From the IMG/VR virus record IMGVR_UViG_3300028831_000243, positions 1 through 43,783 of that record: a DNA stretch of 43,783 nt, one strand, 5' to 3'. This document shows, piece after piece, positions 1 to 43,783 of the stretch; positions within the stretch are counted from its first letter, which is position 1, and the number at the start of each line of letters is the position of its first letter. The translations under genes and the position numbers were made by a program. Source of the stretch: a virus. The notes beneath the pieces are model-generated. The model worked only from the letters and a program-made list of their open reading frames with translations, was not told the DNA's origin and did no database searches.

Positions 1-229
1 GGTCGCCGACGTGCACGACGGCTGGGTGGACGCCCTGCGGGGGCTGGGCCAGCAGGTGTGGACGTACAACCTGGATGACCGGCTCGCGTTCTACTGCAAC
101 GCCCTGTTCGAGTCCGACGCGGACGGGGCGTTGCAGTAGAACGCGAGCCGGTCATCCAGGTTGTACGTCCACACCTGCTGGCCCAGCCCCCGCAGGGCGT
201 CCACCCAGCCGTCGTGCACGTCGGCGACC
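1..229. repeat. Perfect foldback inverted repeat at the window edge
   Basis: Bases 1-104 are the exact reverse complement of 126-229, with a 21-base spacer at 105-125. The repeat runs to the first base, so it may continue outside the window. Both arms encode the same piece of a glycosyltransferase-like protein. Reading the plus strand through the junction gives a natural continuation (FYCN then ALFESDADG), whereas the minus strand gives an unnatural tail and a stop. This pattern fits a polymerase or assembly foldback at a contig end better than a biological palindrome. Confidence 0.95.
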
Positions 230-267
230 GAGTACGCCGGCCCGGGGTGGACGACGAGGAACCTCAC
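126..267 (-). CDS. Glycosyltransferase-like phage protein, partial
   Basis: The GTG at 267 overlaps the stop of the previous gene (GTGA). The visible N-terminus begins VRFLVVHPGPAYSVADVHDG, resembling the first Rossmann strand and loop of GT-B-type glycosyltransferases found in actinophage virion operons. About 48 codons are genuine; the frame then enters the foldback at 126 and becomes meaningless. The true continuation is probably the 21-base spacer read on the plus strand. Its place at the end of the head-tail genes suggests a role in virion decoration. The family assignment rests on a short N-terminus only. Confidence 0.5.
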
Positions 268-620
268 CAGTCCTCGCGGGGGTAGTCGACGGTCGTCAGC
301 ATGACGAAGGCACCCTTCGACTCGTCGTAGGCGAACTCCCATGCCGACCTGGGCACGCCCGACCCGAGTGATTCCCCCACCGTCTCGACGGCCTCCACGA
401 CGTCGTCGAGCAGGTCCTGCCCGGCCTGTGACTGCACCGCGCCCACGTACACCCGGACGAACAGCCGCCAGTCCGTGGCGCTCACGCCTGCCGTGGAGAC
501 CGTGACCGTGTTCCCGACGATCGTCGGCGGATCGTACGGCAGCACGGTGACGTCCAGCGCTGCCACCGCCGCGGTGACCTTGGCGGCGAGGTCCGCCCTG
601 GCGTCCTTGAGCGCGGTCAC
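264..620 (-). CDS. Tail terminator / head-tail joining-like protein
   Basis: This 118-residue protein starts at the GTG (620) that overlaps the upstream stop as GTGA. It is a small alpha/beta protein with a helical N-terminus (DARADLAAKVTAAVAAL), central beta-rich segments and an acidic helix (DLLDDVVEAVETVGESL). In siphophages the gene directly after the HK97 gp10-like protein is usually the tail terminator or the second head-tail joining protein, and size and composition fit. No catalytic motif is visible. The role is inferred from gene order (connector, gp10-like, then this gene). Confidence 0.55.
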   Translation of the reverse strand: MTALKDARADLAAKVTAAVAALDVTVLPYDPPTIVGNTVTVSTAGVSATDWRLFVRVYVGAVQSQAGQDLLDDVVEAVETVGESLGSGVPRSAWEFAYDESKGAFVMLTTVDYPREDW

Positions 621-1078
621 CGGAACGACCTGCCCATCGCCGACCGCACCTCGGCCTGGAACACCCGCGGAACCTGCGGCCCGTACTGGTTCACGGCTTT
701 CTCGAACGGGTGCTTGCCCTTCGTCCCCGGGTGGTGCACCGACTGCCGGTATCCGATGCCGGGGATCAGCAGGGCCCTGCCGCGGCGGCGGGCGGCGCGG
801 GGCTCGCGGTGCGCGGACGTGTCCCGCTCGATCAGCTGGTACGGGCCGGTGGCCTTCACGATCGCCGACCCGATCCGCAGCGGCTCGGTCTTGGCGCCCA
901 CCTTCGCGCCGCGTTTCCCGACCCCGGACAGCACGCCAGACGCGGCCACGGACCGCGTGTTCGCGTTGACCCGGTCGGTGAGGCCCTGCGCGGCCTTCGC
1001 CGCCGCCGCCTTCTGCGCCTTCGTCAGTTCGACGGCGAACACCGCGCACTGCCCGGCGAAGTCCTGCAGTGTGGTCAC
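617..1078 (-). CDS. HK97 gp10-like head-tail protein
   Basis: This 153-residue protein begins at GTG 1078, coupled by GTGA to the connector gene. It has a strongly helical alanine/lysine-rich N-terminus (residues 15-45), a basic middle and a proline-bounded motif around HHPGTKGKHPFEKAVNQ (about residues 115-131). This motif, with the closing arginine-rich helix, resembles the HK97 gp10-like/neck family that joins head completion proteins to the tail. The position between the gp6-like connector and the tail-terminator-like gene supports the call. The much longer open frame extending upstream to 2023 is the shadow of the connector gene. Confidence 0.6.
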   Translation of the reverse strand: MTTLQDFAGQCAVFAVELTKAQKAAAAKAAQGLTDRVNANTRSVAASGVLSGVGKRGAKVGAKTEPLRIGSAIVKATGPYQLIERDTSAHREPRAARRRGRALLIPGIGYRQSVHHPGTKGKHPFEKAVNQYGPQVPRVFQAEVRSAMGRSFR

Positions 1079-1920
1079 GCCAGCAGCACCGGGGTCGGGG
1101 CGGATCGGAGCATGTTCCGGACGCTGTTCGGCAGTTCCGCGAAGTCCGGGACGAACCCGGCGTCGCCGTATGTGGCGGAGCCGTGGGCCTGGGACAGGTT
1201 CCACCAGTGCTGGACCAGCTGCATCACAGCGCCATCCACGCCGGGCGGGATCTCGTCCCAGCCCGCCGAGTAGGTGACCGTGTAGGTGCCGCACGGCCGG
1301 ACCCCGGTCGACGGCCGCACCATGCCGTACAGCGGGTTCTCCACGACCAGGGCTGAGACCGTGACGGTGGGCGCCCAGGTGTCCAGCGGCGTGACGGCCG
1401 ATACGGACCGGACCGGCACCCGGGACAGGTTCAGCCGGCCGTCGCAGGCGGTGACCGTCTCGGTGACGGTGATCGGCACCGCGACGACCTCCCGCATGAT
1501 CCGCGCACTGGCCCAGCCGACGATCCGGTCCAGCAGGGCGTCGTCGACGGTGCCCGACAGCCGCAGGAACGCCTTCGCGTCCGCCAGAGACACCAGCCGG
1601 ACGTGGCCGTCGCCGAACGGGTCCTGCACGTCGAACACGCCGGGGCCTGGGTTCGGCCCGACGCCGGCCGCGGTGCCGGTGCTGACCCACTTGTACCGGT
1701 AGTGCCCGGCCGCCAGAGTGCCGGGTAGGTCGTAGTGGAAGTGCCCCGTCGAGTCCTTCGTCAACTCCGCCGGGGACGGCCACGTCTTCGTGGTGACCGT
1801 GGCGGAGCCGGCCAATTGCCAGGACAAGGTGAGGGTCGTCGGATCCGTCGCGGTGCCGCTGATGTCCTCGACGACGGTGGACAGGCGGATCGGCTGCCCG
1901 GTCGCGTACAGGTCGCTCAC
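1075..1920 (-). CDS. Head-tail connector (gp6-like) with N-terminal beta-sandwich
   Basis: This 281-residue protein starts at GTG 1920 (GTGA overlap). Residues about 1-100 look like an Ig/bacterial-surface-type beta-sandwich (alternating Thr/Val strands, HYRYKWVSTG). Residues about 105-281 match the phage gp6-like head-tail connector family: helix VSLADAKAFLRLSG, then DDALLDRIVGWASARIM, then a beta-rich middle and a final helical stretch with AVMQLVQHWW. Connectors form a dodecameric ring under the portal. Usual family length is about 100-190 residues, so the extra N-terminal domain is unusual and may be exposed on the particle. Confidence 0.65.
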   Translation of the reverse strand: MSDLYATGQPIRLSTVVEDISGTATDPTTLTLSWQLAGSATVTTKTWPSPAELTKDSTGHFHYDLPGTLAAGHYRYKWVSTGTAAGVGPNPGPGVFDVQDPFGDGHVRLVSLADAKAFLRLSGTVDDALLDRIVGWASARIMREVVAVPITVTETVTACDGRLNLSRVPVRSVSAVTPLDTWAPTVTVSALVVENPLYGMVRPSTGVRPCGTYTVTYSAGWDEIPPGVDGAVMQLVQHWWNLSQAHGSATYGDAGFVPDFAELPNSVRNMLRSAPTPVLLA

Positions 1921-2102
1921 GTCGGCCCTCCTGTCCTGCTTGAGGCCGGCACCTGAGCGGTCGCAGGCCGCGCGGTCGGTGCCTGGATGGTGGCCGCGGT
2001 GCTGGTGGCTGTGAGCACGCCAACGGTCTCGACCGGCTCGCCGGTGTCCTCGCCGACGCCGTACTGGCCCAGGCCGTAGCCGCCGAGGCCGTAGCCGGGC
2101 AT
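1917..2102 (-). CDS. Small Gly/Thr-rich virion-operon protein
   Basis: This 61-residue ORF starts at ATG 2102, overlapping the upstream stop as TGATG, and ends in a GTGA overlap with the connector. The N-terminus is a GYGLGGYGLGQYGVG repeat, followed by a Thr/Ala/Pro-rich low-complexity tail. I do not recognise the family. The tight coupling on both sides argues for a real small structural or assembly protein. Confidence 0.6.
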   Translation of the reverse strand: MPGYGLGGYGLGQYGVGEDTGEPVETVGVLTATSTAATIQAPTARPATAQVPASSRTGGPT

Positions 2103-2635
2103 CAGCCGCCAGGACCGAGGTTGATCACGTCCACAGTGGACGGATAGACGGTGTGCCCGAACGCCCGGCCGGCCGAGTCGCGGTACATGAACGACAGCGT
2201 GATGTTCCCGCCGGATAGGTCCGCTGACGCCACCACCCAGGTCACGGCGGGCAGCTGACCCATGCCGAAGTCGCCGTCCTGGTACAGGCCGCCGTGGCCG
2301 TTCGCGGCCTGCACGGCGGTGCCGGACGAGTAGTACCGGGCCGGGGCGCCGGACACGACGGAGGCTAGGTCGCCTTCGGCGGCGCCGGATGTCGAGTCCG
2401 CGATGATCGCCGGGTAGACGACGAGCACGTCTCCGACCGCGGCAGGCACTGTGACCCGCAGCGCGGCCGGGTACAGCGTCCACGTGCCGGACGTGCCGCC
2501 CGCGAAGGGTGTCAGCGTCACCGGCCCGGTCGAACCGCGGACCGGCTTCAACGCCCGCACTCCGACCAGGCCGGTGATCGCCACGTTCAGCTGCGCACCC
2601 CACACGTCCCCGTCGGCCGGCGTAGGCAGCGTCAC
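2102..2635 (-). CDS. Putative beta-rich virion structural protein
   Basis: This 177-residue protein starts at GTG 2635 (VTLPTPADGDVWG). The sequence is dominated by beta-strand-type segments and Gly/Thr turns, with phrases typical of phage fibre or head-decoration proteins, such as WTLYPAALRVTVPAAVGDV and ITLSFMYRDSAGRAFGH. The VTLPTPADGDVWGA(Q)LN opening resembles tail-fibre or minor structural proteins of actinophages. It could be a decoration protein or a substrate of the upstream glycosylation genes. Function is inferred from composition and location only. Confidence 0.55.
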   Translation of the reverse strand: MTLPTPADGDVWGAQLNVAITGLVGVRALKPVRGSTGPVTLTPFAGGTSGTWTLYPAALRVTVPAAVGDVLVVYPAIIADSTSGAAEGDLASVVSGAPARYYSSGTAVQAANGHGGLYQDGDFGMGQLPAVTWVVASADLSGGNITLSFMYRDSAGRAFGHTVYPSTVDVINLGPGG

Positions 2636-2642
2636 GATGCCC

Positions 2643-3002
2643 CTACTTGCCCGCGGTCTTCGACTCGCTGGGCTGCGCGGGCCTGGTCGCCGGCGTGGCG
2701 GGCGGGTTGGTGGCTGTGGTGTCGCGGACCCGGTGCGGGGTCGGGCCGCCCATCGGCGTCGACACCGGGTCGTCACCGCCGCCGGACCGGGCGTCGTTGT
2801 CGCCCGCGTCCGGGTGCAGCAGGTCCGGCTGCGCGGCCACAGCACTGGTCCGGCCGGTGCCCTCGTCGACGGCCAAGCCAAGCGGGCGGAACACGTCCGG
2901 GTGGGCCTGGACGATCGGGTGCGCGTCGTCGATCTTCGACCCGGCGTCCAGGATCTTCCGGTCACCGTCCATCACCGGCTTGTCGTTGGTCACCAGCGCC
3001 AT
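2643..3002 (-). CDS. Hypothetical virion-operon protein
   Basis: This 119-residue protein begins at ATG 3002, preceded by a near-perfect AGGAGG ribosome binding site at normal spacing, a strong signal suggesting high expression. The first half holds an ordered motif (DDAHPIVQAHPDVFRPLGLAVDE) seen in small proteins near the capsid gene of actinophages. The second half is Pro/Thr/Asp-rich and probably disordered. It could be a minor head protein. I cannot assign a function. Confidence 0.6.
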   Translation of the reverse strand: MALVTNDKPVMDGDRKILDAGSKIDDAHPIVQAHPDVFRPLGLAVDEGTGRTSAVAAQPDLLHPDAGDNDARSGGGDDPVSTPMGGPTPHRVRDTTATNPPATPATRPAQPSESKTAGK

Positions 3003-3023
3003 CGGTTCCTCCTCATGAAGGGG

Positions 3024-3575
3024 TCAGTCCTGCGGGAGCAGCGGGGCCTCGTTCCGCCCGCCGGCACCACGCCGGTATATCCAGGCCACCTGCGGCACGC
3101 AGACGAACCGGGCCCGGGCGGCCAGCAGCCGTTTCCACAGCGCCCAGTCCTCGTTCCGCTCGCCGAGCGGGAACCCGCCGACCCGGCGCAGCAGGTCCGT
3201 CCGGACGCAGGCGGTCACCGGGATGAAGTTCCGCCAGGCCAGCATGTTCGCGTCGAACGCCGGCAGCGGCGCCGGCTCCTCCGCGCCGAGCAGCTCCCAC
3301 GACGTGTACACCACGTCGGCGCCGGCCAGGTGCGGTGTGACGACGTCGAGGTAGTTCGGCAGCAGCAGGTCGTCGTCGTCGAGGAACAGCGCCCACCCGG
3401 TCCGGACCTGGCCCAGTAGGCCGTTCCGGGTGGGCGCCGGGCCGTCGCCAGCCCGATCCAGGGCGACCAGATGTGGCAGGCCGAGCGCGGCGACCGACGC
3501 CCGGCAGTCCGCCAGTTGCCGTTCCCGGCCGGGGATCGTGGGGGTGACGACCGTGACGTCAGCCGTCGAGGGCAC
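3024..3575 (-). CDS. Family 2-like glycosyltransferase
   Basis: This 183-residue GT-A enzyme starts at GTG 3575, 17 bases inside the epimerase gene. The N-terminus (DVTVVTPTIPGRERQLADC) is the nucleotide-sugar-binding strand. WALFLDDDDLLLPNYLD carries the DxD metal-binding motif, and GERNEDWALWKRLL matches the acceptor/catalytic ED region of GT2 enzymes. It is shorter than most GT2 proteins (230-350 residues) and looks like a minimal GT-A domain. It is encoded in a cassette with other sugar-modifying enzymes in the virion operon, so a virion glycoprotein is the likely acceptor. Confidence 0.8.
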   Translation of the reverse strand: MPSTADVTVVTPTIPGRERQLADCRASVAALGLPHLVALDRAGDGPAPTRNGLLGQVRTGWALFLDDDDLLLPNYLDVVTPHLAGADVVYTSWELLGAEEPAPLPAFDANMLAWRNFIPVTACVRTDLLRRVGGFPLGERNEDWALWKRLLAARARFVCVPQVAWIYRRGAGGRNEAPLLPQD

Positions 3576-4452
3576 GGCGGATGCCCTCCTCCAACGTCAC
3601 CTTCGGCTGGTACACGTCCCACATCCGCGCCCGGTCGCCGACCCGGTAACTCACACCCGCCGGCGCGCCGGTCAAGTGCTCAACAGCCGGCCAGTACCCG
3701 GCCGCGGCGGCGACCAGCCGCGCGAGTTCGTCGAACCGCGTCGGCCTGCCCGTGCACAGGTTCACCGGCACCGTCACGTCCTGCTCGACGACGGCCAGGA
3801 TCCCGGCCACGACGTCGTCGATGTGGATCCAGTCCCGGACCTGCGTGCCGTCACCCCACAGCGTCAGCGGATCTTCCCGGCGCCGCGCCCGGCCGACGAT
3901 CGCCGGGAAGGGGTACGTGTCGTCCTGGTCGGTGCCGTAGCCGGAGAACGGCCGTACCACGTGCACCGTGAGCCCCTCGGCAGCCGCCTCGGCGGCCAGG
4001 CGCTCCCCGGTGAGCTTCGTCCAGCCGTAGGTCGCGTCCGGTAGTTCCGGCCGGGCCAGGTCGACGTCGGCCTCGCGCAGATATCTGGACACTCCGTCGG
4101 TCTGCAGCGCGACCGGGTACACCGCCGACGAGGACAGGTACACCAGGTGCGCCGGGCGGGCGTGCAGCGCCCACTCGAACAGGGCACCGTCGAGCTGCAG
4201 GTTGTACGCGCCGAGGAACGTCGGTTTGCCTTCGATGTCGGCCCGGCCGCCGACATGAGCAGCGGCGTGCACCACCAGATCGAACGGCCACCAGTTGCCC
4301 GCCGCCGGGTCCAGCCACCGGCGTGCGTCCACGGTCCGGGTCGCGCCGGGACGCAGGTCGATGCCGGTCACGTCCCAGCCGGCCGACTCCAGCGCGGACA
4401 CCATGTGCCGGCCGACGAACCCCGCCGACCCGGTCACCAGCGCCCGCTTCAC
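3559..4452 (-). CDS. NAD-dependent epimerase/dehydratase (extended SDR)
   Basis: This 297-residue protein begins at GTG 4452 (GTGA overlap). VTGSAGFVGRH at residues 6-16 is the GxxGxxG NAD-binding loop, LVVHAAAHVGG the second Rossmann motif, YLSSSAVYP the serine strand and YGWTK the YxxxK catalytic pair. WGDGTQVRDWIHIDDVV is the conserved segment of nucleotide-sugar epimerases such as UDP-glucose or GDP-mannose 4-epimerases. It probably makes the sugar nucleotide used by the neighbouring glycosyltransferases. The exact substrate cannot be told from sequence alone. Confidence 0.9.
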   Translation of the reverse strand: MKRALVTGSAGFVGRHMVSALESAGWDVTGIDLRPGATRTVDARRWLDPAAGNWWPFDLVVHAAAHVGGRADIEGKPTFLGAYNLQLDGALFEWALHARPAHLVYLSSSAVYPVALQTDGVSRYLREADVDLARPELPDATYGWTKLTGERLAAEAAAEGLTVHVVRPFSGYGTDQDDTYPFPAIVGRARRREDPLTLWGDGTQVRDWIHIDDVVAGILAVVEQDVTVPVNLCTGRPTRFDELARLVAAAAGYWPAVEHLTGAPAGVSYRVGDRARMWDVYQPKVTLEEGIRRALDG

Positions 4453-5051
4453 GGACGCCCGGCCAGCAGCGCCTGGAAATAGCCGTCGACCCGGTCGTGC
4501 CGCAGCACCCGCCAGCCTCCCTGCTCGACCAGCGCCCGGTACCCGGGCAGGTCCCACGCCCACGCATGGCATTCGTCGTGCGCGGCCGGCGACTCCGGCC
4601 ACGGCGACGACGCAACCAGCCACCGCGACTGCCCGGCGACCCAGCGGACCGCGGCGTGCGGGTCGGCCAGGTGCTCGAGCACCTCGGTCATCACGGTCAC
4701 GTCCCCGAACTTGACGGCGTCCCGATCCGCACCGAACACGTCCACCCGCTCGGCCGTGACGCCCCGCTCGGCCCAGCCGGCCGCGTTAGACGGCTGGAAG
4801 TCGTAGCCCCACGCCCGCTCCACGGCGGGCAGCCTGCCCAGCAGGGACAGCAGACCGCCGTCGCCGCAGCCCAGGTCCGACACCGTCACCGGCCGGCCGG
4901 CCGCGTCGGCGGCCTGCTCGACCAGGTAGGCCGCGTATACCAGCCGGCGGCGGTGCAGCGGCTGCTCAAGGTGCGGCGCCCGGTCCCGGTGTTCGTGGAA
5001 CGCGGCGGTCGACACGTGCGGCACGTCGCCGTCAAACAGCCGGTGCTCCAT
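4449..5051 (-). CDS. Class I SAM-dependent methyltransferase
   Basis: This 200-residue protein starts at ATG 5051, overlapping the previous stop as TGATG. SDLGCGDGG at about residues 58-66 is SAM motif I. WGYDFQPSNA gives the acidic residue of motif II, VTVMTEVLEHLADPH is the motif IV/post-motif typical of the Methyltransf_11/23 families, and the C-terminus carries a strand-helix cap. It has no DNA-methylase motif (no NPPY or PCQ). In a sugar cassette it most likely methylates a sugar or sugar-linked group, which is an inference. Confidence 0.82.
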   Translation of the reverse strand: MEHRLFDGDVPHVSTAAFHEHRDRAPHLEQPLHRRRLVYAAYLVEQAADAAGRPVTVSDLGCGDGGLLSLLGRLPAVERAWGYDFQPSNAAGWAERGVTAERVDVFGADRDAVKFGDVTVMTEVLEHLADPHAAVRWVAGQSRWLVASSPWPESPAAHDECHAWAWDLPGYRALVEQGGWRVLRHDRVDGYFQALLAGRP

Positions 5052-5611
5052 CAGCGGCACAGCCAGATGCCGAAGCAGTACGACCCGACACCGCCGACCG
5101 GCCGCAGGTCCAGGGCCGTGTACACGGCCGGGGTGAACCCGGCCTGCCGCAGCATGCCCTCCACGCCGGCCCGGTCCCACGCCCAGTAGTGCTCGACGTT
5201 CGGGTCCTGCCAGGCGTCGACCGGGGTCGACAGGACCAGCAGGCTCGTCACGGCCCGGATCTGCTTGAGGACGCTGTCCGGGTCGTCGAGGTGCTCCAGC
5301 GTCTCGCAGCACACGTACAGGTCCACCGGGTCCAGCCCGGTCAGCGTCTCCTCCAGCGGCCCACACACCTCGTAGGCCGGGGCCAGGTCGCCGAAAACCC
5401 TCGTGCCGGCGCGGATGCCGCGCAGTATCGCCCCGTCGCCGCAGGACAGGTCCGCCGCGCGCCGGACCGGGGCGGTCATGGTCCTGGCGACCGCCAGGGT
5501 CACAGCGACCCGCGCCTCGTGGTCGAGCCACTTGGTGTGGTCGTGCGGCACCGCGTACAGCCGGGCCAGTTCGGCCTCGCCGTGCGCCGGCCGCAGACGC
5601 TGCCGGGTCAC
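5051..5611 (-). CDS. Class I SAM-dependent methyltransferase
   Basis: This 186-residue enzyme starts at GTG 5611 (GTGA with the glycosyltransferase before it). Motif I is ADLSCGDGAIL, the central strand reads VDLYVCCETLEHLDD, and VLSTPVDAWQDPNVEHYWAW follows as the late Rossmann part. It is related in layout to the next gene (both have CGDG and E-LEHL-D), so the pair may come from duplication and act in sequence on one glycan. No target-specific domain is visible. Confidence 0.8.
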   Translation of the reverse strand: MTRQRLRPAHGEAELARLYAVPHDHTKWLDHEARVAVTLAVARTMTAPVRRAADLSCGDGAILRGIRAGTRVFGDLAPAYEVCGPLEETLTGLDPVDLYVCCETLEHLDDPDSVLKQIRAVTSLLVLSTPVDAWQDPNVEHYWAWDRAGVEGMLRQAGFTPAVYTALDLRPVGGVGSYCFGIWLCR

Positions 5612-6318
5612 GCCGGCACCGGAAGCAGCGCCCGCGCTTTCGCCAGGTCGGCGGCGAAGCGTTCCGCGACGTACCGCTCGAACGCGGCCATGTCCTTGCC
5701 GTACATGGCCGGGTCGTTGACCCGCTGGTAGCCGGCGTCCCAGGTGCCGGTGCCGGCGAACGGGTGGCAGTGCTCGACCACCACCTGCGGCAGGTACCGC
5801 AGCCGGCCGAGGGACCGGCCGAGGGTCATCCAGAAGTTGTCCACGTACAGGTGCGTCAGCTCGGGCGGGGCCATGTATCCCAGCGCCCGGACGAGGTCCG
5901 CGGTCATGGCGCACTGCGTCGCCAACTGCTCCCGCTGCAGCAGGTCGTTGCCGTACACGATCCCGGTGCCGAGGTCGTGCAGCGCGTCCAAGTAGGCCTG
6001 GTCCCAGCCGACGGTGCGGGGGCGGTGGTCGTCACCCATGAACCCGACCGCGAACGCCCCGCTCTCGACCGCGACCGCTGCCGCCTGGTTCAGCGCCTCG
6101 ACCATCGTGTGCGTGTCCTGGCCCAGGACGTACGCGGCCCGGCCTGGTGGCACGTCCAGGTCGGCAGCGGCGATGTAGTCGCCGTGCGCCGGGTCGTCCA
6201 TGTCGACGGCGATCAGCAGCCAGGTGTTCGCCGTGCACGTGCCCGCGAACGTCTCGGCCAGGGCCCGCGCGGCGGCCGGGCGGCCACGGGACGGGACGAC
6301 GACTACCAGGTCAGCCAT
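5608..6318 (-). CDS. GT-A glycosyltransferase-like protein
   Basis: This 236-residue protein starts at ATG 6318. It opens with ADLVVVVPSRGRP, the first GT-A strand, and contains FAVGFMGDDHRPRTVGWDQ, in which GDD occupies the DxD position. HLYVDNFWMTLG and VVVEHCHP provide the late acidic/His residues typical of this fold. It is recognisable as the phage GT-A proteins found in virion operons of actinophages. Donor and acceptor are unknown. It is coupled to the flanking genes by an 8-base overlap and GTGA. Confidence 0.75.
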   Translation of the reverse strand: MADLVVVVPSRGRPAAARALAETFAGTCTANTWLLIAVDMDDPAHGDYIAAADLDVPPGRAAYVLGQDTHTMVEALNQAAAVAVESGAFAVGFMGDDHRPRTVGWDQAYLDALHDLGTGIVYGNDLLQREQLATQCAMTADLVRALGYMAPPELTHLYVDNFWMTLGRSLGRLRYLPQVVVEHCHPFAGTGTWDAGYQRVNDPAMYGKDMAAFERYVAERFAADLAKARALLPVPA

Positions 6319-6499
6319 CAGCGGGACGCCGGCCCCGGCCGCGGGGCTGGTCGGTCACCGGCGCGATCGGCACGAAATGCTGCGGGAACGCCTTCGCCAA
6401 CTCGTCGTCGTCGGGCCGCTCCTCACCCTCATGGATATAGACCGGCACGCCTTGGTGGCCGACGAACCCGGAGAACGTGGCCCGCACCTTGCCGCTCAC
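6311..6499 (-). CDS. Small protein in the glycan cassette
   Basis: This 62-residue ORF starts at GTG 6499 by GTGA coupling. The first 45 residues (VRATFSGFVGHQGVPVYIHE...) look like a small beta-barrel similar to short head-region proteins of actinophages; the tail is Arg/Pro-rich. It lies between two glycosyltransferase genes. I do not recognise a function. An adapter or an acceptor protein are both possible. Confidence 0.6.
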   Translation of the reverse strand: MSGKVRATFSGFVGHQGVPVYIHEGEERPDDDELAKAFPQHFVPIAPVTDQPRGRGRRPADG

Positions 6500-7251
6500 G
6501 CGGACACCTCCCGCTGCTCGACGGCGTCGGTGAACAGGCCGCGTTGTGCCAGGTACCGGTCCACCGTCAACTCCTGATCCTTGATGTGCCCGAGCGTCAC
6601 CGCGGTGTTCACGAAGATCGGCACCCGGGCCAGGCCGGCGCGCCAGCAGAACGCGATGTCCTCCGACACCGGCCGGCCGTCGTGCTCCAACTCCTGGAAC
6701 CAGGGGAATGCCCGGTTGAACCCGACCCGACCGTCGGGCATCTCGAAGTCCCGGATCCGTTCCAACGCCGACTTGTGGATCAGCAGGCAGGCCGCGCCAG
6801 TCGCCGCGACCTGGAACATCGCGTCCGGCGGCCACTCGTGGTAGCGGATGACCTGCGGGTGCTGCTCGTCGCCGACCAGCCCGAACAGGGTCGGCTGGAT
6901 CTCGCCCTTGTCGTCGAACCCGAAGCACAGGCCGCCGACGACCGGGGCGGTCTCCGGATCGGCGTGATCGAGCAGGCGCTCGATGATGTCCGGGCGGAAC
7001 GTCATGTCCGTGTCCACCATCCACAGCCAGTCCGCCTGGCCGTACTCCAGGAACCGCTGCACCAGCGAGTTCCGGGGCCCGGACAGGTTCGCCCCGGCCT
7101 GGGTGGCGAGCCGGCCGCCGCCCTGCACGATCCGCCGGTGGAACGCCGTGTCGTACACGATCAGGTCCACGACGCACTCCATGAACGCGGCGTGGACCAG
7201 GCCGGGGTGCAGGTAGGCGACGACGACCTTCTCGGCCGTCGGGCGACTCAT
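6496..7251 (-). CDS. GT-A glycosyltransferase-like protein
   Basis: This 251-residue protein starts at ATG 7251; an in-frame upstream ATG near 7269 is possible but would run into the hairpin leader. The SGPRNSLVQRFLEYGQADWLWMVDTDM region gives the nucleotide-binding helix and the DTD metal motif. VAATGAACLLIHKSALERI and EDIAFCWRAGLARVPIFV are the acceptor-binding loop and the ED catalytic helix of GT2-type enzymes. FVNTAVTLGHIKDQ closes with the typical late His. It is the first gene of the cassette behind the tandem hairpins. Confidence 0.8.
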   Translation of the reverse strand: MSRPTAEKVVVAYLHPGLVHAAFMECVVDLIVYDTAFHRRIVQGGGRLATQAGANLSGPRNSLVQRFLEYGQADWLWMVDTDMTFRPDIIERLLDHADPETAPVVGGLCFGFDDKGEIQPTLFGLVGDEQHPQVIRYHEWPPDAMFQVAATGAACLLIHKSALERIRDFEMPDGRVGFNRAFPWFQELEHDGRPVSEDIAFCWRAGLARVPIFVNTAVTLGHIKDQELTVDRYLAQRGLFTDAVEQREVSA

Positions 7252-7291
7252 CTCTCGGTTCCCGTCATGTGGGTCTCTTCTCCCGGGTTGC

Positions 7292-7350
7292 GGACGGCCC
7301 CAGGTCCGGGAGGTCCTGGGGCCGTCCTTCCCTCGGTGCGCCACCGAGGG
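7292..7350 (-). terminator. Tandem hairpins between capsid and glycan genes
   Basis: Two consecutive hairpins lie here. The first has a perfect 13-bp stem (7292-7304 with 7315-7327) and a 10-base loop. The second has a 9-bp stem (7330-7338 with 7342-7350) and a 3-base loop. They are in the leader of the glycosyltransferase gene, downstream of the capsid gene on the same strand. There is no clear T-tract on the minus strand, so they may act as a leaky terminator or an RNA-processing/stability element that favours capsid expression. Confidence 0.65.
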
Positions 7351-7374
7351 CGTTGATGTGATTCCGAACGCGGG

Positions 7375-7566
7375 TCAGTCGCCGCCGAGGGCGTGTCCCA
7401 TCTGCCGCATCGTCGACCGCGTTCGGGCCGCCGCGGCGGCAGTCGCCTGCGCGCACGCCTGACCGATCGTGTCCGCGTCCGATGACGGCGACGCCATCAC
7501 ACCCGGCGGCGACGGCGGTGCCTGCTCGGCCTGCGGCGCCGCGTCGGCGCCAGCCATCTCCGACAT
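7375..7566 (-). CDS. Small protein following the capsid gene
   Basis: This 63-residue ORF starts at ATG 7566 with a good GGAGGG ribosome binding site, immediately after the capsid stop. It is Ala/Pro-rich and acidic at the N-terminus, with a possible helix (ADTIGQACAQATAAAAARTRSTMRQM). No family is recognised. A minor head or decoration protein is possible from its location. Confidence 0.55.
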   Translation of the reverse strand: MSEMAGADAAPQAEQAPPSPPGVMASPSSDADTIGQACAQATAAAAARTRSTMRQMGHALGGD

Positions 7567-7574
7567 GAGCCCTC

Positions 7575-9032
7575 CTACGCCAGCGCGGTCGCCGCGGCGA
7601 CCTGGTTCAGCTGCAGCAGCCGGAACGCCGAGGCGTCGACCACGTCCGCGCCGACCCGCCAGAACGCGTACCAGCCGGCCTGACCGGTCGGCCGGCCGTT
7701 GCCGGTCGACTTCACGATCGGGTCGTAGATCACCGACATGCCGACCCGGTCCACGATGTAGTACTCGGCGAAGTTGCCGGCCAGCAGCACGTTGGCGCCG
7801 GTCGACACGACCGACGTCATCGACGACGCCTCGTAGATCGGCTGGCCCAGTAGCGCGTTCGGGACGCCCATGCCGAGGTTCGCCCAGAACGACGAGCCGC
7901 CGGACGTGTCGAACCTCCGGGTCAGCGAGAAGATTTTCTTGTTGGCGACCCAGGACGCCTGCGCGGCGTCGCGGGGGCGGAGCGCGTCGGACGTGTTGTA
8001 CACGTCACCGACCGCGAACGCGTTGGTCGCGGCCGAGGTGACGATGGACGCGGTGACCGCGGCGACCGCGGCGACGACCCCGCGGGGGATCGTCGCGCCG
8101 GTGTTCGCGGTGGCGAACGCCGCCGCTTCCAGCCGGTCCTTCGCGTCGGACAGCAGCCGGCCGAGCTCGGACGCGAACCCGGAGTCGGCGAGCACCTCGT
8201 AGGAGCCGAACACCCACGCGTCGGCCTTCTTCGGCGTGATCGTCGGCTGGACGAATGTCGGCGAGGCGTCCGCGGCCTCCACACCCTCCGCGGTCCACTC
8301 CGCATTCACGCCGGCCGAGGTCACCCCGGACCAGGTGTCGGTCGTGATGGTCTTGATGGTGGAGATGGCGCGGAACGGGTTCGCGGTGCCCGAGTTCGTG
8401 AGGATCACGGTCGGGTCGAGCGTGAACGGCACCAGGTACCCGCCGTTCGCGTCCGTCAGCGACATCGCGGCGCGCATCGCCTCACCCACGTACGTGCCGC
8501 GGGAGGCGACGTACTGCCGGAACTCCTCGTGGTACTCCGGGGAGCCGGTCAGCAGCACGTGCCGGGCGATCATCGGGGCGTGCTTGTTGTCCAGCCGCAG
8601 CAGCTGGTCCAGCCGCTCCCGGGACTCGTCCCGCAGGTGCTCCGGGGCCTGCTCCACCGCGGCCAGCGCACGGGAGATGGTGTCCTGCGGGTTGAACGGG
8701 CCCTGGTTCCACAGCGACCGGACGAGTTCGTCCTTCGTCTCGAACGGGTCCACGTTCCGCTTGACCTCCGGCCCGCGTGACCGCGACACGGTCGCGGGCT
8801 CTTCGGCTTCGGTCTTGCCGTCGTCCAGCGCCGCCCGGAGCACCTCTTCGACGTCGGCTTCCCGCTTCAGCGCCTTGTCCCGGGCTTCCTTCTTCTCCCG
8901 GAACTCGACCAGCAGGCCGTTCGCCCGCTCGATTTCGTCCTCGGTGGCCTCGTCGTTCTCCTCGATCACCTTGATCTCGGCGCGGATGGCCTCCATCTCT
9001 TCGCGGAGTACCTCCGACTGCTTGCGTGCCAT
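7575..9032 (-). CDS. HK97-fold major capsid protein
   Basis: This 485-residue protein starts at ATG 9032 (TGATG); a GTG one codon earlier is the alternative. Residues about 5-80 form a highly charged coiled coil, the delta/scaffolding domain removed by the prohead protease. The mature domain begins near residue 160-200 (GGYLVPFTLDPTVIL) and shows hallmark segments of the Phage_capsid family: the E-loop/P-domain region around KKADAWVFGSYEVLADSG, and the C-terminal GNFAEYYIVDRVGMSVIYDP. Gene order portal-protease-capsid is canonical. It would be the most abundant virion protein. Confidence 0.95.
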   Translation of the reverse strand: MARKQSEVLREEMEAIRAEIKVIEENDEATEDEIERANGLLVEFREKKEARDKALKREADVEEVLRAALDDGKTEAEEPATVSRSRGPEVKRNVDPFETKDELVRSLWNQGPFNPQDTISRALAAVEQAPEHLRDESRERLDQLLRLDNKHAPMIARHVLLTGSPEYHEEFRQYVASRGTYVGEAMRAAMSLTDANGGYLVPFTLDPTVILTNSGTANPFRAISTIKTITTDTWSGVTSAGVNAEWTAEGVEAADASPTFVQPTITPKKADAWVFGSYEVLADSGFASELGRLLSDAKDRLEAAAFATANTGATIPRGVVAAVAAVTASIVTSAATNAFAVGDVYNTSDALRPRDAAQASWVANKKIFSLTRRFDTSGGSSFWANLGMGVPNALLGQPIYEASSMTSVVSTGANVLLAGNFAEYYIVDRVGMSVIYDPIVKSTGNGRPTGQAGWYAFWRVGADVVDASAFRLLQLNQVAAATALA

Positions 9033-9784
9033 CACAGATCCTCGTCTCGCACGGCCGCCCGTAGGCGGAGCAGGCTCATCTGCCGGGCGGAGTGCGAGTC
9101 GCGCGGGTCCGCGGCGCCGGGTCCCGGGTCGGGAGTGGCGGGCTGCTCCGGGTCGTCACCGTCGGGTTCGTCGCCGGTGGGAGTGGAGCGGGTCAGAACG
9201 TCGTGCAGCATCGACCGGAGCGCCTCGATCCCGGCCCCCACGTAGGCGGGAGTCGGGGTCGGGCCGTATTCGGTCAGGCCGAGTTCGGTCCGGGTCACCG
9301 TCGGTAGCGCCGCCCCCATGCGTGCCCTCGGTACCCGAGCCGGGTTCGAGCGGAAGATCCCGCCGCGGAACGAGTAGCCGCGGATGTCCCCGGCGCGGAT
9401 CGCCTCCAGCACCGAGTCGGCCAGCGGGGACCGGTTGAGCCGGGTCACCGTCCGCAGACCTTTCGCGTCGGCGCGGATGTCCACCGGCGACCCGATCGGC
9501 ACCGATCCCAGGTCCGACGGGGTGCCGTGGATCGTCAGGCCGTGGTGGTAGTAAACGCCGACCCGGTCGATGCCGTGGGACAGGGTGCGGTTGAACGCGG
9601 TCCGGGCGATGACCTCCATGTAGTGGCCGTACTTGTCGGTGATCTCCGTGGGTACGTCGAACACCGCCGCGTACGCCTCCACCGTCCGCCCGTCGCCGCC
9701 CTTGCCGGCGCGCAGGATCTCGATTCCGTCGAGCGCCCACGAGCGGGCGTACAGCGGCTGCACGGCGTCGCCGGGCTCGCCCAT
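9032..9784 (-). CDS. HK97-type prohead protease (family U35/S78)
   Basis: This 250-residue protein starts at ATG 9784, two bases after the portal stop. The domain spans about residues 20-175. VEAYAAVFDVPTEITDKYGH is the typical N-terminal strand pair, VYYHHG (His80/81) carries the catalytic histidine and GYSFRGG (Ser138) the nucleophile. PTPAYVGAGI ends the domain. Residues 180-250 are an acidic, proline-rich tail. It cleaves the capsid delta domain during maturation. Confidence 0.92.
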   Translation of the reverse strand: MGEPGDAVQPLYARSWALDGIEILRAGKGGDGRTVEAYAAVFDVPTEITDKYGHYMEVIARTAFNRTLSHGIDRVGVYYHHGLTIHGTPSDLGSVPIGSPVDIRADAKGLRTVTRLNRSPLADSVLEAIRAGDIRGYSFRGGIFRSNPARVPRARMGAALPTVTRTELGLTEYGPTPTPAYVGAGIEALRSMLHDVLTRSTPTGDEPDGDDPEQPATPDPGPGAADPRDSHSARQMSLLRLRAAVRDEDL

Positions 9785-9785
9785 G

Positions 9786-11180
9786 TCAGCCTCCAGATGA
9801 TCCGTTGAGTGCCGGCGTCGGGCCGGGGGCCGGTTGGTCGGCGGCCGTGGGCTGGCCGGTTGTCGGCGGCTGCAGCTGCACCGACAGCAGCCCGGAGTGG
9901 GTCAGTAGGTCCATGTTCTGGCCGATGACGGCGGCCTTCGCCGAGTCCGGCTCGAACCCTTCCTTGACCAGTTCGGCGATCGTCGCGGCCTCGATCTGCG
10001 TGATCTCCGCGGCGTCCCGGGCGTCCTCGCGCAGGAACGCCACGTCCCGGTCGTCGTACCAGAGTCGGGAGTCCGCGCCCGGCGGCGGCACCAGCACCTC
10101 AAGCGACCCGGCGGCGTTGCGCCACAGCGGCCGGAACGTGCCGTCCGCGACCAGCCGCCGCGCCGCCCCGAAGTTCCCCGCGTTCAGCGACGCGCCCTGC
10201 AGGCCCTCGGACAGGGCCACGATCGCCGGGTGGATGCCGCCGGCCGCGCAGATCCGCGTCTCCCCCGTGCCCTGCGTCGACTTGAAATCCAGTTGGCGCA
10301 TGTCCGCGCCGATCACCGTCACGTCCGCGCCGCCGCCGGTGTACAGCGTCTTGTACGCGTTGTCCGCGCCCCGGTGCGTGGCGTCCATCTTCGCCACGAA
10401 CGCCGAGAACACCTCAGGCGCGATCTCCTTCGGCAGCGACACCGCCAGGTTCGGCGTGGCCGCGTTCTCGAAGAACTTCAGCTTGTGCTTCGTGGCCATC
10501 GTGTCCGCCTGCACCTCGCGGACCACCGGCGTCAGCCACGACATGCCCCGGTAGGAGGCCAGCGGGTCGGGCAGCGGCGCGAAATGCGCCACCTCGTCGG
10601 GCAGGAACACCGCCGGTGACACCCCGGTCAGCTTCCCGCCGTGGTAGTACAGGTAGCCAACCCGGCGCATCCCGACCAGCTGCCCGGCGTCGTCGTACCG
10701 CTCCGCCAGGACCACCTCGGTCCAGTCCGGCCGCAGCCGCACCACCTCGGTCCCGACGACGATCCCGAACCAGTTCCCGGCCAGGTCCGCGTCGAGGATC
10801 ATCCGGGTCAGGAGGTCCCCCGTGGTGCCGCCCACCCACGGCCGCTCCAGCAGGCCCAGCCCCGAATCAGCCAGGCCGAACAGGGCCGACGGGCGGCCCT
10901 TCGAGAACCGCTGGAACTGGAACCGGGCCTCGGAGAACACCGACATCCGGACCCGCTCCACCGCGGCGATCACCGTGTTCCCGGACATGCCCGCCGACGC
11001 GTAGTCGGCGAACGTGTTCCCGATCGGCTCGGCCCGCTCCGATCCCCACGTCGTCGAGTAGCTCGGCGCGGCCGGGTCGCCGTACTCATCGAACGCCCAC
11101 GCCGGCGGCAGGTACCGGGCCGTCTCGGCGGCCGGGGCGCGGTCGCGGCGGATCAGCGCATCAAGTGCTCGCACCGCCAC
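9786..11180 (-). CDS. Phage portal protein
   Basis: This protein of about 464 residues is read from GTG 11180, which has a GGAGG at good spacing and overlaps the upstream small gene by 20 bases; a longer frame to 11225 lacks this support. It shows portal-family segments: NTVIAAVERVRMSVFSEARF near the start, RMILDADLAGNWFGIVV (wing), PLASYRGMSWLTPVVREVQA, the stem/crown helix DTMATKHKLKFFENAATPN, and IHPAIVALSEGLQGASLN. The tail after residue 440 is Pro/Gln-rich. Portals form the dodecameric DNA channel. Confidence 0.93.
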   Translation of the reverse strand: MAVRALDALIRRDRAPAAETARYLPPAWAFDEYGDPAAPSYSTTWGSERAEPIGNTFADYASAGMSGNTVIAAVERVRMSVFSEARFQFQRFSKGRPSALFGLADSGLGLLERPWVGGTTGDLLTRMILDADLAGNWFGIVVGTEVVRLRPDWTEVVLAERYDDAGQLVGMRRVGYLYYHGGKLTGVSPAVFLPDEVAHFAPLPDPLASYRGMSWLTPVVREVQADTMATKHKLKFFENAATPNLAVSLPKEIAPEVFSAFVAKMDATHRGADNAYKTLYTGGGADVTVIGADMRQLDFKSTQGTGETRICAAGGIHPAIVALSEGLQGASLNAGNFGAARRLVADGTFRPLWRNAAGSLEVLVPPPGADSRLWYDDRDVAFLREDARDAAEITQIEAATIAELVKEGFEPDSAKAAVIGQNMDLLTHSGLLSVQLQPPTTGQPTAADQPAPGPTPALNGSSGG

Positions 11181-11319
11181 GCGCCTCCAGGTATCCGATG
11201 ACGTAGGCCGCGGCGAGCGCCTCAACCCCTGCTGCGATCACCCCCGCCGGCAGGTACACCAGACCAGCGCCGACCGCGACCGCCGCGGCCCCCAGGGCGG
11301 CCAGCAGGCGGGCGGTCAC
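11161..11319 (-). CDS. Small two-helix membrane protein
   Basis: This 52-residue ORF starts at GTG 11319 in a GTGA overlap with the terminase. Two hydrophobic stretches (LLAALGAAAVAVGAGLVYL and GVIAAGVEALAAAYVIGYL) suggest two membrane-spanning helices. Similar small membrane proteins sit between terminase and portal in many actinophages; their function is unknown. Confidence 0.65.
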   Translation of the reverse strand: MTARLLAALGAAAVAVGAGLVYLPAGVIAAGVEALAAAYVIGYLEARGGAST

Positions 11320-12773
11320 TGCCACACGACCAGCGGGGTCGTCGACACGCAGCCCTTCACCGCGAACCCGTGCACCGCCAACGTGACGGCTTCCAGCGCA
11401 GCCGACGACCCGCGCCGGTCCCACCGCCACGCGTCGCCGATCACGTGCTTCCCGGCGTCCGCGACAGCCGCATCCAACTCAGGCTGCCCGTAGTGCCGGA
11501 CGTCGGCGTACTCGCCGACCACGCCCGTCAGCAGTTGCGCTGCGGCGTGGCACTGCTCCCGGGCCGTCGGCTTCAACACCTCCAGGCCAGCCGCCTCCAG
11601 GTCAACGATGACCTGCCCGGCCGGGCCGTCCGGGGCGACCACGAACGCGCACGGCCGGTGTGCGTTCAGCTCGACCGCCCGGTCCACCACCCAGCCGATT
11701 CCCGGCCGCTGCTCCACCACCTGCACCAGCAGTTCCCCCGCCCGCCGGCCGGCCAAGCCGATGGCCGTGGTCTCCGCGTCTGGCCAAGACCCAGCGATCC
11801 CAATCGCCACCGGCGGGTCCGGCCGGCCCTCCGCCCCACCGCGCCCGGCCCACGTCGCCGGCTGAATCAGCGCCTGCCCGCCAGGCGTGTCCCACCAGCC
11901 CAGCCGCTCCCTGGCGAACTCGGCCGGTGTCAACGCCCGCCGCTCCGCCGCGATGTACTCCTCCGAGATCCCGGTGCCATTCGCCCTGACACGGCCCATC
12001 GCCGGGTTCGATCGGCCCCAGCGGGCCCGGTCGTCCAACCGGCACCCGACCGTGTCCACAGCGTGCGAGCACTGCGCGGTCGCGCAGCCACCCGGCAGGT
12101 CGTCGCAGTGCTCCATGTACGCCAGCCGCGGATCCCCGCCGGCCCGGCCCCGGTCCCGGACGCCGCGCAGCACGTCAGACTCCGCCAGGCCCGCCGACCC
12201 CGCGTAGATCACCTGCGGGTCCGGCTGCGCCGACAGCGTCGGCAGCAATGCGCCCATGTGGACCGGCTGCACGAACATGGCCTCGTCCAGGATCACCTTC
12301 CGCCCGGACAGGCCCCGTCCGCCGCCCTTCGTCCGCGCCTTGAAGATCAGCCGCCGGTCCCCGACCAGTTCGATCGCCTCATCGCCGTTGCCCCGGTGAA
12401 TTGCCTTGACCCTGGACTCCAGCCACCGGCAGCCCTCGATCAACTCCGACAGGTCCCTGAACGCCTCCTGCGCGGTGCGGAACTCGTGCGCCGACCACAC
12501 CACCAGCCGTTCGTCGGTGAGGAACAGCCACCCGAGCGCGCACTGCTTCAAGAACCCCGTCTTCAGGTTCTGCCGCGAGCAGATCACCGCGACCTCGAAC
12601 GCCGCCGACCTACCATCCGCTCGGACCGCGAACGTCAGGTCCAGCGCCAGCCGCTGCTCCGGGTCCGGGTCGAACCCCGCCAACGAGCACAGGTCCGCGA
12701 CCTCCCCGCCCAGCGTCGAGGAGTACGGCGGATGCCACAGGTACGCCGGCTCAACCAGCACGCCGGCGGTCAC
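11316..12773 (-). CDS. Large terminase subunit (TerL)
   Basis: This 485-residue protein starts at GTG 12773. The N-terminal ATPase has the Walker A-like CSRQNLKTG (residues 65-73) and Walker B VILDEAMF (161-168), with WSAHEFRTAQEAF and KARTKGGGRGLSGRK as the conserved motifs between them. This ATPase pattern matches HK97-like terminases of actinophages. The C-terminal nuclease begins near residue 320 (PPVAIGIAGSWPDAETTAIG), where Asp residues sit on predicted strands, and another Asp lies in DAAVADAGKHVIGDAWRW. It cuts concatemers and drives packaging with the portal. Confidence 0.92.
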   Translation of the reverse strand: MTAGVLVEPAYLWHPPYSSTLGGEVADLCSLAGFDPDPEQRLALDLTFAVRADGRSAAFEVAVICSRQNLKTGFLKQCALGWLFLTDERLVVWSAHEFRTAQEAFRDLSELIEGCRWLESRVKAIHRGNGDEAIELVGDRRLIFKARTKGGGRGLSGRKVILDEAMFVQPVHMGALLPTLSAQPDPQVIYAGSAGLAESDVLRGVRDRGRAGGDPRLAYMEHCDDLPGGCATAQCSHAVDTVGCRLDDRARWGRSNPAMGRVRANGTGISEEYIAAERRALTPAEFARERLGWWDTPGGQALIQPATWAGRGGAEGRPDPPVAIGIAGSWPDAETTAIGLAGRRAGELLVQVVEQRPGIGWVVDRAVELNAHRPCAFVVAPDGPAGQVIVDLEAAGLEVLKPTAREQCHAAAQLLTGVVGEYADVRHYGQPELDAAVADAGKHVIGDAWRWDRRGSSAALEAVTLAVHGFAVKGCVSTTPLVVWQ

Positions 12774-13167
12774 GCCGCTCCCGCAGCTCGTCCACCGGAT
12801 CCGCCGCCCGCGCAGCGCCCTTCACCGCCGCCGCCAGCGTCGCCTCGTACTGCCGAGCCAGCGCTGCCATGCCCATCCCTGGTTCCCGGCCCGCTGCGTC
12901 CAGCCGCCGGGCCAGTAGCAGCGCCGTTTGTCCCAGCGCCGTGCCTGTCCGACCCGCTGCGTCCAGCTCGGCTCGGGTCGCAGCCAGCAGCGGACCCTCC
13001 TCCGCGTCCGGCGGGCCGGCAGCGGCCGGTAGCGGCGCGGGCTGGGGCGCTGGAACGCCCGCCGTCCTCGCCCGCGTCTTCCGCACCCGGCACCGCGACG
13101 AACACACCCTGCTCGTCGACCGCAGCGCCTCATACGGCTCACCGCACACGTCGCAGGCACGCTCCAC
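12751..13167 (-). CDS. Small terminase-like protein with zinc-binding N-terminus
   Basis: This 138-residue protein starts at GTG 13167 behind a GGGAGG site and overlaps TerL by 23 bases. Residues 1-30 hold a four-cysteine knuckle (CDVCGEPYEALRSTSRVCSSRC), followed by a Pro/Ala linker. A helical domain then follows (LAATRAELDAAGRTGTALGQ, LARRLDAAG, LARQYEATLAAA), resembling small-terminase oligomerisation helices. Its place directly before TerL supports the call. The treble-clef-like zinc finger replaces the usual HTH as the candidate DNA-binding part. Confidence 0.7.
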   Translation of the reverse strand: MERACDVCGEPYEALRSTSRVCSSRCRVRKTRARTAGVPAPQPAPLPAAAGPPDAEEGPLLAATRAELDAAGRTGTALGQTALLLARRLDAAGREPGMGMAALARQYEATLAAAVKGAARAADPVDELRERRDRRRAG

Positions 13168-13299
13168 CAGCGACCTCCCGCGTTACGTAGCGCTACCCAG
13201 ATGATCATGGAGAGAGGAGCGGGGTTGCGAGGGTCTTGCTCCTGGCCGGATCCCGTGCCGGGGGTGCCCCCTACCCCCTGGTATGTCCGGTTTGGCCGG
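13168..13299. other. Intergenic region upstream of the small terminase
   Basis: This 132-base gap holds a GTAGCGCTAC palindrome (13187-13196) and a C/G-rich tract near 13261-13280. The location between the HNH gene and terminase is where cos or pac sites often lie in HK97-like phages. I see no sequence that proves a packaging site, so this is only a candidate. Confidence 0.3.
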
Positions 13300-13671
13300 T
13301 CACCATTGAGGAAGCTTGCTCCGCCGGGCAGCCTGGGCGCGGGTTCGGTTGCCGATCCGCGCGGCCGCGGCACGGTTGCAGCGTCGGTGTTCGGGGCCGG
13401 ACCAGCGGGTGCGGTCGTGGTCGGGGTGGCCGAGGTCCCAGGGCTGGCCGGGGAGGATCAGCGGGGAGGGCCGGTAGGGATGGCCTGCCCCGGCATGATC
13501 GTCGCCGTACCGGCCGCAGGTGGCGCAAGGTCGGTAGCACTGGCCGAGGTGGTCACGGGCGCAGCGGACGGTGCCTGCGGCGACAGTGGGTTCGAGCCGG
13601 CGGCGCTCCTGCTGGTGTGCCCAGGGGTAGAGGACGTTGGTGGGTGCGCGCTTCCGCCGCCTGGCCGCCAT
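13300..13671 (-). CDS. HNH endonuclease next to terminase
   Basis: This 123-residue protein starts at ATG 13671. It has the pattern of actinophage HNH proteins: a CARDHLGQCYRPCATCG cysteine cluster (zinc site) and then LGHPDHDRTRWSGPEHRRCN, in which GH, DH and EHRRCN form the HNH beta-beta-alpha metal centre. HNH proteins beside terminase genes assist terminase in making packaging cuts in several HK97-like phages. Its start lies directly behind a hairpin covering the ribosome binding site. A frame overlapping it (13458-13760) is rejected as a shadow. Confidence 0.85.
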   Translation of the reverse strand: MAARRRKRAPTNVLYPWAHQQERRRLEPTVAAGTVRCARDHLGQCYRPCATCGRYGDDHAGAGHPYRPSPLILPGQPWDLGHPDHDRTRWSGPEHRRCNRAAAARIGNRTRAQAARRSKLPQW

Positions 13672-13697
13672 GACGTCACCCTCCGTAGGGTGACGTC
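13672..13697 (-). promoter_or_regulatory. Hairpin enclosing the HNH ribosome binding site
   Basis: The arms GACGTCACCCT (13672-13682) and AGGGTGACGTC (13687-13697) are perfect 11-bp complements with a 4-base loop. On the minus strand the GGAGGG ribosome binding site of the HNH gene falls in the loop and the 3' arm, and the ATG follows at once. Folding would hide the site and lower translation. It could alternatively be a protein operator, because GACGTC repeats at both ends. Confidence 0.6.
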
Positions 13698-13756
13698 CGG
13701 TCTCGGCCCGGGAATCCGGGAGACCCGGTCACTGTCCGTCTGCGTTCTGCGGGCTG

Positions 13757-13927
13757 TCACCACATCCGGAAGGTCCGCCACAGCCGTATCGCAGCACCCT
13801 CGTGACCACGCTCTACAAGCCAGCAGGCGGTGAGATCAATGCGGCGGTGGCACGCCAGCTTGAGACGGACCGGCCAGGGCAGCGGGTCGAGGAGCCGGAC
13901 GCGGTACTCGGGCTTGAGGTCGGTCAC
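13757..13927 (-). CDS. Small hypothetical phage protein
   Basis: This 56-residue ORF starts at GTG 13927, a GTGA overlap with the HTH gene before it. It reads VTDLKPEYRVRLLDPLPWPV and then a basic helix with HRRIDLTACWLVERGHEG, ending in RTFRMW. It is basic and aromatic-rich, typical of small actinophage early proteins. No known domain. The coupling and codon use make it credible. Confidence 0.6.
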   Translation of the reverse strand: MTDLKPEYRVRLLDPLPWPVRLKLACHRRIDLTACWLVERGHEGAAIRLWRTFRMW

Positions 13928-14172
13928 GGTGTCCTCCGGGCGCAGTGCGCCACGCTGGTGATTTCAGCACGCACGATCATGGCCTGTCCAGCGAAACGCC
14001 GCTGTTGGGCTGCGCGGATGGCCTCGATCGACCAGATGGTGACCCAGGACCGGCCGATCCGCTCACGCCCGAGGGGCTGGACGTCGAGGGTGGTGGTGGC
14101 CCAGCGGTGGAAGGAGCGGGCATCCTTGCCGAGCAGCTGGGCGGCCTCGGTAGTGGTGACGGTGGGCTTCAC
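13924..14172 (-). CDS. Helix-turn-helix DNA-binding protein
   Basis: This protein of about 82 residues starts at GTG 14172 (GTGA). VTTTEAAQLLGKDARSFHRWA at residues 5-25 is a winged-helix/MerR-like recognition motif, and GRSWVTIWSIEAIRAAQQRRF is the following wing and helix, as in Xis/AlpA-type proteins. It might be an excisionase or an early regulator. Excisionases usually lie near int, which is 17 kb away here, so a regulator role is favoured. Confidence 0.65.
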   Translation of the reverse strand: MKPTVTTTEAAQLLGKDARSFHRWATTTLDVQPLGRERIGRSWVTIWSIEAIRAAQQRRFAGQAMIVRAEITSVAHCARRTP

Positions 14173-14396
14173 GGGCGGGCTCCGACCCAGGGGAACTCTG
14201 GCAGCAGCCGCCAACCGGTCGGCCTGATGCCCAGATCTTCGGTACGACGGACGAAGCAGTGGACGCACAGCACCGGCTCAGGCTGGTCAGGGTCGCGGCG
14301 GCAGACCTCGTTCCAGAACACGTTGTCGGTGAACCAGACGATGTTGTCCCCGCCGCAGTCGGCGCAGGGTCCGTCGCCGCCGAGTCGCTGACTCAC
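14169..14396 (-). CDS. Small four-cysteine zinc-binding protein
   Basis: This 75-residue protein starts at GTG 14396 (GTGA). CADCGGDN and CVHCFVRR form two CxxC pairs about 35 residues apart, a zinc-ribbon arrangement. The C-terminus GIRPTGWRLLPEFPWV resembles short actinophage proteins of unknown role. It may bind nucleic acid or a protein partner. Confidence 0.6.
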   Translation of the reverse strand: MSQRLGGDGPCADCGGDNIVWFTDNVFWNEVCRRDPDQPEPVLCVHCFVRRTEDLGIRPTGWRLLPEFPWVGARP

Positions 14397-15232
14397 GCAC
14401 CCACCCCCTCGATCGCGGCGCCGAGCAGCAGCCACAGCTCCCGCGCCCAGTCTGCGCCGCACTGCGGGCACCGGATCACCCTCGCCTCGGGGCGCGCCGA
14501 CAGGGTCTCACCGCACGGCTGCCCGTCGTCGAGGACGGCGATGCAGGCGCCGATCCGTACCCAGTGCTCGGCATCGCCGGTGAGCCGGCGTGCGGTCGCC
14601 CACAGGCCGTGGACCTCCCGGGCGTAGTCGTCCGACCAGGGCCACTTGACGATCTCGGCGTGCCAGCGGAGCAGGAACCCGACCAGGTCAGCCACCGTGC
14701 GGGGTGGGACGTGGACGGCCAGCTCCTCGGCCGCCATCCGCGCCCAGCCGGTCAGCGCGGCCGTGAGCGGCACGTCACCGACCTGCAGGCTCGCGAGGAT
14801 CCGCTGCTCCTTCGGGTCGCCGGGCAAATCCAGCCGATCGCCGGGGTTGGCGGGGCCGAGCCAGGACAGCCGGTCCGCCCCGCCCGGCAGGGGCCGCTCC
14901 CTCGACCCGCCGACCCGCTGGCCGGCTGCCGGGGCGGGGATGTCGCCTGCCCGCGCCGGGTTGGGGTGGCTCGGCTCGTATAGCAGGTCGCGGTCGAGCG
15001 CGCCGCGGGCGCCGCGGCGGGGTGGCGGGGCGGCGTGGTCGGGGCAGCAGGGCATGTCCAGCGGCTCGGTGAGCGTGTGGACGTAGTCGGGGAGGTCGGT
15101 CAGCCAACCTTCGAGCCGGTCCGCGCACCGGTCGCACAGGCCGGGGTGGCCGGCGGTGCCCATGCGGGCGCAGGCGCCGTTCCGGCAGCGCGGCGGCTCC
15201 CGGTTTAGATCGTTTACCTCGGCGGCTTCCAT
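14393..15232 (-). CDS. Phage zinc-ribbon protein of unknown function
   Basis: This 279-residue protein starts at ATG 15232. It has an N-terminal cysteine cluster (CRNGACARMGTAGHPGLCDRCADRL) and a disordered Arg/Pro-rich middle (residues 70-130). A helical core follows (GDVPLTAALTGWARMAAEELAVHVPP, VADLVGFLLRWHAEIVKWPWSDDY). The C-terminal zinc ribbon is CIAVLDDGQPCGETL...CPQCGADW. This architecture is common in Streptomyces and Mycobacterium phages without a known function. A DNA-binding or transcription-associated role is possible. Confidence 0.65.
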   Translation of the reverse strand: MEAAEVNDLNREPPRCRNGACARMGTAGHPGLCDRCADRLEGWLTDLPDYVHTLTEPLDMPCCPDHAAPPPRRGARGALDRDLLYEPSHPNPARAGDIPAPAAGQRVGGSRERPLPGGADRLSWLGPANPGDRLDLPGDPKEQRILASLQVGDVPLTAALTGWARMAAEELAVHVPPRTVADLVGFLLRWHAEIVKWPWSDDYAREVHGLWATARRLTGDAEHWVRIGACIAVLDDGQPCGETLSARPEARVIRCPQCGADWARELWLLLGAAIEGVGA

Positions 15233-15271
15233 CGTCCCCCCAGGGTCAGGTCGGAGCAGGATCAGGGCAGG

Positions 15272-15790
15272 TCAGAAGGGGTGCGGGTCGTCCGGCGGCA
15301 GCTTCGGATGCCGGACCAGGGCCAGTTCGAACCCCAGCGCCTCCAACGCCGCGGCAAGGTCGACCACGGTCAGGGGCCGGCCGCGCATCCAGCGGATGAC
15401 CCGGCGGTGCGGGACGTCGAGGGCGTGGGCGAGGTAGCGGGTGGTCAGGCCGGTCTGCGCGAGCGCCCCGGCGATCAGTTCGGTGGCCGCGAGCCGGGCG
15501 CCCTCTTCGGCGTAGATGCGCTCGTAGTCGCGGTCCAGGTCGGTCACCGCTCCGGGCCGCTGCTCGCCTCGTTCCGCCTCTCGCTGCTCAGCCAGGCGGT
15601 CCCGGAGCAGATCGACCGTCTCGCTCAGCGTCCTGCGCGGCTGCGGTTCCCGGACGGCGCGGAAGGCGGCGGCGAGGGTGTGCCGCATGGCGTCCTCGTT
15701 GGTGGCGTTGGCCATGCAGGCGGCCTGCCAGGCGTCGAGCGCGGCGGACAGGGCGGCGGGTGGGACATCGCGCGGCTCTGTGGTGGTCAC
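15272..15790 (-). CDS. HTH (XRE-like) protein
   Basis: This 172-residue protein starts at GTG 15790 (GTGA). Residues 12-45 (LSAALDAWQAACMANATNED) form a helix pair also seen in the protein encoded at 34995-35546. A charged linker follows. Residues about 105-160 contain a lambda-repressor-type HTH (LIAGALAQTGLTTRYLAHAL, then DVPHRRVIRWMRGRPLT). It is probably an early phage regulator. The stop is followed by a 39-base gap before the next gene. Confidence 0.6.
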   Translation of the reverse strand: MTTTEPRDVPPAALSAALDAWQAACMANATNEDAMRHTLAAAFRAVREPQPRRTLSETVDLLRDRLAEQREAERGEQRPGAVTDLDRDYERIYAEEGARLAATELIAGALAQTGLTTRYLAHALDVPHRRVIRWMRGRPLTVVDLAAALEALGFELALVRHPKLPPDDPHPF

Positions 15791-16464
15791 CGCTCCTCCA
15801 GTTCTGCCCGCATCCTGGCCGGGGTGCGATGGACGGGATGGGCGGAGTCCTCAGTGCAGCGCCCGTACCGGCAGACGATCAGAGGGTCATCGGCCGGTCC
15901 CTGCTCGAACTCATGCGTCCGCTTCGTCAGCGCGGCGGACAGGGCGGCGTTCTCGCCCTCCAGCGCGCCGATCCTGACCCGCAGCCGCTCGATCTCCGCC
16001 GCCCACTTCGCCTCGCGGTCTGCGAGCATCCCCCGGAGCAGGGTGATCTCCGTGTCCGGCTGCGTCGCCAGCGGCGGAGTCGGCCTGATACCCGGCTCGT
16101 ACCTGATCGGCGGCGGGCACGTGTTCGGCTGCCGATACCCGGTGTCGGTGTAGTTGGTCGAGTCAGTCATCGCACGGCCCTGACGCGGGGCGTGAACGCC
16201 ATCGCGTTCGCTTGACGGCCACGAGTGTTCGACTTCGGTGCGAACCTCACCCCAGCCGGCGCGGACCAACAGTTCCATCCGCCCGTCTGGGTAGCGGGTC
16301 ACGTAGACGTACAGGTCGCCGCAGTCCCACTCCCATCCGGTGCTGCCGTCGTCGCCGACCGAGACGAACGGCTCGCGCGGCCCTGTACCGGTCTCTGCCG
16401 TTCCCGGGGTGCCGACACCCGGGGAAGGGGCGGCTGGGGGCGTGGGGGTGGACTGGGGCGTCAC
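15787..16464 (-). CDS. Hypothetical coiled-coil phage protein
   Basis: The frame from GTG 16464 (GTGA with the MazG-like gene) gives 225 residues. Residues 1-35 are Pro/Thr-rich. Residues 35-85 form a beta-rich segment (WEWDCGDLYVYVTRYPDGRM). After an internal ATG at 16170 come a Pro-rich link and a coiled coil (LLRGMLADREAKWAAEIERL...). The end holds CRYGRCTEDSAHPVH, a possible metal site. The internal ATG could give a second, 127-residue product. Function unknown. Confidence 0.6.
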   Translation of the reverse strand: MTPQSTPTPPAAPSPGVGTPGTAETGTGPREPFVSVGDDGSTGWEWDCGDLYVYVTRYPDGRMELLVRAGWGEVRTEVEHSWPSSERDGVHAPRQGRAMTDSTNYTDTGYRQPNTCPPPIRYEPGIRPTPPLATQPDTEITLLRGMLADREAKWAAEIERLRVRIGALEGENAALSAALTKRTHEFEQGPADDPLIVCRYGRCTEDSAHPVHRTPARMRAELEER

Positions 16465-16904
16465 AGCGCCCGCCCGCCGTGCTGGTACGCCCGAGTCCGG
16501 TTGTAGGCCATCTTCCGGTCGAACTCGGCGGCCAAGTCGATCCCCCACCGGGCGCAGTCGTCCAGCAGGCGGATCAGCACGTCCGCGAACTCCGACCCGA
16601 CGCCCTCCGGCTTCGGCGGGCCGGGCTGCACGCCGCAGTCGCCGCGCGGCTCGCCGTGCATGCACAGGCCGTGCATCCGGTCGTAGTGGTCATCGGTTGC
16701 GTCCCGCAGGCCGTGGTCCCGGAACGCTTCCAACGCCTCGGAAATCTCGGAGTGCAGCAGCGCCATCGTGTCCCCGAACGTCACCGGTGCCGACCCGGGG
16801 CCGGACCAGCCCTTCGAGATGCAGTACTCGACGACCTCCGCCTGCATCTCGCCGAGCACCTCGGCGCGCACAGTCCCATTCGTCGCAACCTGTTCCATCG
16901 TCAC
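16461..16904 (-). CDS. MazG-like nucleotide pyrophosphohydrolase
   Basis: This 147-residue protein starts at GTG 16904 (GTGA). The MazG-type motif is clear: ALLHSEISEALEAFRDHG gives the ExxE helix and GSEFADVLIRLLDDCARWGI the second helix with ExxD. KMAYNRTRAYQHGG closes the domain. These enzymes hydrolyse dNTPs or (p)ppGpp-like nucleotides to monophosphates. Phages use them to balance nucleotide pools or blunt the starvation response. The insertion between the helices (HDYDRM...PKPEG region) is Cys/His-rich and unusual. Confidence 0.8.
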   Translation of the reverse strand: MTMEQVATNGTVRAEVLGEMQAEVVEYCISKGWSGPGSAPVTFGDTMALLHSEISEALEAFRDHGLRDATDDHYDRMHGLCMHGEPRGDCGVQPGPPKPEGVGSEFADVLIRLLDDCARWGIDLAAEFDRKMAYNRTRAYQHGGRAL

Positions 16905-17068
16905 AGCCGGTCTCCTGTCGTCTCGATCGACACCACACGCCGCGACGGCGGCGCCTCATCCGGCTCCGGCCAGTCCCATTCCAGGCCCGGGCCTTCGTCC
17001 AGTCGGATGTCAGGGCCGTGGTCGCAGTCGCGGCCCCGCTCCCAGCAGTCGAAGTCGCACGCCGTCAT
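16901..17068 (-). CDS. Small Asp/Cys-rich protein
   Basis: This 55-residue ORF starts at ATG 17068 (ATGA). The N-terminus TACDFDCWERGRDCDHGPDI carries four cysteines and a histidine in close spacing, a likely metal-binding motif; the rest is acidic and unstructured. A similar N-terminal pattern (CAYDCDGTDLDCPHP) occurs in the protein at 18013-18273, suggesting related small proteins. Function unknown. Confidence 0.6.
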   Translation of the reverse strand: MTACDFDCWERGRDCDHGPDIRLDEGPGLEWDWPEPDEAPPSRRVVSIETTGDRL

Positions 17069-17667
17069 GCCGCCTCCCGCTGGCCGTACGAGCCGACCCG
17101 GCGGTCCCGGCGACGGACCGGCGGGGTCTGACCCTCGAACCACGCCGCGTACACCACCGCACGGGCCCGCTGCAGCCGCGAGTCCAAGCCGCCGTCCGTC
17201 AGGCCCAGCGCCCGCGCCGCCCCTGCCCGGTCCCCCACCATCGCCAACGCCACCAGCGCCTCCCGCTGCGCGGCCGGCAACAGCGCGAGGACCTGCAGCA
17301 GCGCCAGGCGTTCCACCACCCCGTCCTCGTGGCTCGGCGTCGGCCACTGCGTCCAGTACGTGACCCAGCGCGGCATCGGCCGGCGGCTGACCCTGTTCAC
17401 CCCGGCGTGCCGGTCCGCCAGCCTCGACGCCTCCGTGATCGCCTGCTGCCCCACGTAGCCCAGGTGGGTCGGGGACGGGCAGTCCGCCGCGACGTACAGG
17501 TGCTCGACGATGGCGTACCAGGCCGCGTCGACCCGTTCGTCGTGCGGCAGCGTCCGCGGCACGAACCGGCTGGCCGCCGCCCGCACCGCGAGGCGGTGCA
17601 CGTCGTCGACCCGGTAGCCGTGCCGCAGCGGTTCGCGGCCCACCGGCAGCAGCACCGGCCGGGTCAT
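17065..17667 (-). CDS. Sigma-factor-like (region 4) DNA-binding protein
   Basis: This 200-residue protein starts at ATG 17667 (ATGA). The C-terminal part reads LALLQVLALLPAAQREALVA and then GDRAGAARALGLTDGGLDSRLQRARAVV, which matches ECF sigma region 4 (LPxxQREAL, HTH, then SRLxRAR). The N-terminal half (VDAAWYAIVEHLYVAADC, LGYVGQQAITEASRLA) is helical but lacks a clear region 2 -10-binding motif. It may be a phage transcription activator or a degenerate sigma factor that redirects host RNA polymerase. Confidence 0.65.
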   Translation of the reverse strand: MTRPVLLPVGREPLRHGYRVDDVHRLAVRAAASRFVPRTLPHDERVDAAWYAIVEHLYVAADCPSPTHLGYVGQQAITEASRLADRHAGVNRVSRRPMPRWVTYWTQWPTPSHEDGVVERLALLQVLALLPAAQREALVALAMVGDRAGAARALGLTDGGLDSRLQRARAVVYAAWFEGQTPPVRRRDRRVGSYGQREAA

Positions 17668-18020
17668 GCCGGGCCTGCCAGTGGGTGGGCGGCCAACTGC
17701 TGCTCGAGCTCTTCGATCCGGTCGTACAGCCGGCCCTTGGTGCGGTCGAAGTCGACGCGTACCGCCGCTAGGGACTGCCCCTGCCGTCGGGCCCGTTCGG
17801 CGTTGTCGGTCGCCCACTGCGCCATCCGTTCGGCGAAGGCGATGTCGTCCCGCCAGCCGAAGATCAGCTCCCGCAGCTCCTTCACCGTGATCGTCACCTG
17901 GTGGACGCCCGGCAGGTCGCGGGTGTCGACGAGCCGCTGGTGCCAGTCGCTGAAGTCGGGCCGGTCCGCGGTCCGGCGGGCCACCTCCCGGGCGATCTCG
18001 TGCTCGTAGTGCTCACTCAT
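17664..18020 (-). CDS. Hypothetical coiled-coil protein
   Basis: This 118-residue protein starts at ATG 18020. Helices near the start (HEIAREVARRTAD) and a long C-terminal coiled coil (MAQWATDNAERARRQGQSL, then KGRLYDRIEELEQQLAAH) flank a short beta segment (VHQVTITVKELRELIFGW). It lies directly before the sigma-like gene with an ATGA overlap. No family is recognised. Confidence 0.55.
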   Translation of the reverse strand: MSEHYEHEIAREVARRTADRPDFSDWHQRLVDTRDLPGVHQVTITVKELRELIFGWRDDIAFAERMAQWATDNAERARRQGQSLAAVRVDFDRTKGRLYDRIEELEQQLAAHPLAGPA

Positions 18021-18273
18021 GTCCGCTCCCCGTCGTCGTCTTGGTCGCTTCTGCCGCCGCGCAGTACCGGCACCCCGCCGGCACACACGACCCCTCCATG
18101 TGCGCCTGCTGCGCCGCCGTGCCACCCCACGCGTTCCCCGGCGGCAGGGTCTGCCGGGCCACGAATCCTGGGTCGTCCACCGGCTCGGCCGGCTCGACGT
18201 CGAGAAGCGTGGGGTGCGGGCAGTCGAGGTCGGTGCCGTCGCAGTCGTACGCGCAGCCGATGGGGCCGGTCAT
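18013..18273 (-). CDS. Small cysteine-rich protein
   Basis: This 86-residue ORF starts at ATG 18273, overlapping the methyltransferase stop. It has an N-terminal CAYDCDGTDLDCPHPTLL motif and a C-terminal CVPAGCRYCAAAE motif, so two possible metal sites. The middle is Pro/Asp-rich. It overlaps the next gene by 8 bases. Function unknown. Confidence 0.55.
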   Translation of the reverse strand: MTGPIGCAYDCDGTDLDCPHPTLLDVEPAEPVDDPGFVARQTLPPGNAWGGTAAQQAHMEGSCVPAGCRYCAAAEATKTTTGSGHE

Positions 18274-19016
18274 GCGGCCCACCTCCGGTCGAAGTCGAGC
18301 AGCAGCCGGCCGACGTGCTCCGCGACCTGCGGCACTACAGCGTCCCCGAGCGCTCCACATCGGTCCACCCGGCCGGGAACCCCATAAGCCACTCGACCCA
18401 CTCCGGGTTCGACGGCCCACCAAGAACCTCCGGCAGGCTCAGCCCCGTCTTCGTGTTGGCCGCGCGACGCCCCCGGGCCTCGTCGCTCAGGCCACCGCGG
18501 CGGCCGTCCTTGGCCAGCGGGGTAGGCCAGCGCGAACAGCCGGCGGCGTGGATGTGGTGCACCCACGGCGCACGCGGAAAACACTGACCACTCCGCATCG
18601 AAGCCGAGGTCGGCCAGGTCGGAGAGGACCCATCCCCAGGCGTCGACTCCGGGGCAAGCAAGGAGAGCTGGGACGTTCTCCAGCAGGACGTAGCGGGGTC
18701 GAACCAGGCGAATGACGGCTGCCATCGCCGGCCACATCCACCGCTCGTCGGCGACTCCGAGCCGCAGTCCGGTGAGGCTGAACGGCTGACAGGGGAAGCC
18801 TCCGAAGACGAGATCGACATGTGGGCGGTCCTCCCCGTCGAGCCACCAGTCGGCGGCGGTGCGTACGTCGTCGTGGCGCGGCACGTCCGGCCAGTGTCGG
18901 GCGAGCACCTGCCGCCGCCACAGGTCGAGCTCCACCTGGCCGACCACGGCGACGCCGGCGCGTTCCAGGCCGAGGTCGAGGCCGCCGATGGACGAGAAGA
19001 GGCTCAGTCCGTTCAC
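18270..19016 (-). CDS. DNA (cytosine-5-)-methyltransferase
   Basis: This 248-residue protein starts at GTG 19016, with AGGAG seven bases before it. Motif I is LSLFSSIGGLDLGLERAG, motif IV GGFPCQPFS with catalytic Cys76, motif VI LLENVPALL and motif VIII PHPRRRLFALA. The end holds a motif IX/X-like segment with ALGDAVVPQVAEHVG, where the usual Asn of GN-VP is Asp. The target-recognition region is very short, so specificity is unclear. No partner restriction enzyme is nearby, so it probably protects phage DNA. The 3' third also encodes a family-like protein segment in another frame (18335-18529). Confidence 0.92.
   Translation of the reverse strand: MNGLSLFSSIGGLDLGLERAGVAVVGQVELDLWRRQVLARHWPDVPRHDDVRTAADWWLDGEDRPHVDLVFGGFPCQPFSLTGLRLGVADERWMWPAMAAVIRLVRPRYVLLENVPALLACPGVDAWGWVLSDLADLGFDAEWSVFSACAVGAPHPRRRLFALAYPAGQGRPPRWPERRGPGASRGQHEDGAEPAGGSWWAVEPGVGRVAYGVPGRVDRCGALGDAVVPQVAEHVGRLLLDFDRRWAA
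18335..18529 (-). other. Alternative-frame methylase-like segment inside the methyltransferase gene
   Basis: In a second frame the same DNA reads WPTPLAKDGRRGGLSDEARG, then ANTKTGLSLPEVLGG, then NPEWVEWLMGFPAGWTDVER before a stop at 18335. WPTP...DG and NPxWVEWLMGFPxGWTD are familiar pieces of phage DNA methylase C-termini. The main frame over the same bases reads VGRVAYGVPGRVDR, also a familiar phage methylase end. It is either real dual coding, a relic of compensating frameshifts, or a frame error. Confidence 0.5.
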
Positions 19017-19054
19017 GTCCGGCTCCTGTCCGGGTCACCGGGAAGCCGGATCAT
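19013..19054 (-). CDS. 13-codon coupling ORF between helicase and methyltransferase
   Basis: The ATG at 19054 overlaps the helicase stop (ATGA), reads MIRLPGDPDRSRT and ends in a TGA that overlaps the methyltransferase GTG (GTGA). The AGGAG for the methyltransferase lies inside it. It probably carries terminating ribosomes to the next start rather than making a functional peptide. Confidence 0.35.
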   Translation of the reverse strand: MIRLPGDPDRSRT

Positions 19055-20349
19055 GCCGCGCCGCCCTGCTCCAACTCGGCCCGCCGCAGACGCGCCGCGG
19101 CCTTGTCCGCGGCCGTCGGCGTGTACGGGGTCCACGGCAGGCCGTACCTGCCGTCCGCAGACCGGGCCAGCACCTTCGGCCACTCCCGCACCTCGCGGGC
19201 GCCCCGCCAGTGCTTCACCTCGATCAGGTTCGGGTGCTCCATGTCCACCGCGTCCTGGTGCGGACGGAGCCCGATGCCGACGTTCGGCCAACCCAGGAAC
19301 AGTGACGAGCCGCGGGGGCGGACCTTCCGCCGGCCGCCCATCTCCTCGGCGTGGCCGGCGTGCGCCTCGATCAGCAGTGCGCAGTTGTGCCGCACCCGCA
19401 TCGTGTCCAGGGTGTGCGCGAGCAGCCGGGCGGCCTGCTCGTCCTCCATCCGGTCGCGGTGCATCTTGTACAGCGGGCCGATGCACACCAGGTCCGGCCG
19501 GCCGGCGGTCAGCAGCCGGTCCAGCCAGGCCACGTCGTCGCCGTGGCGCAGGTCCAGGCCCTCCTCGCGGATCTCCACCATCAGCCGGGAGTGGTCCCAG
19601 GCGCCGCCGATCGCGGTCACCACGGCGTCGATGCGCCGGTACCGGGACCGCATCTGGAACGCGCCGTTCTCCAGGTCCACCACCAGCACCCGGATCGGGT
19701 CTACGGGTTGGCCCGTGAAAGCGTGCACGCCGGCCGCGGAGCAGCAGGCGACCTGCGCGGCGAGCTCGGACTTCCCCAGCCCCTCGAAGCCGGTGAGGAT
19801 GATCCGCTCACGGCGGGCGACCAGGCCCGGCACGAGCCAGTCCTGCTGGTCGCTGCCCGCGAGCAGGTCGTCCAGAGTGGCCGGAGCGACCGGGGTACGC
19901 GGGGCTGCGAGGTCCTGCGCGGTGTCGACGACGCCGGCCAGCTCGACGACCAGCGTGTCGGTCTCGACCTCCGGGTTGCCGATCTGCTGCGTGATCCGCT
20001 CAGCCGCGACGCCGATCATGCGCCGGCGGTAGCACTCCCGGATCTCCTCGGCGTAGGTCAGCGCGTTGTCTGGGGACCAGGCCCGTTCCATGAGCGTGAT
20101 CAGGTACGGGCCGTCGACCCGCCGGATGTCGCCGGACGCCATCAGCCTGGCCAGCACGGTCTGCGGGTCGATCGGCACGCCGGCGTCATGCATGGCCGCG
20201 AGGACGGCGGCGAGGGTGGCGTGCCGCGGCTCCCAGAACATCTCCGGCCGGGCCACGTCGAACACGGCTTTGGCCAGGTCGGGCGCCTGCAGGACCGACC
20301 CGAGAACGGACTGCTCGGCGGTCAGGGACGCGGGTATCGGGTTGCTCAT
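19051..20349 (-). CDS. DnaB-type replicative helicase
   Basis: This 432-residue protein starts at ATG 20349. Residues 7-110 match the DnaB N-terminal domain (AEQSVLGSVLQAPDLAKAVF...). Residues 175-400 form a RecA-like AAA_25 ATPase with Walker A GFEGLGKSE (187-195) and Walker B VLVVDLEN (221-228). DLVCIGPLYKMHRDRMEDEQ is the RepA-like loop segment and LLIEAHAGH a sensor region. Fusion of a DnaB N-domain with a RepA-type core is common in actinophages. It should unwind phage DNA after loading by the upstream initiator. Confidence 0.88.
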   Translation of the reverse strand: MSNPIPASLTAEQSVLGSVLQAPDLAKAVFDVARPEMFWEPRHATLAAVLAAMHDAGVPIDPQTVLARLMASGDIRRVDGPYLITLMERAWSPDNALTYAEEIRECYRRRMIGVAAERITQQIGNPEVETDTLVVELAGVVDTAQDLAAPRTPVAPATLDDLLAGSDQQDWLVPGLVARRERIILTGFEGLGKSELAAQVACCSAAGVHAFTGQPVDPIRVLVVDLENGAFQMRSRYRRIDAVVTAIGGAWDHSRLMVEIREEGLDLRHGDDVAWLDRLLTAGRPDLVCIGPLYKMHRDRMEDEQAARLLAHTLDTMRVRHNCALLIEAHAGHAEEMGGRRKVRPRGSSLFLGWPNVGIGLRPHQDAVDMEHPNLIEVKHWRGAREVREWPKVLARSADGRYGLPWTPYTPTAADKAAARLRRAELEQGGAA

Positions 20350-21155
20350 GCCCAGCCCTCCGGCAGGTCGGGATGCGGTTCGACGGCCCGCTTCGGGGTG
20401 TTCTCCGCCCAGCGCAGCACCCAGGTCAGCCAGGCGCGGTCCCAGTCGACGTGTTTCGAGCCCTTGGAGGTGTGCCAGGTGACGAACTTGGCGAACTCCC
20501 GGTGAGCGACATCCCGGGTCATCCCGTGGTCCGCCGCGTACTGCGCTCGAGCCTCGGCGAGGGCGAAGTTCTCGGGGATTCGTGTCTGGCGCGCGCCGCG
20601 CGCGTTCCCTAGATCCCTAGATCCCTTGATCCCTAGATCCGCGGGCGTACGCGAGGGAGTGAATGAGTCGGGAGCCGTTCCGTTCCTGCTCGGGACCGGA
20701 TCGGTTCCGGAACCGGAGTCGCTCCCGTCCGTCTCCTGCGCGATTCCGGAATCGCTCGTGAATGACTCCCGCCTTGACCCGTCGTCGTTGTGGATCGGGC
20801 ACGGCGGGATCGGCGAGCGGGTCGGATGGGCCACCTTCTGGTGCGCGGTCCAGTAGACGGCGTGCAGATAGCTGATCCCGCCGACCTCGTAGCGGCACAG
20901 CGGCGGGTCGTGATCCGGCGGCGTCCACTTCGTTCGCTGGGTCATCAGGCTGAGCCAGCTGTCGAGCTTCTTCGACGTGACGTCCTCGTCGAGCGGAAAC
21001 AGGTCCGCCTTCAGCGTGCGTAGGTCGTCCACGCCGCGGCCGTAGTCGTCGAGGTAACCCCAGAGCAACACCCAGCCGTACCGCACTTCCCGCGGCCATT
21101 CGCCGACGGTGCGGCTGATGCGAAGCTCCGGTTTCACCTGCCTGATCCGCGCCAC
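20346..21155 (-). CDS. Phage replication initiator-like protein
   Basis: This 269-residue protein starts at GTG 21155 with GGAGG before it (TAGTG overlap). The N-terminus VARIRQVKPELRISRTVGEW and the following GWVLLWGYLDDYGRGVDD match the winged-helix initiator/replisome-organiser-like proteins of actinophages. Residues about 125-190 are a low-complexity Ser/Asp/Arg linker, exactly where the DNA carries tandem octamers and palindromes. The C-terminus (DVAHREFAKFVTWHTSKGSK, WDRAWLTWVLRWAE) matches the DnaT/O-like helicase-loading domain. It lies directly before the helicase, as lambda O precedes P. Confidence 0.75.
   Translation of the reverse strand: MARIRQVKPELRISRTVGEWPREVRYGWVLLWGYLDDYGRGVDDLRTLKADLFPLDEDVTSKKLDSWLSLMTQRTKWTPPDHDPPLCRYEVGGISYLHAVYWTAHQKVAHPTRSPIPPCPIHNDDGSRRESFTSDSGIAQETDGSDSGSGTDPVPSRNGTAPDSFTPSRTPADLGIKGSRDLGNARGARQTRIPENFALAEARAQYAADHGMTRDVAHREFAKFVTWHTSKGSKHVDWDRAWLTWVLRWAENTPKRAVEPHPDLPEGWA
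20607..20765. repeat. Candidate replication origin: iterons and palindromes inside the initiator gene
   Basis: Four perfect-period tandem octamers CCCTAGAT lie at 20607-20638 (the third is CCCTTGAT). Two 14-bp palindromes of the form CGRTTCCGGAAYCG lie at 20702-20715 and 20741-20754, with centres 39 bp apart. GTGAATGA is repeated at 20659 and 20758. The 8-bp period does not match codons, so the repeats are not explained by protein repeats. Location inside the initiator gene parallels ori-lambda inside O. This is an inference from repeat layout. Confidence 0.55.
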
Positions 21156-21337
21156 TAGCCCTCCGTCCGTGCGATCGCTTCGATGGACTTCCCGTTCAGC
21201 GCCTGCTCGATCTGCTGTGCGTGCCGGCCGCAGGCGGGGCACCAGGGCCGGTGGGACAGGATCGACAGGGCGAGCCGGAGCCGTCCCCACAGCACGTACT
21301 GGTCGGGTCGCGGGTCTGCCGGGTGTGGGGCGGTCAT
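21155..21337 (-). CDS. Small CxxC phage protein
   Basis: This 60-residue ORF starts at ATG 21337 (ATGA). WGRLRLALSILSHRPWCPACGRHAQQIEQAL gives one CxxC and a His in a helical context; NGKSIEAIARTEG ends it. Its placement before the initiator and its DNA-binding-like basic helix suggest an early accessory protein. Unknown family. Confidence 0.55.
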   Translation of the reverse strand: MTAPHPADPRPDQYVLWGRLRLALSILSHRPWCPACGRHAQQIEQALNGKSIEAIARTEG

Positions 21338-21507
21338 GCCGGCCTGCCGATCCGGCAGGCGACGCCGCCGAGCCGTTCGGCCTGCTCGAACGCGATGGCC
21401 TCGGACGCGGCCGGGCATACCAGGCCGGACCACAGCAGCACGCCGTGCTCGGTGTGGTCCCGGCCCGCCGCTTCCCCTTCGGCGGGCCGGGGGGCAGTGG
21501 CGGTCAC
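21334..21507 (-). CDS. Small hypothetical protein
   Basis: This 57-residue ORF starts at GTG 21507 (GTGA) and ends in ATGA. It reads HTEHGVLLWSGLVCPAASEA, then EQAERLGGVACRIGRPA. It resembles short actinophage proteins with one or two cysteines. Perfect coupling on both sides is the main evidence. Function unknown. Confidence 0.55.
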   Translation of the reverse strand: MTATAPRPAEGEAAGRDHTEHGVLLWSGLVCPAASEAIAFEQAERLGGVACRIGRPA

Positions 21508-21935
21508 CGGGCCACCTCCGTCGGCCGGGCGAGCACGGCCTGAATCTCCCCGGACAGCCAGTCAGCCGGCCGCCACTCGTACACTTCGGCCGGTCCCAGT
21601 TCGAGGACGCCGCGCCACACGACCTGCTCGGCGGACAGTCGGCCGCGCTGCGCCTTCAACTCGGCAAGGATGAGCCGGCCGGGCTTGGCCAGGACGAGGT
21701 CGGGGAAGCCGCGGTTGCCCTGCACGGGGGTGCGCCAGCCGTCGGCGGTGCGGGCGGCCCGGCAGTGGTGGACGAGGAAGCCGTGGATGCGGGCGGCGTG
21801 GATGACGTTGCCGAGGAGGTCGTCTTCGGTGATGTGCTGGGCGAGGGTGGCCCGGGCCGCGCCGGGGGTTGGCACGCGGCCCGGGCCTTCCACCGCCGCG
21901 CGGCGGCCGGCGGCGGTCCTGGGGGCGGCGGTCAT
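21504..21935 (-). CDS. VRR-NUC domain nuclease
   Basis: This 143-residue protein starts at ATG 21935 (ATGA). GNRGFPDLVLAKPGRLILAE followed by LKAQRGRLSAEQ gives the PD-(D/E)xK signature of VRR-NUC: PD, E-x-K and the following Q. The N-terminus ITEDDLLGNVIHAARIHGFLVHH is the usual helix pair. VRR-NUC proteins cut branched or Holliday-type DNA and may process recombination or replication intermediates. Position near the initiator and the RecE/RecT genes fits this role. Confidence 0.88.
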   Translation of the reverse strand: MTAAPRTAAGRRAAVEGPGRVPTPGAARATLAQHITEDDLLGNVIHAARIHGFLVHHCRAARTADGWRTPVQGNRGFPDLVLAKPGRLILAELKAQRGRLSAEQVVWRGVLELGPAEVYEWRPADWLSGEIQAVLARPTEVAR

Positions 21936-22120
21936 GGACGGACACCGCCCTCGGGGTAGTCGAGCAGCGGACGCTCGCCGGCCATGCGACGAGCGACGTT
22001 CTCGCCCAGCACGGCGGCCCATTCCTCGGTCACGGGGGCGTCGTCCCCGCACGACAGCGCATGGGCGAAGGTGACTTCGGCGAGCAGCGCGCCGCACGCG
22101 CACAGTTCGATGTCGGTCAC
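21932..22120 (-). CDS. Small hypothetical protein
   Basis: This 62-residue ORF starts at GTG 22120 (GTGA). CACGALLAEVTFAHALSCGDD suggests a metal-binding pair of cysteines with a histidine; the C-terminus is acidic (PVTEEWAAVLGENVARRMAG). No family is recognised. Confidence 0.55.
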   Translation of the reverse strand: MTDIELCACGALLAEVTFAHALSCGDDAPVTEEWAAVLGENVARRMAGERPLLDYPEGGVRP

Positions 22121-22353
22121 CGGATCTTGCCTCTCGTGAGGTAGCCGATGTCTTCAAGGGAGGCCACCGCTGCGAACACGTAGCGGCGTGCGTGGCTGTC
22201 GCCGGGGTAGACGAGTTCGGAGAGGCCGTCGAGGGTGAGGAGGCGGTCGGCCGACACCGCGGCGAGCACGCGCAGGACGCGCCGCTCGTGGCCGCTGAGG
22301 ACCGGGTCCGCGTCCGCGACGATCCCGGCGAACTCGGCGCCGGGGGTCACCAT
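22117..22353 (-). CDS. Small winged-helix-like protein
   Basis: This 78-residue protein starts at ATG 22353, five bases after AGGAG (a GTG three bases on is the alternative). HERRVLRVLAAVSADRLLTL, then DGLSELVYPGD and YVFAAVASLEDIGYLTRGKIR have the helix-helix-wing pattern of small winged-helix domains. Possibly an early regulator. Assignment is by pattern only. Confidence 0.55.
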   Translation of the reverse strand: MVTPGAEFAGIVADADPVLSGHERRVLRVLAAVSADRLLTLDGLSELVYPGDSHARRYVFAAVASLEDIGYLTRGKIR

Positions 22354-22652
22354 GCGATCTCCTGCGGCGGGATCGGCGCGAGACCGAGGATGACCCAGTC
22401 CGGCACGGCGATGAACTGCTCCGGGTCCAGCACGTATGTGACGCGACGCCAGCAGGACCGGCCGGTGAAGTAGCCGTAGCCGGACGGGTTGAACTCGCGG
22501 AGCCACAGGACGTCGCCGACCTTGAAGTCGCGGTCATTGCGGCGGAGCTCGAACGGTTTCGTGCCGTCGTCGATGTGCTGCCAGTACGGCGGCCAGGTCT
22601 TCAGCTCGTGTCGCCGTGTGCTCGCGTCCACCTGCTGCGGTGAGCCGGTCAC
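22347..22652 (-). CDS. DUF3850-like (ASCH-related) protein
   Basis: This 101-residue protein starts at GTG 22652 (GTGA). HELKTWPPYWQHIDDGTKPF and ELRRNDRDFKVGDVLWLREF are the signature of DUF3850, a small beta-barrel of the ASCH/PUA-like type found in phages and plasmids. The domain resembles RNA-binding folds and may interact with RNA or modified nucleotides. The mechanism is not known. Confidence 0.85.
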   Translation of the reverse strand: MTGSPQQVDASTRRHELKTWPPYWQHIDDGTKPFELRRNDRDFKVGDVLWLREFNPSGYGYFTGRSCWRRVTYVLDPEQFIAVPDWVILGLAPIPPQEIAW

Positions 22653-23116
22653 GCCGCCACCTCCTGGTAGGTGCCGTCCGCGCCGAGAAGGACCCACCGG
22701 GTGCCGTGGAGCAGGACTGGCCGGGTGCGAAAGTCCTCGCCGGAGCGGACGATGAAGCCGTCCCGCCATGCCTGCACAGGTGCCTTGTGGACCGAGTGGG
22801 GTCCTTCGCGGTGGCAGGACAGGGGGTGCAGGGCGCAGCCGTTGCGGATGTCGTCGGGGCCGCCTTGGGAGACGAACAGGCGGTGGGAGAACTCCCACCA
22901 GGCGGGGTTGAGTTTGGCTCCGCACTTTTCGCACCAGCCGCCGCAGCGGGCCCAGGTGAGGTCGCGCAGGGCTTCCCATTCGTCGCGGCCCGTGCGCTTG
23001 ACCGGGTGGCCGGTGGCGCCGTGTTGGTGGCGCCGGGGTGGCAGGCCGGCCACCCGGCGCGGCATGGGCCGGCGGGTAAGGGCCACGGTGCGGGCCGGTA
23101 GAGGCGTGCGCTTCAC
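22649..23116 (-). CDS. HNH endonuclease
   Basis: This 155-residue protein starts at GTG 23116 (GTGA). After a basic N-terminus, CGGWCEKCGAKLNPAWWEFSHRLFVSQGG shows the CxxC knuckle and the conserved SH. GGPDDIRNGCALHPLSCHREGPHS gives the Asn and the last His of the HNH core. It lies directly after recT and could process recombination intermediates or be a free-standing homing-type nuclease. This is the second HNH gene of the phage. Confidence 0.85.
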   Translation of the reverse strand: MKRTPLPARTVALTRRPMPRRVAGLPPRRHQHGATGHPVKRTGRDEWEALRDLTWARCGGWCEKCGAKLNPAWWEFSHRLFVSQGGPDDIRNGCALHPLSCHREGPHSVHKAPVQAWRDGFIVRSGEDFRTRPVLLHGTRWVLLGADGTYQEVAA

Positions 23117-23844
23117 GACTCACCGGCTTCGGCGTTCATCGCGGCGATGTCCTCCGCCGTCGGCGCGACGGGACCGTTCGGTTCCTCGGCGTCGGCCGGG
23201 GCGTCCGGTGCGCTGGGCGGCGGGCCGAGGATTTCGGCCGCCGTGACCGTGCCGACGGTCCTGTCCTGCTTCGGGGCTCGGGTGGTGAACCCGTCGAGTT
23301 CCTCGGCGGCGTAGGGCATTGCGTGCAGCACGTCGGCGGCGATGAGCCGGCAGACCTCGCCGGTCGCGCGGGCGACCAGCATCGTCTTGGGCTGCTTCTT
23401 CCACTCGGCCTTTCCGGTCAGGCCGAGTTCGGCGGCGCGCTCGATCGTCCACTCGACGTTCTGCCACTCCTCCTCGCCGCGGCGCCGGCCACGCATGCGG
23501 CACACGGTCCGGGTCGACTCGACCAGTTGCACGCTGTGGCCCTTGGACTGGACGAGGCCGCGCATGGCGTGCGCGCGGAGCGCGGGCGTGCCCTGAATGA
23601 CGTCCATCGAGCGGAGGGATGCCATCGGCCGCAGGCCGAGCTCCTGGCCGGCGAGGATCGCGGCGGTGATGTCCTCCGGCTTATTCCGCAGGGACGCGGG
23701 GACAAAGGACGTCTTGGCGAGGGACATGGCGATCTGGGCGGCTTGGCGGGCTTCCTCGGCCCAGGCGACCAGCGACATGGGCCGGGCGCCGTTGGCGTAC
23801 TCGACCAGCGGGGCGTTCGCCTCGATGCGTTCGATGTCGGTCAT
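23113..23844 (-). CDS. recT: RecT-family single-strand annealing protein
   Basis: This 243-residue protein starts at ATG 23844 (ATGA). The RecT core is clear: LAKTSFVPASLRNKPEDITA, AILAGQELGLRPMASLRSMD, GTPALRAHAMRGLVQSKGH, KKQPKTMLVARATGEVCRLI, then PYAAEELDGF. The C-terminal 45 residues are acidic and proline-rich and may be a protein-interaction tail. RecT anneals complementary strands exposed by the partner exonuclease, promoting phage recombination. The gene pair with the RecE-like nuclease is coupled by ATGA. Confidence 0.9.
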   Translation of the reverse strand: MTDIERIEANAPLVEYANGARPMSLVAWAEEARQAAQIAMSLAKTSFVPASLRNKPEDITAAILAGQELGLRPMASLRSMDVIQGTPALRAHAMRGLVQSKGHSVQLVESTRTVCRMRGRRRGEEEWQNVEWTIERAAELGLTGKAEWKKQPKTMLVARATGEVCRLIAADVLHAMPYAAEELDGFTTRAPKQDRTVGTVTAAEILGPPPSAPDAPADAEEPNGPVAPTAEDIAAMNAEAGES

Positions 23845-24746
23845 GTCGCGTCCTCGCTGGTGTCGTAGTCGCCGCGTTCGACCGCGGCGTTGTGCTGGTA
23901 CTCGGCCCAGCCGGGCAGCGCGAGGGCCTCGACGTCGTCGGAGTAGGCGGGCCAGCGGTTGTCGCGGACGCAGTCCCGGTAGACGTGGATGGCCTTGCGG
24001 TTGAGCCGGTGGCCGGCCTGCATGGCGAACGGGTCGGGCTGGTACACGCCGATCAGGTACGGCGGTGTCTTCTCCTGCATGACCAGCAGGAAGGCGGGTT
24101 CGTCGTCGAGGCCGAGCGCGGTCGCGCCGGCGCAGTACCAGGGGGCCTGCCGGTAGTAGCCGAAGTCGTGCAGGGCTTTCGCGGCGGAGGTCGGGTCCGC
24201 GGAGTTGCACGACTTGTAGTCCGGGATGATCAGCCGGCTGCCGCCGCGGTTGCGGAGCCAGTCGACGCGGGACCGGAGCATGACCCCGGTCTCCTCGTCG
24301 CGCCAGATGAGGGTCTGCTCGGGCCGGCCGGAGCCGGGGGCGAACAGCGCAGCCGCGACCGGGTGCTGCCGGAGCGCGGCGGCCATCGCCTGCACGGTCG
24401 CCCAGTCCTGGGGCAGCAGCGGGATCCGGCCGTTGGCGTACGCCTTCTCCTTGGCTTCGCGGGCCGCCTTGGTGCGCCAGTCCGCGGCGTCGATGACCTC
24501 GACGGGTGCGCCGTCGCCGAGGACCTCCTTGTGTGCGGCGTGGCCGAAGTCGAACTCGTCCTTGTTGGGACGTCCGTGGTCGGCGTACCAGCGGTACTTG
24601 GCGGGGCAGGACGGCGGGAGGAGCAGCTTCGCGCCGGACGCGGACAGGGAGCCGCCGGGCACGGGGTCGGCGAGGTACGCCTCGACCGGCATCCCGTCGT
24701 ACACGCCGGGTTCGGTGACGGCCAGCGGCTCGGCGAGCGCGGTCAC
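23841..24746 (-). CDS. RecE-like PD-(D/E)xK exonuclease
   Basis: This 301-residue protein starts at GTG 24746 (GTGA). GVYDGMPVEAYLADPVPGGS, LSASGAKLLLPPSCPAKYRW and DFGHAAHKEVL match the RecE/DUF3799 N-terminal segments. SRVDWL and LIIPDYKSCNSADPTSAAKA give the catalytic D and DYKS motif, and YYRQAPWYCAGATAL the conserved YRQ(A)xxY. It resects double-stranded DNA ends 5' to 3' to load RecT. Confidence 0.88.
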   Translation of the reverse strand: MTALAEPLAVTEPGVYDGMPVEAYLADPVPGGSLSASGAKLLLPPSCPAKYRWYADHGRPNKDEFDFGHAAHKEVLGDGAPVEVIDAADWRTKAAREAKEKAYANGRIPLLPQDWATVQAMAAALRQHPVAAALFAPGSGRPEQTLIWRDEETGVMLRSRVDWLRNRGGSRLIIPDYKSCNSADPTSAAKALHDFGYYRQAPWYCAGATALGLDDEPAFLLVMQEKTPPYLIGVYQPDPFAMQAGHRLNRKAIHVYRDCVRDNRWPAYSDDVEALALPGWAEYQHNAAVERGDYDTSEDAT

Positions 24747-25117
24747 TGCGCCTCCTCCACGAGCCGGTCGATGACCTGGTCCCATTCCTCGGCCCGCTTC
24801 ATCGCCGCACCGTGCGGGTCGCGGCCGTAGTCCTCGCCGAGTTCGTCAAGGACGGCCATCGCGGTCCAGGCGTTCGCGGCCCGCTCGCGGATGTAGGCGG
24901 CGGTGTCGGCCGCGTCGACGAACCGGCGCCACCAGTCGCGGCGGGTCGGGTAGTCGGCGCCGAGGCCGGGGGTGAGCCGGTGCAGGGCGGCGCCGACTTC
25001 GCGGCCGGTGAGCCAGTCGCGGGTTTCGGCGAGGCGGAGCAGCGCGGTGCGCCGGTCGTCCAGCGGTGGCGGCTGGTAGCCGGCGACGGCGACGTTACCG
25101 GGGTAGGCGATGGTCAT
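24743..25117 (-). CDS. Hypothetical phage protein
   Basis: This 124-residue protein starts at ATG 25117. It is mostly helical (LLRLAETRDWLTGREVGAAL, DAADTAAYIRERAANAWTAM, MKRAEEWDQVIDRLVEEAQ). It lies between the clamp-like and RecE-like genes with ATGA and GTGA overlaps, so a link to replication or recombination is suggested only by location. Confidence 0.55.
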   Translation of the reverse strand: MTIAYPGNVAVAGYQPPPLDDRRTALLRLAETRDWLTGREVGAALHRLTPGLGADYPTRRDWWRRFVDAADTAAYIRERAANAWTAMAVLDELGEDYGRDPHGAAMKRAEEWDQVIDRLVEEAQ

Positions 25118-25800
25118 GCCTGCTCACCGTCCTCAGTGGACTGTGCGGTGCGGGCGGCGGGTGCGGGGTGGCCGATGATGACGGTCGGCTCTGTCGGGTC
25201 GTCACCGAGCTTCACCGGCATGATCACGCCGATGAAGTCGCCCCCCACCTCGACGAAGATTCGCGAGAGCGAGTTGTGGACGAAGAACCGCAGGGGCACA
25301 CCGCTGCGGTCCGCGATCTTGGCGAAGCGGGCCAGGAACGCCGGGGTGAGGCCGAACGGCCGACCAGTCGAGCCGTCCGCGACCTTGGTCAGGATCGACG
25401 GGTAGTCAGGGAACGTGATGGCGGAGGTGGCGAAGCGCATGCTCACCTCGCCCACCGAGCCGACGGCGATGCGGACTGTCAGGGCCGTGCCGTCGTCGAT
25501 CAGCGAGGTCTTCTCGGTAGCCGTGTAGGGCGTCGCGCGGGGCAGCAGGCGCTTGATGATGGCGGCGTGCTTGCTGTTGATGACGATCCGCCGGTCGAAC
25601 TCGCCGTCGCATTCGGCGCGGGCGTGGGCGAGGGTGTACCGGTCGGTGGCGGTGGAGGTGAGGACATCGCCGACCGCTTCGAGGCAGACAACGTTGAGCG
25701 GGTCGTCATGGCCGACGAACGGCAAGGTGTCGCGGAGGACCCGACGGAGTTCGCTGGAGGCGATGGCAACGCAGGCCGCGGTGGAGTTGTCAGTGGACAT
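25114..25800 (-). CDS. Short DNA polymerase III beta-clamp-like protein
   Basis: This 228-residue protein starts at ATG 25800. ASSELRRVLRDTLPFVGHDD then LEAVGDVLTSTATDRYTLAH (DRY at 53-55) match the beta-clamp domain pattern. FPDYPSIL (130-137) matches the segment that closes clamp domain II, TPAFLARFAKIADRSGVP the start of domain III, and IMPVKL (193-198) the MPMRL-type clamp ending. It is only about 60 percent of DnaN length (around 370), equal to two clamp domains. It may form a ring of three subunits or modulate the host clamp. This is by motif reading. Confidence 0.7.
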   Translation of the reverse strand: MSTDNSTAACVAIASSELRRVLRDTLPFVGHDDPLNVVCLEAVGDVLTSTATDRYTLAHARAECDGEFDRRIVINSKHAAIIKRLLPRATPYTATEKTSLIDDGTALTVRIAVGSVGEVSMRFATSAITFPDYPSILTKVADGSTGRPFGLTPAFLARFAKIADRSGVPLRFFVHNSLSRIFVEVGGDFIGVIMPVKLGDDPTEPTVIIGHPAPAARTAQSTEDGEQA

Positions 25801-26086
25801 CGGGTGTCTCCTCGCTGGTTGCGGCGTGCTGCGGGCCGCCGGTCCGGGACAGCCGGACCAGGGCGACCATCAACGCCTGCTGGTGCTGGTGGATCTCGCC
25901 GATGAGCCGGTCCCGCTCTGCGACGACCTCGGCGTAGGCGCGGCGTTCCAGGTGCACCGCGACGAGTTCCTGGCCGAGTTCGACGGCCTTGTCGCGGACC
26001 TCGGCTGTGGCGGCGCGCAGGTCGGCGGCGGCGAGGGCGATCGGGTCGGTGGGGGCCGTGGTGGGCTGGGCCTTGGCGGCGCTCAT
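25790..26086 (-). CDS. Hypothetical coiled-coil protein
   Basis: This 98-residue protein starts at ATG 26086 (ATGA) and overlaps the clamp-like gene by 11 bases. It has a Thr/Pro N-terminus and then one long helix (ALAAADLRAATAEVRDKAVE, ERDRLIGEIHQHQQALMVAL), probably a coiled coil. Function unknown. Confidence 0.55.
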   Translation of the reverse strand: MSAAKAQPTTAPTDPIALAAADLRAATAEVRDKAVELGQELVAVHLERRAYAEVVAERDRLIGEIHQHQQALMVALVRLSRTGGPQHAATSEETPDVH

Positions 26087-26412
26087 CCGGTCACCGCCTG
26101 GGTGGCGTTAGCCAGAGAAAGCAGGGTGTCTGCGTGGCACGACTGGTCCAGGGGGCACCAGCAGACGAGGTCCTTGCCGGCCAGCTCGTGGATGTGCTCG
26201 GCGATCATCCGGATTTGCAGTGCGTGCGATGCGGCGTACGGCGCGGTGATGCAGTCGCGCAGTTCTGTGTCGAACGCCTTGGCGGCCTCGGCATGGTCAC
26301 CGCTGATCGGCCTGAACGGGTTGCCCCACTGACTGGGCCGCCCGACGTACACGGCACCCTCAGGCATCCGCCAGCCAAGGGTGCGCCGGCGCTGGACCCG
26401 TTGCGGGCTCAT
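26083..26412 (-). CDS. DUF4326 family protein
   Basis: This 109-residue protein starts at ATG 26412 (ATGA). VQRRRTLGWRMPEGAVYVGR and PSQWGNPF are the hallmark of DUF4326, and ELAGKDLVCWCPLDQSCHAD (CWC...CHAD) is its conserved Cys/His cluster. The family is widespread in phages and mobile elements and has a nucleotide/ADP-ribose-like binding appearance, but no activity is established that I can cite. Confidence 0.88.
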   Translation of the reverse strand: MSPQRVQRRRTLGWRMPEGAVYVGRPSQWGNPFRPISGDHAEAAKAFDTELRDCITAPYAASHALQIRMIAEHIHELAGKDLVCWCPLDQSCHADTLLSLANATQAVTG

Positions 26413-26615
26413 GTGGTCACCGCCGGGTCGTCCACGGTGACGGTGGCCACGACCGGCCGTCGCTCGGCCGCCCGGACCGCTGCGGGCACCTCCGCTTTGT
26501 ACGCGGTGATGGCGAATTCGGCGTCGGACCGGTCCGCGGACAGGGTGGTGACGATGCTGCCGTCGCCGTGGCCGTTGGGGAGCAGGACGACGACGTAGCC
26601 GATGACGGTGCTCAC
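26409..26615 (-). CDS. Small hypothetical protein
   Basis: This 68-residue ORF starts at GTG 26615 (GTGA). VIGYVVVLLPNGHGDGSIVT and PVVATVTVDDPAVTT suggest a small beta-rich fold with one helix (DAEFAITAYKAEV). Unknown family. Confidence 0.5.
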   Translation of the reverse strand: MSTVIGYVVVLLPNGHGDGSIVTTLSADRSDAEFAITAYKAEVPAAVRAAERRPVVATVTVDDPAVTT

Positions 26616-27046
26616 GACGCGCCTCCGGTGTCGAGCAGGGGCAGCCCGTGGGCGGCGCACTCGGCCTGGTGCGTAGTCAGGCAGCCGTCCGGGTCGCCGC
26701 AGGGCCCGCCGCAGATTGGGCACGGCTGGATCGGCTCGACGTAGAACTCGGCGTCCTCCGGGCCGGTGCCGTACGGCTCCCACCGCACCGACACGGGCAC
26801 CGGCAGGACGGTCACGGCACCGTCGGCCCCGGCCGGCAGGTGGAGGGCTTCGGTGCCGAGTTCGGCCCACCAGTCGACGGCGGCGCAGCGGTCGAGCCGG
26901 TCGCCGTCGGCGTTGCGGCGGCAGTCGGGGAGGTCGTCCCAGTTCCGGCCGGTGAGGTCGGTGTGGTCGTGGGGGCAGTGCAGGTCGGCGTCGATCCGCC
27001 CGTCGATGATGCGCGGGACCAGCAGGTGCGGGGTGCGGTCGCTCAC
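26612..27046 (-). CDS. Hypothetical cysteine-rich phage protein
   Basis: This 144-residue protein starts at GTG 27046 (GTGA). HCPHDHTDLTGRNWDDLPDC near the start and CPICGGPCGDPDGCLTTHQA near the end provide Cys/His clusters that could bind zinc. A beta segment (VTVLPVPVSVRWEPYG) lies between. Similar proteins occur in actinophages, but I do not know a function. Confidence 0.55.
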   Translation of the reverse strand: MSDRTPHLLVPRIIDGRIDADLHCPHDHTDLTGRNWDDLPDCRRNADGDRLDRCAAVDWWAELGTEALHLPAGADGAVTVLPVPVSVRWEPYGTGPEDAEFYVEPIQPCPICGGPCGDPDGCLTTHQAECAAHGLPLLDTGGAS

Positions 27047-27354
27047 GGCGTCACCGCCGCCTGGTGCTTGGCGCGGTCAGCGGCGACCTTGTCCCGGACG
27101 GCGTCGAGCAGCGTGGGGCCGCCGACCATCCGCAGGATGTGGTCGAGGATGATCGTGCAGTCGGCGACCTCGGCCGCGACGGCGTGAGCGACGGCGGGGC
27201 GGTACTCGGGTGCGGCGCTGTCCCAGTCGAGCAGCGCGTCGCCGAGTTCGCGTACCTCCCCGATCAGGTACCGGTAGGCCGGCATTGGTGGCTGGTCGGC
27301 GACGCCGTGGATGCGGTGGTTCTCCGCGGACAGCGCGCGCAGGGTGTCGGTCAC
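27043..27354 (-). CDS. MazG-like protein
   Basis: This 103-residue protein starts at GTG 27354 (GTGA). YLIGEVRELGDALLDWD carries the first ExxE-type helix and AAEVADCTIILDHILRMVGG the second ExxD helix; LLDAVRDKVAADRAKH follows as the closing helix. This fits a minimal MazG/dUTPase-like all-alpha NTP pyrophosphohydrolase. It is the second such gene in this phage, and is more diverged than the one at 16461-16904. Confidence 0.65.
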   Translation of the reverse strand: MTDTLRALSAENHRIHGVADQPPMPAYRYLIGEVRELGDALLDWDSAAPEYRPAVAHAVAAEVADCTIILDHILRMVGGPTLLDAVRDKVAADRAKHQAAVTP

Positions 27355-27611
27355 CGGCCACCGTCCTCAGTGGACTCGCACTTGACGTGCGTCGGCGGCT
27401 CGGCCGACCAGGCGGTCGCCTCGGCCAGCAGTTCGCGGCCGATCTCGCGGGCGGACTTGATCGAGCCGTCGGCGTTCTTGTTCCACGGGTTGAGCGTCTG
27501 CTCGAACGTCATCGAACGGATGGCCGGCTTGCCGCAGACGAGACATTTGCCGGTGCGGGTTGCCCGTTGCCTCAGGGGCTGGAACGTGCGGACGATGCGG
27601 GTGTACATCAT
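27351..27611 (-). CDS. Small CxxC phage protein
   Basis: This 86-residue protein starts at ATG 27611 (ATGA-type overlap). TGKCLVCGKPAIRSMTFEQT contains a CxxC; LNPWNKNADGSIKSAREIGR and HVKCES follow. The pattern (CxxCGK...NPFN...) resembles small actinophage zinc proteins. Unknown role. Confidence 0.55.
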   Translation of the reverse strand: MMYTRIVRTFQPLRQRATRTGKCLVCGKPAIRSMTFEQTLNPWNKNADGSIKSAREIGRELLAEATAWSAEPPTHVKCESTEDGGR

Positions 27612-27700
27612 CGGGTCACCGCCAGGTAGATCACGTAGGCGATGCCGGCAACGACTGCCCAGGCGAGCAATGCGAGCGCGAAGTTGACCGGCCACTTCAT
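27608..27700 (-). CDS. 30-residue single-pass membrane peptide
   Basis: The ATG at 27700 (ATGA) begins MKWPVNFALALLAWAVVAG, a single hydrophobic helix ending YLAVTR, and the stop overlaps the next start. It is too short for most gene finders. Coupling on both sides and the clean membrane helix make it plausible. It could be a small membrane regulator or exclusion peptide. Confidence 0.5.
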   Translation of the reverse strand: MKWPVNFALALLAWAVVAGIAYVIYLAVTR

Positions 27701-27891
27701 GCGGTCACGTCCAGCCAGGTGTGCCGGGCGCCGACAACCGCGTGTGCGGTGGTGTCGGCGAAGGCGACATCCCAGGTGCCGACGGCGGGGTGGGTGACGC
27801 CGGCCACGACGTGTTCGGTGTGCTGTCGGTCGTCGCGGTCGACGACGCGCATGCCGGGGCGCAGCGCGAGGGTGGTGAGGATCTCGGGCAT
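27697..27891 (-). CDS. Small hypothetical protein
   Basis: This 64-residue protein is read from ATG 27891 (TGATG); GTG 27894 is an alternative. LRPGMRVVDRDDRQHTEHVV and GTWDVAFADTTAHAVVGARH look like a short beta-barrel, similar to small phage proteins with a PGM-type turn. No function assigned. Confidence 0.5.
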   Translation of the reverse strand: MPEILTTLALRPGMRVVDRDDRQHTEHVVAGVTHPAVGTWDVAFADTTAHAVVGARHTWLDVTA

Positions 27892-28256
27892 CACAGCTCG
27901 GCCTCCATCCGCACCCGGAGACGCTGCTGTGGGTCGCCGTCACGGACGACCGGGTCGATGGTGAGGAAGTCGCGGAATTCGGCGCGGGTGAACGGCTTGC
28001 CGGGCACGTCGATCTCGCCGCCTCGCGGCTCGTCATACGCTGGGCGGCCGAGGAACATGCCGTCCCCGAGGGGTTCGAGCGTGCCGCTGTGCCGCCGGCT
28101 GGGGCGGCCGCGCATCAGCCAGCGGACCGTGCCGTCTTCCTCCAGGAGGATCGGGTATGTGCCGGGGCCGACCGCGACGTCGCCGCCGTCGGGGGCCTGG
28201 TAGATGCGCCAGCGGAGCACCTCGACGGTGCCGACCTGAACGGCGGTGCTGGTCAC
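27891..28256 (-). CDS. Hypothetical phage protein
   Basis: This 121-residue protein starts at GTG 28256 (GTGA). VEVLRWRIYQAPDGGDVAVG and DGTVRWLMRGRPSRRHSGTL indicate beta-strands; PFTRAEFRDFLTIDPVVRDG is a helical end. No known domain is recognised. Confidence 0.5.
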   Translation of the reverse strand: MTSTAVQVGTVEVLRWRIYQAPDGGDVAVGPGTYPILLEEDGTVRWLMRGRPSRRHSGTLEPLGDGMFLGRPAYDEPRGGEIDVPGKPFTRAEFRDFLTIDPVVRDGDPQQRLRVRMEAEL

Positions 28257-28534
28257 GCCGCACCGTCCAGCGCGGGCTCGTCGCTGACGGCCCGCACGCG
28301 GGCGAGCGGCAGCGCGACCACGACGCCGTGCACGAACACCCGGGCGCTGGTGGCGAGCAGGTGCGCGGGCGAGTAGGTGGCCGTGTTCAGCTCGGTGCCG
28401 TCGAGCAGGGTGGCCACGACCGGGGTGCCGATGGGGTGGCGCAGGTTCCAGGCGTCGCGGGCGCGCTCGGCGTCCGTGCGCGGGTCGGTGGGGGGTGGAT
28501 ACCCGGCGGTTTGGGTATCCTGCTTGTCAGTCAC
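28253..28534 (-). CDS. Hypothetical phage protein
   Basis: This 93-residue protein starts at GTG 28534 behind GAGGAG with good spacing, one of few genes here with a free-standing ribosome binding site. RHPIGTPVVATLLDGTELNT and VFVHGVVVALPLARVRAVS form a small beta fold. A 74-base gap precedes it. Confidence 0.55.
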   Translation of the reverse strand: MTDKQDTQTAGYPPPTDPRTDAERARDAWNLRHPIGTPVVATLLDGTELNTATYSPAHLLATSARVFVHGVVVALPLARVRAVSDEPALDGAA

Positions 28535-28608
28535 GTCCTGCTCCTCAAGGTGGTCGTAGGGCGTTGCTTCGGCGGGCGTCCGGTGAAGACGGGCGCCCGC
28601 TGTCCACG

Positions 28609-28881
28609 TCAGGGGTCGGTGGTGGTGGCCGGCGCGGCCGGGTCGGGTGTCACGTCCGCGCCGGCCACGCCCAGGTCGGCCAGTCCGGTCGGGTCCAGGG
28701 CGAGATGCCAGACGTTCAGCTGGGCGGCGGGCACGGTGGCGGTGAACACGTCCCCGTCGTCGCCCGTGTCGACTTGGTTGAAGGCGCCGAGGGCTCCGGT
28801 GAGCGCGGCGGCGAGGTCGTGGATGCGAGCGACGCCGCACTGGTGGTGCCAGCGCCAGCAGTTGGGCGTGTGGGCGGTCAC
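28609..28881 (-). CDS. Hypothetical phage protein
   Basis: This 90-residue protein starts at GTG 28881 (GTGA). HTPNCWRWHHQCGVARIHDL has two cysteines and three histidines close together, a possible metal site; the C-terminal half is Asp/Pro/Ala-rich. Unknown. Confidence 0.5.
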   Translation of the reverse strand: MTAHTPNCWRWHHQCGVARIHDLAAALTGALGAFNQVDTGDDGDVFTATVPAAQLNVWHLALDPTGLADLGVAGADVTPDPAAPATTTDP

Positions 28882-29114
28882 TGCGTCACCGCCCACACGA
28901 CCCAGAGGGCCAGGACCGCGCCGACCAGGACGGCGGCGGCGACACCGCCGTAGCCGGCGAGCCAGCCGCACCGGGCCGGCCAGTCCTGCCGCCGGTCGTC
29001 GGCGAAGTAGGCGCGCAGGCTGTCCTCGTCGGGGCCGGGCTCGGGGTGGGCGTCTTCCCACGGGTGGATGACCTCGCCGTAGATGTCGGCGTCGGTGATG
29101 GGCCGGAGGTTCAT
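28878..29114 (-). CDS. Small C-terminally anchored membrane protein
   Basis: This 78-residue protein starts at ATG 29114 (ATGA). The soluble acidic N-terminus (ITDADIYGEVIHPWEDAHPE) is followed by one hydrophobic segment (GYGGVAAAVLVGAVLALWVV), a C-terminal anchor. Early phage membrane proteins of this shape can act in superinfection exclusion; that role is speculative. Confidence 0.55.
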   Translation of the reverse strand: MNLRPITDADIYGEVIHPWEDAHPEPGPDEDSLRAYFADDRRQDWPARCGWLAGYGGVAAAVLVGAVLALWVVWAVTQ

Positions 29115-29389
29115 CGGACGCTCCTGGCGTAGAGCCGGGCGAGGGCCAGCAGCGCGGCGTCGGCATCGGCGATGGCGGCGCCGGCGGTCAGCGGCTCGGC
29201 GATGTCGGAGGACGCGACGACGGCGCGGGCGGCGTCCTCGACCCACCACTGGTAGTGGCCGACGCCGCCGGCCGGGCGGGGGACGGCGGAGACGTAGCCG
29301 GCGAGCCAGCCGGCGTAGTCGCGGCGCGCGAGCCGTGGGGTCTGCAGCGTCCAGGGGGTGTTGGCGATGGCCTGGGTGAGGTCGTTCAT
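29111..29389 (-). CDS. Hypothetical phage protein
   Basis: This 92-residue protein starts at ATG 29389 (ATGA). It contains an aromatic-rich half (DYAGWLAGYVSAVPRPAGGV, HYQWWVEDAARAV) and a helical C-terminus (ADADAALLALARLYARSVR). It shares the Ala-rich, DxALL-type closing helix with the next upstream protein (residues AAALAAADTALIG), so the two may be diverged copies. Confidence 0.5.
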   Translation of the reverse strand: MNDLTQAIANTPWTLQTPRLARRDYAGWLAGYVSAVPRPAGGVGHYQWWVEDAARAVVASSDIAEPLTAGAAIADADAALLALARLYARSVR

Positions 29390-29709
29390 GGCCGCCGCCC
29401 GGTGATGCCGATGAGCGCGGTGTCGGCGGCGGCCAGCGCGGCGGCCGGGGTGGCGCAGCGGCCCCACGGGTCGCGCCGCCGCCTGGGGTCATCGGGAAGG
29501 CGGGTGGTGGCCATGCCGGGGCCGACCCACCACGTCCAGTCCTGGTGGGCGTCTCGGGCGACCCATGCACTCCAGCCGTTGTGGACACGACGGGCGGCGG
29601 TGGGCCGGGTCTGCCACACCAGCCGCCACCCATGGCGGCCGAGGTGCAGGTCGGTGATCGCGAGTTGGAGGGCGCCGGCGAGGGGCACCAGCTGCGTGGG
29701 CGTGGTCAT
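29386..29709 (-). CDS. Hypothetical phage protein
   Basis: This 107-residue protein starts at ATG 29709 (ATGA). LGRHGWRLVWQTRPTAARRV and HQDWTWWVGPGMATTRLPDD are rich in Trp and Arg, and the end has an Ala-rich helix. It resembles its downstream neighbour in layout. No function known. Confidence 0.5.
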   Translation of the reverse strand: MTTPTQLVPLAGALQLAITDLHLGRHGWRLVWQTRPTAARRVHNGWSAWVARDAHQDWTWWVGPGMATTRLPDDPRRRRDPWGRCATPAAALAAADTALIGITGRRP

Positions 29710-29987
29710 GACGCGACCTGCACGGTCGAGCCCAGTCGTTGGTCGCCGGCCGCGATCAGGTCGGACAGGGGCATGCCGAGGGCGGCGGCGAGCCGCCAGA
29801 GCCGGTCGAGGGACGGCGAGTAGGCACCGTTCTCGACGCGGTTGATCGACTGCCGGTCGCTGCCGGCCATCTCGCCGAGGCGTTCCTGGCTTAGGCCCAA
29901 CTGCTTGCGTGCGTCGCGGACGGCGGCGCCGAAGGCGAGGCGCCGGTTCAGCGTGCGGCTGTCGCAGTTGCGGGTCGGGTTGCTCAT
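29706..29987 (-). CDS. XRE-family HTH regulator
   Basis: This 93-residue protein starts at ATG 29987 (ATGA). AFGAAVRDARKQLGLSQERL, then GEMAGSDRQSINRVENGAYS and LDRLWRLAAALGMPLSDL form a complete Cro/CI-type five-helix HTH (residues about 20-78). It lies in the early operon, so it may be a Cro-like repressor or a regulator of early gene timing. Confidence 0.88.
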   Translation of the reverse strand: MSNPTRNCDSRTLNRRLAFGAAVRDARKQLGLSQERLGEMAGSDRQSINRVENGAYSPSLDRLWRLAAALGMPLSDLIAAGDQRLGSTVQVAS

Positions 29988-30289
29988 GCCGCTGCCCGCC
30001 ACTGGTTGCGGCGCTCGGTCAGGTGCGCGATCAGCCGGTCGAGGCCGGTCCGGTCGAGGCCGAGGAACGAGCAGGACAGGGCGTCGTCGTCGGTCTCGAC
30101 GAGAGCGTCGACCTCAGCGATGACCCCGGTCACGTCTGCCGTCTCGCCGGGCCAGACGGTGAGTTCGAGGGCGAGGAGGTCTGGGCCGCCGTCCGGGTCG
30201 GTGGTGACGCGGCTCCTGATCACGAGGGCGCCCGCTGTGGACGCCTTGATGTCGACTGCGATGGCTGGCTGTGCGGCATGCTGTTGCAT
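29984..30289 (-). CDS. Hypothetical early phage protein
   Basis: This 101-residue protein starts at ATG 30289. A beta-rich first half (QPAIAVDIKASTAGALVIRS) and the acidic VIAEVDALVETDDDALSCSF precede a basic helix (DRTGLDRLIAHLTERRNQW). It is the second gene of the minus-strand early operon. Unknown family. Confidence 0.55.
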   Translation of the reverse strand: MQQHAAQPAIAVDIKASTAGALVIRSRVTTDPDGGPDLLALELTVWPGETADVTGVIAEVDALVETDDDALSCSFLGLDRTGLDRLIAHLTERRNQWRAAA

Positions 30290-30383
30290 GGGTCCTGCTC
30301 CCGGTCCTGTCGGGTCGTGGGATCAAGGCCCTCGGCTGGCGTGCCTGCGCCGCCGGGGGCCGCTCTTGGTAGGCCGTCCTTGG
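30290..30383. other. Short intergenic gap in the early operon
   Basis: These 94 bases separate the first two minus-strand early genes. They contain the GGAGC-type ribosome binding site for the gene at 30289. I see no promoter or strong hairpin. Confidence 0.4.
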
Positions 30384-30626
30384 TCACGACGCGACGCGCT
30401 GAACGCCCTCGTCGTCTGCGCCGTCCCAGACGTCCCAGTCGCCGGACCGCGCCCAATTGCGCAAGCTCTCGTAGCCGACTCGCAGGCCGGCCTCGTCTGA
30501 GATCGCGGCCGCAACCTTGCGCCAGCCCTGCTCATCCCTGCGCAGGGTCTCAACGCGGTCCTGCAATCGACCACCCAGCCGCAGGTCAACCAACTGCTGG
30601 AGCGCCGTGCCGCTCTGCTCGTCCAT
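30384..30626 (-). CDS. Small HTH-like early protein
   Basis: This 80-residue protein starts at ATG 30626, directly at the predicted transcription start of the leftward promoter, so the mRNA is probably leaderless. LVDLRLGGRLQDRVETLRRD, then EQGWRKVAAAISDEAGLRV and GYESLRNWARSGDWD look like a compact HTH: 'WRKVAAAISDEAGLRVGYES' parallels HTH helices 2-3 and 'LRNWA' a recognition end. As first gene of the early operon, behind a palindromic operator, it is a candidate Cro-like autoregulator. Confidence 0.65.
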   Translation of the reverse strand: MDEQSGTALQQLVDLRLGGRLQDRVETLRRDEQGWRKVAAAISDEAGLRVGYESLRNWARSGDWDVWDGADDEGVQRVAS

Positions 30627-30633
30627 GTTCAGG

Positions 30634-30661
30634 ACGGTAGTCCTGGATCCAGGACTGTCAA
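30634..30661 (-). promoter_or_regulatory. Leftward early promoter with operator in its spacer
   Basis: On the minus strand there is a perfect -35 TTGACA (30661-30656) and a -10 TACCGT (30639-30634), with a 16-base spacer. The expected start is about base 30627, one base from the ATG. The 18-bp palindrome fills the spacer, so a bound repressor would block RNA polymerase. Confidence 0.7.
30639..30656. promoter_or_regulatory. 18-bp perfect palindromic operator
   Basis: AGTCCTGGATCCAGGACT is a perfect palindrome lying between the -10 and -35 of the leftward promoter and 70 bases from the rightward HTH gene. It is the natural binding site for a dimeric phage repressor. Candidates are the HTH proteins at 30384-30626, 30726-31106 and 29706-29987. 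Confidence 0.75.
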
Positions 30662-30690
30662 GGCCGTGGACGGAATTCGTCTCGGATCTC

Positions 30691-30719
30691 TTGTCCAACG
30701 GTTTGACGGGCGGTACGTT
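30691..30719 (+). promoter_or_regulatory. Rightward promoter of the repressor-integrase operon
   Basis: TTGTCC (30691-30696) and TACGTT (30714-30719) are spaced by 17 bases. The start would fall at about 30726, which is the A of the ATG, implying a leaderless mRNA. There is no clear ribosome binding site before that ATG, which agrees. Confidence 0.5.
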
Positions 30720-30725
30720 GCGTCC

Positions 30726-31106
30726 ATGACTAGGACGCTGAGCGCCGTCGGGGGTGCGCGGCCAGATGTCGACAGGAACATCCGGACGGTGGTCAAGATG
30801 CTCTTGGCCGCCACTGACCAAAGGCAGGCAGACCTACCTCAACTCCTCGGATGGTCCAAGAGCGTGACGTACTCCCGCCTCAGCGGCGGGTCGCGCTTCT
30901 TCGCCTGGGAGGTTCAGGCGCTAGCTGACCTGTTCGAGGTGCCGGTCGACGTGTTCCACGCAGGTCCCACCGCGTTAGTCCGGCGCGCGGACGGACAGGC
31001 ACTCGGGAATACTTTGGACTACTCCGTGACGGCCGGCACGTCCTCCGGAATGTCCCCCACGTCCGTCACGGACACCATCCCGGCACAGACCCGGTGGGCG
31101 GCATGA
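30726..31106 (+). CDS. HTH regulator, candidate immunity repressor
   Basis: This 126-residue protein is read from ATG 30726; a GTG at 30666 lies upstream of the predicted promoter and is not favoured. NIRTVVKMLLAATDQRQADL, then PQLLGWSKSVTYSRLSGGSR and FFAWEVQALADLFEVPVDVF form an XRE-type HTH with the typical closing helix. The remainder is Thr/Ser-rich and disordered. It overlaps the integrase by ATGA, so repressor and integrase are co-expressed. Confidence 0.8.
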   Translation: MTRTLSAVGGARPDVDRNIRTVVKMLLAATDQRQADLPQLLGWSKSVTYSRLSGGSRFFAWEVQALADLFEVPVDVFHAGPTALVRRADGQALGNTLDYSVTAGTSSGMSPTSVTDTIPAQTRWAA

Positions 31107-32050
31107 CCCGACCGCTGCCCGCACCCGTGCGTTCTTCACAACTGTCACTCGTCCGGGTGGCGCCGCGTAGCAGCGGTGCGATCCTCCCGTTCATGGGCGC
31201 CGATGTCGCCGCCCATGTCCGCTGGATGCGGCTACGGGGGCTGTCCGAAGCGACCGTCCAGCACCGGCAGAAGGTGCTGCGGCTGCTGATCAACCATGCC
31301 GGCCGCCCACTGCTCGACCTCGCCGCCGCCGACCTCGACGCCTGGCAGACCACCATCGGCGTCCTGTCCATCCAGTCGCAGGCCACCTACAAGATGCACG
31401 TCCGCATGTACTACGCCTGGGCCGTCGGCGAGGCGCACCTGCTCGATGATGACCCGGCCGCCGTCCTCGTCATGCCCAAGGTCCCCCGGCACCTGCCCCG
31501 GCCGATCACCGAGCGGGACCTACAACGGGCGCTCGCCGACGCGCCGCCGCTGATCCGCGTCTGGCTCGAACTGGCCGCGTTCGCCGGCCTGCGCGCCGGG
31601 GAGATCGCCCGCCTCGAACGCGCCGACGTCCTCGACATGGCCGACCCGCCCGCACTGATCCTGCACGGCAAAGGCGGCCGGATGCGCGCGGTCCCGCTCG
31701 CCCCCCGCCCACTGCGGTCCCTGACCGAGCTCGGCATGCCCGACCGGGGCCGGCTGTTCATCCAGTCCAACGGCCGGCCGGTCAGCGCCAAGCGGGTCAG
31801 CGACCTGTCCAACGACTACCTGCACCGGCTCGGCATCGCCGAGACGATCCACAAGCTCCGGCACCGGTTCGCCACCCAGGCGCTCGCCGCCGGGTTGAAC
31901 CTGCGGCAGGTGCAGGAACTGCTCGGTCACGAGTCGATCGAGTCGACCGCGATCTACACCTGGATCAATCCTTCCGCTGCCGCTCCGACGGTGGCCGCTA
32001 TCGACCGGCCGCTGCTGCGGCCAGTACCCAGACAGGAGACGGGGACATGA
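31103..32050 (+). CDS. int: Tyrosine integrase of the phage
   Basis: This 315-residue protein starts at ATG 31103 (ATGA). An N-terminal SAM-like core-binding domain (about residues 30-120, HVRWMRLRGLSEATVQHRQK) precedes the catalytic domain with AGLRAGEIARL (Arg164), HGKGGRMR (Lys190), IHKLRHRFAT (His250, Arg253), LLGHESIESTAIY (His276, Tyr285). All six catalytic residues are present. It should integrate the phage at a host attB. It lacks the arm-binding domain of lambda Int and is XerC/D-sized. No attP could be assigned by eye. Confidence 0.93.
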   Translation: MTRPLPAPVRSSQLSLVRVAPRSSGAILPFMGADVAAHVRWMRLRGLSEATVQHRQKVLRLLINHAGRPLLDLAAADLDAWQTTIGVLSIQSQATYKMHVRMYYAWAVGEAHLLDDDPAAVLVMPKVPRHLPRPITERDLQRALADAPPLIRVWLELAAFAGLRAGEIARLERADVLDMADPPALILHGKGGRMRAVPLAPRPLRSLTELGMPDRGRLFIQSNGRPVSAKRVSDLSNDYLHRLGIAETIHKLRHRFATQALAAGLNLRQVQELLGHESIESTAIYTWINPSAAAPTVAAIDRPLLRPVPRQETGT

Positions 32051-32298
32051 CCACTATCACGGAGCAACCAACCACCGACCTCGAATACACCCAGCGGTCC
32101 CACATGGACGCCGTGACGGACCTTGTCGCCGAGGGCTGGACCCTGCACTCCGTGACGTCCTGCGGCGTCAACGGGATCGTCTACGTCATGCAGCGCGGCC
32201 AGACGGCCGCCGAGGCGCGGCTGCAGGCCGCCCTGGACGCCATCGCCACCCAGCGCGAACTGGACGCGGTGCAAAACGCCGGAGCGGTGACCCCATGA
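32047..32298 (+). CDS. Small phage protein, paralogue of the gene at 32699
   Basis: This 83-residue protein starts at ATG 32047 (ATGA with int). LEYTQRSHMDAVTDLVAEGW then TLHSVTSCGVNGIVYVMQRG aligns well with the N-terminal half of the protein at 32699-33148. The YxxR...AVxxLxxxGWxLHS...YVMxR core looks like a compact alpha/beta domain common in actinophages. Function unknown. Confidence 0.6.
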   Translation: MTTITEQPTTDLEYTQRSHMDAVTDLVAEGWTLHSVTSCGVNGIVYVMQRGQTAAEARLQAALDAIATQRELDAVQNAGAVTP

Positions 32299-32702
32299 AC
32301 ACCACCACGGGGACCACCGAGCTGATTGTCCCGGAGGAGATAACGGACGCCGCCGACGCGCTCATTGCCGATGGCCGCCCGATCAAGGCCATCAAGATCA
32401 TCCGCGACGCCACCGACTGCACCCTCATCGAAGCCCGCGTCTGGGTCGAAGCCCGCGCCGGCCGCCCCGTCGACCCACGGGCCGACGGGGAGTCGCGCAC
32501 CACAGAGACCACCATGCAGCCCGCCCTGATGTGCGAGATCACCACCGGCCCGCACTACCCCAACCCTGCCCCGGCGGTCGTCGTCATGCCGGGCGGCACC
32601 CTCCTGTGCGCCGCCTGCGCGCACGTCATGCTGACCCACGCCCTCGCCACCGGCCGGGACTTCCACGTCGACCCGGTACCCCAGCCGGCGGCGACCCCGT
32701 GA
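32295..32702 (+). CDS. Protein with ribosomal L7/L12 C-terminal-like domain
   Basis: This 135-residue protein starts at ATG 32295 (overlap with the gene before). Residues 12-55 (ITDAADALIADGRPIKAIKI then IRDATDCTLIEARVWVEA) match the helix-turn-helix of the bL12 C-terminal domain (K-I-K-x-IR...T-L-EA-x-VE). The C-terminal half has EITTGPHYPNPAP and CAACAHVML, possibly a zinc site. The L12-like domain normally contacts translation GTPases; here it may be used for a different interaction. Confidence 0.6.
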   Translation: MNTTTGTTELIVPEEITDAADALIADGRPIKAIKIIRDATDCTLIEARVWVEARAGRPVDPRADGESRTTETTMQPALMCEITTGPHYPNPAPAVVVMPGGTLLCAACAHVMLTHALATGRDFHVDPVPQPAATP

Positions 32703-33148
32703 CGACCAGCACGCAGCCGGCCGTCGGCACCGTCGAGTACGCCCAGCGGACGGACATCGCCGGCGTGCAGGCCCTCGCCGCGCAGGGCTGGCAGCTGCAC
32801 TCCTTCGCCCCCTTCGGCGGCAACATCGTGTACGTCATGGAACGGCAGTCCAGCGGCCCGGACGGGTACGACGGGCAGGCCTGGGACGACCTGCGGGAGC
32901 AGTACGAGACCGAGCGTGGCAAGGCGCTGCGGGCCGGCATGGAACGCGACGAGGTGGCCAGGCAGCTCGAAGAGGTCGCGGCCGAACGGGACCAGTCGGT
33001 CGAGAGCAACCGGTACCTGCTCGCCGAGCGGAACCGGCTCGCCGCACAGGTGCAGCGGGTCCGCGACCTGACCGACCACATGGAGGCCAACTACGACATC
33101 GCCTTCCCCGGCGCGCTCCGGCGCGCGCTCGACGGCGGTGTGTCATGA
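32699..33148 (+). CDS. Paralogue of the 32047 protein with added coiled coil
   Basis: This 149-residue protein starts at GTG 32699 (GTGA). Residues 10-50 (VEYAQRTDIAGVQALAAQGW, LHSFAPFGGNIVYVMERQ) repeat the domain of the gene at 32047. Residues 65-135 are a long coiled coil (REQYETERGKALRAGMERDE, then VARQLEEVAAERDQSVESNR). The duplication flanks the L12-like gene. Function unknown. Confidence 0.6.
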   Translation: MTTSTQPAVGTVEYAQRTDIAGVQALAAQGWQLHSFAPFGGNIVYVMERQSSGPDGYDGQAWDDLREQYETERGKALRAGMERDEVARQLEEVAAERDQSVESNRYLLAERNRLAAQVQRVRDLTDHMEANYDIAFPGALRRALDGGVS

Positions 33149-33345
33149 AGCTGGTCGAGGAAGCCCTGCTGCAGGTCGGCGTGCTCACCCGGCAACTGGC
33201 GGAGGTCCGCGCCGAACGGGACCGGCTGGCCGAGATGCTGCGCCGGGTCGACACGGTCAAGCTCGTGCGTCTCGACGACGGCACCTGGTATCTGCCGGCC
33301 GACGCCGTGAAGGCCGTGCTCAACGGCGAGGAGGTCGCGCCGTGA
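33145..33345 (+). CDS. Small coiled-coil protein
   Basis: This 66-residue protein starts at ATG 33145 (ATGA). A leucine/arginine coiled coil (LTRQLAEVRAERDRLAEMLR) is followed by a beta hairpin (VKLVRLDDGTWYLPADAVKA). The coiled coil resembles that of the previous protein, so the two might associate. Unknown function. Confidence 0.55.
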   Translation: MKLVEEALLQVGVLTRQLAEVRAERDRLAEMLRRVDTVKLVRLDDGTWYLPADAVKAVLNGEEVAP

Positions 33346-33653
33346 CCGCCCCGGTGGTGCCGGATGCCGGGCAGGACCCGGCCGGCGCCCTGCCATGCGC
33401 GCAGGACTGCGTGATCCGGCGCCCGCGATCGTCGCTCTCACAGGCCGACGCGACCCGCCGGGATGCGGTGGTCGCGGAACTCGCGGGTCAGATCGTCCAG
33501 CGGGCGATGGCGCTCGCTGCCGGACAGTACAGCCCGTTGTCCCGATGGGAGGCGGTGCGGAACCTGACCTGCAGCGCGGAGACACTGTTCGCCTGGGTCG
33601 CAGACGAGGCTCCTGCCGCTGCCCGGGCGTACCTGACGGGAGCGGGACAGTGA
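33342..33653 (+). CDS. Hypothetical phage protein
   Basis: This 103-residue protein starts at GTG 33342 (GTGA). LPCAQDCVIRRPRSSLSQAD precedes two helices (VVAELAGQIVQRAMALAAGQ, WEAVRNLTCSAETLFAWVAD). Unknown family. Confidence 0.5.
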   Translation: MTAPVVPDAGQDPAGALPCAQDCVIRRPRSSLSQADATRRDAVVAELAGQIVQRAMALAAGQYSPLSRWEAVRNLTCSAETLFAWVADEAPAAARAYLTGAGQ

Positions 33654-33877
33654 TCCGCGAGACGTACAAAGGCCGGGAGATCGTGGCTCGCACACGCCGC
33701 CGGGACCGGCACGGCATGCGGAAGGTCGACGGGTACATCAACGGCGAGCAGACCTTCGGTTACGAGGGCCTGACCGAGGAGCAGGTGATCGAGCGGACCC
33801 GCCGCGACGTGGACGCCGCCGACGCCGATCCGCGTCCGGACGCCTACCCGGCCGCATGGAAGGTGCGGACCGAGTGA
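33650..33877 (+). CDS. Small hypothetical protein
   Basis: This 75-residue protein starts at GTG 33650. VIRETYKGREIVARTRRRDR, then KVDGYINGEQTFGYEGLTEE is a beta-rich stretch resembling small DUF-type plasmid/phage proteins (short strands with YKGREIV and G-x-Y-NG). It ends with a helix and a GTGA overlap. Function unknown. Confidence 0.55.
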   Translation: MIRETYKGREIVARTRRRDRHGMRKVDGYINGEQTFGYEGLTEEQVIERTRRDVDAADADPRPDAYPAAWKVRTE

Positions 33878-33990
33878 GCGACGTGACCGCTCTGCGTGCC
33901 CTGTACGTCCGGTGGCGGCTCCGGGGACAGCACCGCCGGCAGAACCACGAGTTGACGCGCCTGCGGGCGCAGACGAGGAGATGGCAGTGA
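33874..33990 (+). CDS. 38-residue basic peptide
   Basis: The ORF from GTG 33874 (GTGA) to 33990 (GTGA) encodes VSDVTALRALYVRWRLRGQH, then RRQNHELTRLRAQTRRWQ. It is strongly basic and helical, possibly a nucleic-acid-binding peptide. Only the coupling supports it. Confidence 0.45.
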   Translation: MSDVTALRALYVRWRLRGQHRRQNHELTRLRAQTRRWQ

Positions 33991-34373
33991 GCGAGTACGA
34001 GATCCGCGACGGCAGGGTGATCTGGGCGGACGACTCCCCAGCCGGCCGCGCGGACGCCGAACTGGCCGCCGTTCTGGACCGGCACCCGAACTGGGGTCAG
34101 CGGATCCACGGGTCGCAGGGCACCGCGCAGCGCGACAGCGTGCCCCGGATCATGGGCTTCGAGCAGGGGCCGTGGGCCGGGATCTGCTGGGACTGCGGCA
34201 ACGGCGGGCAGTGGTTGGCGTTCTGCTGGGGGAACAGTTCTCGGCTGCACCCGGAGTGGGACCGCCGGTTCGGCGCATTCCCGACCGTGGACGCGGCGAT
34301 CGCGGCAGCTGACGCCGGCCTGGACGCGCTGCTGGCGGAGATCGCGGCGTCGCCCGTGGGGGCCGAGTCGTGA
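33987..34373 (+). CDS. Hypothetical phage protein
   Basis: This 128-residue protein starts at GTG 33987, seven bases after AGGAG; an ATG at 33981 is too close to the site. GICWDCGNGGQWLAFCWGNS contains clustered Cys and Trp, and AFPTVDAAIAAADAGLDALL is the closing helix. Unknown family. Confidence 0.55.
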   Translation: MSEYEIRDGRVIWADDSPAGRADAELAAVLDRHPNWGQRIHGSQGTAQRDSVPRIMGFEQGPWAGICWDCGNGGQWLAFCWGNSSRLHPEWDRRFGAFPTVDAAIAAADAGLDALLAEIAASPVGAES

Positions 34374-34531
34374 CGTCCACCGGTGCCGTGCCGGACCTGA
34401 TGCCGTTGCCCGGCGCTTGCGTTTGCTGCGGCGAGGTGGTCACCGACGGCGATGACGTGATGTGTCCCGGCGACTGCGAACACCCGATCTTCGAGATGTG
34501 GGCCGGCTGCCAGGAGGAGACCGGTGGCTGA
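34370..34531 (+). CDS. 53-residue zinc-binding protein
   Basis: The ORF from GTG 34370 (GTGA) reads PLPGACVCCGEVVTDGDDVM, then CPGDCEHPIFEMWAG. Five cysteines and a histidine in two pairs suggest a small zinc ribbon. It overlaps the next gene by 8 bases. Unknown role. Confidence 0.55.
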   Translation: MTSTGAVPDLMPLPGACVCCGEVVTDGDDVMCPGDCEHPIFEMWAGCQEETGG

Positions 34532-34745
34532 GACCGCGCACGAGGCTGACACCCGCCGGTACGCCACCGGCGTCCATCCCACCGACGCCGAATGGCTCCG
34601 CGCCGAGCAGGTATGGGCGGACGCCGACCGGGCGTTGACCGCCGCCCCGATGCCGTCGATCCCGCAGCCCGTCCGGGACGCCGTGCACACCCTCGGCGGG
34701 CTGGTCAGCATCTGGCAGGGATACGGAGAGGACGACGATGACTGA
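34524..34745 (+). CDS. Small hypothetical protein
   Basis: This 73-residue protein starts at GTG 34524, with AGGAGGAG just upstream. TDAEWLRAEQVWADADRALT and PQPVRDAVHTLGGLVSIWQG are two helices; the end is acidic. Unknown. Confidence 0.5.
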   Translation: MAETAHEADTRRYATGVHPTDAEWLRAEQVWADADRALTAAPMPSIPQPVRDAVHTLGGLVSIWQGYGEDDDD

Positions 34746-34998
34746 GACCACCCCGCCGTTGGTCACCGATGAGGACCTGGACTGTCTGGACACGCTCACC
34801 GCGGACGGCACCATGCAGGTCAGCGGCCTGTACGTGCTCGCCCCACGGCAGCGCGCCCGCTGGGTCGCCGACGCGCTGGACAACGTGGCCGGCACCGCCG
34901 TCCCGCTCTGGGACGAAGCGACCAAGCAGGTAGTCCACGCCGTCCCCACGACCAGCCTTCACGCGCTGGCCGCCCAGTACCGAGCCGGCCAGCGGTGA
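34738..34998 (+). CDS. Small hypothetical protein
   Basis: This 86-residue protein starts at ATG 34738, overlapping the previous gene by 8 bases. LVTDEDLDCLDTLTADGTMQ and LAPRQRARWVADALDNVAGT suggest two helices around a short strand. Unknown family. Confidence 0.5.
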   Translation: MTETTPPLVTDEDLDCLDTLTADGTMQVSGLYVLAPRQRARWVADALDNVAGTAVPLWDEATKQVVHAVPTTSLHALAAQYRAGQR

Positions 34999-35546
34999 CC
35001 ACCCGGCGGGAGATGCTCGCCGGCGCCGACCAGCGCCGGGCCGAGCCACTGCGGGAGGACCGACCCGACGACGTCCGCGCCCGCCTCACCCCGCTCCTCG
35101 GCGAGCCGGCCGTATCCGCCGCGGTGGACGCCTGGCACGCGGCCTGCCACGACGGCATGACCACGCTGGAGGCCATGCGCCGCGTCGTCGCCGAACTCGA
35201 CCGGGACTGCCGGGCCCTCGTCGACACCGCCCGCCGGGCCGGGCAGGAGCAGCTGGCGGGCCAGCTGGCCGCTGACCAGCGCGGCACCCTCCACGCCGCC
35301 GTCACCCGCACGCTCGACGAGACCGCCGACGAGCCCGGGCACGTCCGGGCGATGGCGGTGACCGACGCCGTGGAATCGCTGGTCGCGGAGGCAGCGGGGC
35401 AGGCCCGGGCGGACTGCGCGGCCGACCTGCGGCCACTCCTCGACCAGCTGGCCGTGGCGGTCCCCGCCGGCTGCCCGTCCGATCCCTGCCCGGTGTGCAC
35501 GGCCCTGGAGGCGGTGCAGTCGCTCATCGTGCGGTGGGAAGGCTGA
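34995..35546 (+). CDS. Hypothetical phage protein related to the 15272 protein
   Basis: This 183-residue protein starts at GTG 34995. VSAAVDAWHAACHDGMTTLE, then AMRRVVAELDR parallels the N-terminal SAALDAWQAACMANATNEDA helix pair of the HTH protein at 15272-15790. The rest is helical, ending with CPSDPCPVCTALEAVQSLI. This cross-similarity ties the plus-strand operon to the minus-strand phage. It is the last gene before a strong terminator. Confidence 0.6.
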   Translation: MTTRREMLAGADQRRAEPLREDRPDDVRARLTPLLGEPAVSAAVDAWHAACHDGMTTLEAMRRVVAELDRDCRALVDTARRAGQEQLAGQLAADQRGTLHAAVTRTLDETADEPGHVRAMAVTDAVESLVAEAAGQARADCAADLRPLLDQLAVAVPAGCPSDPCPVCTALEAVQSLIVRWEG

Positions 35547-35552
35547 GCAGCA

Positions 35553-35587
35553 CGAAGCCGCCCCCGTTAGCGTTGGGGGCGGCTTCG
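35553..35587. terminator. Bidirectional hairpin terminator
   Basis: A 13-bp perfect GC-rich stem (CGAAGCCGCCCCC at 35553-35565 with its complement at 35575-35587) and a 9-base loop lie 7 bases past the plus-strand operon, facing the convergent acetyltransferase gene that ends at 35619. It should stop transcription from both sides. Confidence 0.85.
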
Positions 35588-35618
35588 TTCGGCGGGTCGA
35601 GCGCCGGAGGAGTCCAGG

Positions 35619-36149
35619 CTAACCCGACAACGCCGGGCCCCGGCGCAGGCGCACGGCGGCGGGTCGCTGGTACAGGGCACCCGACCGGCGGTGCGGCACG
35701 TCCACCACCCGCACCAGGGCGAACCCCTCCCCCTCGTAGTAGGCCCGCAGCCGCTGGTTGGTTCGCCAGGCGTCCAGCCGCAGCCACGACCGCCCGGCGG
35801 CCTCCGCCCGGGCGCTGGCCCAGTCCAGCAGTGCCGACCCCAGCTGGCCGCCGGCAGCCGTGCGGCGGACGACCATCCGGTGCACGTACAGCGCGCTGCC
35901 GGGCTCATCCTCCGGTGTCCAGAAGTCCGGGTCGGCGCAAGAGTCCAGCGTGATCGTGGCGACCGGCACGCCGTCCAGGTCAACCAGCCAGCACTCGCCG
36001 GCCGCGATCGACGCGGCGATCCGCTCGGCCCGGGCCGGGTACTGCCACTGGTCGGAGCCGATCGACGCCAGCCAGCGGCCAGCCTCGGCCCACATGTCAG
36101 CGACCGCGCCCGCCTCATCCGGGCGGGCACGGCGGATCAGATGGGTCAC
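35619..36149 (-). CDS. GNAT-family N-acetyltransferase
   Basis: This 176-residue protein starts at GTG 36149 (GTGA with the GntR gene). LIRRARPDEAGAVADMWAEA is the N-terminal GNAT strand and helix. LYVHRMVVRRTAAGGQLGSA carries motif A with the Q/R-x-x-G-x-G/A acetyl-CoA loop (RRTAAGGQLG). NQRLRAYYEGEGF is the typical N-x-x-x-xxxY-x-x-x-GF motif B. Substrate unknown. It is co-transcribed with a GntR regulator. Confidence 0.9.
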   Translation of the reverse strand: MTHLIRRARPDEAGAVADMWAEAGRWLASIGSDQWQYPARAERIAASIAAGECWLVDLDGVPVATITLDSCADPDFWTPEDEPGSALYVHRMVVRRTAAGGQLGSALLDWASARAEAAGRSWLRLDAWRTNQRLRAYYEGEGFALVRVVDVPHRRSGALYQRPAAVRLRRGPALSG

Positions 36150-36925
36150 TCCTGGACCTGCCGGCGCCGCTCATAGATCAGCCGGTACCTGTCGCCCGGG
36201 TAGACCGTGACGACGCACCGCACCGGCCGGCTGTCCGGGCGCTCCCCCAGGTAGCCGGTGACGATCTGCTCCAGCACGGGCGTGCCGGGCGGCAGGTCGA
36301 GCCGCTGAGACTCGGCCGCCGTAGGCATCCGCGCGACGTACTCGTCCACCACCAGCGCCTGCGGGTAGCCCAGCTCGTCGAGCATCTTGTTGACGCCGCG
36401 GGCCACGTCGTCCGGGCTCATCGCCTCGGAGCCCTGCACCACGTCGATCGGGTAGTACGAGTCGTTCAGGTCGTACACCTCCCCGTCGACCCGCCGGAGC
36501 CGCATCCGTACGACGACCACGTCGTTGCCGGTGCGCAGTCGCTCGGCGACGGGCGCGGGCGGCCGGACCAGCCGTACGTCGATCTCCTGGGTGGGCTGGC
36601 CGGCCTGCGCGGTGACCTGTCCGACGAAGAAGTCGGTGAGGTCGGCGAAGTGCCGGCCGAACTCCTCCTGCGGCCGTACGACGATTCGTCGCCGGTTGCG
36701 GACGAACACGCCGAGGGGCCGGCGGGAGACGACGAGGCCTTCGGCGACGAGGTCTTCGAGGGCGCGCCGGACGGTGCCGCGGGAGACCTTCGCCTCGGGC
36801 AGCCGGGTTCGCCATTCGGCGACGAGTGCCTCTTGGGTGGGTAGTTGGGCGCCGGGGCCGAGGGTGCCGGCGTCGATCTGGGCGCGCAGGTCATCGGCGA
36901 TGTGTTGGTAGAGCGGCTTCGCCAC
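36146..36925 (-). CDS. GntR-family (HutC/UTRA) regulator
   Basis: About 259 residues are read from GTG 36925 (VAKPLYQHIADDLRAQI); a TTG at 36955 would add ten residues. The GntR winged helix spans residues 1-80 (GPGAQLPTQEALVAEW, KVSRGTVRRALEDLVAEGLV). The UTRA domain follows (VVVVRMRLRRVDGEVYDLND, SYYPIDVV, PPGTPVLEQIVTGYL). Such regulators (KorSA/Pra-like position) control transfer genes in AICEs and Streptomyces plasmids. Inverted repeats at 36956 and 37020 are likely operators. Confidence 0.9.
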   Translation of the reverse strand: MAKPLYQHIADDLRAQIDAGTLGPGAQLPTQEALVAEWRTRLPEAKVSRGTVRRALEDLVAEGLVVSRRPLGVFVRNRRRIVVRPQEEFGRHFADLTDFFVGQVTAQAGQPTQEIDVRLVRPPAPVAERLRTGNDVVVVRMRLRRVDGEVYDLNDSYYPIDVVQGSEAMSPDDVARGVNKMLDELGYPQALVVDEYVARMPTAAESQRLDLPPGTPVLEQIVTGYLGERPDSRPVRCVVTVYPGDRYRLIYERRRQVQE

Positions 36926-36955
36926 CTGCTGATCTTTGCGGTACTGGCGGGGCAA

Positions 36956-37029
36956 TGTCTAGCCAATCCGGTCCGGCGTGCCTATCCGCCTCGCCTCGAC
37001 TCGAAGTTATTGGACCCACTGGCTAGACA
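36956..37029. promoter_or_regulatory. Inverted operator pair in the GntR/transfer divergent region
   Basis: TGTCTAGCCA (36956-36965) and TGGCTAGACA (37020-37029) are exact reverse complements in the divergent promoter region. The second lies between a -35-like TTGGAC (37010-37015) and a -10-like TATGGC (37031-37036) with a short 15-base spacer. They are likely binding sites for the GntR regulator. The region 37030-37212 holds no gene I can support. Confidence 0.6.
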
Positions 37030-37212
37030 GTATGGCCATGACGTGACACAGTCAACGGACGGCACCAAGGGACCCAGGAGATCCCAAAGCCGCAGGTCAG
37101 AGGCCCACACAGGGTCTATTTGGTGTGCCCTGAGTAGGGCGCTGTCTCTCGGCCGGTCCGGGAGGCGGCGCCGTGCGCCAGGGACCGGCCCAGGGCACGA
37201 GGAAGGAACGTC

Positions 37213-37419
37213 ATGCTCGCGAAAGTGGGAGCGTCGGTCATCGGCGCACTGGTCGACGCCGCGAAGATCGTGCTCGGCCTGATGGCGCTGATCGCGCTGA
37301 TCGGCTGGGCGAAGACCCATCCCGACCAGGCGCAGGCGCTGGTCACGAACGCCATGAACACCGCCATGACCCTGCTGAACCGGCTGTTCACCTGGGTCGC
37401 CACGCTGGGCTCCGACTGA
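37213..37419 (+). CDS. Small membrane protein of the transfer module
   Basis: This 68-residue protein starts at ATG 37213 behind AAGGAAC. A hydrophobic helix (IVLGLMALIALIGWA) follows an amphipathic start, and a second helix (VTNAMNTAMTLLNRLFTWVA) may lie on the membrane. Small membrane proteins of this type open the transfer operons of AICEs (Spd-like). Function unknown. Confidence 0.6.
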   Translation: MLAKVGASVIGALVDAAKIVLGLMALIALIGWAKTHPDQAQALVTNAMNTAMTLLNRLFTWVATLGSD

Positions 37420-37742
37420 TGGCCGCGCAGGAGCAGCACATCACCGACGACGGCCTGACCGGGCTGTGCGGCGAGTCGCTGGTCGTCGATGAGCCGCTCG
37501 GCCCAACATGCCCGGCCTGCCAGCAGCAGGCGACGTCGACGCGCTACGTGTGGCCGCGGATCGGCCCGGCCCTGCTGGGGCTGGTCTGGATCGGCGGCAT
37601 GAACTTCGGCCGCGAGCTGTACCTGCGGCACCTGAACACGGCGGGCCGCTTGGCGGTCCTGGCCCTTGTGACGGCGGCCCTGTACGGCGTGATCATCCTG
37701 GCCGGGCGGGTCCGGCCCGACAACACCGGAGGCGAGTCGTGA
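37419..37742 (+). CDS. Small membrane protein with CxxC
   Basis: This 107-residue protein starts at ATG 37419 (TGATG). TCPACQQQ gives a CxxC and GLCGES another cysteine; two hydrophobic helices follow (IGPALLGLVWIGGMNF and LAVLALVTAALYGVIILAG). Similar two-helix proteins accompany tra in actinobacterial elements. Function is probably at the membrane during transfer or spread. Confidence 0.6.
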   Translation: MAAQEQHITDDGLTGLCGESLVVDEPLGPTCPACQQQATSTRYVWPRIGPALLGLVWIGGMNFGRELYLRHLNTAGRLAVLALVTAALYGVIILAGRVRPDNTGGES

Positions 37743-38059
37743 CCGAGACCGACGTCACCAGCGCGATCGACATGCTCCGGGACGGCGACGAGGTCGTCAC
37801 CGTCGCCGGCCTGATCCGTCACCTCTCCGCTCTGCCGCCGGACCTGCCCGTGGTCATGTCCCTCGACGGCCCCGACCCGGGCGTGTGCTCGCCGCTGGAG
37901 TGGGTCAACGTCATGGGCTACTGGCCCGAGAGCCCCTACCACGGCGACCCCTTCACCTGGGACCCGGACGACGGCGACGACCCGGGAGTGGTGAGGGCGG
38001 TCGTGTTCGGCCCGCGCGGTCTGCCCGACGAGGCCCGGCCCCCGAAGGAAGGCGAGTAG
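37739..38059 (+). CDS. Hypothetical protein of the transfer module
   Basis: This 106-residue protein starts at GTG 37739 (GTGA). VAGLIRHLSALPPDLPVVMS, LDGPDPGVCSPLEWVN and then an acidic Asp/Pro stretch are typical of small AICE/plasmid proteins upstream of tra. No function known. Confidence 0.55.
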   Translation: MTETDVTSAIDMLRDGDEVVTVAGLIRHLSALPPDLPVVMSLDGPDPGVCSPLEWVNVMGYWPESPYHGDPFTWDPDDGDDPGVVRAVVFGPRGLPDEARPPKEGE

Positions 38060-38064
38060 CAGCC

Positions 38065-40137
38065 ATGACTGAAGGCGTCATCCCGTTCCCCCAGCGCCGG
38101 CCCGCCGACGAGCCGGAGGTGCAGCCCGCCGACGTGGTCGGGCCGGTCCTGTCCGGTGACGTGCTGGACCCGGACGGGCTGGCGCCGATCCCCGTCGACC
38201 CGCCCGCCGCCGCTCCCACCGGGCCGGTGTGGGAGCGGCAGGTCCAGCGGGCCGCGGTGGTCCCGGCGTGGGTCCGGGAGCCGGACACCCGCCGGGCCGC
38301 CGCCACCTGGGCGCTCGGCAACCTGTGGCACTCCGCCCGGTACCACGCCCTCCGCAGCCCCGTGTACGCGCTGCGGCTGCTCGCCGCGTCCCCCCGCGGG
38401 CTGGGCCGGACCGTCGCCGGCACTACGCGGTGGGTCGCGGACGTGGAGACCGCCGAGCAGCGGCGGGCGATCGGCACCGCGGACCCGAAGTCGCTGGTCC
38501 GGCTTGCCGAACTGCAGCAGGGCCGCACCAAGGCACGGCTGATCGCGGTCGGGTTCCTGACCCTGCTGCTCGCCGGGGGCTGGTTCGCGCTCGGCCTGGT
38601 CGGTCCGCACTGGTCGCGGACCCTACTGCTCGTGTCAGTGGTCGCCGCCCTGGGCGTGGTCGGCCGGAGGAAGGACAAGCCGTTGATCGGACAGGCCGTG
38701 AACGTGACCAAGGCCCCGAAGCTGACCGCCGAGTCGGTCACCCGCGCGCTGAAGGCCATCGGCATCGGCACCAAGGAGGAGGTGGCGTTCCCCTCCCCGA
38801 TCACCCGCGACGGGCCCGGCTGGCGCGCCGACGTGGACCTGCCGGGCGGGGTGACTGCGGCCGACGTGATGGCCAAGCGCGCCGAACTCGCCTCCGGCCT
38901 GCGCCGCAACGTGGGCTGCGTGTGGCCGGAGCCCGACCACGCCCAGCACGCCGGCCGGCTGATCCTGTGGGTCGGGGACGTGCCGATGAACGAGGCCCGG
39001 CCGCCGGCGTGGCCGCTGGCCCGGGCCGGGAAGGCGGACCTGTTCGAGCCGGCCCCGTTCCTCGTCGACCAGCGCGGCCGGTGGGTGAAGCTCCTGCTGA
39101 TGTACGCCAATGTGCTGATCGGGTCGATCCCGGGCGCGGGGAAGACGTTCGCGCTGCGCGTGCTGCTGCTCATCGCCGCCCTCGACCCCCGGTCGGAGCT
39201 GCGGCTGTTCGAGTTGAAGGGCACCGGTGACCTGTCGGTGTTCGAGAAGGTCGCGCACCACTACGGCTCCGGCCCGGACGACGACACCCTGCGCCGCTGC
39301 ATGGACTCGCTGCGGGAGGTGTACGCGCTGCTGGAGATCCGGGCCAAGGTCATCGCCGGGCTGCCGCGGAACGTGTGCCCGGAGAACAAGGTCACCCCGC
39401 AGCTGGCCGACCAGCGCCGACTGGGGCTGTGGCCGCTGGTCGTCGCGATCGACGAATGCCAGGAGTTGTTCTCCCACCCGGACTTCGGGAAGGAGGCCGA
39501 GCAGCTGTGCACGGCGATCATCAAGCGGGGTCGGGCGCTGGCCATCATCCTGCTGTTGGCGACCCAGCGCCCGGACAAGGATTCGCTGCCGACGGGGATC
39601 TCCGCGAACGTGGCGATCCGGTTCTGCCTGCGGGTCATGGGCCACGTCGAGAACGACATGGTCCTGGGTACCGGGGCTCACCGCAACGGGTTCAAGGCGA
39701 CGATGCTGACCCAGCGGGACAAGGGCATCGGGTGGCTCGCCGGGGCCACCGATGAGCCACTGATCGGCCGGTCCGCGTACATCGATGGACCAGCGGCGGA
39801 GCGGATCGTGGACCGGGCCCACGCGCTGCGGGAAGCGGCCGGGACGCTGTCCGGCTACGCGGTCGGGGAGCGGCAGGGCGACGGCCCGGAGTGGTACGTG
39901 GTCGAGGACGTGCTGGGTGTGCTGCACGAGGAGCAGGCCCACTCGGACGTGATCTGCGCACGGCTGGCGCTGCAGTGGCCGGAGCGGTACGGCGGCTGGG
40001 GCCCGGCGCAGTTGGCGCTGGCGTTGAAGGCGTACGGGGTGCGGTCGCAGCGGAACACGTGGGCGGAGAAGTCGGAGGGCGGCATGGGCAACCGCGCCGG
40101 GTTCCGCCGCCAGGATCTCCTCGACTCCGCGGACTGA
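38065..40137 (+). CDS. FtsK/SpoIIIE-type conjugative DNA translocase (TraB-like)
   Basis: This 690-residue protein starts at ATG 38065. Residues 1-60 are Pro-rich; hydrophobic segments around 157-180 and 186-200 are membrane helices. The motor domain has Walker A GSIPGAGKT (353-361) and Walker B LVVAIDECQ (458-466), with LLATQRPDKDSLPTGISAN after it. The C-terminal 100 residues form a winged-helix-like tail (HSDVICARLALQWPERYGGW, LALALKAYGVRSQRNTW) that may read specific DNA. TraB-type proteins move double-stranded DNA between mycelial cells without a relaxase, as in Streptomyces plasmids. Confidence 0.93.
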   Translation: MTEGVIPFPQRRPADEPEVQPADVVGPVLSGDVLDPDGLAPIPVDPPAAAPTGPVWERQVQRAAVVPAWVREPDTRRAAATWALGNLWHSARYHALRSPVYALRLLAASPRGLGRTVAGTTRWVADVETAEQRRAIGTADPKSLVRLAELQQGRTKARLIAVGFLTLLLAGGWFALGLVGPHWSRTLLLVSVVAALGVVGRRKDKPLIGQAVNVTKAPKLTAESVTRALKAIGIGTKEEVAFPSPITRDGPGWRADVDLPGGVTAADVMAKRAELASGLRRNVGCVWPEPDHAQHAGRLILWVGDVPMNEARPPAWPLARAGKADLFEPAPFLVDQRGRWVKLLLMYANVLIGSIPGAGKTFALRVLLLIAALDPRSELRLFELKGTGDLSVFEKVAHHYGSGPDDDTLRRCMDSLREVYALLEIRAKVIAGLPRNVCPENKVTPQLADQRRLGLWPLVVAIDECQELFSHPDFGKEAEQLCTAIIKRGRALAIILLLATQRPDKDSLPTGISANVAIRFCLRVMGHVENDMVLGTGAHRNGFKATMLTQRDKGIGWLAGATDEPLIGRSAYIDGPAAERIVDRAHALREAAGTLSGYAVGERQGDGPEWYVVEDVLGVLHEEQAHSDVICARLALQWPERYGGWGPAQLALALKAYGVRSQRNTWAEKSEGGMGNRAGFRRQDLLDSAD

Positions 40138-40167
40138 CCGGCGGCCCCAGACCTAGCCGGCCGCCGG
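40138..40167 (+). terminator. Hairpin behind the tra gene
   Basis: CCGGCGGCC (40138-40146) pairs with GGCCGCCGG (40159-40167) across a 12-base loop, directly after the tra stop. There is no T-tract, so it may be a weak terminator or an mRNA 3'-end stabiliser. Confidence 0.5.
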
Positions 40168-40217
40168 CCCCGAACTCCCGCTTCCAGGCGTCAGCGGCGT
40201 CTCTCGCTGGAGGTGGT

Positions 40218-40294
40218 CTAGGGGACTAGTGCGCAGGTCAGAGGGCATGTTCGGCTCTAGATCCAACTCTAGGACTAGAGCCTTGGGACTCTAG
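40218..40294. repeat. CTAG-rich regulatory or transfer region
   Basis: Six CTAG tetranucleotides occur within 77 bases (40218, 40226, 40257, 40269, 40275, 40291), a seventh at 40153. They form inverted repeats: GGCTCTAG (40253-40260) with CTAGAGCC (40275-40282), and CTCTAG with CTAGAG around 40267-40280. CTAG is usually rare in such GC-rich DNA. The region lies between tra and the spread gene and may be a promoter operator array or a cis-acting transfer locus. Confidence 0.6.
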
Positions 40295-40305
40295 AAGGGA
40301 CAGCC

Positions 40306-41175
40306 ATGTCGGGCGACGCGGAGCCGGCGGTCACGCCGGTGCACTGGGTCGAGACGACGGTGGAGTGGGTGGCCGGGCTGGCTCTGGCCGCCGCCGGCAT
40401 GACGTCCGGTTTCACCCATCTCATCGAGAATGCGCAGTCGCATCAGGTGTCGACGCCGCTGGCTTGGGCGACTGCGGTGACGGTTGAGTTGTGTGTGGTG
40501 TACGCCGGGTTGAAGGTGCGACGGCGGGTGGCCGAACGGCGTTCGGTGTGGTTTCCGGCGGCGTTGCTGGTGGCCGGATTCGGGCTGTCGATGGCGTCGC
40601 AGTTGGCGAAGGCGGAGCACACGGCGTGGGGTCGGATCTACGCGGCGTGGCCGGTGCTGGCGTTCCTGTGGGTGGCCAAGTTGACCGTGTCGGACCTGGC
40701 TCACCGGGCCGAGGCGATGGACCACGAGCGGTCCATCGAGGTGGCTCATGCGGAGGAGGTTCAGCGGCTCACGGGGCAGGTTCATGACCTGGGTCAGCGG
40801 CTGGCTGAGGCGGAGTCCGTGAACCAGTCCTTGACCCAGGACCTGGACCAGCGGTTGACCCGGGCGCAGGTGGACCGCGAGGCCGAGGTTGGTCGGCTGC
40901 GGGACGAGGTTCAGCGGCTCACGGTCCGGCTGTCCAAGGCGCAGCAGGACCGGCCGGCGACGGTTCGGCGGCCGGAGCCGGCGGCGCTGCCGGCCGGTGA
41001 GACGCAGCTGGAGAAGGCGGCCCGGGTCGCCGCCGAGTGGCGGGCCAAGCACGGGAAGCGGCCGACGCAGAGCGAGCTCGCGGACGCGGCGGACGTGAGC
41101 GTCAGCACCGCGAAGCGGGCGCTCGGGGAGATGCGGGACGAGCCGGTCATGCGGCTGGTGGAGGGCGCCCGGTGA
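40306..41175 (+). CDS. Membrane/coiled-coil/HTH spread-like protein
   Basis: This 289-residue protein starts at ATG 40306. The N-terminal half is a membrane domain with about four helices (VAGLALAAAGMTSGFTHLI, LAWATAVTVELCVVYAGL, WFPAALLVAGFGLSMAS, IYAAWPVLAFLWVAKL), like DUF2637/SpdB-type plasmid spread proteins. A long coiled coil (about 140-225) follows, and the last 50 residues hold an HTH (PTQSELADAADVSVSTAKRA). It probably acts with TraB in intramycelial spread. The C-terminal HTH suggests DNA binding. Confidence 0.75.
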   Translation: MSGDAEPAVTPVHWVETTVEWVAGLALAAAGMTSGFTHLIENAQSHQVSTPLAWATAVTVELCVVYAGLKVRRRVAERRSVWFPAALLVAGFGLSMASQLAKAEHTAWGRIYAAWPVLAFLWVAKLTVSDLAHRAEAMDHERSIEVAHAEEVQRLTGQVHDLGQRLAEAESVNQSLTQDLDQRLTRAQVDREAEVGRLRDEVQRLTVRLSKAQQDRPATVRRPEPAALPAGETQLEKAARVAAEWRAKHGKRPTQSELADAADVSVSTAKRALGEMRDEPVMRLVEGAR

Positions 41176-41381
41176 CCGGCGACGGCGCGCTGGCCCTGGC
41201 CGCTGTCGGCGGCGGGTACGCGGCCCTGTGCCGGTTCTGGCCGCTGGCGACGTGCCGCCGCTGCGACGGCTCGGGGAAGCTCTACGCCCCGTCGGGGAAG
41301 ACGTTCCGCCGGTGCACTCGGTGTGAGGGCCGGGGTGACCGGCTCCGGTGGGGCGCCAAGCTGTTCGGCGGCAAGCGATGA
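41172..41381 (+). CDS. Small DnaJ-type zinc-finger protein
   Basis: This 69-residue protein starts at GTG 41172 (GTGA). After a hydrophobic N-terminus, CRRCDGSGKLYAPSGKTFRR then CTRCEGRGDR gives two CxxCxGxG motifs, the DnaJ zinc-centre pattern. Small proteins of this sort are frequent next to spd genes in AICEs. Role unknown. Confidence 0.75.
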   Translation: MTGDGALALAAVGGGYAALCRFWPLATCRRCDGSGKLYAPSGKTFRRCTRCEGRGDRLRWGAKLFGGKR

Positions 41382-41575
41382 ACACGATGGGCATGACACC
41401 GGAGGAGTACGCGGCCTGGTTGGCGTGGTGCGCCGAGGCCGTCATGGTCAAGGCTCCGGCCCATCCCGCCCGGCTGCGCCCGGGGCAGTGGTTCACGCGC
41501 TGCTGTGACTGCGGTGCCACGGCGGTGCTGGACTGGGCGGGCTCGCCACATCCGGATGGGCGGTGCCCAGGATGA
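41378..41575 (+). CDS. Small hypothetical protein
   Basis: This 65-residue protein starts at ATG 41378 (ATGA). MTPEEYAAWLAWCAEAVMVK is a helix; CCDCGATAVLDWAGSPHPDG has CxxC and a His. It ends in an ATGA overlap with the recombinase. Unknown function. Confidence 0.55.
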   Translation: MNTMGMTPEEYAAWLAWCAEAVMVKAPAHPARLRPGQWFTRCCDCGATAVLDWAGSPHPDGRCPG

Positions 41576-42468
41576 CGGCCGCGGTCCTGCGGCTGGTTCA
41601 GGCCAACCCGGCGCCGGACGACGACTGGTGGTCCAGGTGGCTGGGCCAGTTCAGCCTGAACACGCAGGAGGCGTACCGGCGGGACTTCGAGCAGTGGACC
41701 GCGTGGCTCGACGGCCGGGAACTGCATTCGGCGCGGCCGGGGGACGTGAACGCGTGGGTGGGTCACCTGCGGGACGACCTGGGCCGGGCGTCCTCGACCG
41801 TGTCCCGGAAGGTCGTGGCGGTCGCCTCCTACTACGAGTGGGCGAGGGAGGAGGGCCTGACCGACTGCCGGCCCATCCCGAAGCGGCGGCCGAAGCGCAA
41901 CGCCGGGCCGGTGCACCTGGGGATCGACCGCGGGCAGGCCCGGGCGGTGCTGGCCGAGGCGGAGCGGTACTCGCCGCGCGGGTACGCCCTGATGGCGGTC
42001 CTCGTGTTCTGCGGGCTGCGGGTGTCCGAGGCGGTCGGGCTGGAGTTGGAGCGGTTCGGGCAGCAGCGGGGGCACCGGGTCGTGGACGTGCACGGCAAGG
42101 GCGACAAGACGCGGACCGTGCCCGTCCCGGCGCCGGCGTGGGTGCCGGTCGAGACGTACCTGGCAGGCCGCACGGCGGGGCCGGTGTTCGTCACCGCGAC
42201 GGGCCGGGCGTGGGACCGGTCGGGGGCGTACAAGGCGGTGCAGCGGATCGGGGCGCGGGCCGGGGTGGACCTGTACCCGCACCTGATGCGGCACACGGCG
42301 ATCACCCTGGCGCTGGACGCGGGGGCGCCGGTGGACCGGGTACAGGGCTGGGCCGGGCACGCGAGCTTGGACACGACGATGGGCTACGCCCGAGCCCGGC
42401 AGCAGTTGGACGCCTCCCCCGGCTACGACGTGGCCCGGTGGCTGGCCGAGGACGGGGACGGGTCGTGA
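41572..42468 (+). CDS. Tyrosine recombinase of the transfer module
   Basis: This 298-residue protein starts at ATG 41572 (ATGA). The SAM-like N-domain reads SLNTQEAYRRDFEQWTAWLD. The catalytic residues are Arg150 (CGLRVSEAVGL), Lys176 (HGKGDKTRTV), His237 and Arg240 (HLMRHTAITL), His263 (GHASLDTTMGY) and Tyr272. It is complete and XerC-like, about 60 residues shorter than classical AICE integrases. It may integrate the element or resolve dimers. It differs from the integrase at 31103. Confidence 0.93.
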   Translation: MTAAVLRLVQANPAPDDDWWSRWLGQFSLNTQEAYRRDFEQWTAWLDGRELHSARPGDVNAWVGHLRDDLGRASSTVSRKVVAVASYYEWAREEGLTDCRPIPKRRPKRNAGPVHLGIDRGQARAVLAEAERYSPRGYALMAVLVFCGLRVSEAVGLELERFGQQRGHRVVDVHGKGDKTRTVPVPAPAWVPVETYLAGRTAGPVFVTATGRAWDRSGAYKAVQRIGARAGVDLYPHLMRHTAITLALDAGAPVDRVQGWAGHASLDTTMGYARARQQLDASPGYDVARWLAEDGDGS

Positions 42469-42650
42469 GCCGGTGGTCGGGCGGGCAGTTTGGCGCCGGG
42501 CTGGCGGACCGTCCAGCGCATGAACTGGCGCAGCACTTCGGAGCGGTTGCGGTTCCCGACGGCGGCGCCGAACTGGTCCCACAGGTCGGGGTCGACGCGG
42601 ATGGGAACGGTCGGGGTGTGGCGGGGTCTGTGGTCGCCGGCTTGTGCCAT
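42423..42650 (-). CDS. Ribbon-helix-helix regulator
   Basis: This 75-residue protein starts at ATG 42650 and overlaps the end of the recombinase gene by 46 bases, convergently. TVPIRVDPDLWDQFGAAVGN is the ribbon and first helix, RNRSEVLRQFMRWTV the second helix with the NRSEVLR signature of CopG/MetJ-Arc proteins. The C-terminal tail is Pro/Ser-rich. Three identical operators lie just upstream, so it probably represses itself and perhaps the divergent genes. No toxin partner is seen. Confidence 0.85.
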   Translation of the reverse strand: MAQAGDHRPRHTPTVPIRVDPDLWDQFGAAVGNRNRSEVLRQFMRWTVRQPGAKLPARPPAHDPSPSSASHRATS

Positions 42651-42670
42651 GCCACGCAGCCTACCTCATC

Positions 42671-42727
42671 GTGTAGCTACATGGCGTCTTGTTGTGTAGC
42701 TACACCGACGCTAGTGTGTAGCTACAC
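42671..42727. promoter_or_regulatory. Triple palindromic operator
   Basis: Three copies of the 12-bp palindrome GTGTAGCTACAC lie at 42671-42682 (last base T), 42694-42705 and 42716-42727. Start-to-start spacing is 23 and 22 bases, about two DNA turns, so all three lie on one face. They are placed upstream of the ribbon-helix-helix gene on the minus strand and of the small plus-strand genes. This is typical of cooperative RHH binding. Confidence 0.85.
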
Positions 42728-42803
42728 GAAAGCGGCCCCGGCCGGCGCTGACGACGCCGGGCCGAGGCCTTGATCCAAACCCTCCAAGGAAGGGCAGGAC
42801 CCG

Positions 42804-42842
42804 ATGCAGGAGCGTAACGAATCGACAGGCGGCGCGTCGTGA
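42804..42842 (+). CDS. 12-codon leader ORF
   Basis: ATG 42804, with AGGAAGGGCAGG before it, reads MQERNESTGGAS and stops at 42842, overlapping the next GTG at 42839 (GTGA). It probably delivers ribosomes to the downstream gene, which has no ribosome binding site of its own. Confidence 0.4.
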   Translation: MQERNESTGGAS

Positions 42843-43075
42843 GCCGGGACCTGGGGCAGGCGCCGTCATGGCTGGCCGCCTTCGCGCTCGTCCTGGTCGC
42901 GGTGTTGACGCTGGCGCTGCGGATCGTGGACCTGTTCGCCGCGCTCGCCGCCGACTTCACCCACCGCGCGGCCGGGCTGGCCGCGCACGCCGACGAGGCG
43001 CTGACCGCCCGCTGGGGCATGGCACCGCTCGGGTCGGCGCTGGTCGTGGTCGACCCGCAGGCAGGTGCCCGGTGA
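42839..43075 (+). CDS. Small membrane protein
   Basis: This 78-residue protein starts at GTG 42839 (GTGA). LAAFALVLVAVLTLALRIVD is a membrane helix followed by an amphipathic segment (FAALAADFTHRAAGLAAHAD). It ends with a GTGA overlap to the RapZ-like gene. Unknown function. Confidence 0.55.
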   Translation: MSRDLGQAPSWLAAFALVLVAVLTLALRIVDLFAALAADFTHRAAGLAAHADEALTARWGMAPLGSALVVVDPQAGAR

Positions 43076-43524
43076 GCGGCATCATCCAGATCGTGCTGAT
43101 CAGCTTCGGCTACCTGCACGCCCCGCCGCCGACGGACGCGGAACTGGTCGTGGACGTACGGGAGACGCTGTACGACCCGCACCTGGACCCGGCGATGCGG
43201 CAACTGACCGGCCGGGACGTCCGGGTCGCCCACCGGGTGTTGGCAACCCCCGGCGCGACCGACCTGGTCAGCGAGCTGGCGGACGTGGTGAGCCTGATGG
43301 CGCGGCTGAACTCCCAGCCCCGCCGAGGGCAGCCCGACCGGCTGACCACAGCGGCAGTTGGCTGCGCCGATGGACGGCACCAGTCGGTGGCGCTGATCGA
43401 GCACATGGCAGCGATGCTGCGCAGTGACGGATGGAACGTCGAGGTTGGACACCGGGACGTACATCGTCCGATCGGATGTCGGCTGCCGGGTGGTTGCCGG
43501 GAGCTGCCGGGCGGTGCGACGTGA
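43072..43524 (+). CDS. Standalone RapZ C-terminal-domain protein
   Basis: This 150-residue protein starts at GTG 43072 (GTGA). IVLISFGYLHAPPPTDAELV, then DVRETLYDPHLDPAMRQLTG, VGCADGRHQSVALIEHMA and VGHRDVHRP match the RapZ (YvcJ) C-terminal domain: SFGF/Y, D-R-x-L-x-D-P, GCTGG-x-H-R-S-V-like (here GCADGRHQSV, 97-106) and the HRD end. The N-terminal P-loop kinase domain of RapZ is absent. In RapZ this domain binds a sugar-phosphate signal and RNA partner. The role here is unknown. Confidence 0.85.
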   Translation: MSGIIQIVLISFGYLHAPPPTDAELVVDVRETLYDPHLDPAMRQLTGRDVRVAHRVLATPGATDLVSELADVVSLMARLNSQPRRGQPDRLTTAAVGCADGRHQSVALIEHMAAMLRSDGWNVEVGHRDVHRPIGCRLPGGCRELPGGAT

Positions 43525-43783
43525 GCACAGCGTGCGTGTTCTGCGCGAGGGTTGCCGCTGGTGAGGTCGAGCAGGAGTGGTCAGATGCGGTGGCGTTCAG
43601 CCCGCGCCGGCCGGTCACGCCGGGGCACCTGCTGGTGCTGCCGCGCCGGCACGTGTCCGACGTGGCGGCGGAGCCGGAGGTGAGCGCGGCAACGATGCGC
43701 GCCGCCGCCGAGGTCGTCCAGGTGGCCCGGGCCGCGACAGGGCTGGACTACAACGTGATCACATCGGTCGGCCCGGCGGCCAC
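43521..43783 (+). CDS. HIT-family protein, cut by the window end
   Basis: The GTG at 43521 overlaps the preceding stop (GTGA). CVFCARVAAGEVEQEWSDAV, then RPVTPGHLLVLPRRHVSDVA and GLDYNVITSVGPAA match the start of histidine-triad nucleotide hydrolases (CVFC, P-GH-LV-P-H). The His-x-His-x-His-xx catalytic motif should come after the last visible base. Such enzymes hydrolyse AMP-lysine or dinucleotides. The pairing with RapZ-C suggests a nucleotide or RNA-signal accessory module. Confidence 0.85.
   Translation, partial: MSTACVFCARVAAGEVEQEWSDAVAFSPRRPVTPGHLLVLPRRHVSDVAAEPEVSAATMRAAAEVVQVARAATGLDYNVITSVGPAA

Follow-up and report, generated by a model that had tools for sequence, protein, structure and literature searches.

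The window analyzed here is the whole 43,783-nucleotide stretch of IMG/VR record IMGVR_UViG_3300028831_000243, from a soil actinobacterial virus. Between the HK97-type capsid gene and the head-tail adaptor, the head operon carries on the minus strand a cassette (positions 3024 to 7251) of seven overlapping or near-overlapping genes, which follow the capsid gene in the order GT1, a 62-aa ORF, GT2, MT1, MT2, an epimerase/SDR (EPI), and GT3. The initial annotation had placed three glycosyltransferases, two methyltransferases, and an epimerase here as a coupled set, and all six are present between the capsid and connector genes, each overlapping its neighbor or nearly so; its inventory overlooked two small ORFs (7375 to 7566 and 6311 to 6499). 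Downstream of the cassette come small head genes and then the Phage_connect_1 adaptor. The features are the following:

1-267, minus: GT-B glycosyltransferase gene, truncated by a fold-back that leaves some 50 codons at its 5' end (PF13524, E 6e-15 in a full-length orthologue)
1075-1920, minus: head-tail adaptor (Phage_connect_1, PF05135, E 3e-4), closing the inserted region
1917-2102, minus: 61-aa ORF with a Ser/Thr-rich tail (TATSTAATIQAPTARPATAQVPASSRTGGPT), a possible acceptor
2102-2635, minus: 177-aa protein without a family match, probably a decoration or fiber protein
2643-3002, minus: S119, small head-operon protein with a Thr/Pro-rich tail and a strong ribosome-binding site, a possible acceptor
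3024-3575, minus: GT3, GT-A family 2 glycosyltransferase (phrog_14775, E 1.5e-15; GT family 2 match)
3559-4452, minus: EPI, extended SDR sugar-nucleotide epimerase/reductase (PF01370, Epimerase, E 1.7e-37)
4449-5051, minus: MT2, SAM methyltransferase, proposed sugar O-methyltransferase (Methyltransf_23, E 5.8e-9, over the cut-off)
5051-5611, minus: MT1, SAM methyltransferase, proposed sugar O-methyltransferase (Methyltransf_23, E 2.5e-5, under the curated cut-off)
5608-6318, minus: GT2, GT-A glycosyltransferase, proposed glycan extender (phrog_14945, E 1e-40)
6311-6499, minus: S62, 62-aa small protein overlapping GT1 and GT2, with relatives in loci L003, L004, L016, and L025
6496-7251, minus: GT1, GT-A glycosyltransferase, proposed initiating enzyme specific to the capsid (phrog_34859, E 2.5e-15)
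7375-7566, minus: 63-aa ORF in the gap between the capsid gene and GT1, without a family match
7575-9035, minus: major capsid protein, HK97 type (PF05065, E 6e-37), upstream of the cassette, candidate GT1 acceptor

A homologue of S119 adjoins the capsid gene in L004. A relationship of the 61-aa ORF (1917 to 2102) to a recurrent 98-aa family was considered and failed to hold.

GT1 matched Glyco_transf_21 and Glycos_transf_2 weakly, just under the Pfam cut-offs. Its AlphaFold (AF2) model (pLDDT 91.8) has a GT-A fold, and the metal-binding DxD (D80/D82) is invariant across the family. The best Foldseek matches of this model were STIV A197, COLGALT1, LH3, mimivirus R699, and ppGalNAc-T2; the predicted fold resembles protein-directed transferases. 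With GT2, a Pfam search gave no match but a PHROG glycosyltransferase family was matched, and the AF2 model (pLDDT 95.1) is likewise of the GT-A type, with an Asp motif (D96/D97) invariant in the family and glycan extenders (WrtF, K4CP, TarS, and RmlT) as best Foldseek matches. GT3 is a GT-A enzyme as judged from its profile, with a conserved Asp motif (D66-D69). The three GT-A enzymes of the initial annotation are thus borne out, two by AlphaFold and Foldseek and the third by profile.

Both methyltransferases keep their conserved motifs, and it is the company of their genes that suggests sugars as substrates. EPI has the GxxGxxG and the Ser-Tyr-Lys active site conserved, as in extended SDRs. 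An identity as GDP-fucose synthase was dropped because the Cys for C3/C5 epimerization is missing and the NCBIfam score is far under the cut-off (74.8 versus 500): Ala110 sits where GDP-mannose 3,5-epimerase has the Cys, and 90% or more of the family members have Ala there. EPI is more likely a C4 epimerase or 4-ketoreductase than a 3,5-epimerase.

The further glycosyltransferase gene that had been read at the start of the window is real and encodes a GT-B enzyme. Positions 1 to 114 are a 97% inverted copy of positions 116 to 229, and this inverted repeat (1 to 229) is an assembly fold-back artifact, which has cut the gene to its first 50 codons or so. In relatives, the GT-B gene lies 2 to 78 bp ahead of the tail-tube gene at 9/9 testable loci, with a weak correlation between the divergence of the two (r 0.38, n = 9).

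Homologous cassettes recur at the same site in dozens of other phages; therefore, the arrangement is not due to chance. A search with the capsid as query gave 25 capsid relatives. In 23 of these, GT1 is the gene that comes immediately after the capsid gene, and in the remaining two the contig stops 852 and 1 bp past the capsid gene. The possibility that the homologues would be cell-wall enzymes, found only outside virion operons, is countered by the bacterial genomes, where 14 of 17 GT1 homologues lay behind prophage capsid genes. Seven of the bacterial-genome loci consisted of a bare capsid-GT1-adaptor arrangement with 2 to 122 bp to spare. Searching the annotated phage collection gave no close relative of GT1, and prophage GT1s used as queries against the same collection retrieved only one metagenomic phage (23 to 28% identity). 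In one bacterial class, 395 genomes were sampled, of which 394 gave no match and the remaining one was the seed genome. As the initial annotation had it, the cassette is an insertion into the head operon: in cultured phages with related capsids (Bunnybear and Brujita) the capsid gene is followed directly by the head-tail connector genes, and no glycosyltransferase was found behind the capsid gene of prophiGD02-2.

Complete loci (n = 40) were strictly nested, with no exceptions, from GT1 alone through the addition of GT2, then of methyltransferase and epimerase, and finally of GT3; one incomplete locus (L006) had GT3 without GT2. This natural series, from GT1 alone up to six enzymes, includes prophages of named bacterial strains, with minimal and extended layouts represented among Streptomyces chumphonensis KK1-2 (L130), Nonomuraea typhae (L138), Spongiactinospora rosea (L128), and Amycolatopsis pretoriensis (L131), so that the acceptor, the order of the chain, and the benefit become testable. 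Divergence of the capsid and GT1 was strongly correlated (r 0.93, n = 61, with locus pairs that are not independent), more than that of the capsid with the protease (0.80) or the portal (0.37), whereas the sugar genes followed each other (GT2-EPI, 0.84) and not the capsid (capsid-GT2, 0.22; capsid-EPI, 0.21). The same pattern appeared within a single capsid clade, with values of 0.79 for capsid-GT1, 0.64 for capsid-protease, and 0.56 for capsid-portal, versus 0.16 for capsid-GT2, 0.14 for capsid-EPI, and 0.87 for GT2-EPI. Since GT2 and EPI track each other and not the capsid, the sugar module is exchanged between phages. Co-inheritance of neighboring genes could partly cause the capsid-GT1 correlation, although the divergence of GT1 and GT2 is uncorrelated even though these genes adjoin.

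Gene content and order, the GT1 and GT2 folds, the conservation of catalytic residues, the recurrence of the cassette, its linkage to the capsid, and the covariation all point to a system that very probably adds sugars, with tailoring, to the particle of the phage itself while this is being assembled; this function, already suggested in the initial annotation, is the best supported. As to acceptor, sugar, and order of steps, we infer that GT1, expressed from the late operon shared with the capsid gene, would add the first sugar to the capsid or a capsid-bound decoration protein, and GT2 and GT3 would extend the chain. EPI would make or complete an unusual sugar nucleotide, and MT1 and MT2 would O-methylate the sugar, while the separate GT-B enzyme may likewise glycosylate the tail tube. 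The family ties one transferase, GT1, to the capsid by position, shared divergence, and fold, and separates it from the exchangeable sugar module. There is about an even chance that these elements form a system of two parts that sets the glycotype of the capsid and is widespread among uncultured actinophages, in which a GT1 coevolving with the coat is combined with a swappable module (GT2, methyltransferases, epimerase, and GT3), whose exchange would change the sugar of the shell, and with a tail-tube GT-B. For mycobacteriophages in mammals, escape from antibodies has been reported (Freeman 2023, cited by PMC11256854 and PMC12363180); in a phage from soil, such escape is unlikely to be what drives selection. 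A conserved capsid C terminus (LNQVAAATALA) was rejected as a glycosylation tag, being missing from other GT1-positive capsid lineages; a close capsid without the cassette was not found for this comparison.

The sugars might instead be carried mainly by accessory head fibers or decoration proteins, which we regard as rather unlikely. Relatives with GT2 and tailoring genes often encode LamG-like domains and mucin-like Thr/Ala/Pro repeats between cassette and adaptor, where Ser/Thr-rich 60-mers occur in 13 of 54 genes versus 16 of 533 others (Fisher p 1.8e-7), and the same slot of the window encodes short Thr/Pro-rich tails. However, in the minimal prophages the adaptor follows GT1 with nothing in between, the capsid and GT1 covary, and the called gene in this slot of the window reaches a 60-mer Ser/Thr maximum of only 0.20. 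That the block is simply mobile and lodged behind the capsid gene, with no virion target, would agree with the swapping of GT2-EPI independently of the capsid, but deserves hardly any credence given that GT1 stays with the capsid lineage, that site and nested order are kept over wide divergence, and that catalytic residues are invariant.

Glycosylation of a hydroxymethylated base, blocking restriction, is known for phage glycosyltransferases in other systems (Pyle 2024, as cited in PMC12619734), and the window encodes a C5-cytosine methyltransferase (18270 to 19016). DNA hypermodification is nevertheless very unlikely here, with a cassette that sits inside the head operon. TET/JBP was not found in the window or in any tested capsid-GT1 contig, and a thymidylate-synthase homologue in none of 24 tested, absences that are not proof because the contigs are incomplete; the TET-positive records (4/54) were all from large phages that are laid out differently and have TET some 30 to 50 kb away from GT2. 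Just as improbable is an alteration of host surface glycans during lysogeny. The phage does encode an integrase, temperate phages carry serotype-conversion glycosyltransferases, and surface-glycan loci commonly include methyltransferases and epimerases, but all the cassette proteins look soluble (19-residue hydropathy maximum of ≤1.49, no transmembrane-like segment), the cassette has no flippase, polymerase, or polyprenyl-phosphate glycosyltransferase, and its genes lie within the late head operon rather than beside the integrase, with GT1 following the divergence of the capsid.

Glycosylation of the phage virion is known from a few mycobacteriophages. Corndog (cluster O) has in its head operon an O-methyltransferase and three transferases (gp35-gp38) that are absent from virions and were proposed to add methyl and glycan groups to the capsid (PMC4351075), and its virion proteins are reported as glycosylated (PMC12363180, citing Freeman 2023). 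The cassette, known here from its genes, is similar in combining methyltransferase and several transferases inside the head operon, but the Corndog-type genes lie between portal and protease instead of between capsid and adaptor, and the epimerase is an addition of the window. Using Wildflower as the cluster O representative for Corndog, we detected no homology of cluster O genes to GT1 or to MT1 and MT2 (Wildflower gp33 included). Che8 (cluster F) likewise has a small glycosyltransferase set (gp108-gp110), which acts on capsid and tail tube and is located at the right genome end; its gp110 is essential for capsid glycosylation (PMC12363180). The GT part of Che8 gp108 was matched by the GT3 profile (E 1.9e-11), while gp110 gave no significant match to the GT1, GT2, or GT3 profiles, GT1 and GT2 falling outside its family. 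The Corndog and Che8 precedents are already known; the lead transferase and methyltransferases described here have no detectable relationship to them. The closest solved fold to GT1 is the GT-A enzyme A197 of the archaeal virus STIV (E 2.9e-9, TM 0.54/0.69), from an unrelated virus and with only ca. 14% identity; A197 is essential and is suspected of glycosylating the coat protein of STIV (PMC10551542). In the Actinoplanes phage phiAsp2 (pas33-pas35), a GT2 homologue (pas34) and its neighbor pas35, which is homologous to Che8 gp110, come after virion genes; this set has neither GT1 nor epimerase and does not lie behind the capsid gene. GT2 occurs in natural fusions, with a methyltransferase in phiAsp2 (pas34) and with GT1 in the prophage at L131.

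The window is an entire linear IMG/VR virus record of 43,783 bp from a temperate actinobacterial phage, with a minus-strand head operon in the order portal, S78 protease, HK97-type capsid, cassette, small head genes, and Phage_connect_1 adaptor. The cassette (3024-7251) consists of seven overlapping or abutting ORFs:

6496-7251, minus strand, GT1, glycosyltransferase (PHROG match, E 2.5e-15; slightly below Pfam cut-offs)
6311-6499, minus strand, 62-aa protein
5608-6318, minus strand, GT2, glycosyltransferase (PHROG match, E 1e-40)
5051-5611, minus strand, MT1, methyltransferase (Methyltransf_23)
4449-5051, minus strand, MT2, methyltransferase (Methyltransf_23)
3559-4452, minus strand, EPI, sugar-nucleotide enzyme (Epimerase, E 1.7e-37)
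3024-3575, minus strand, GT3, glycosyltransferase (PHROG match, E 1.5e-15)

These PHROG and family matches bore out the initial annotation, which had labeled the genes as glycosyltransferases, methyltransferases, and an epimerase. Since GT2 had no match in the Pfam family search and GT1 fell under the cut-offs, both structures were modeled, giving a predicted GT-A fold in each (pLDDT of 91.8 for GT1 and 95.1 for GT2). GT3 is a putative GT-A enzyme, assigned from its profile alone.

When 2.9 million viral contigs were scanned with GT1, GT2, and the capsid as queries, dozens were found to share the cassette layout. With the capsid as the query, GT1 lay downstream in 23 of 25 loci; the remaining two contigs stop 852 and 1 bp past the capsid gene. 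A GT1 profile recovered 17 loci from 84,980 bacterial and archaeal genomes. In 14 of them GT1 immediately follows the capsid gene of a prophage; these come from Micromonosporaceae, Streptomyces, Spongiactinospora, Amycolatopsis, Nonomuraea, Acrocarpospora, and metagenome-assembled genomes. Among the others, L140 had GT1 between terminase-like and portal-like genes, L133 had it in non-phage surroundings, and L135 was placed in neither setting. Only the seed genome matched GT1 among 395 sampled genomes of one bacterial class, so GT1 is not a housekeeping cell-wall enzyme. Thus, the homologues are not confined to cell-wall enzymes outside virion operons, in line with the virion cassette originally proposed. 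Cultured phages with related capsids lacked the cassette. In one locus (L053, 4116-5299), a GT2 homologue directly follows a tail-tube-like gene rather than GT1, and four large phages (L077, L079, L093, and L055) carry a GT2-methyltransferase-epimerase cassette in a different order, with a TET/JBP gene far off.

Taken descriptively, since pairs of loci are not independent, pairwise capsid divergence gave r = 0.93 against GT1 divergence over 61 loci, versus 0.80 for the protease, 0.37 for the portal, 0.22 for GT2, and 0.21 for EPI, while GT2 and EPI correlated with each other at 0.84. Within one capsid clade only, the values were 0.79 for GT1, 0.64 for the protease, 0.56 for the portal, 0.16 for GT2 (p 0.12), and 0.14 for EPI (p 0.20), with 0.87 for GT2-EPI. 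Gene proximity alone does not account for the contrast between GT1 and GT2, because they adjoin, and the natural reading is that GT1 is matched to its capsid and the sugar module is exchanged among phages.

Gene content was nested in the 40 loci complete as far as the adaptor or tail region: GT1 alone (9), GT1 and GT2 (8), these plus methyltransferase and EPI (16), or all those plus GT3 (7), with no other combination found, although GT3s of very high divergence may have been overlooked in these counts. An incomplete locus, L006, departs from the pattern. Such nesting is what a stepwise chain of first sugar, second sugar, and then tailored sugar would predict; the maker and methylator of the tailored sugar would arrive jointly, after the first two sugars.

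The solved structures closest to the GT1 model were STIV A197 (from an archaeal virus, essential, and a suspected coat-protein modifier; PMC10551542), COLGALT1, LH3, mimivirus R699, and ppGalNAc-T2, which are viral or protein-directed enzymes. Those closest to GT2 (WrtF, K4CP, TarS, TarP, and RmlT) are glycan extenders. EPI retains GxxGxxG and Ser-Tyr-Lys, and is more likely a C4 epimerase or 4-ketoreductase, since Ala replaces the Cys of GDP-mannose 3,5-epimerase. A GT1-GT2 fusion in an Amycolatopsis prophage (L131) and a GT2-methyltransferase fusion in Actinoplanes phage phiAsp2 (pas34) support a joint action of these enzymes. The latter adjoins pas35, a homologue of gp110 of mycobacteriophage Che8, reported as essential for capsid glycosylation (PMC12363180).

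Many relatives encode LamG-like or mucin-like Thr/Ala/Pro repeat proteins between cassette and adaptor, where genes with a 60-mer of at least 35% Ser/Thr were enriched (13/54 versus 16/533 elsewhere; p 1.8e-7), and these proteins may also be modified. However, the capsid protein stays the favored GT1 acceptor, because minimal prophages have no repeat-protein genes between GT1 and the adaptor. Mucin-like proteins with long repeats occur in the head operons of L014 (10065-11540), L021 (14601-15938), L022 (13061-14551), L027 (12952-14514), and L131 (15492-16457), several with the repeats following an apparently globular N-terminal region. Three prophages encode 2OG-Fe(II) oxygenases (2OG-FeII_Oxy_3, PhyH, and Asp_Arg_Hydrox) after the capsid (L131, 11328-12005; L124, 12837-13475; L102, 7337-7843). 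They are possible capsid or sugar hydroxylases, noteworthy because GT1 resembles collagen hydroxylysine transferases.

Hypermodification of DNA by the cassette would agree with the one C5-methyltransferase encoded in the window, but it is disfavored by the absence of TET/JBP from the window and the tested capsid-GT1 contigs, and of thymidylate synthase from 24 tested. The methyltransferase, a C5-cytosine DNA enzyme (18270-19016), is one of the early genes, has no partner TET gene, and probably has an anti-restriction role. Serotype conversion is likewise disfavored, as the cassette has no membrane proteins and its genes belong to the late operon. We classify the cassette as a probable phage virion glycosylation system, differing from known systems in place and gene set. 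The analysis establishes its gene content, the GT1 and GT2 folds, the conserved motifs, the linkage to the capsid gene, the nesting, and the covariation; its acceptor, sugar identity, order of steps, and benefit are inferred. In Corndog-type mycobacteriophages, an O-methyltransferase and three transferases were proposed in 2015 as capsid modifiers (PMC4351075). This is the same kind of cassette in a different genomic place (between portal and protease in Wildflower), whereas that of the window has an extra sugar-nucleotide enzyme. Homology of GT1, MT1, and MT2 to the Corndog-type (cluster O) genes was not detectable, and the sole cassette likeness found to Che8 or cluster O genes was part of Che8 gp108, resembling GT3.

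A near-perfect palindrome at the contig end (inverted arms 1-114 and 116-229, 97% identical) is most likely an assembly fold-back, which leaves the GT-B gene at the window start with only ~50 true codons; annotations within the first ~115 bases should be disregarded. The further glycosyltransferase initially noted here was confirmed by its full-length orthologues, GT-B proteins of about 340 aa (Glyco_trans_1_2). In all loci reaching far enough (9/9), this gene lies 2-78 bp ahead of the PHROG major tail protein gene. In the window it comes after a small gene (264-620) occupying the tail-terminator position, consistent with the tail gene order of relatives.

Apart from the first integrase (31094-32050), the window encodes, within 36146-42468, a GntR-type regulator, an FtsK/SpoIIIE-like protein (42-50% to proteins of actinomycete plasmid records), and a second tyrosine integrase. 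This set resembles an integrative conjugative element of actinomycetes, adjoining or merged with the prophage.
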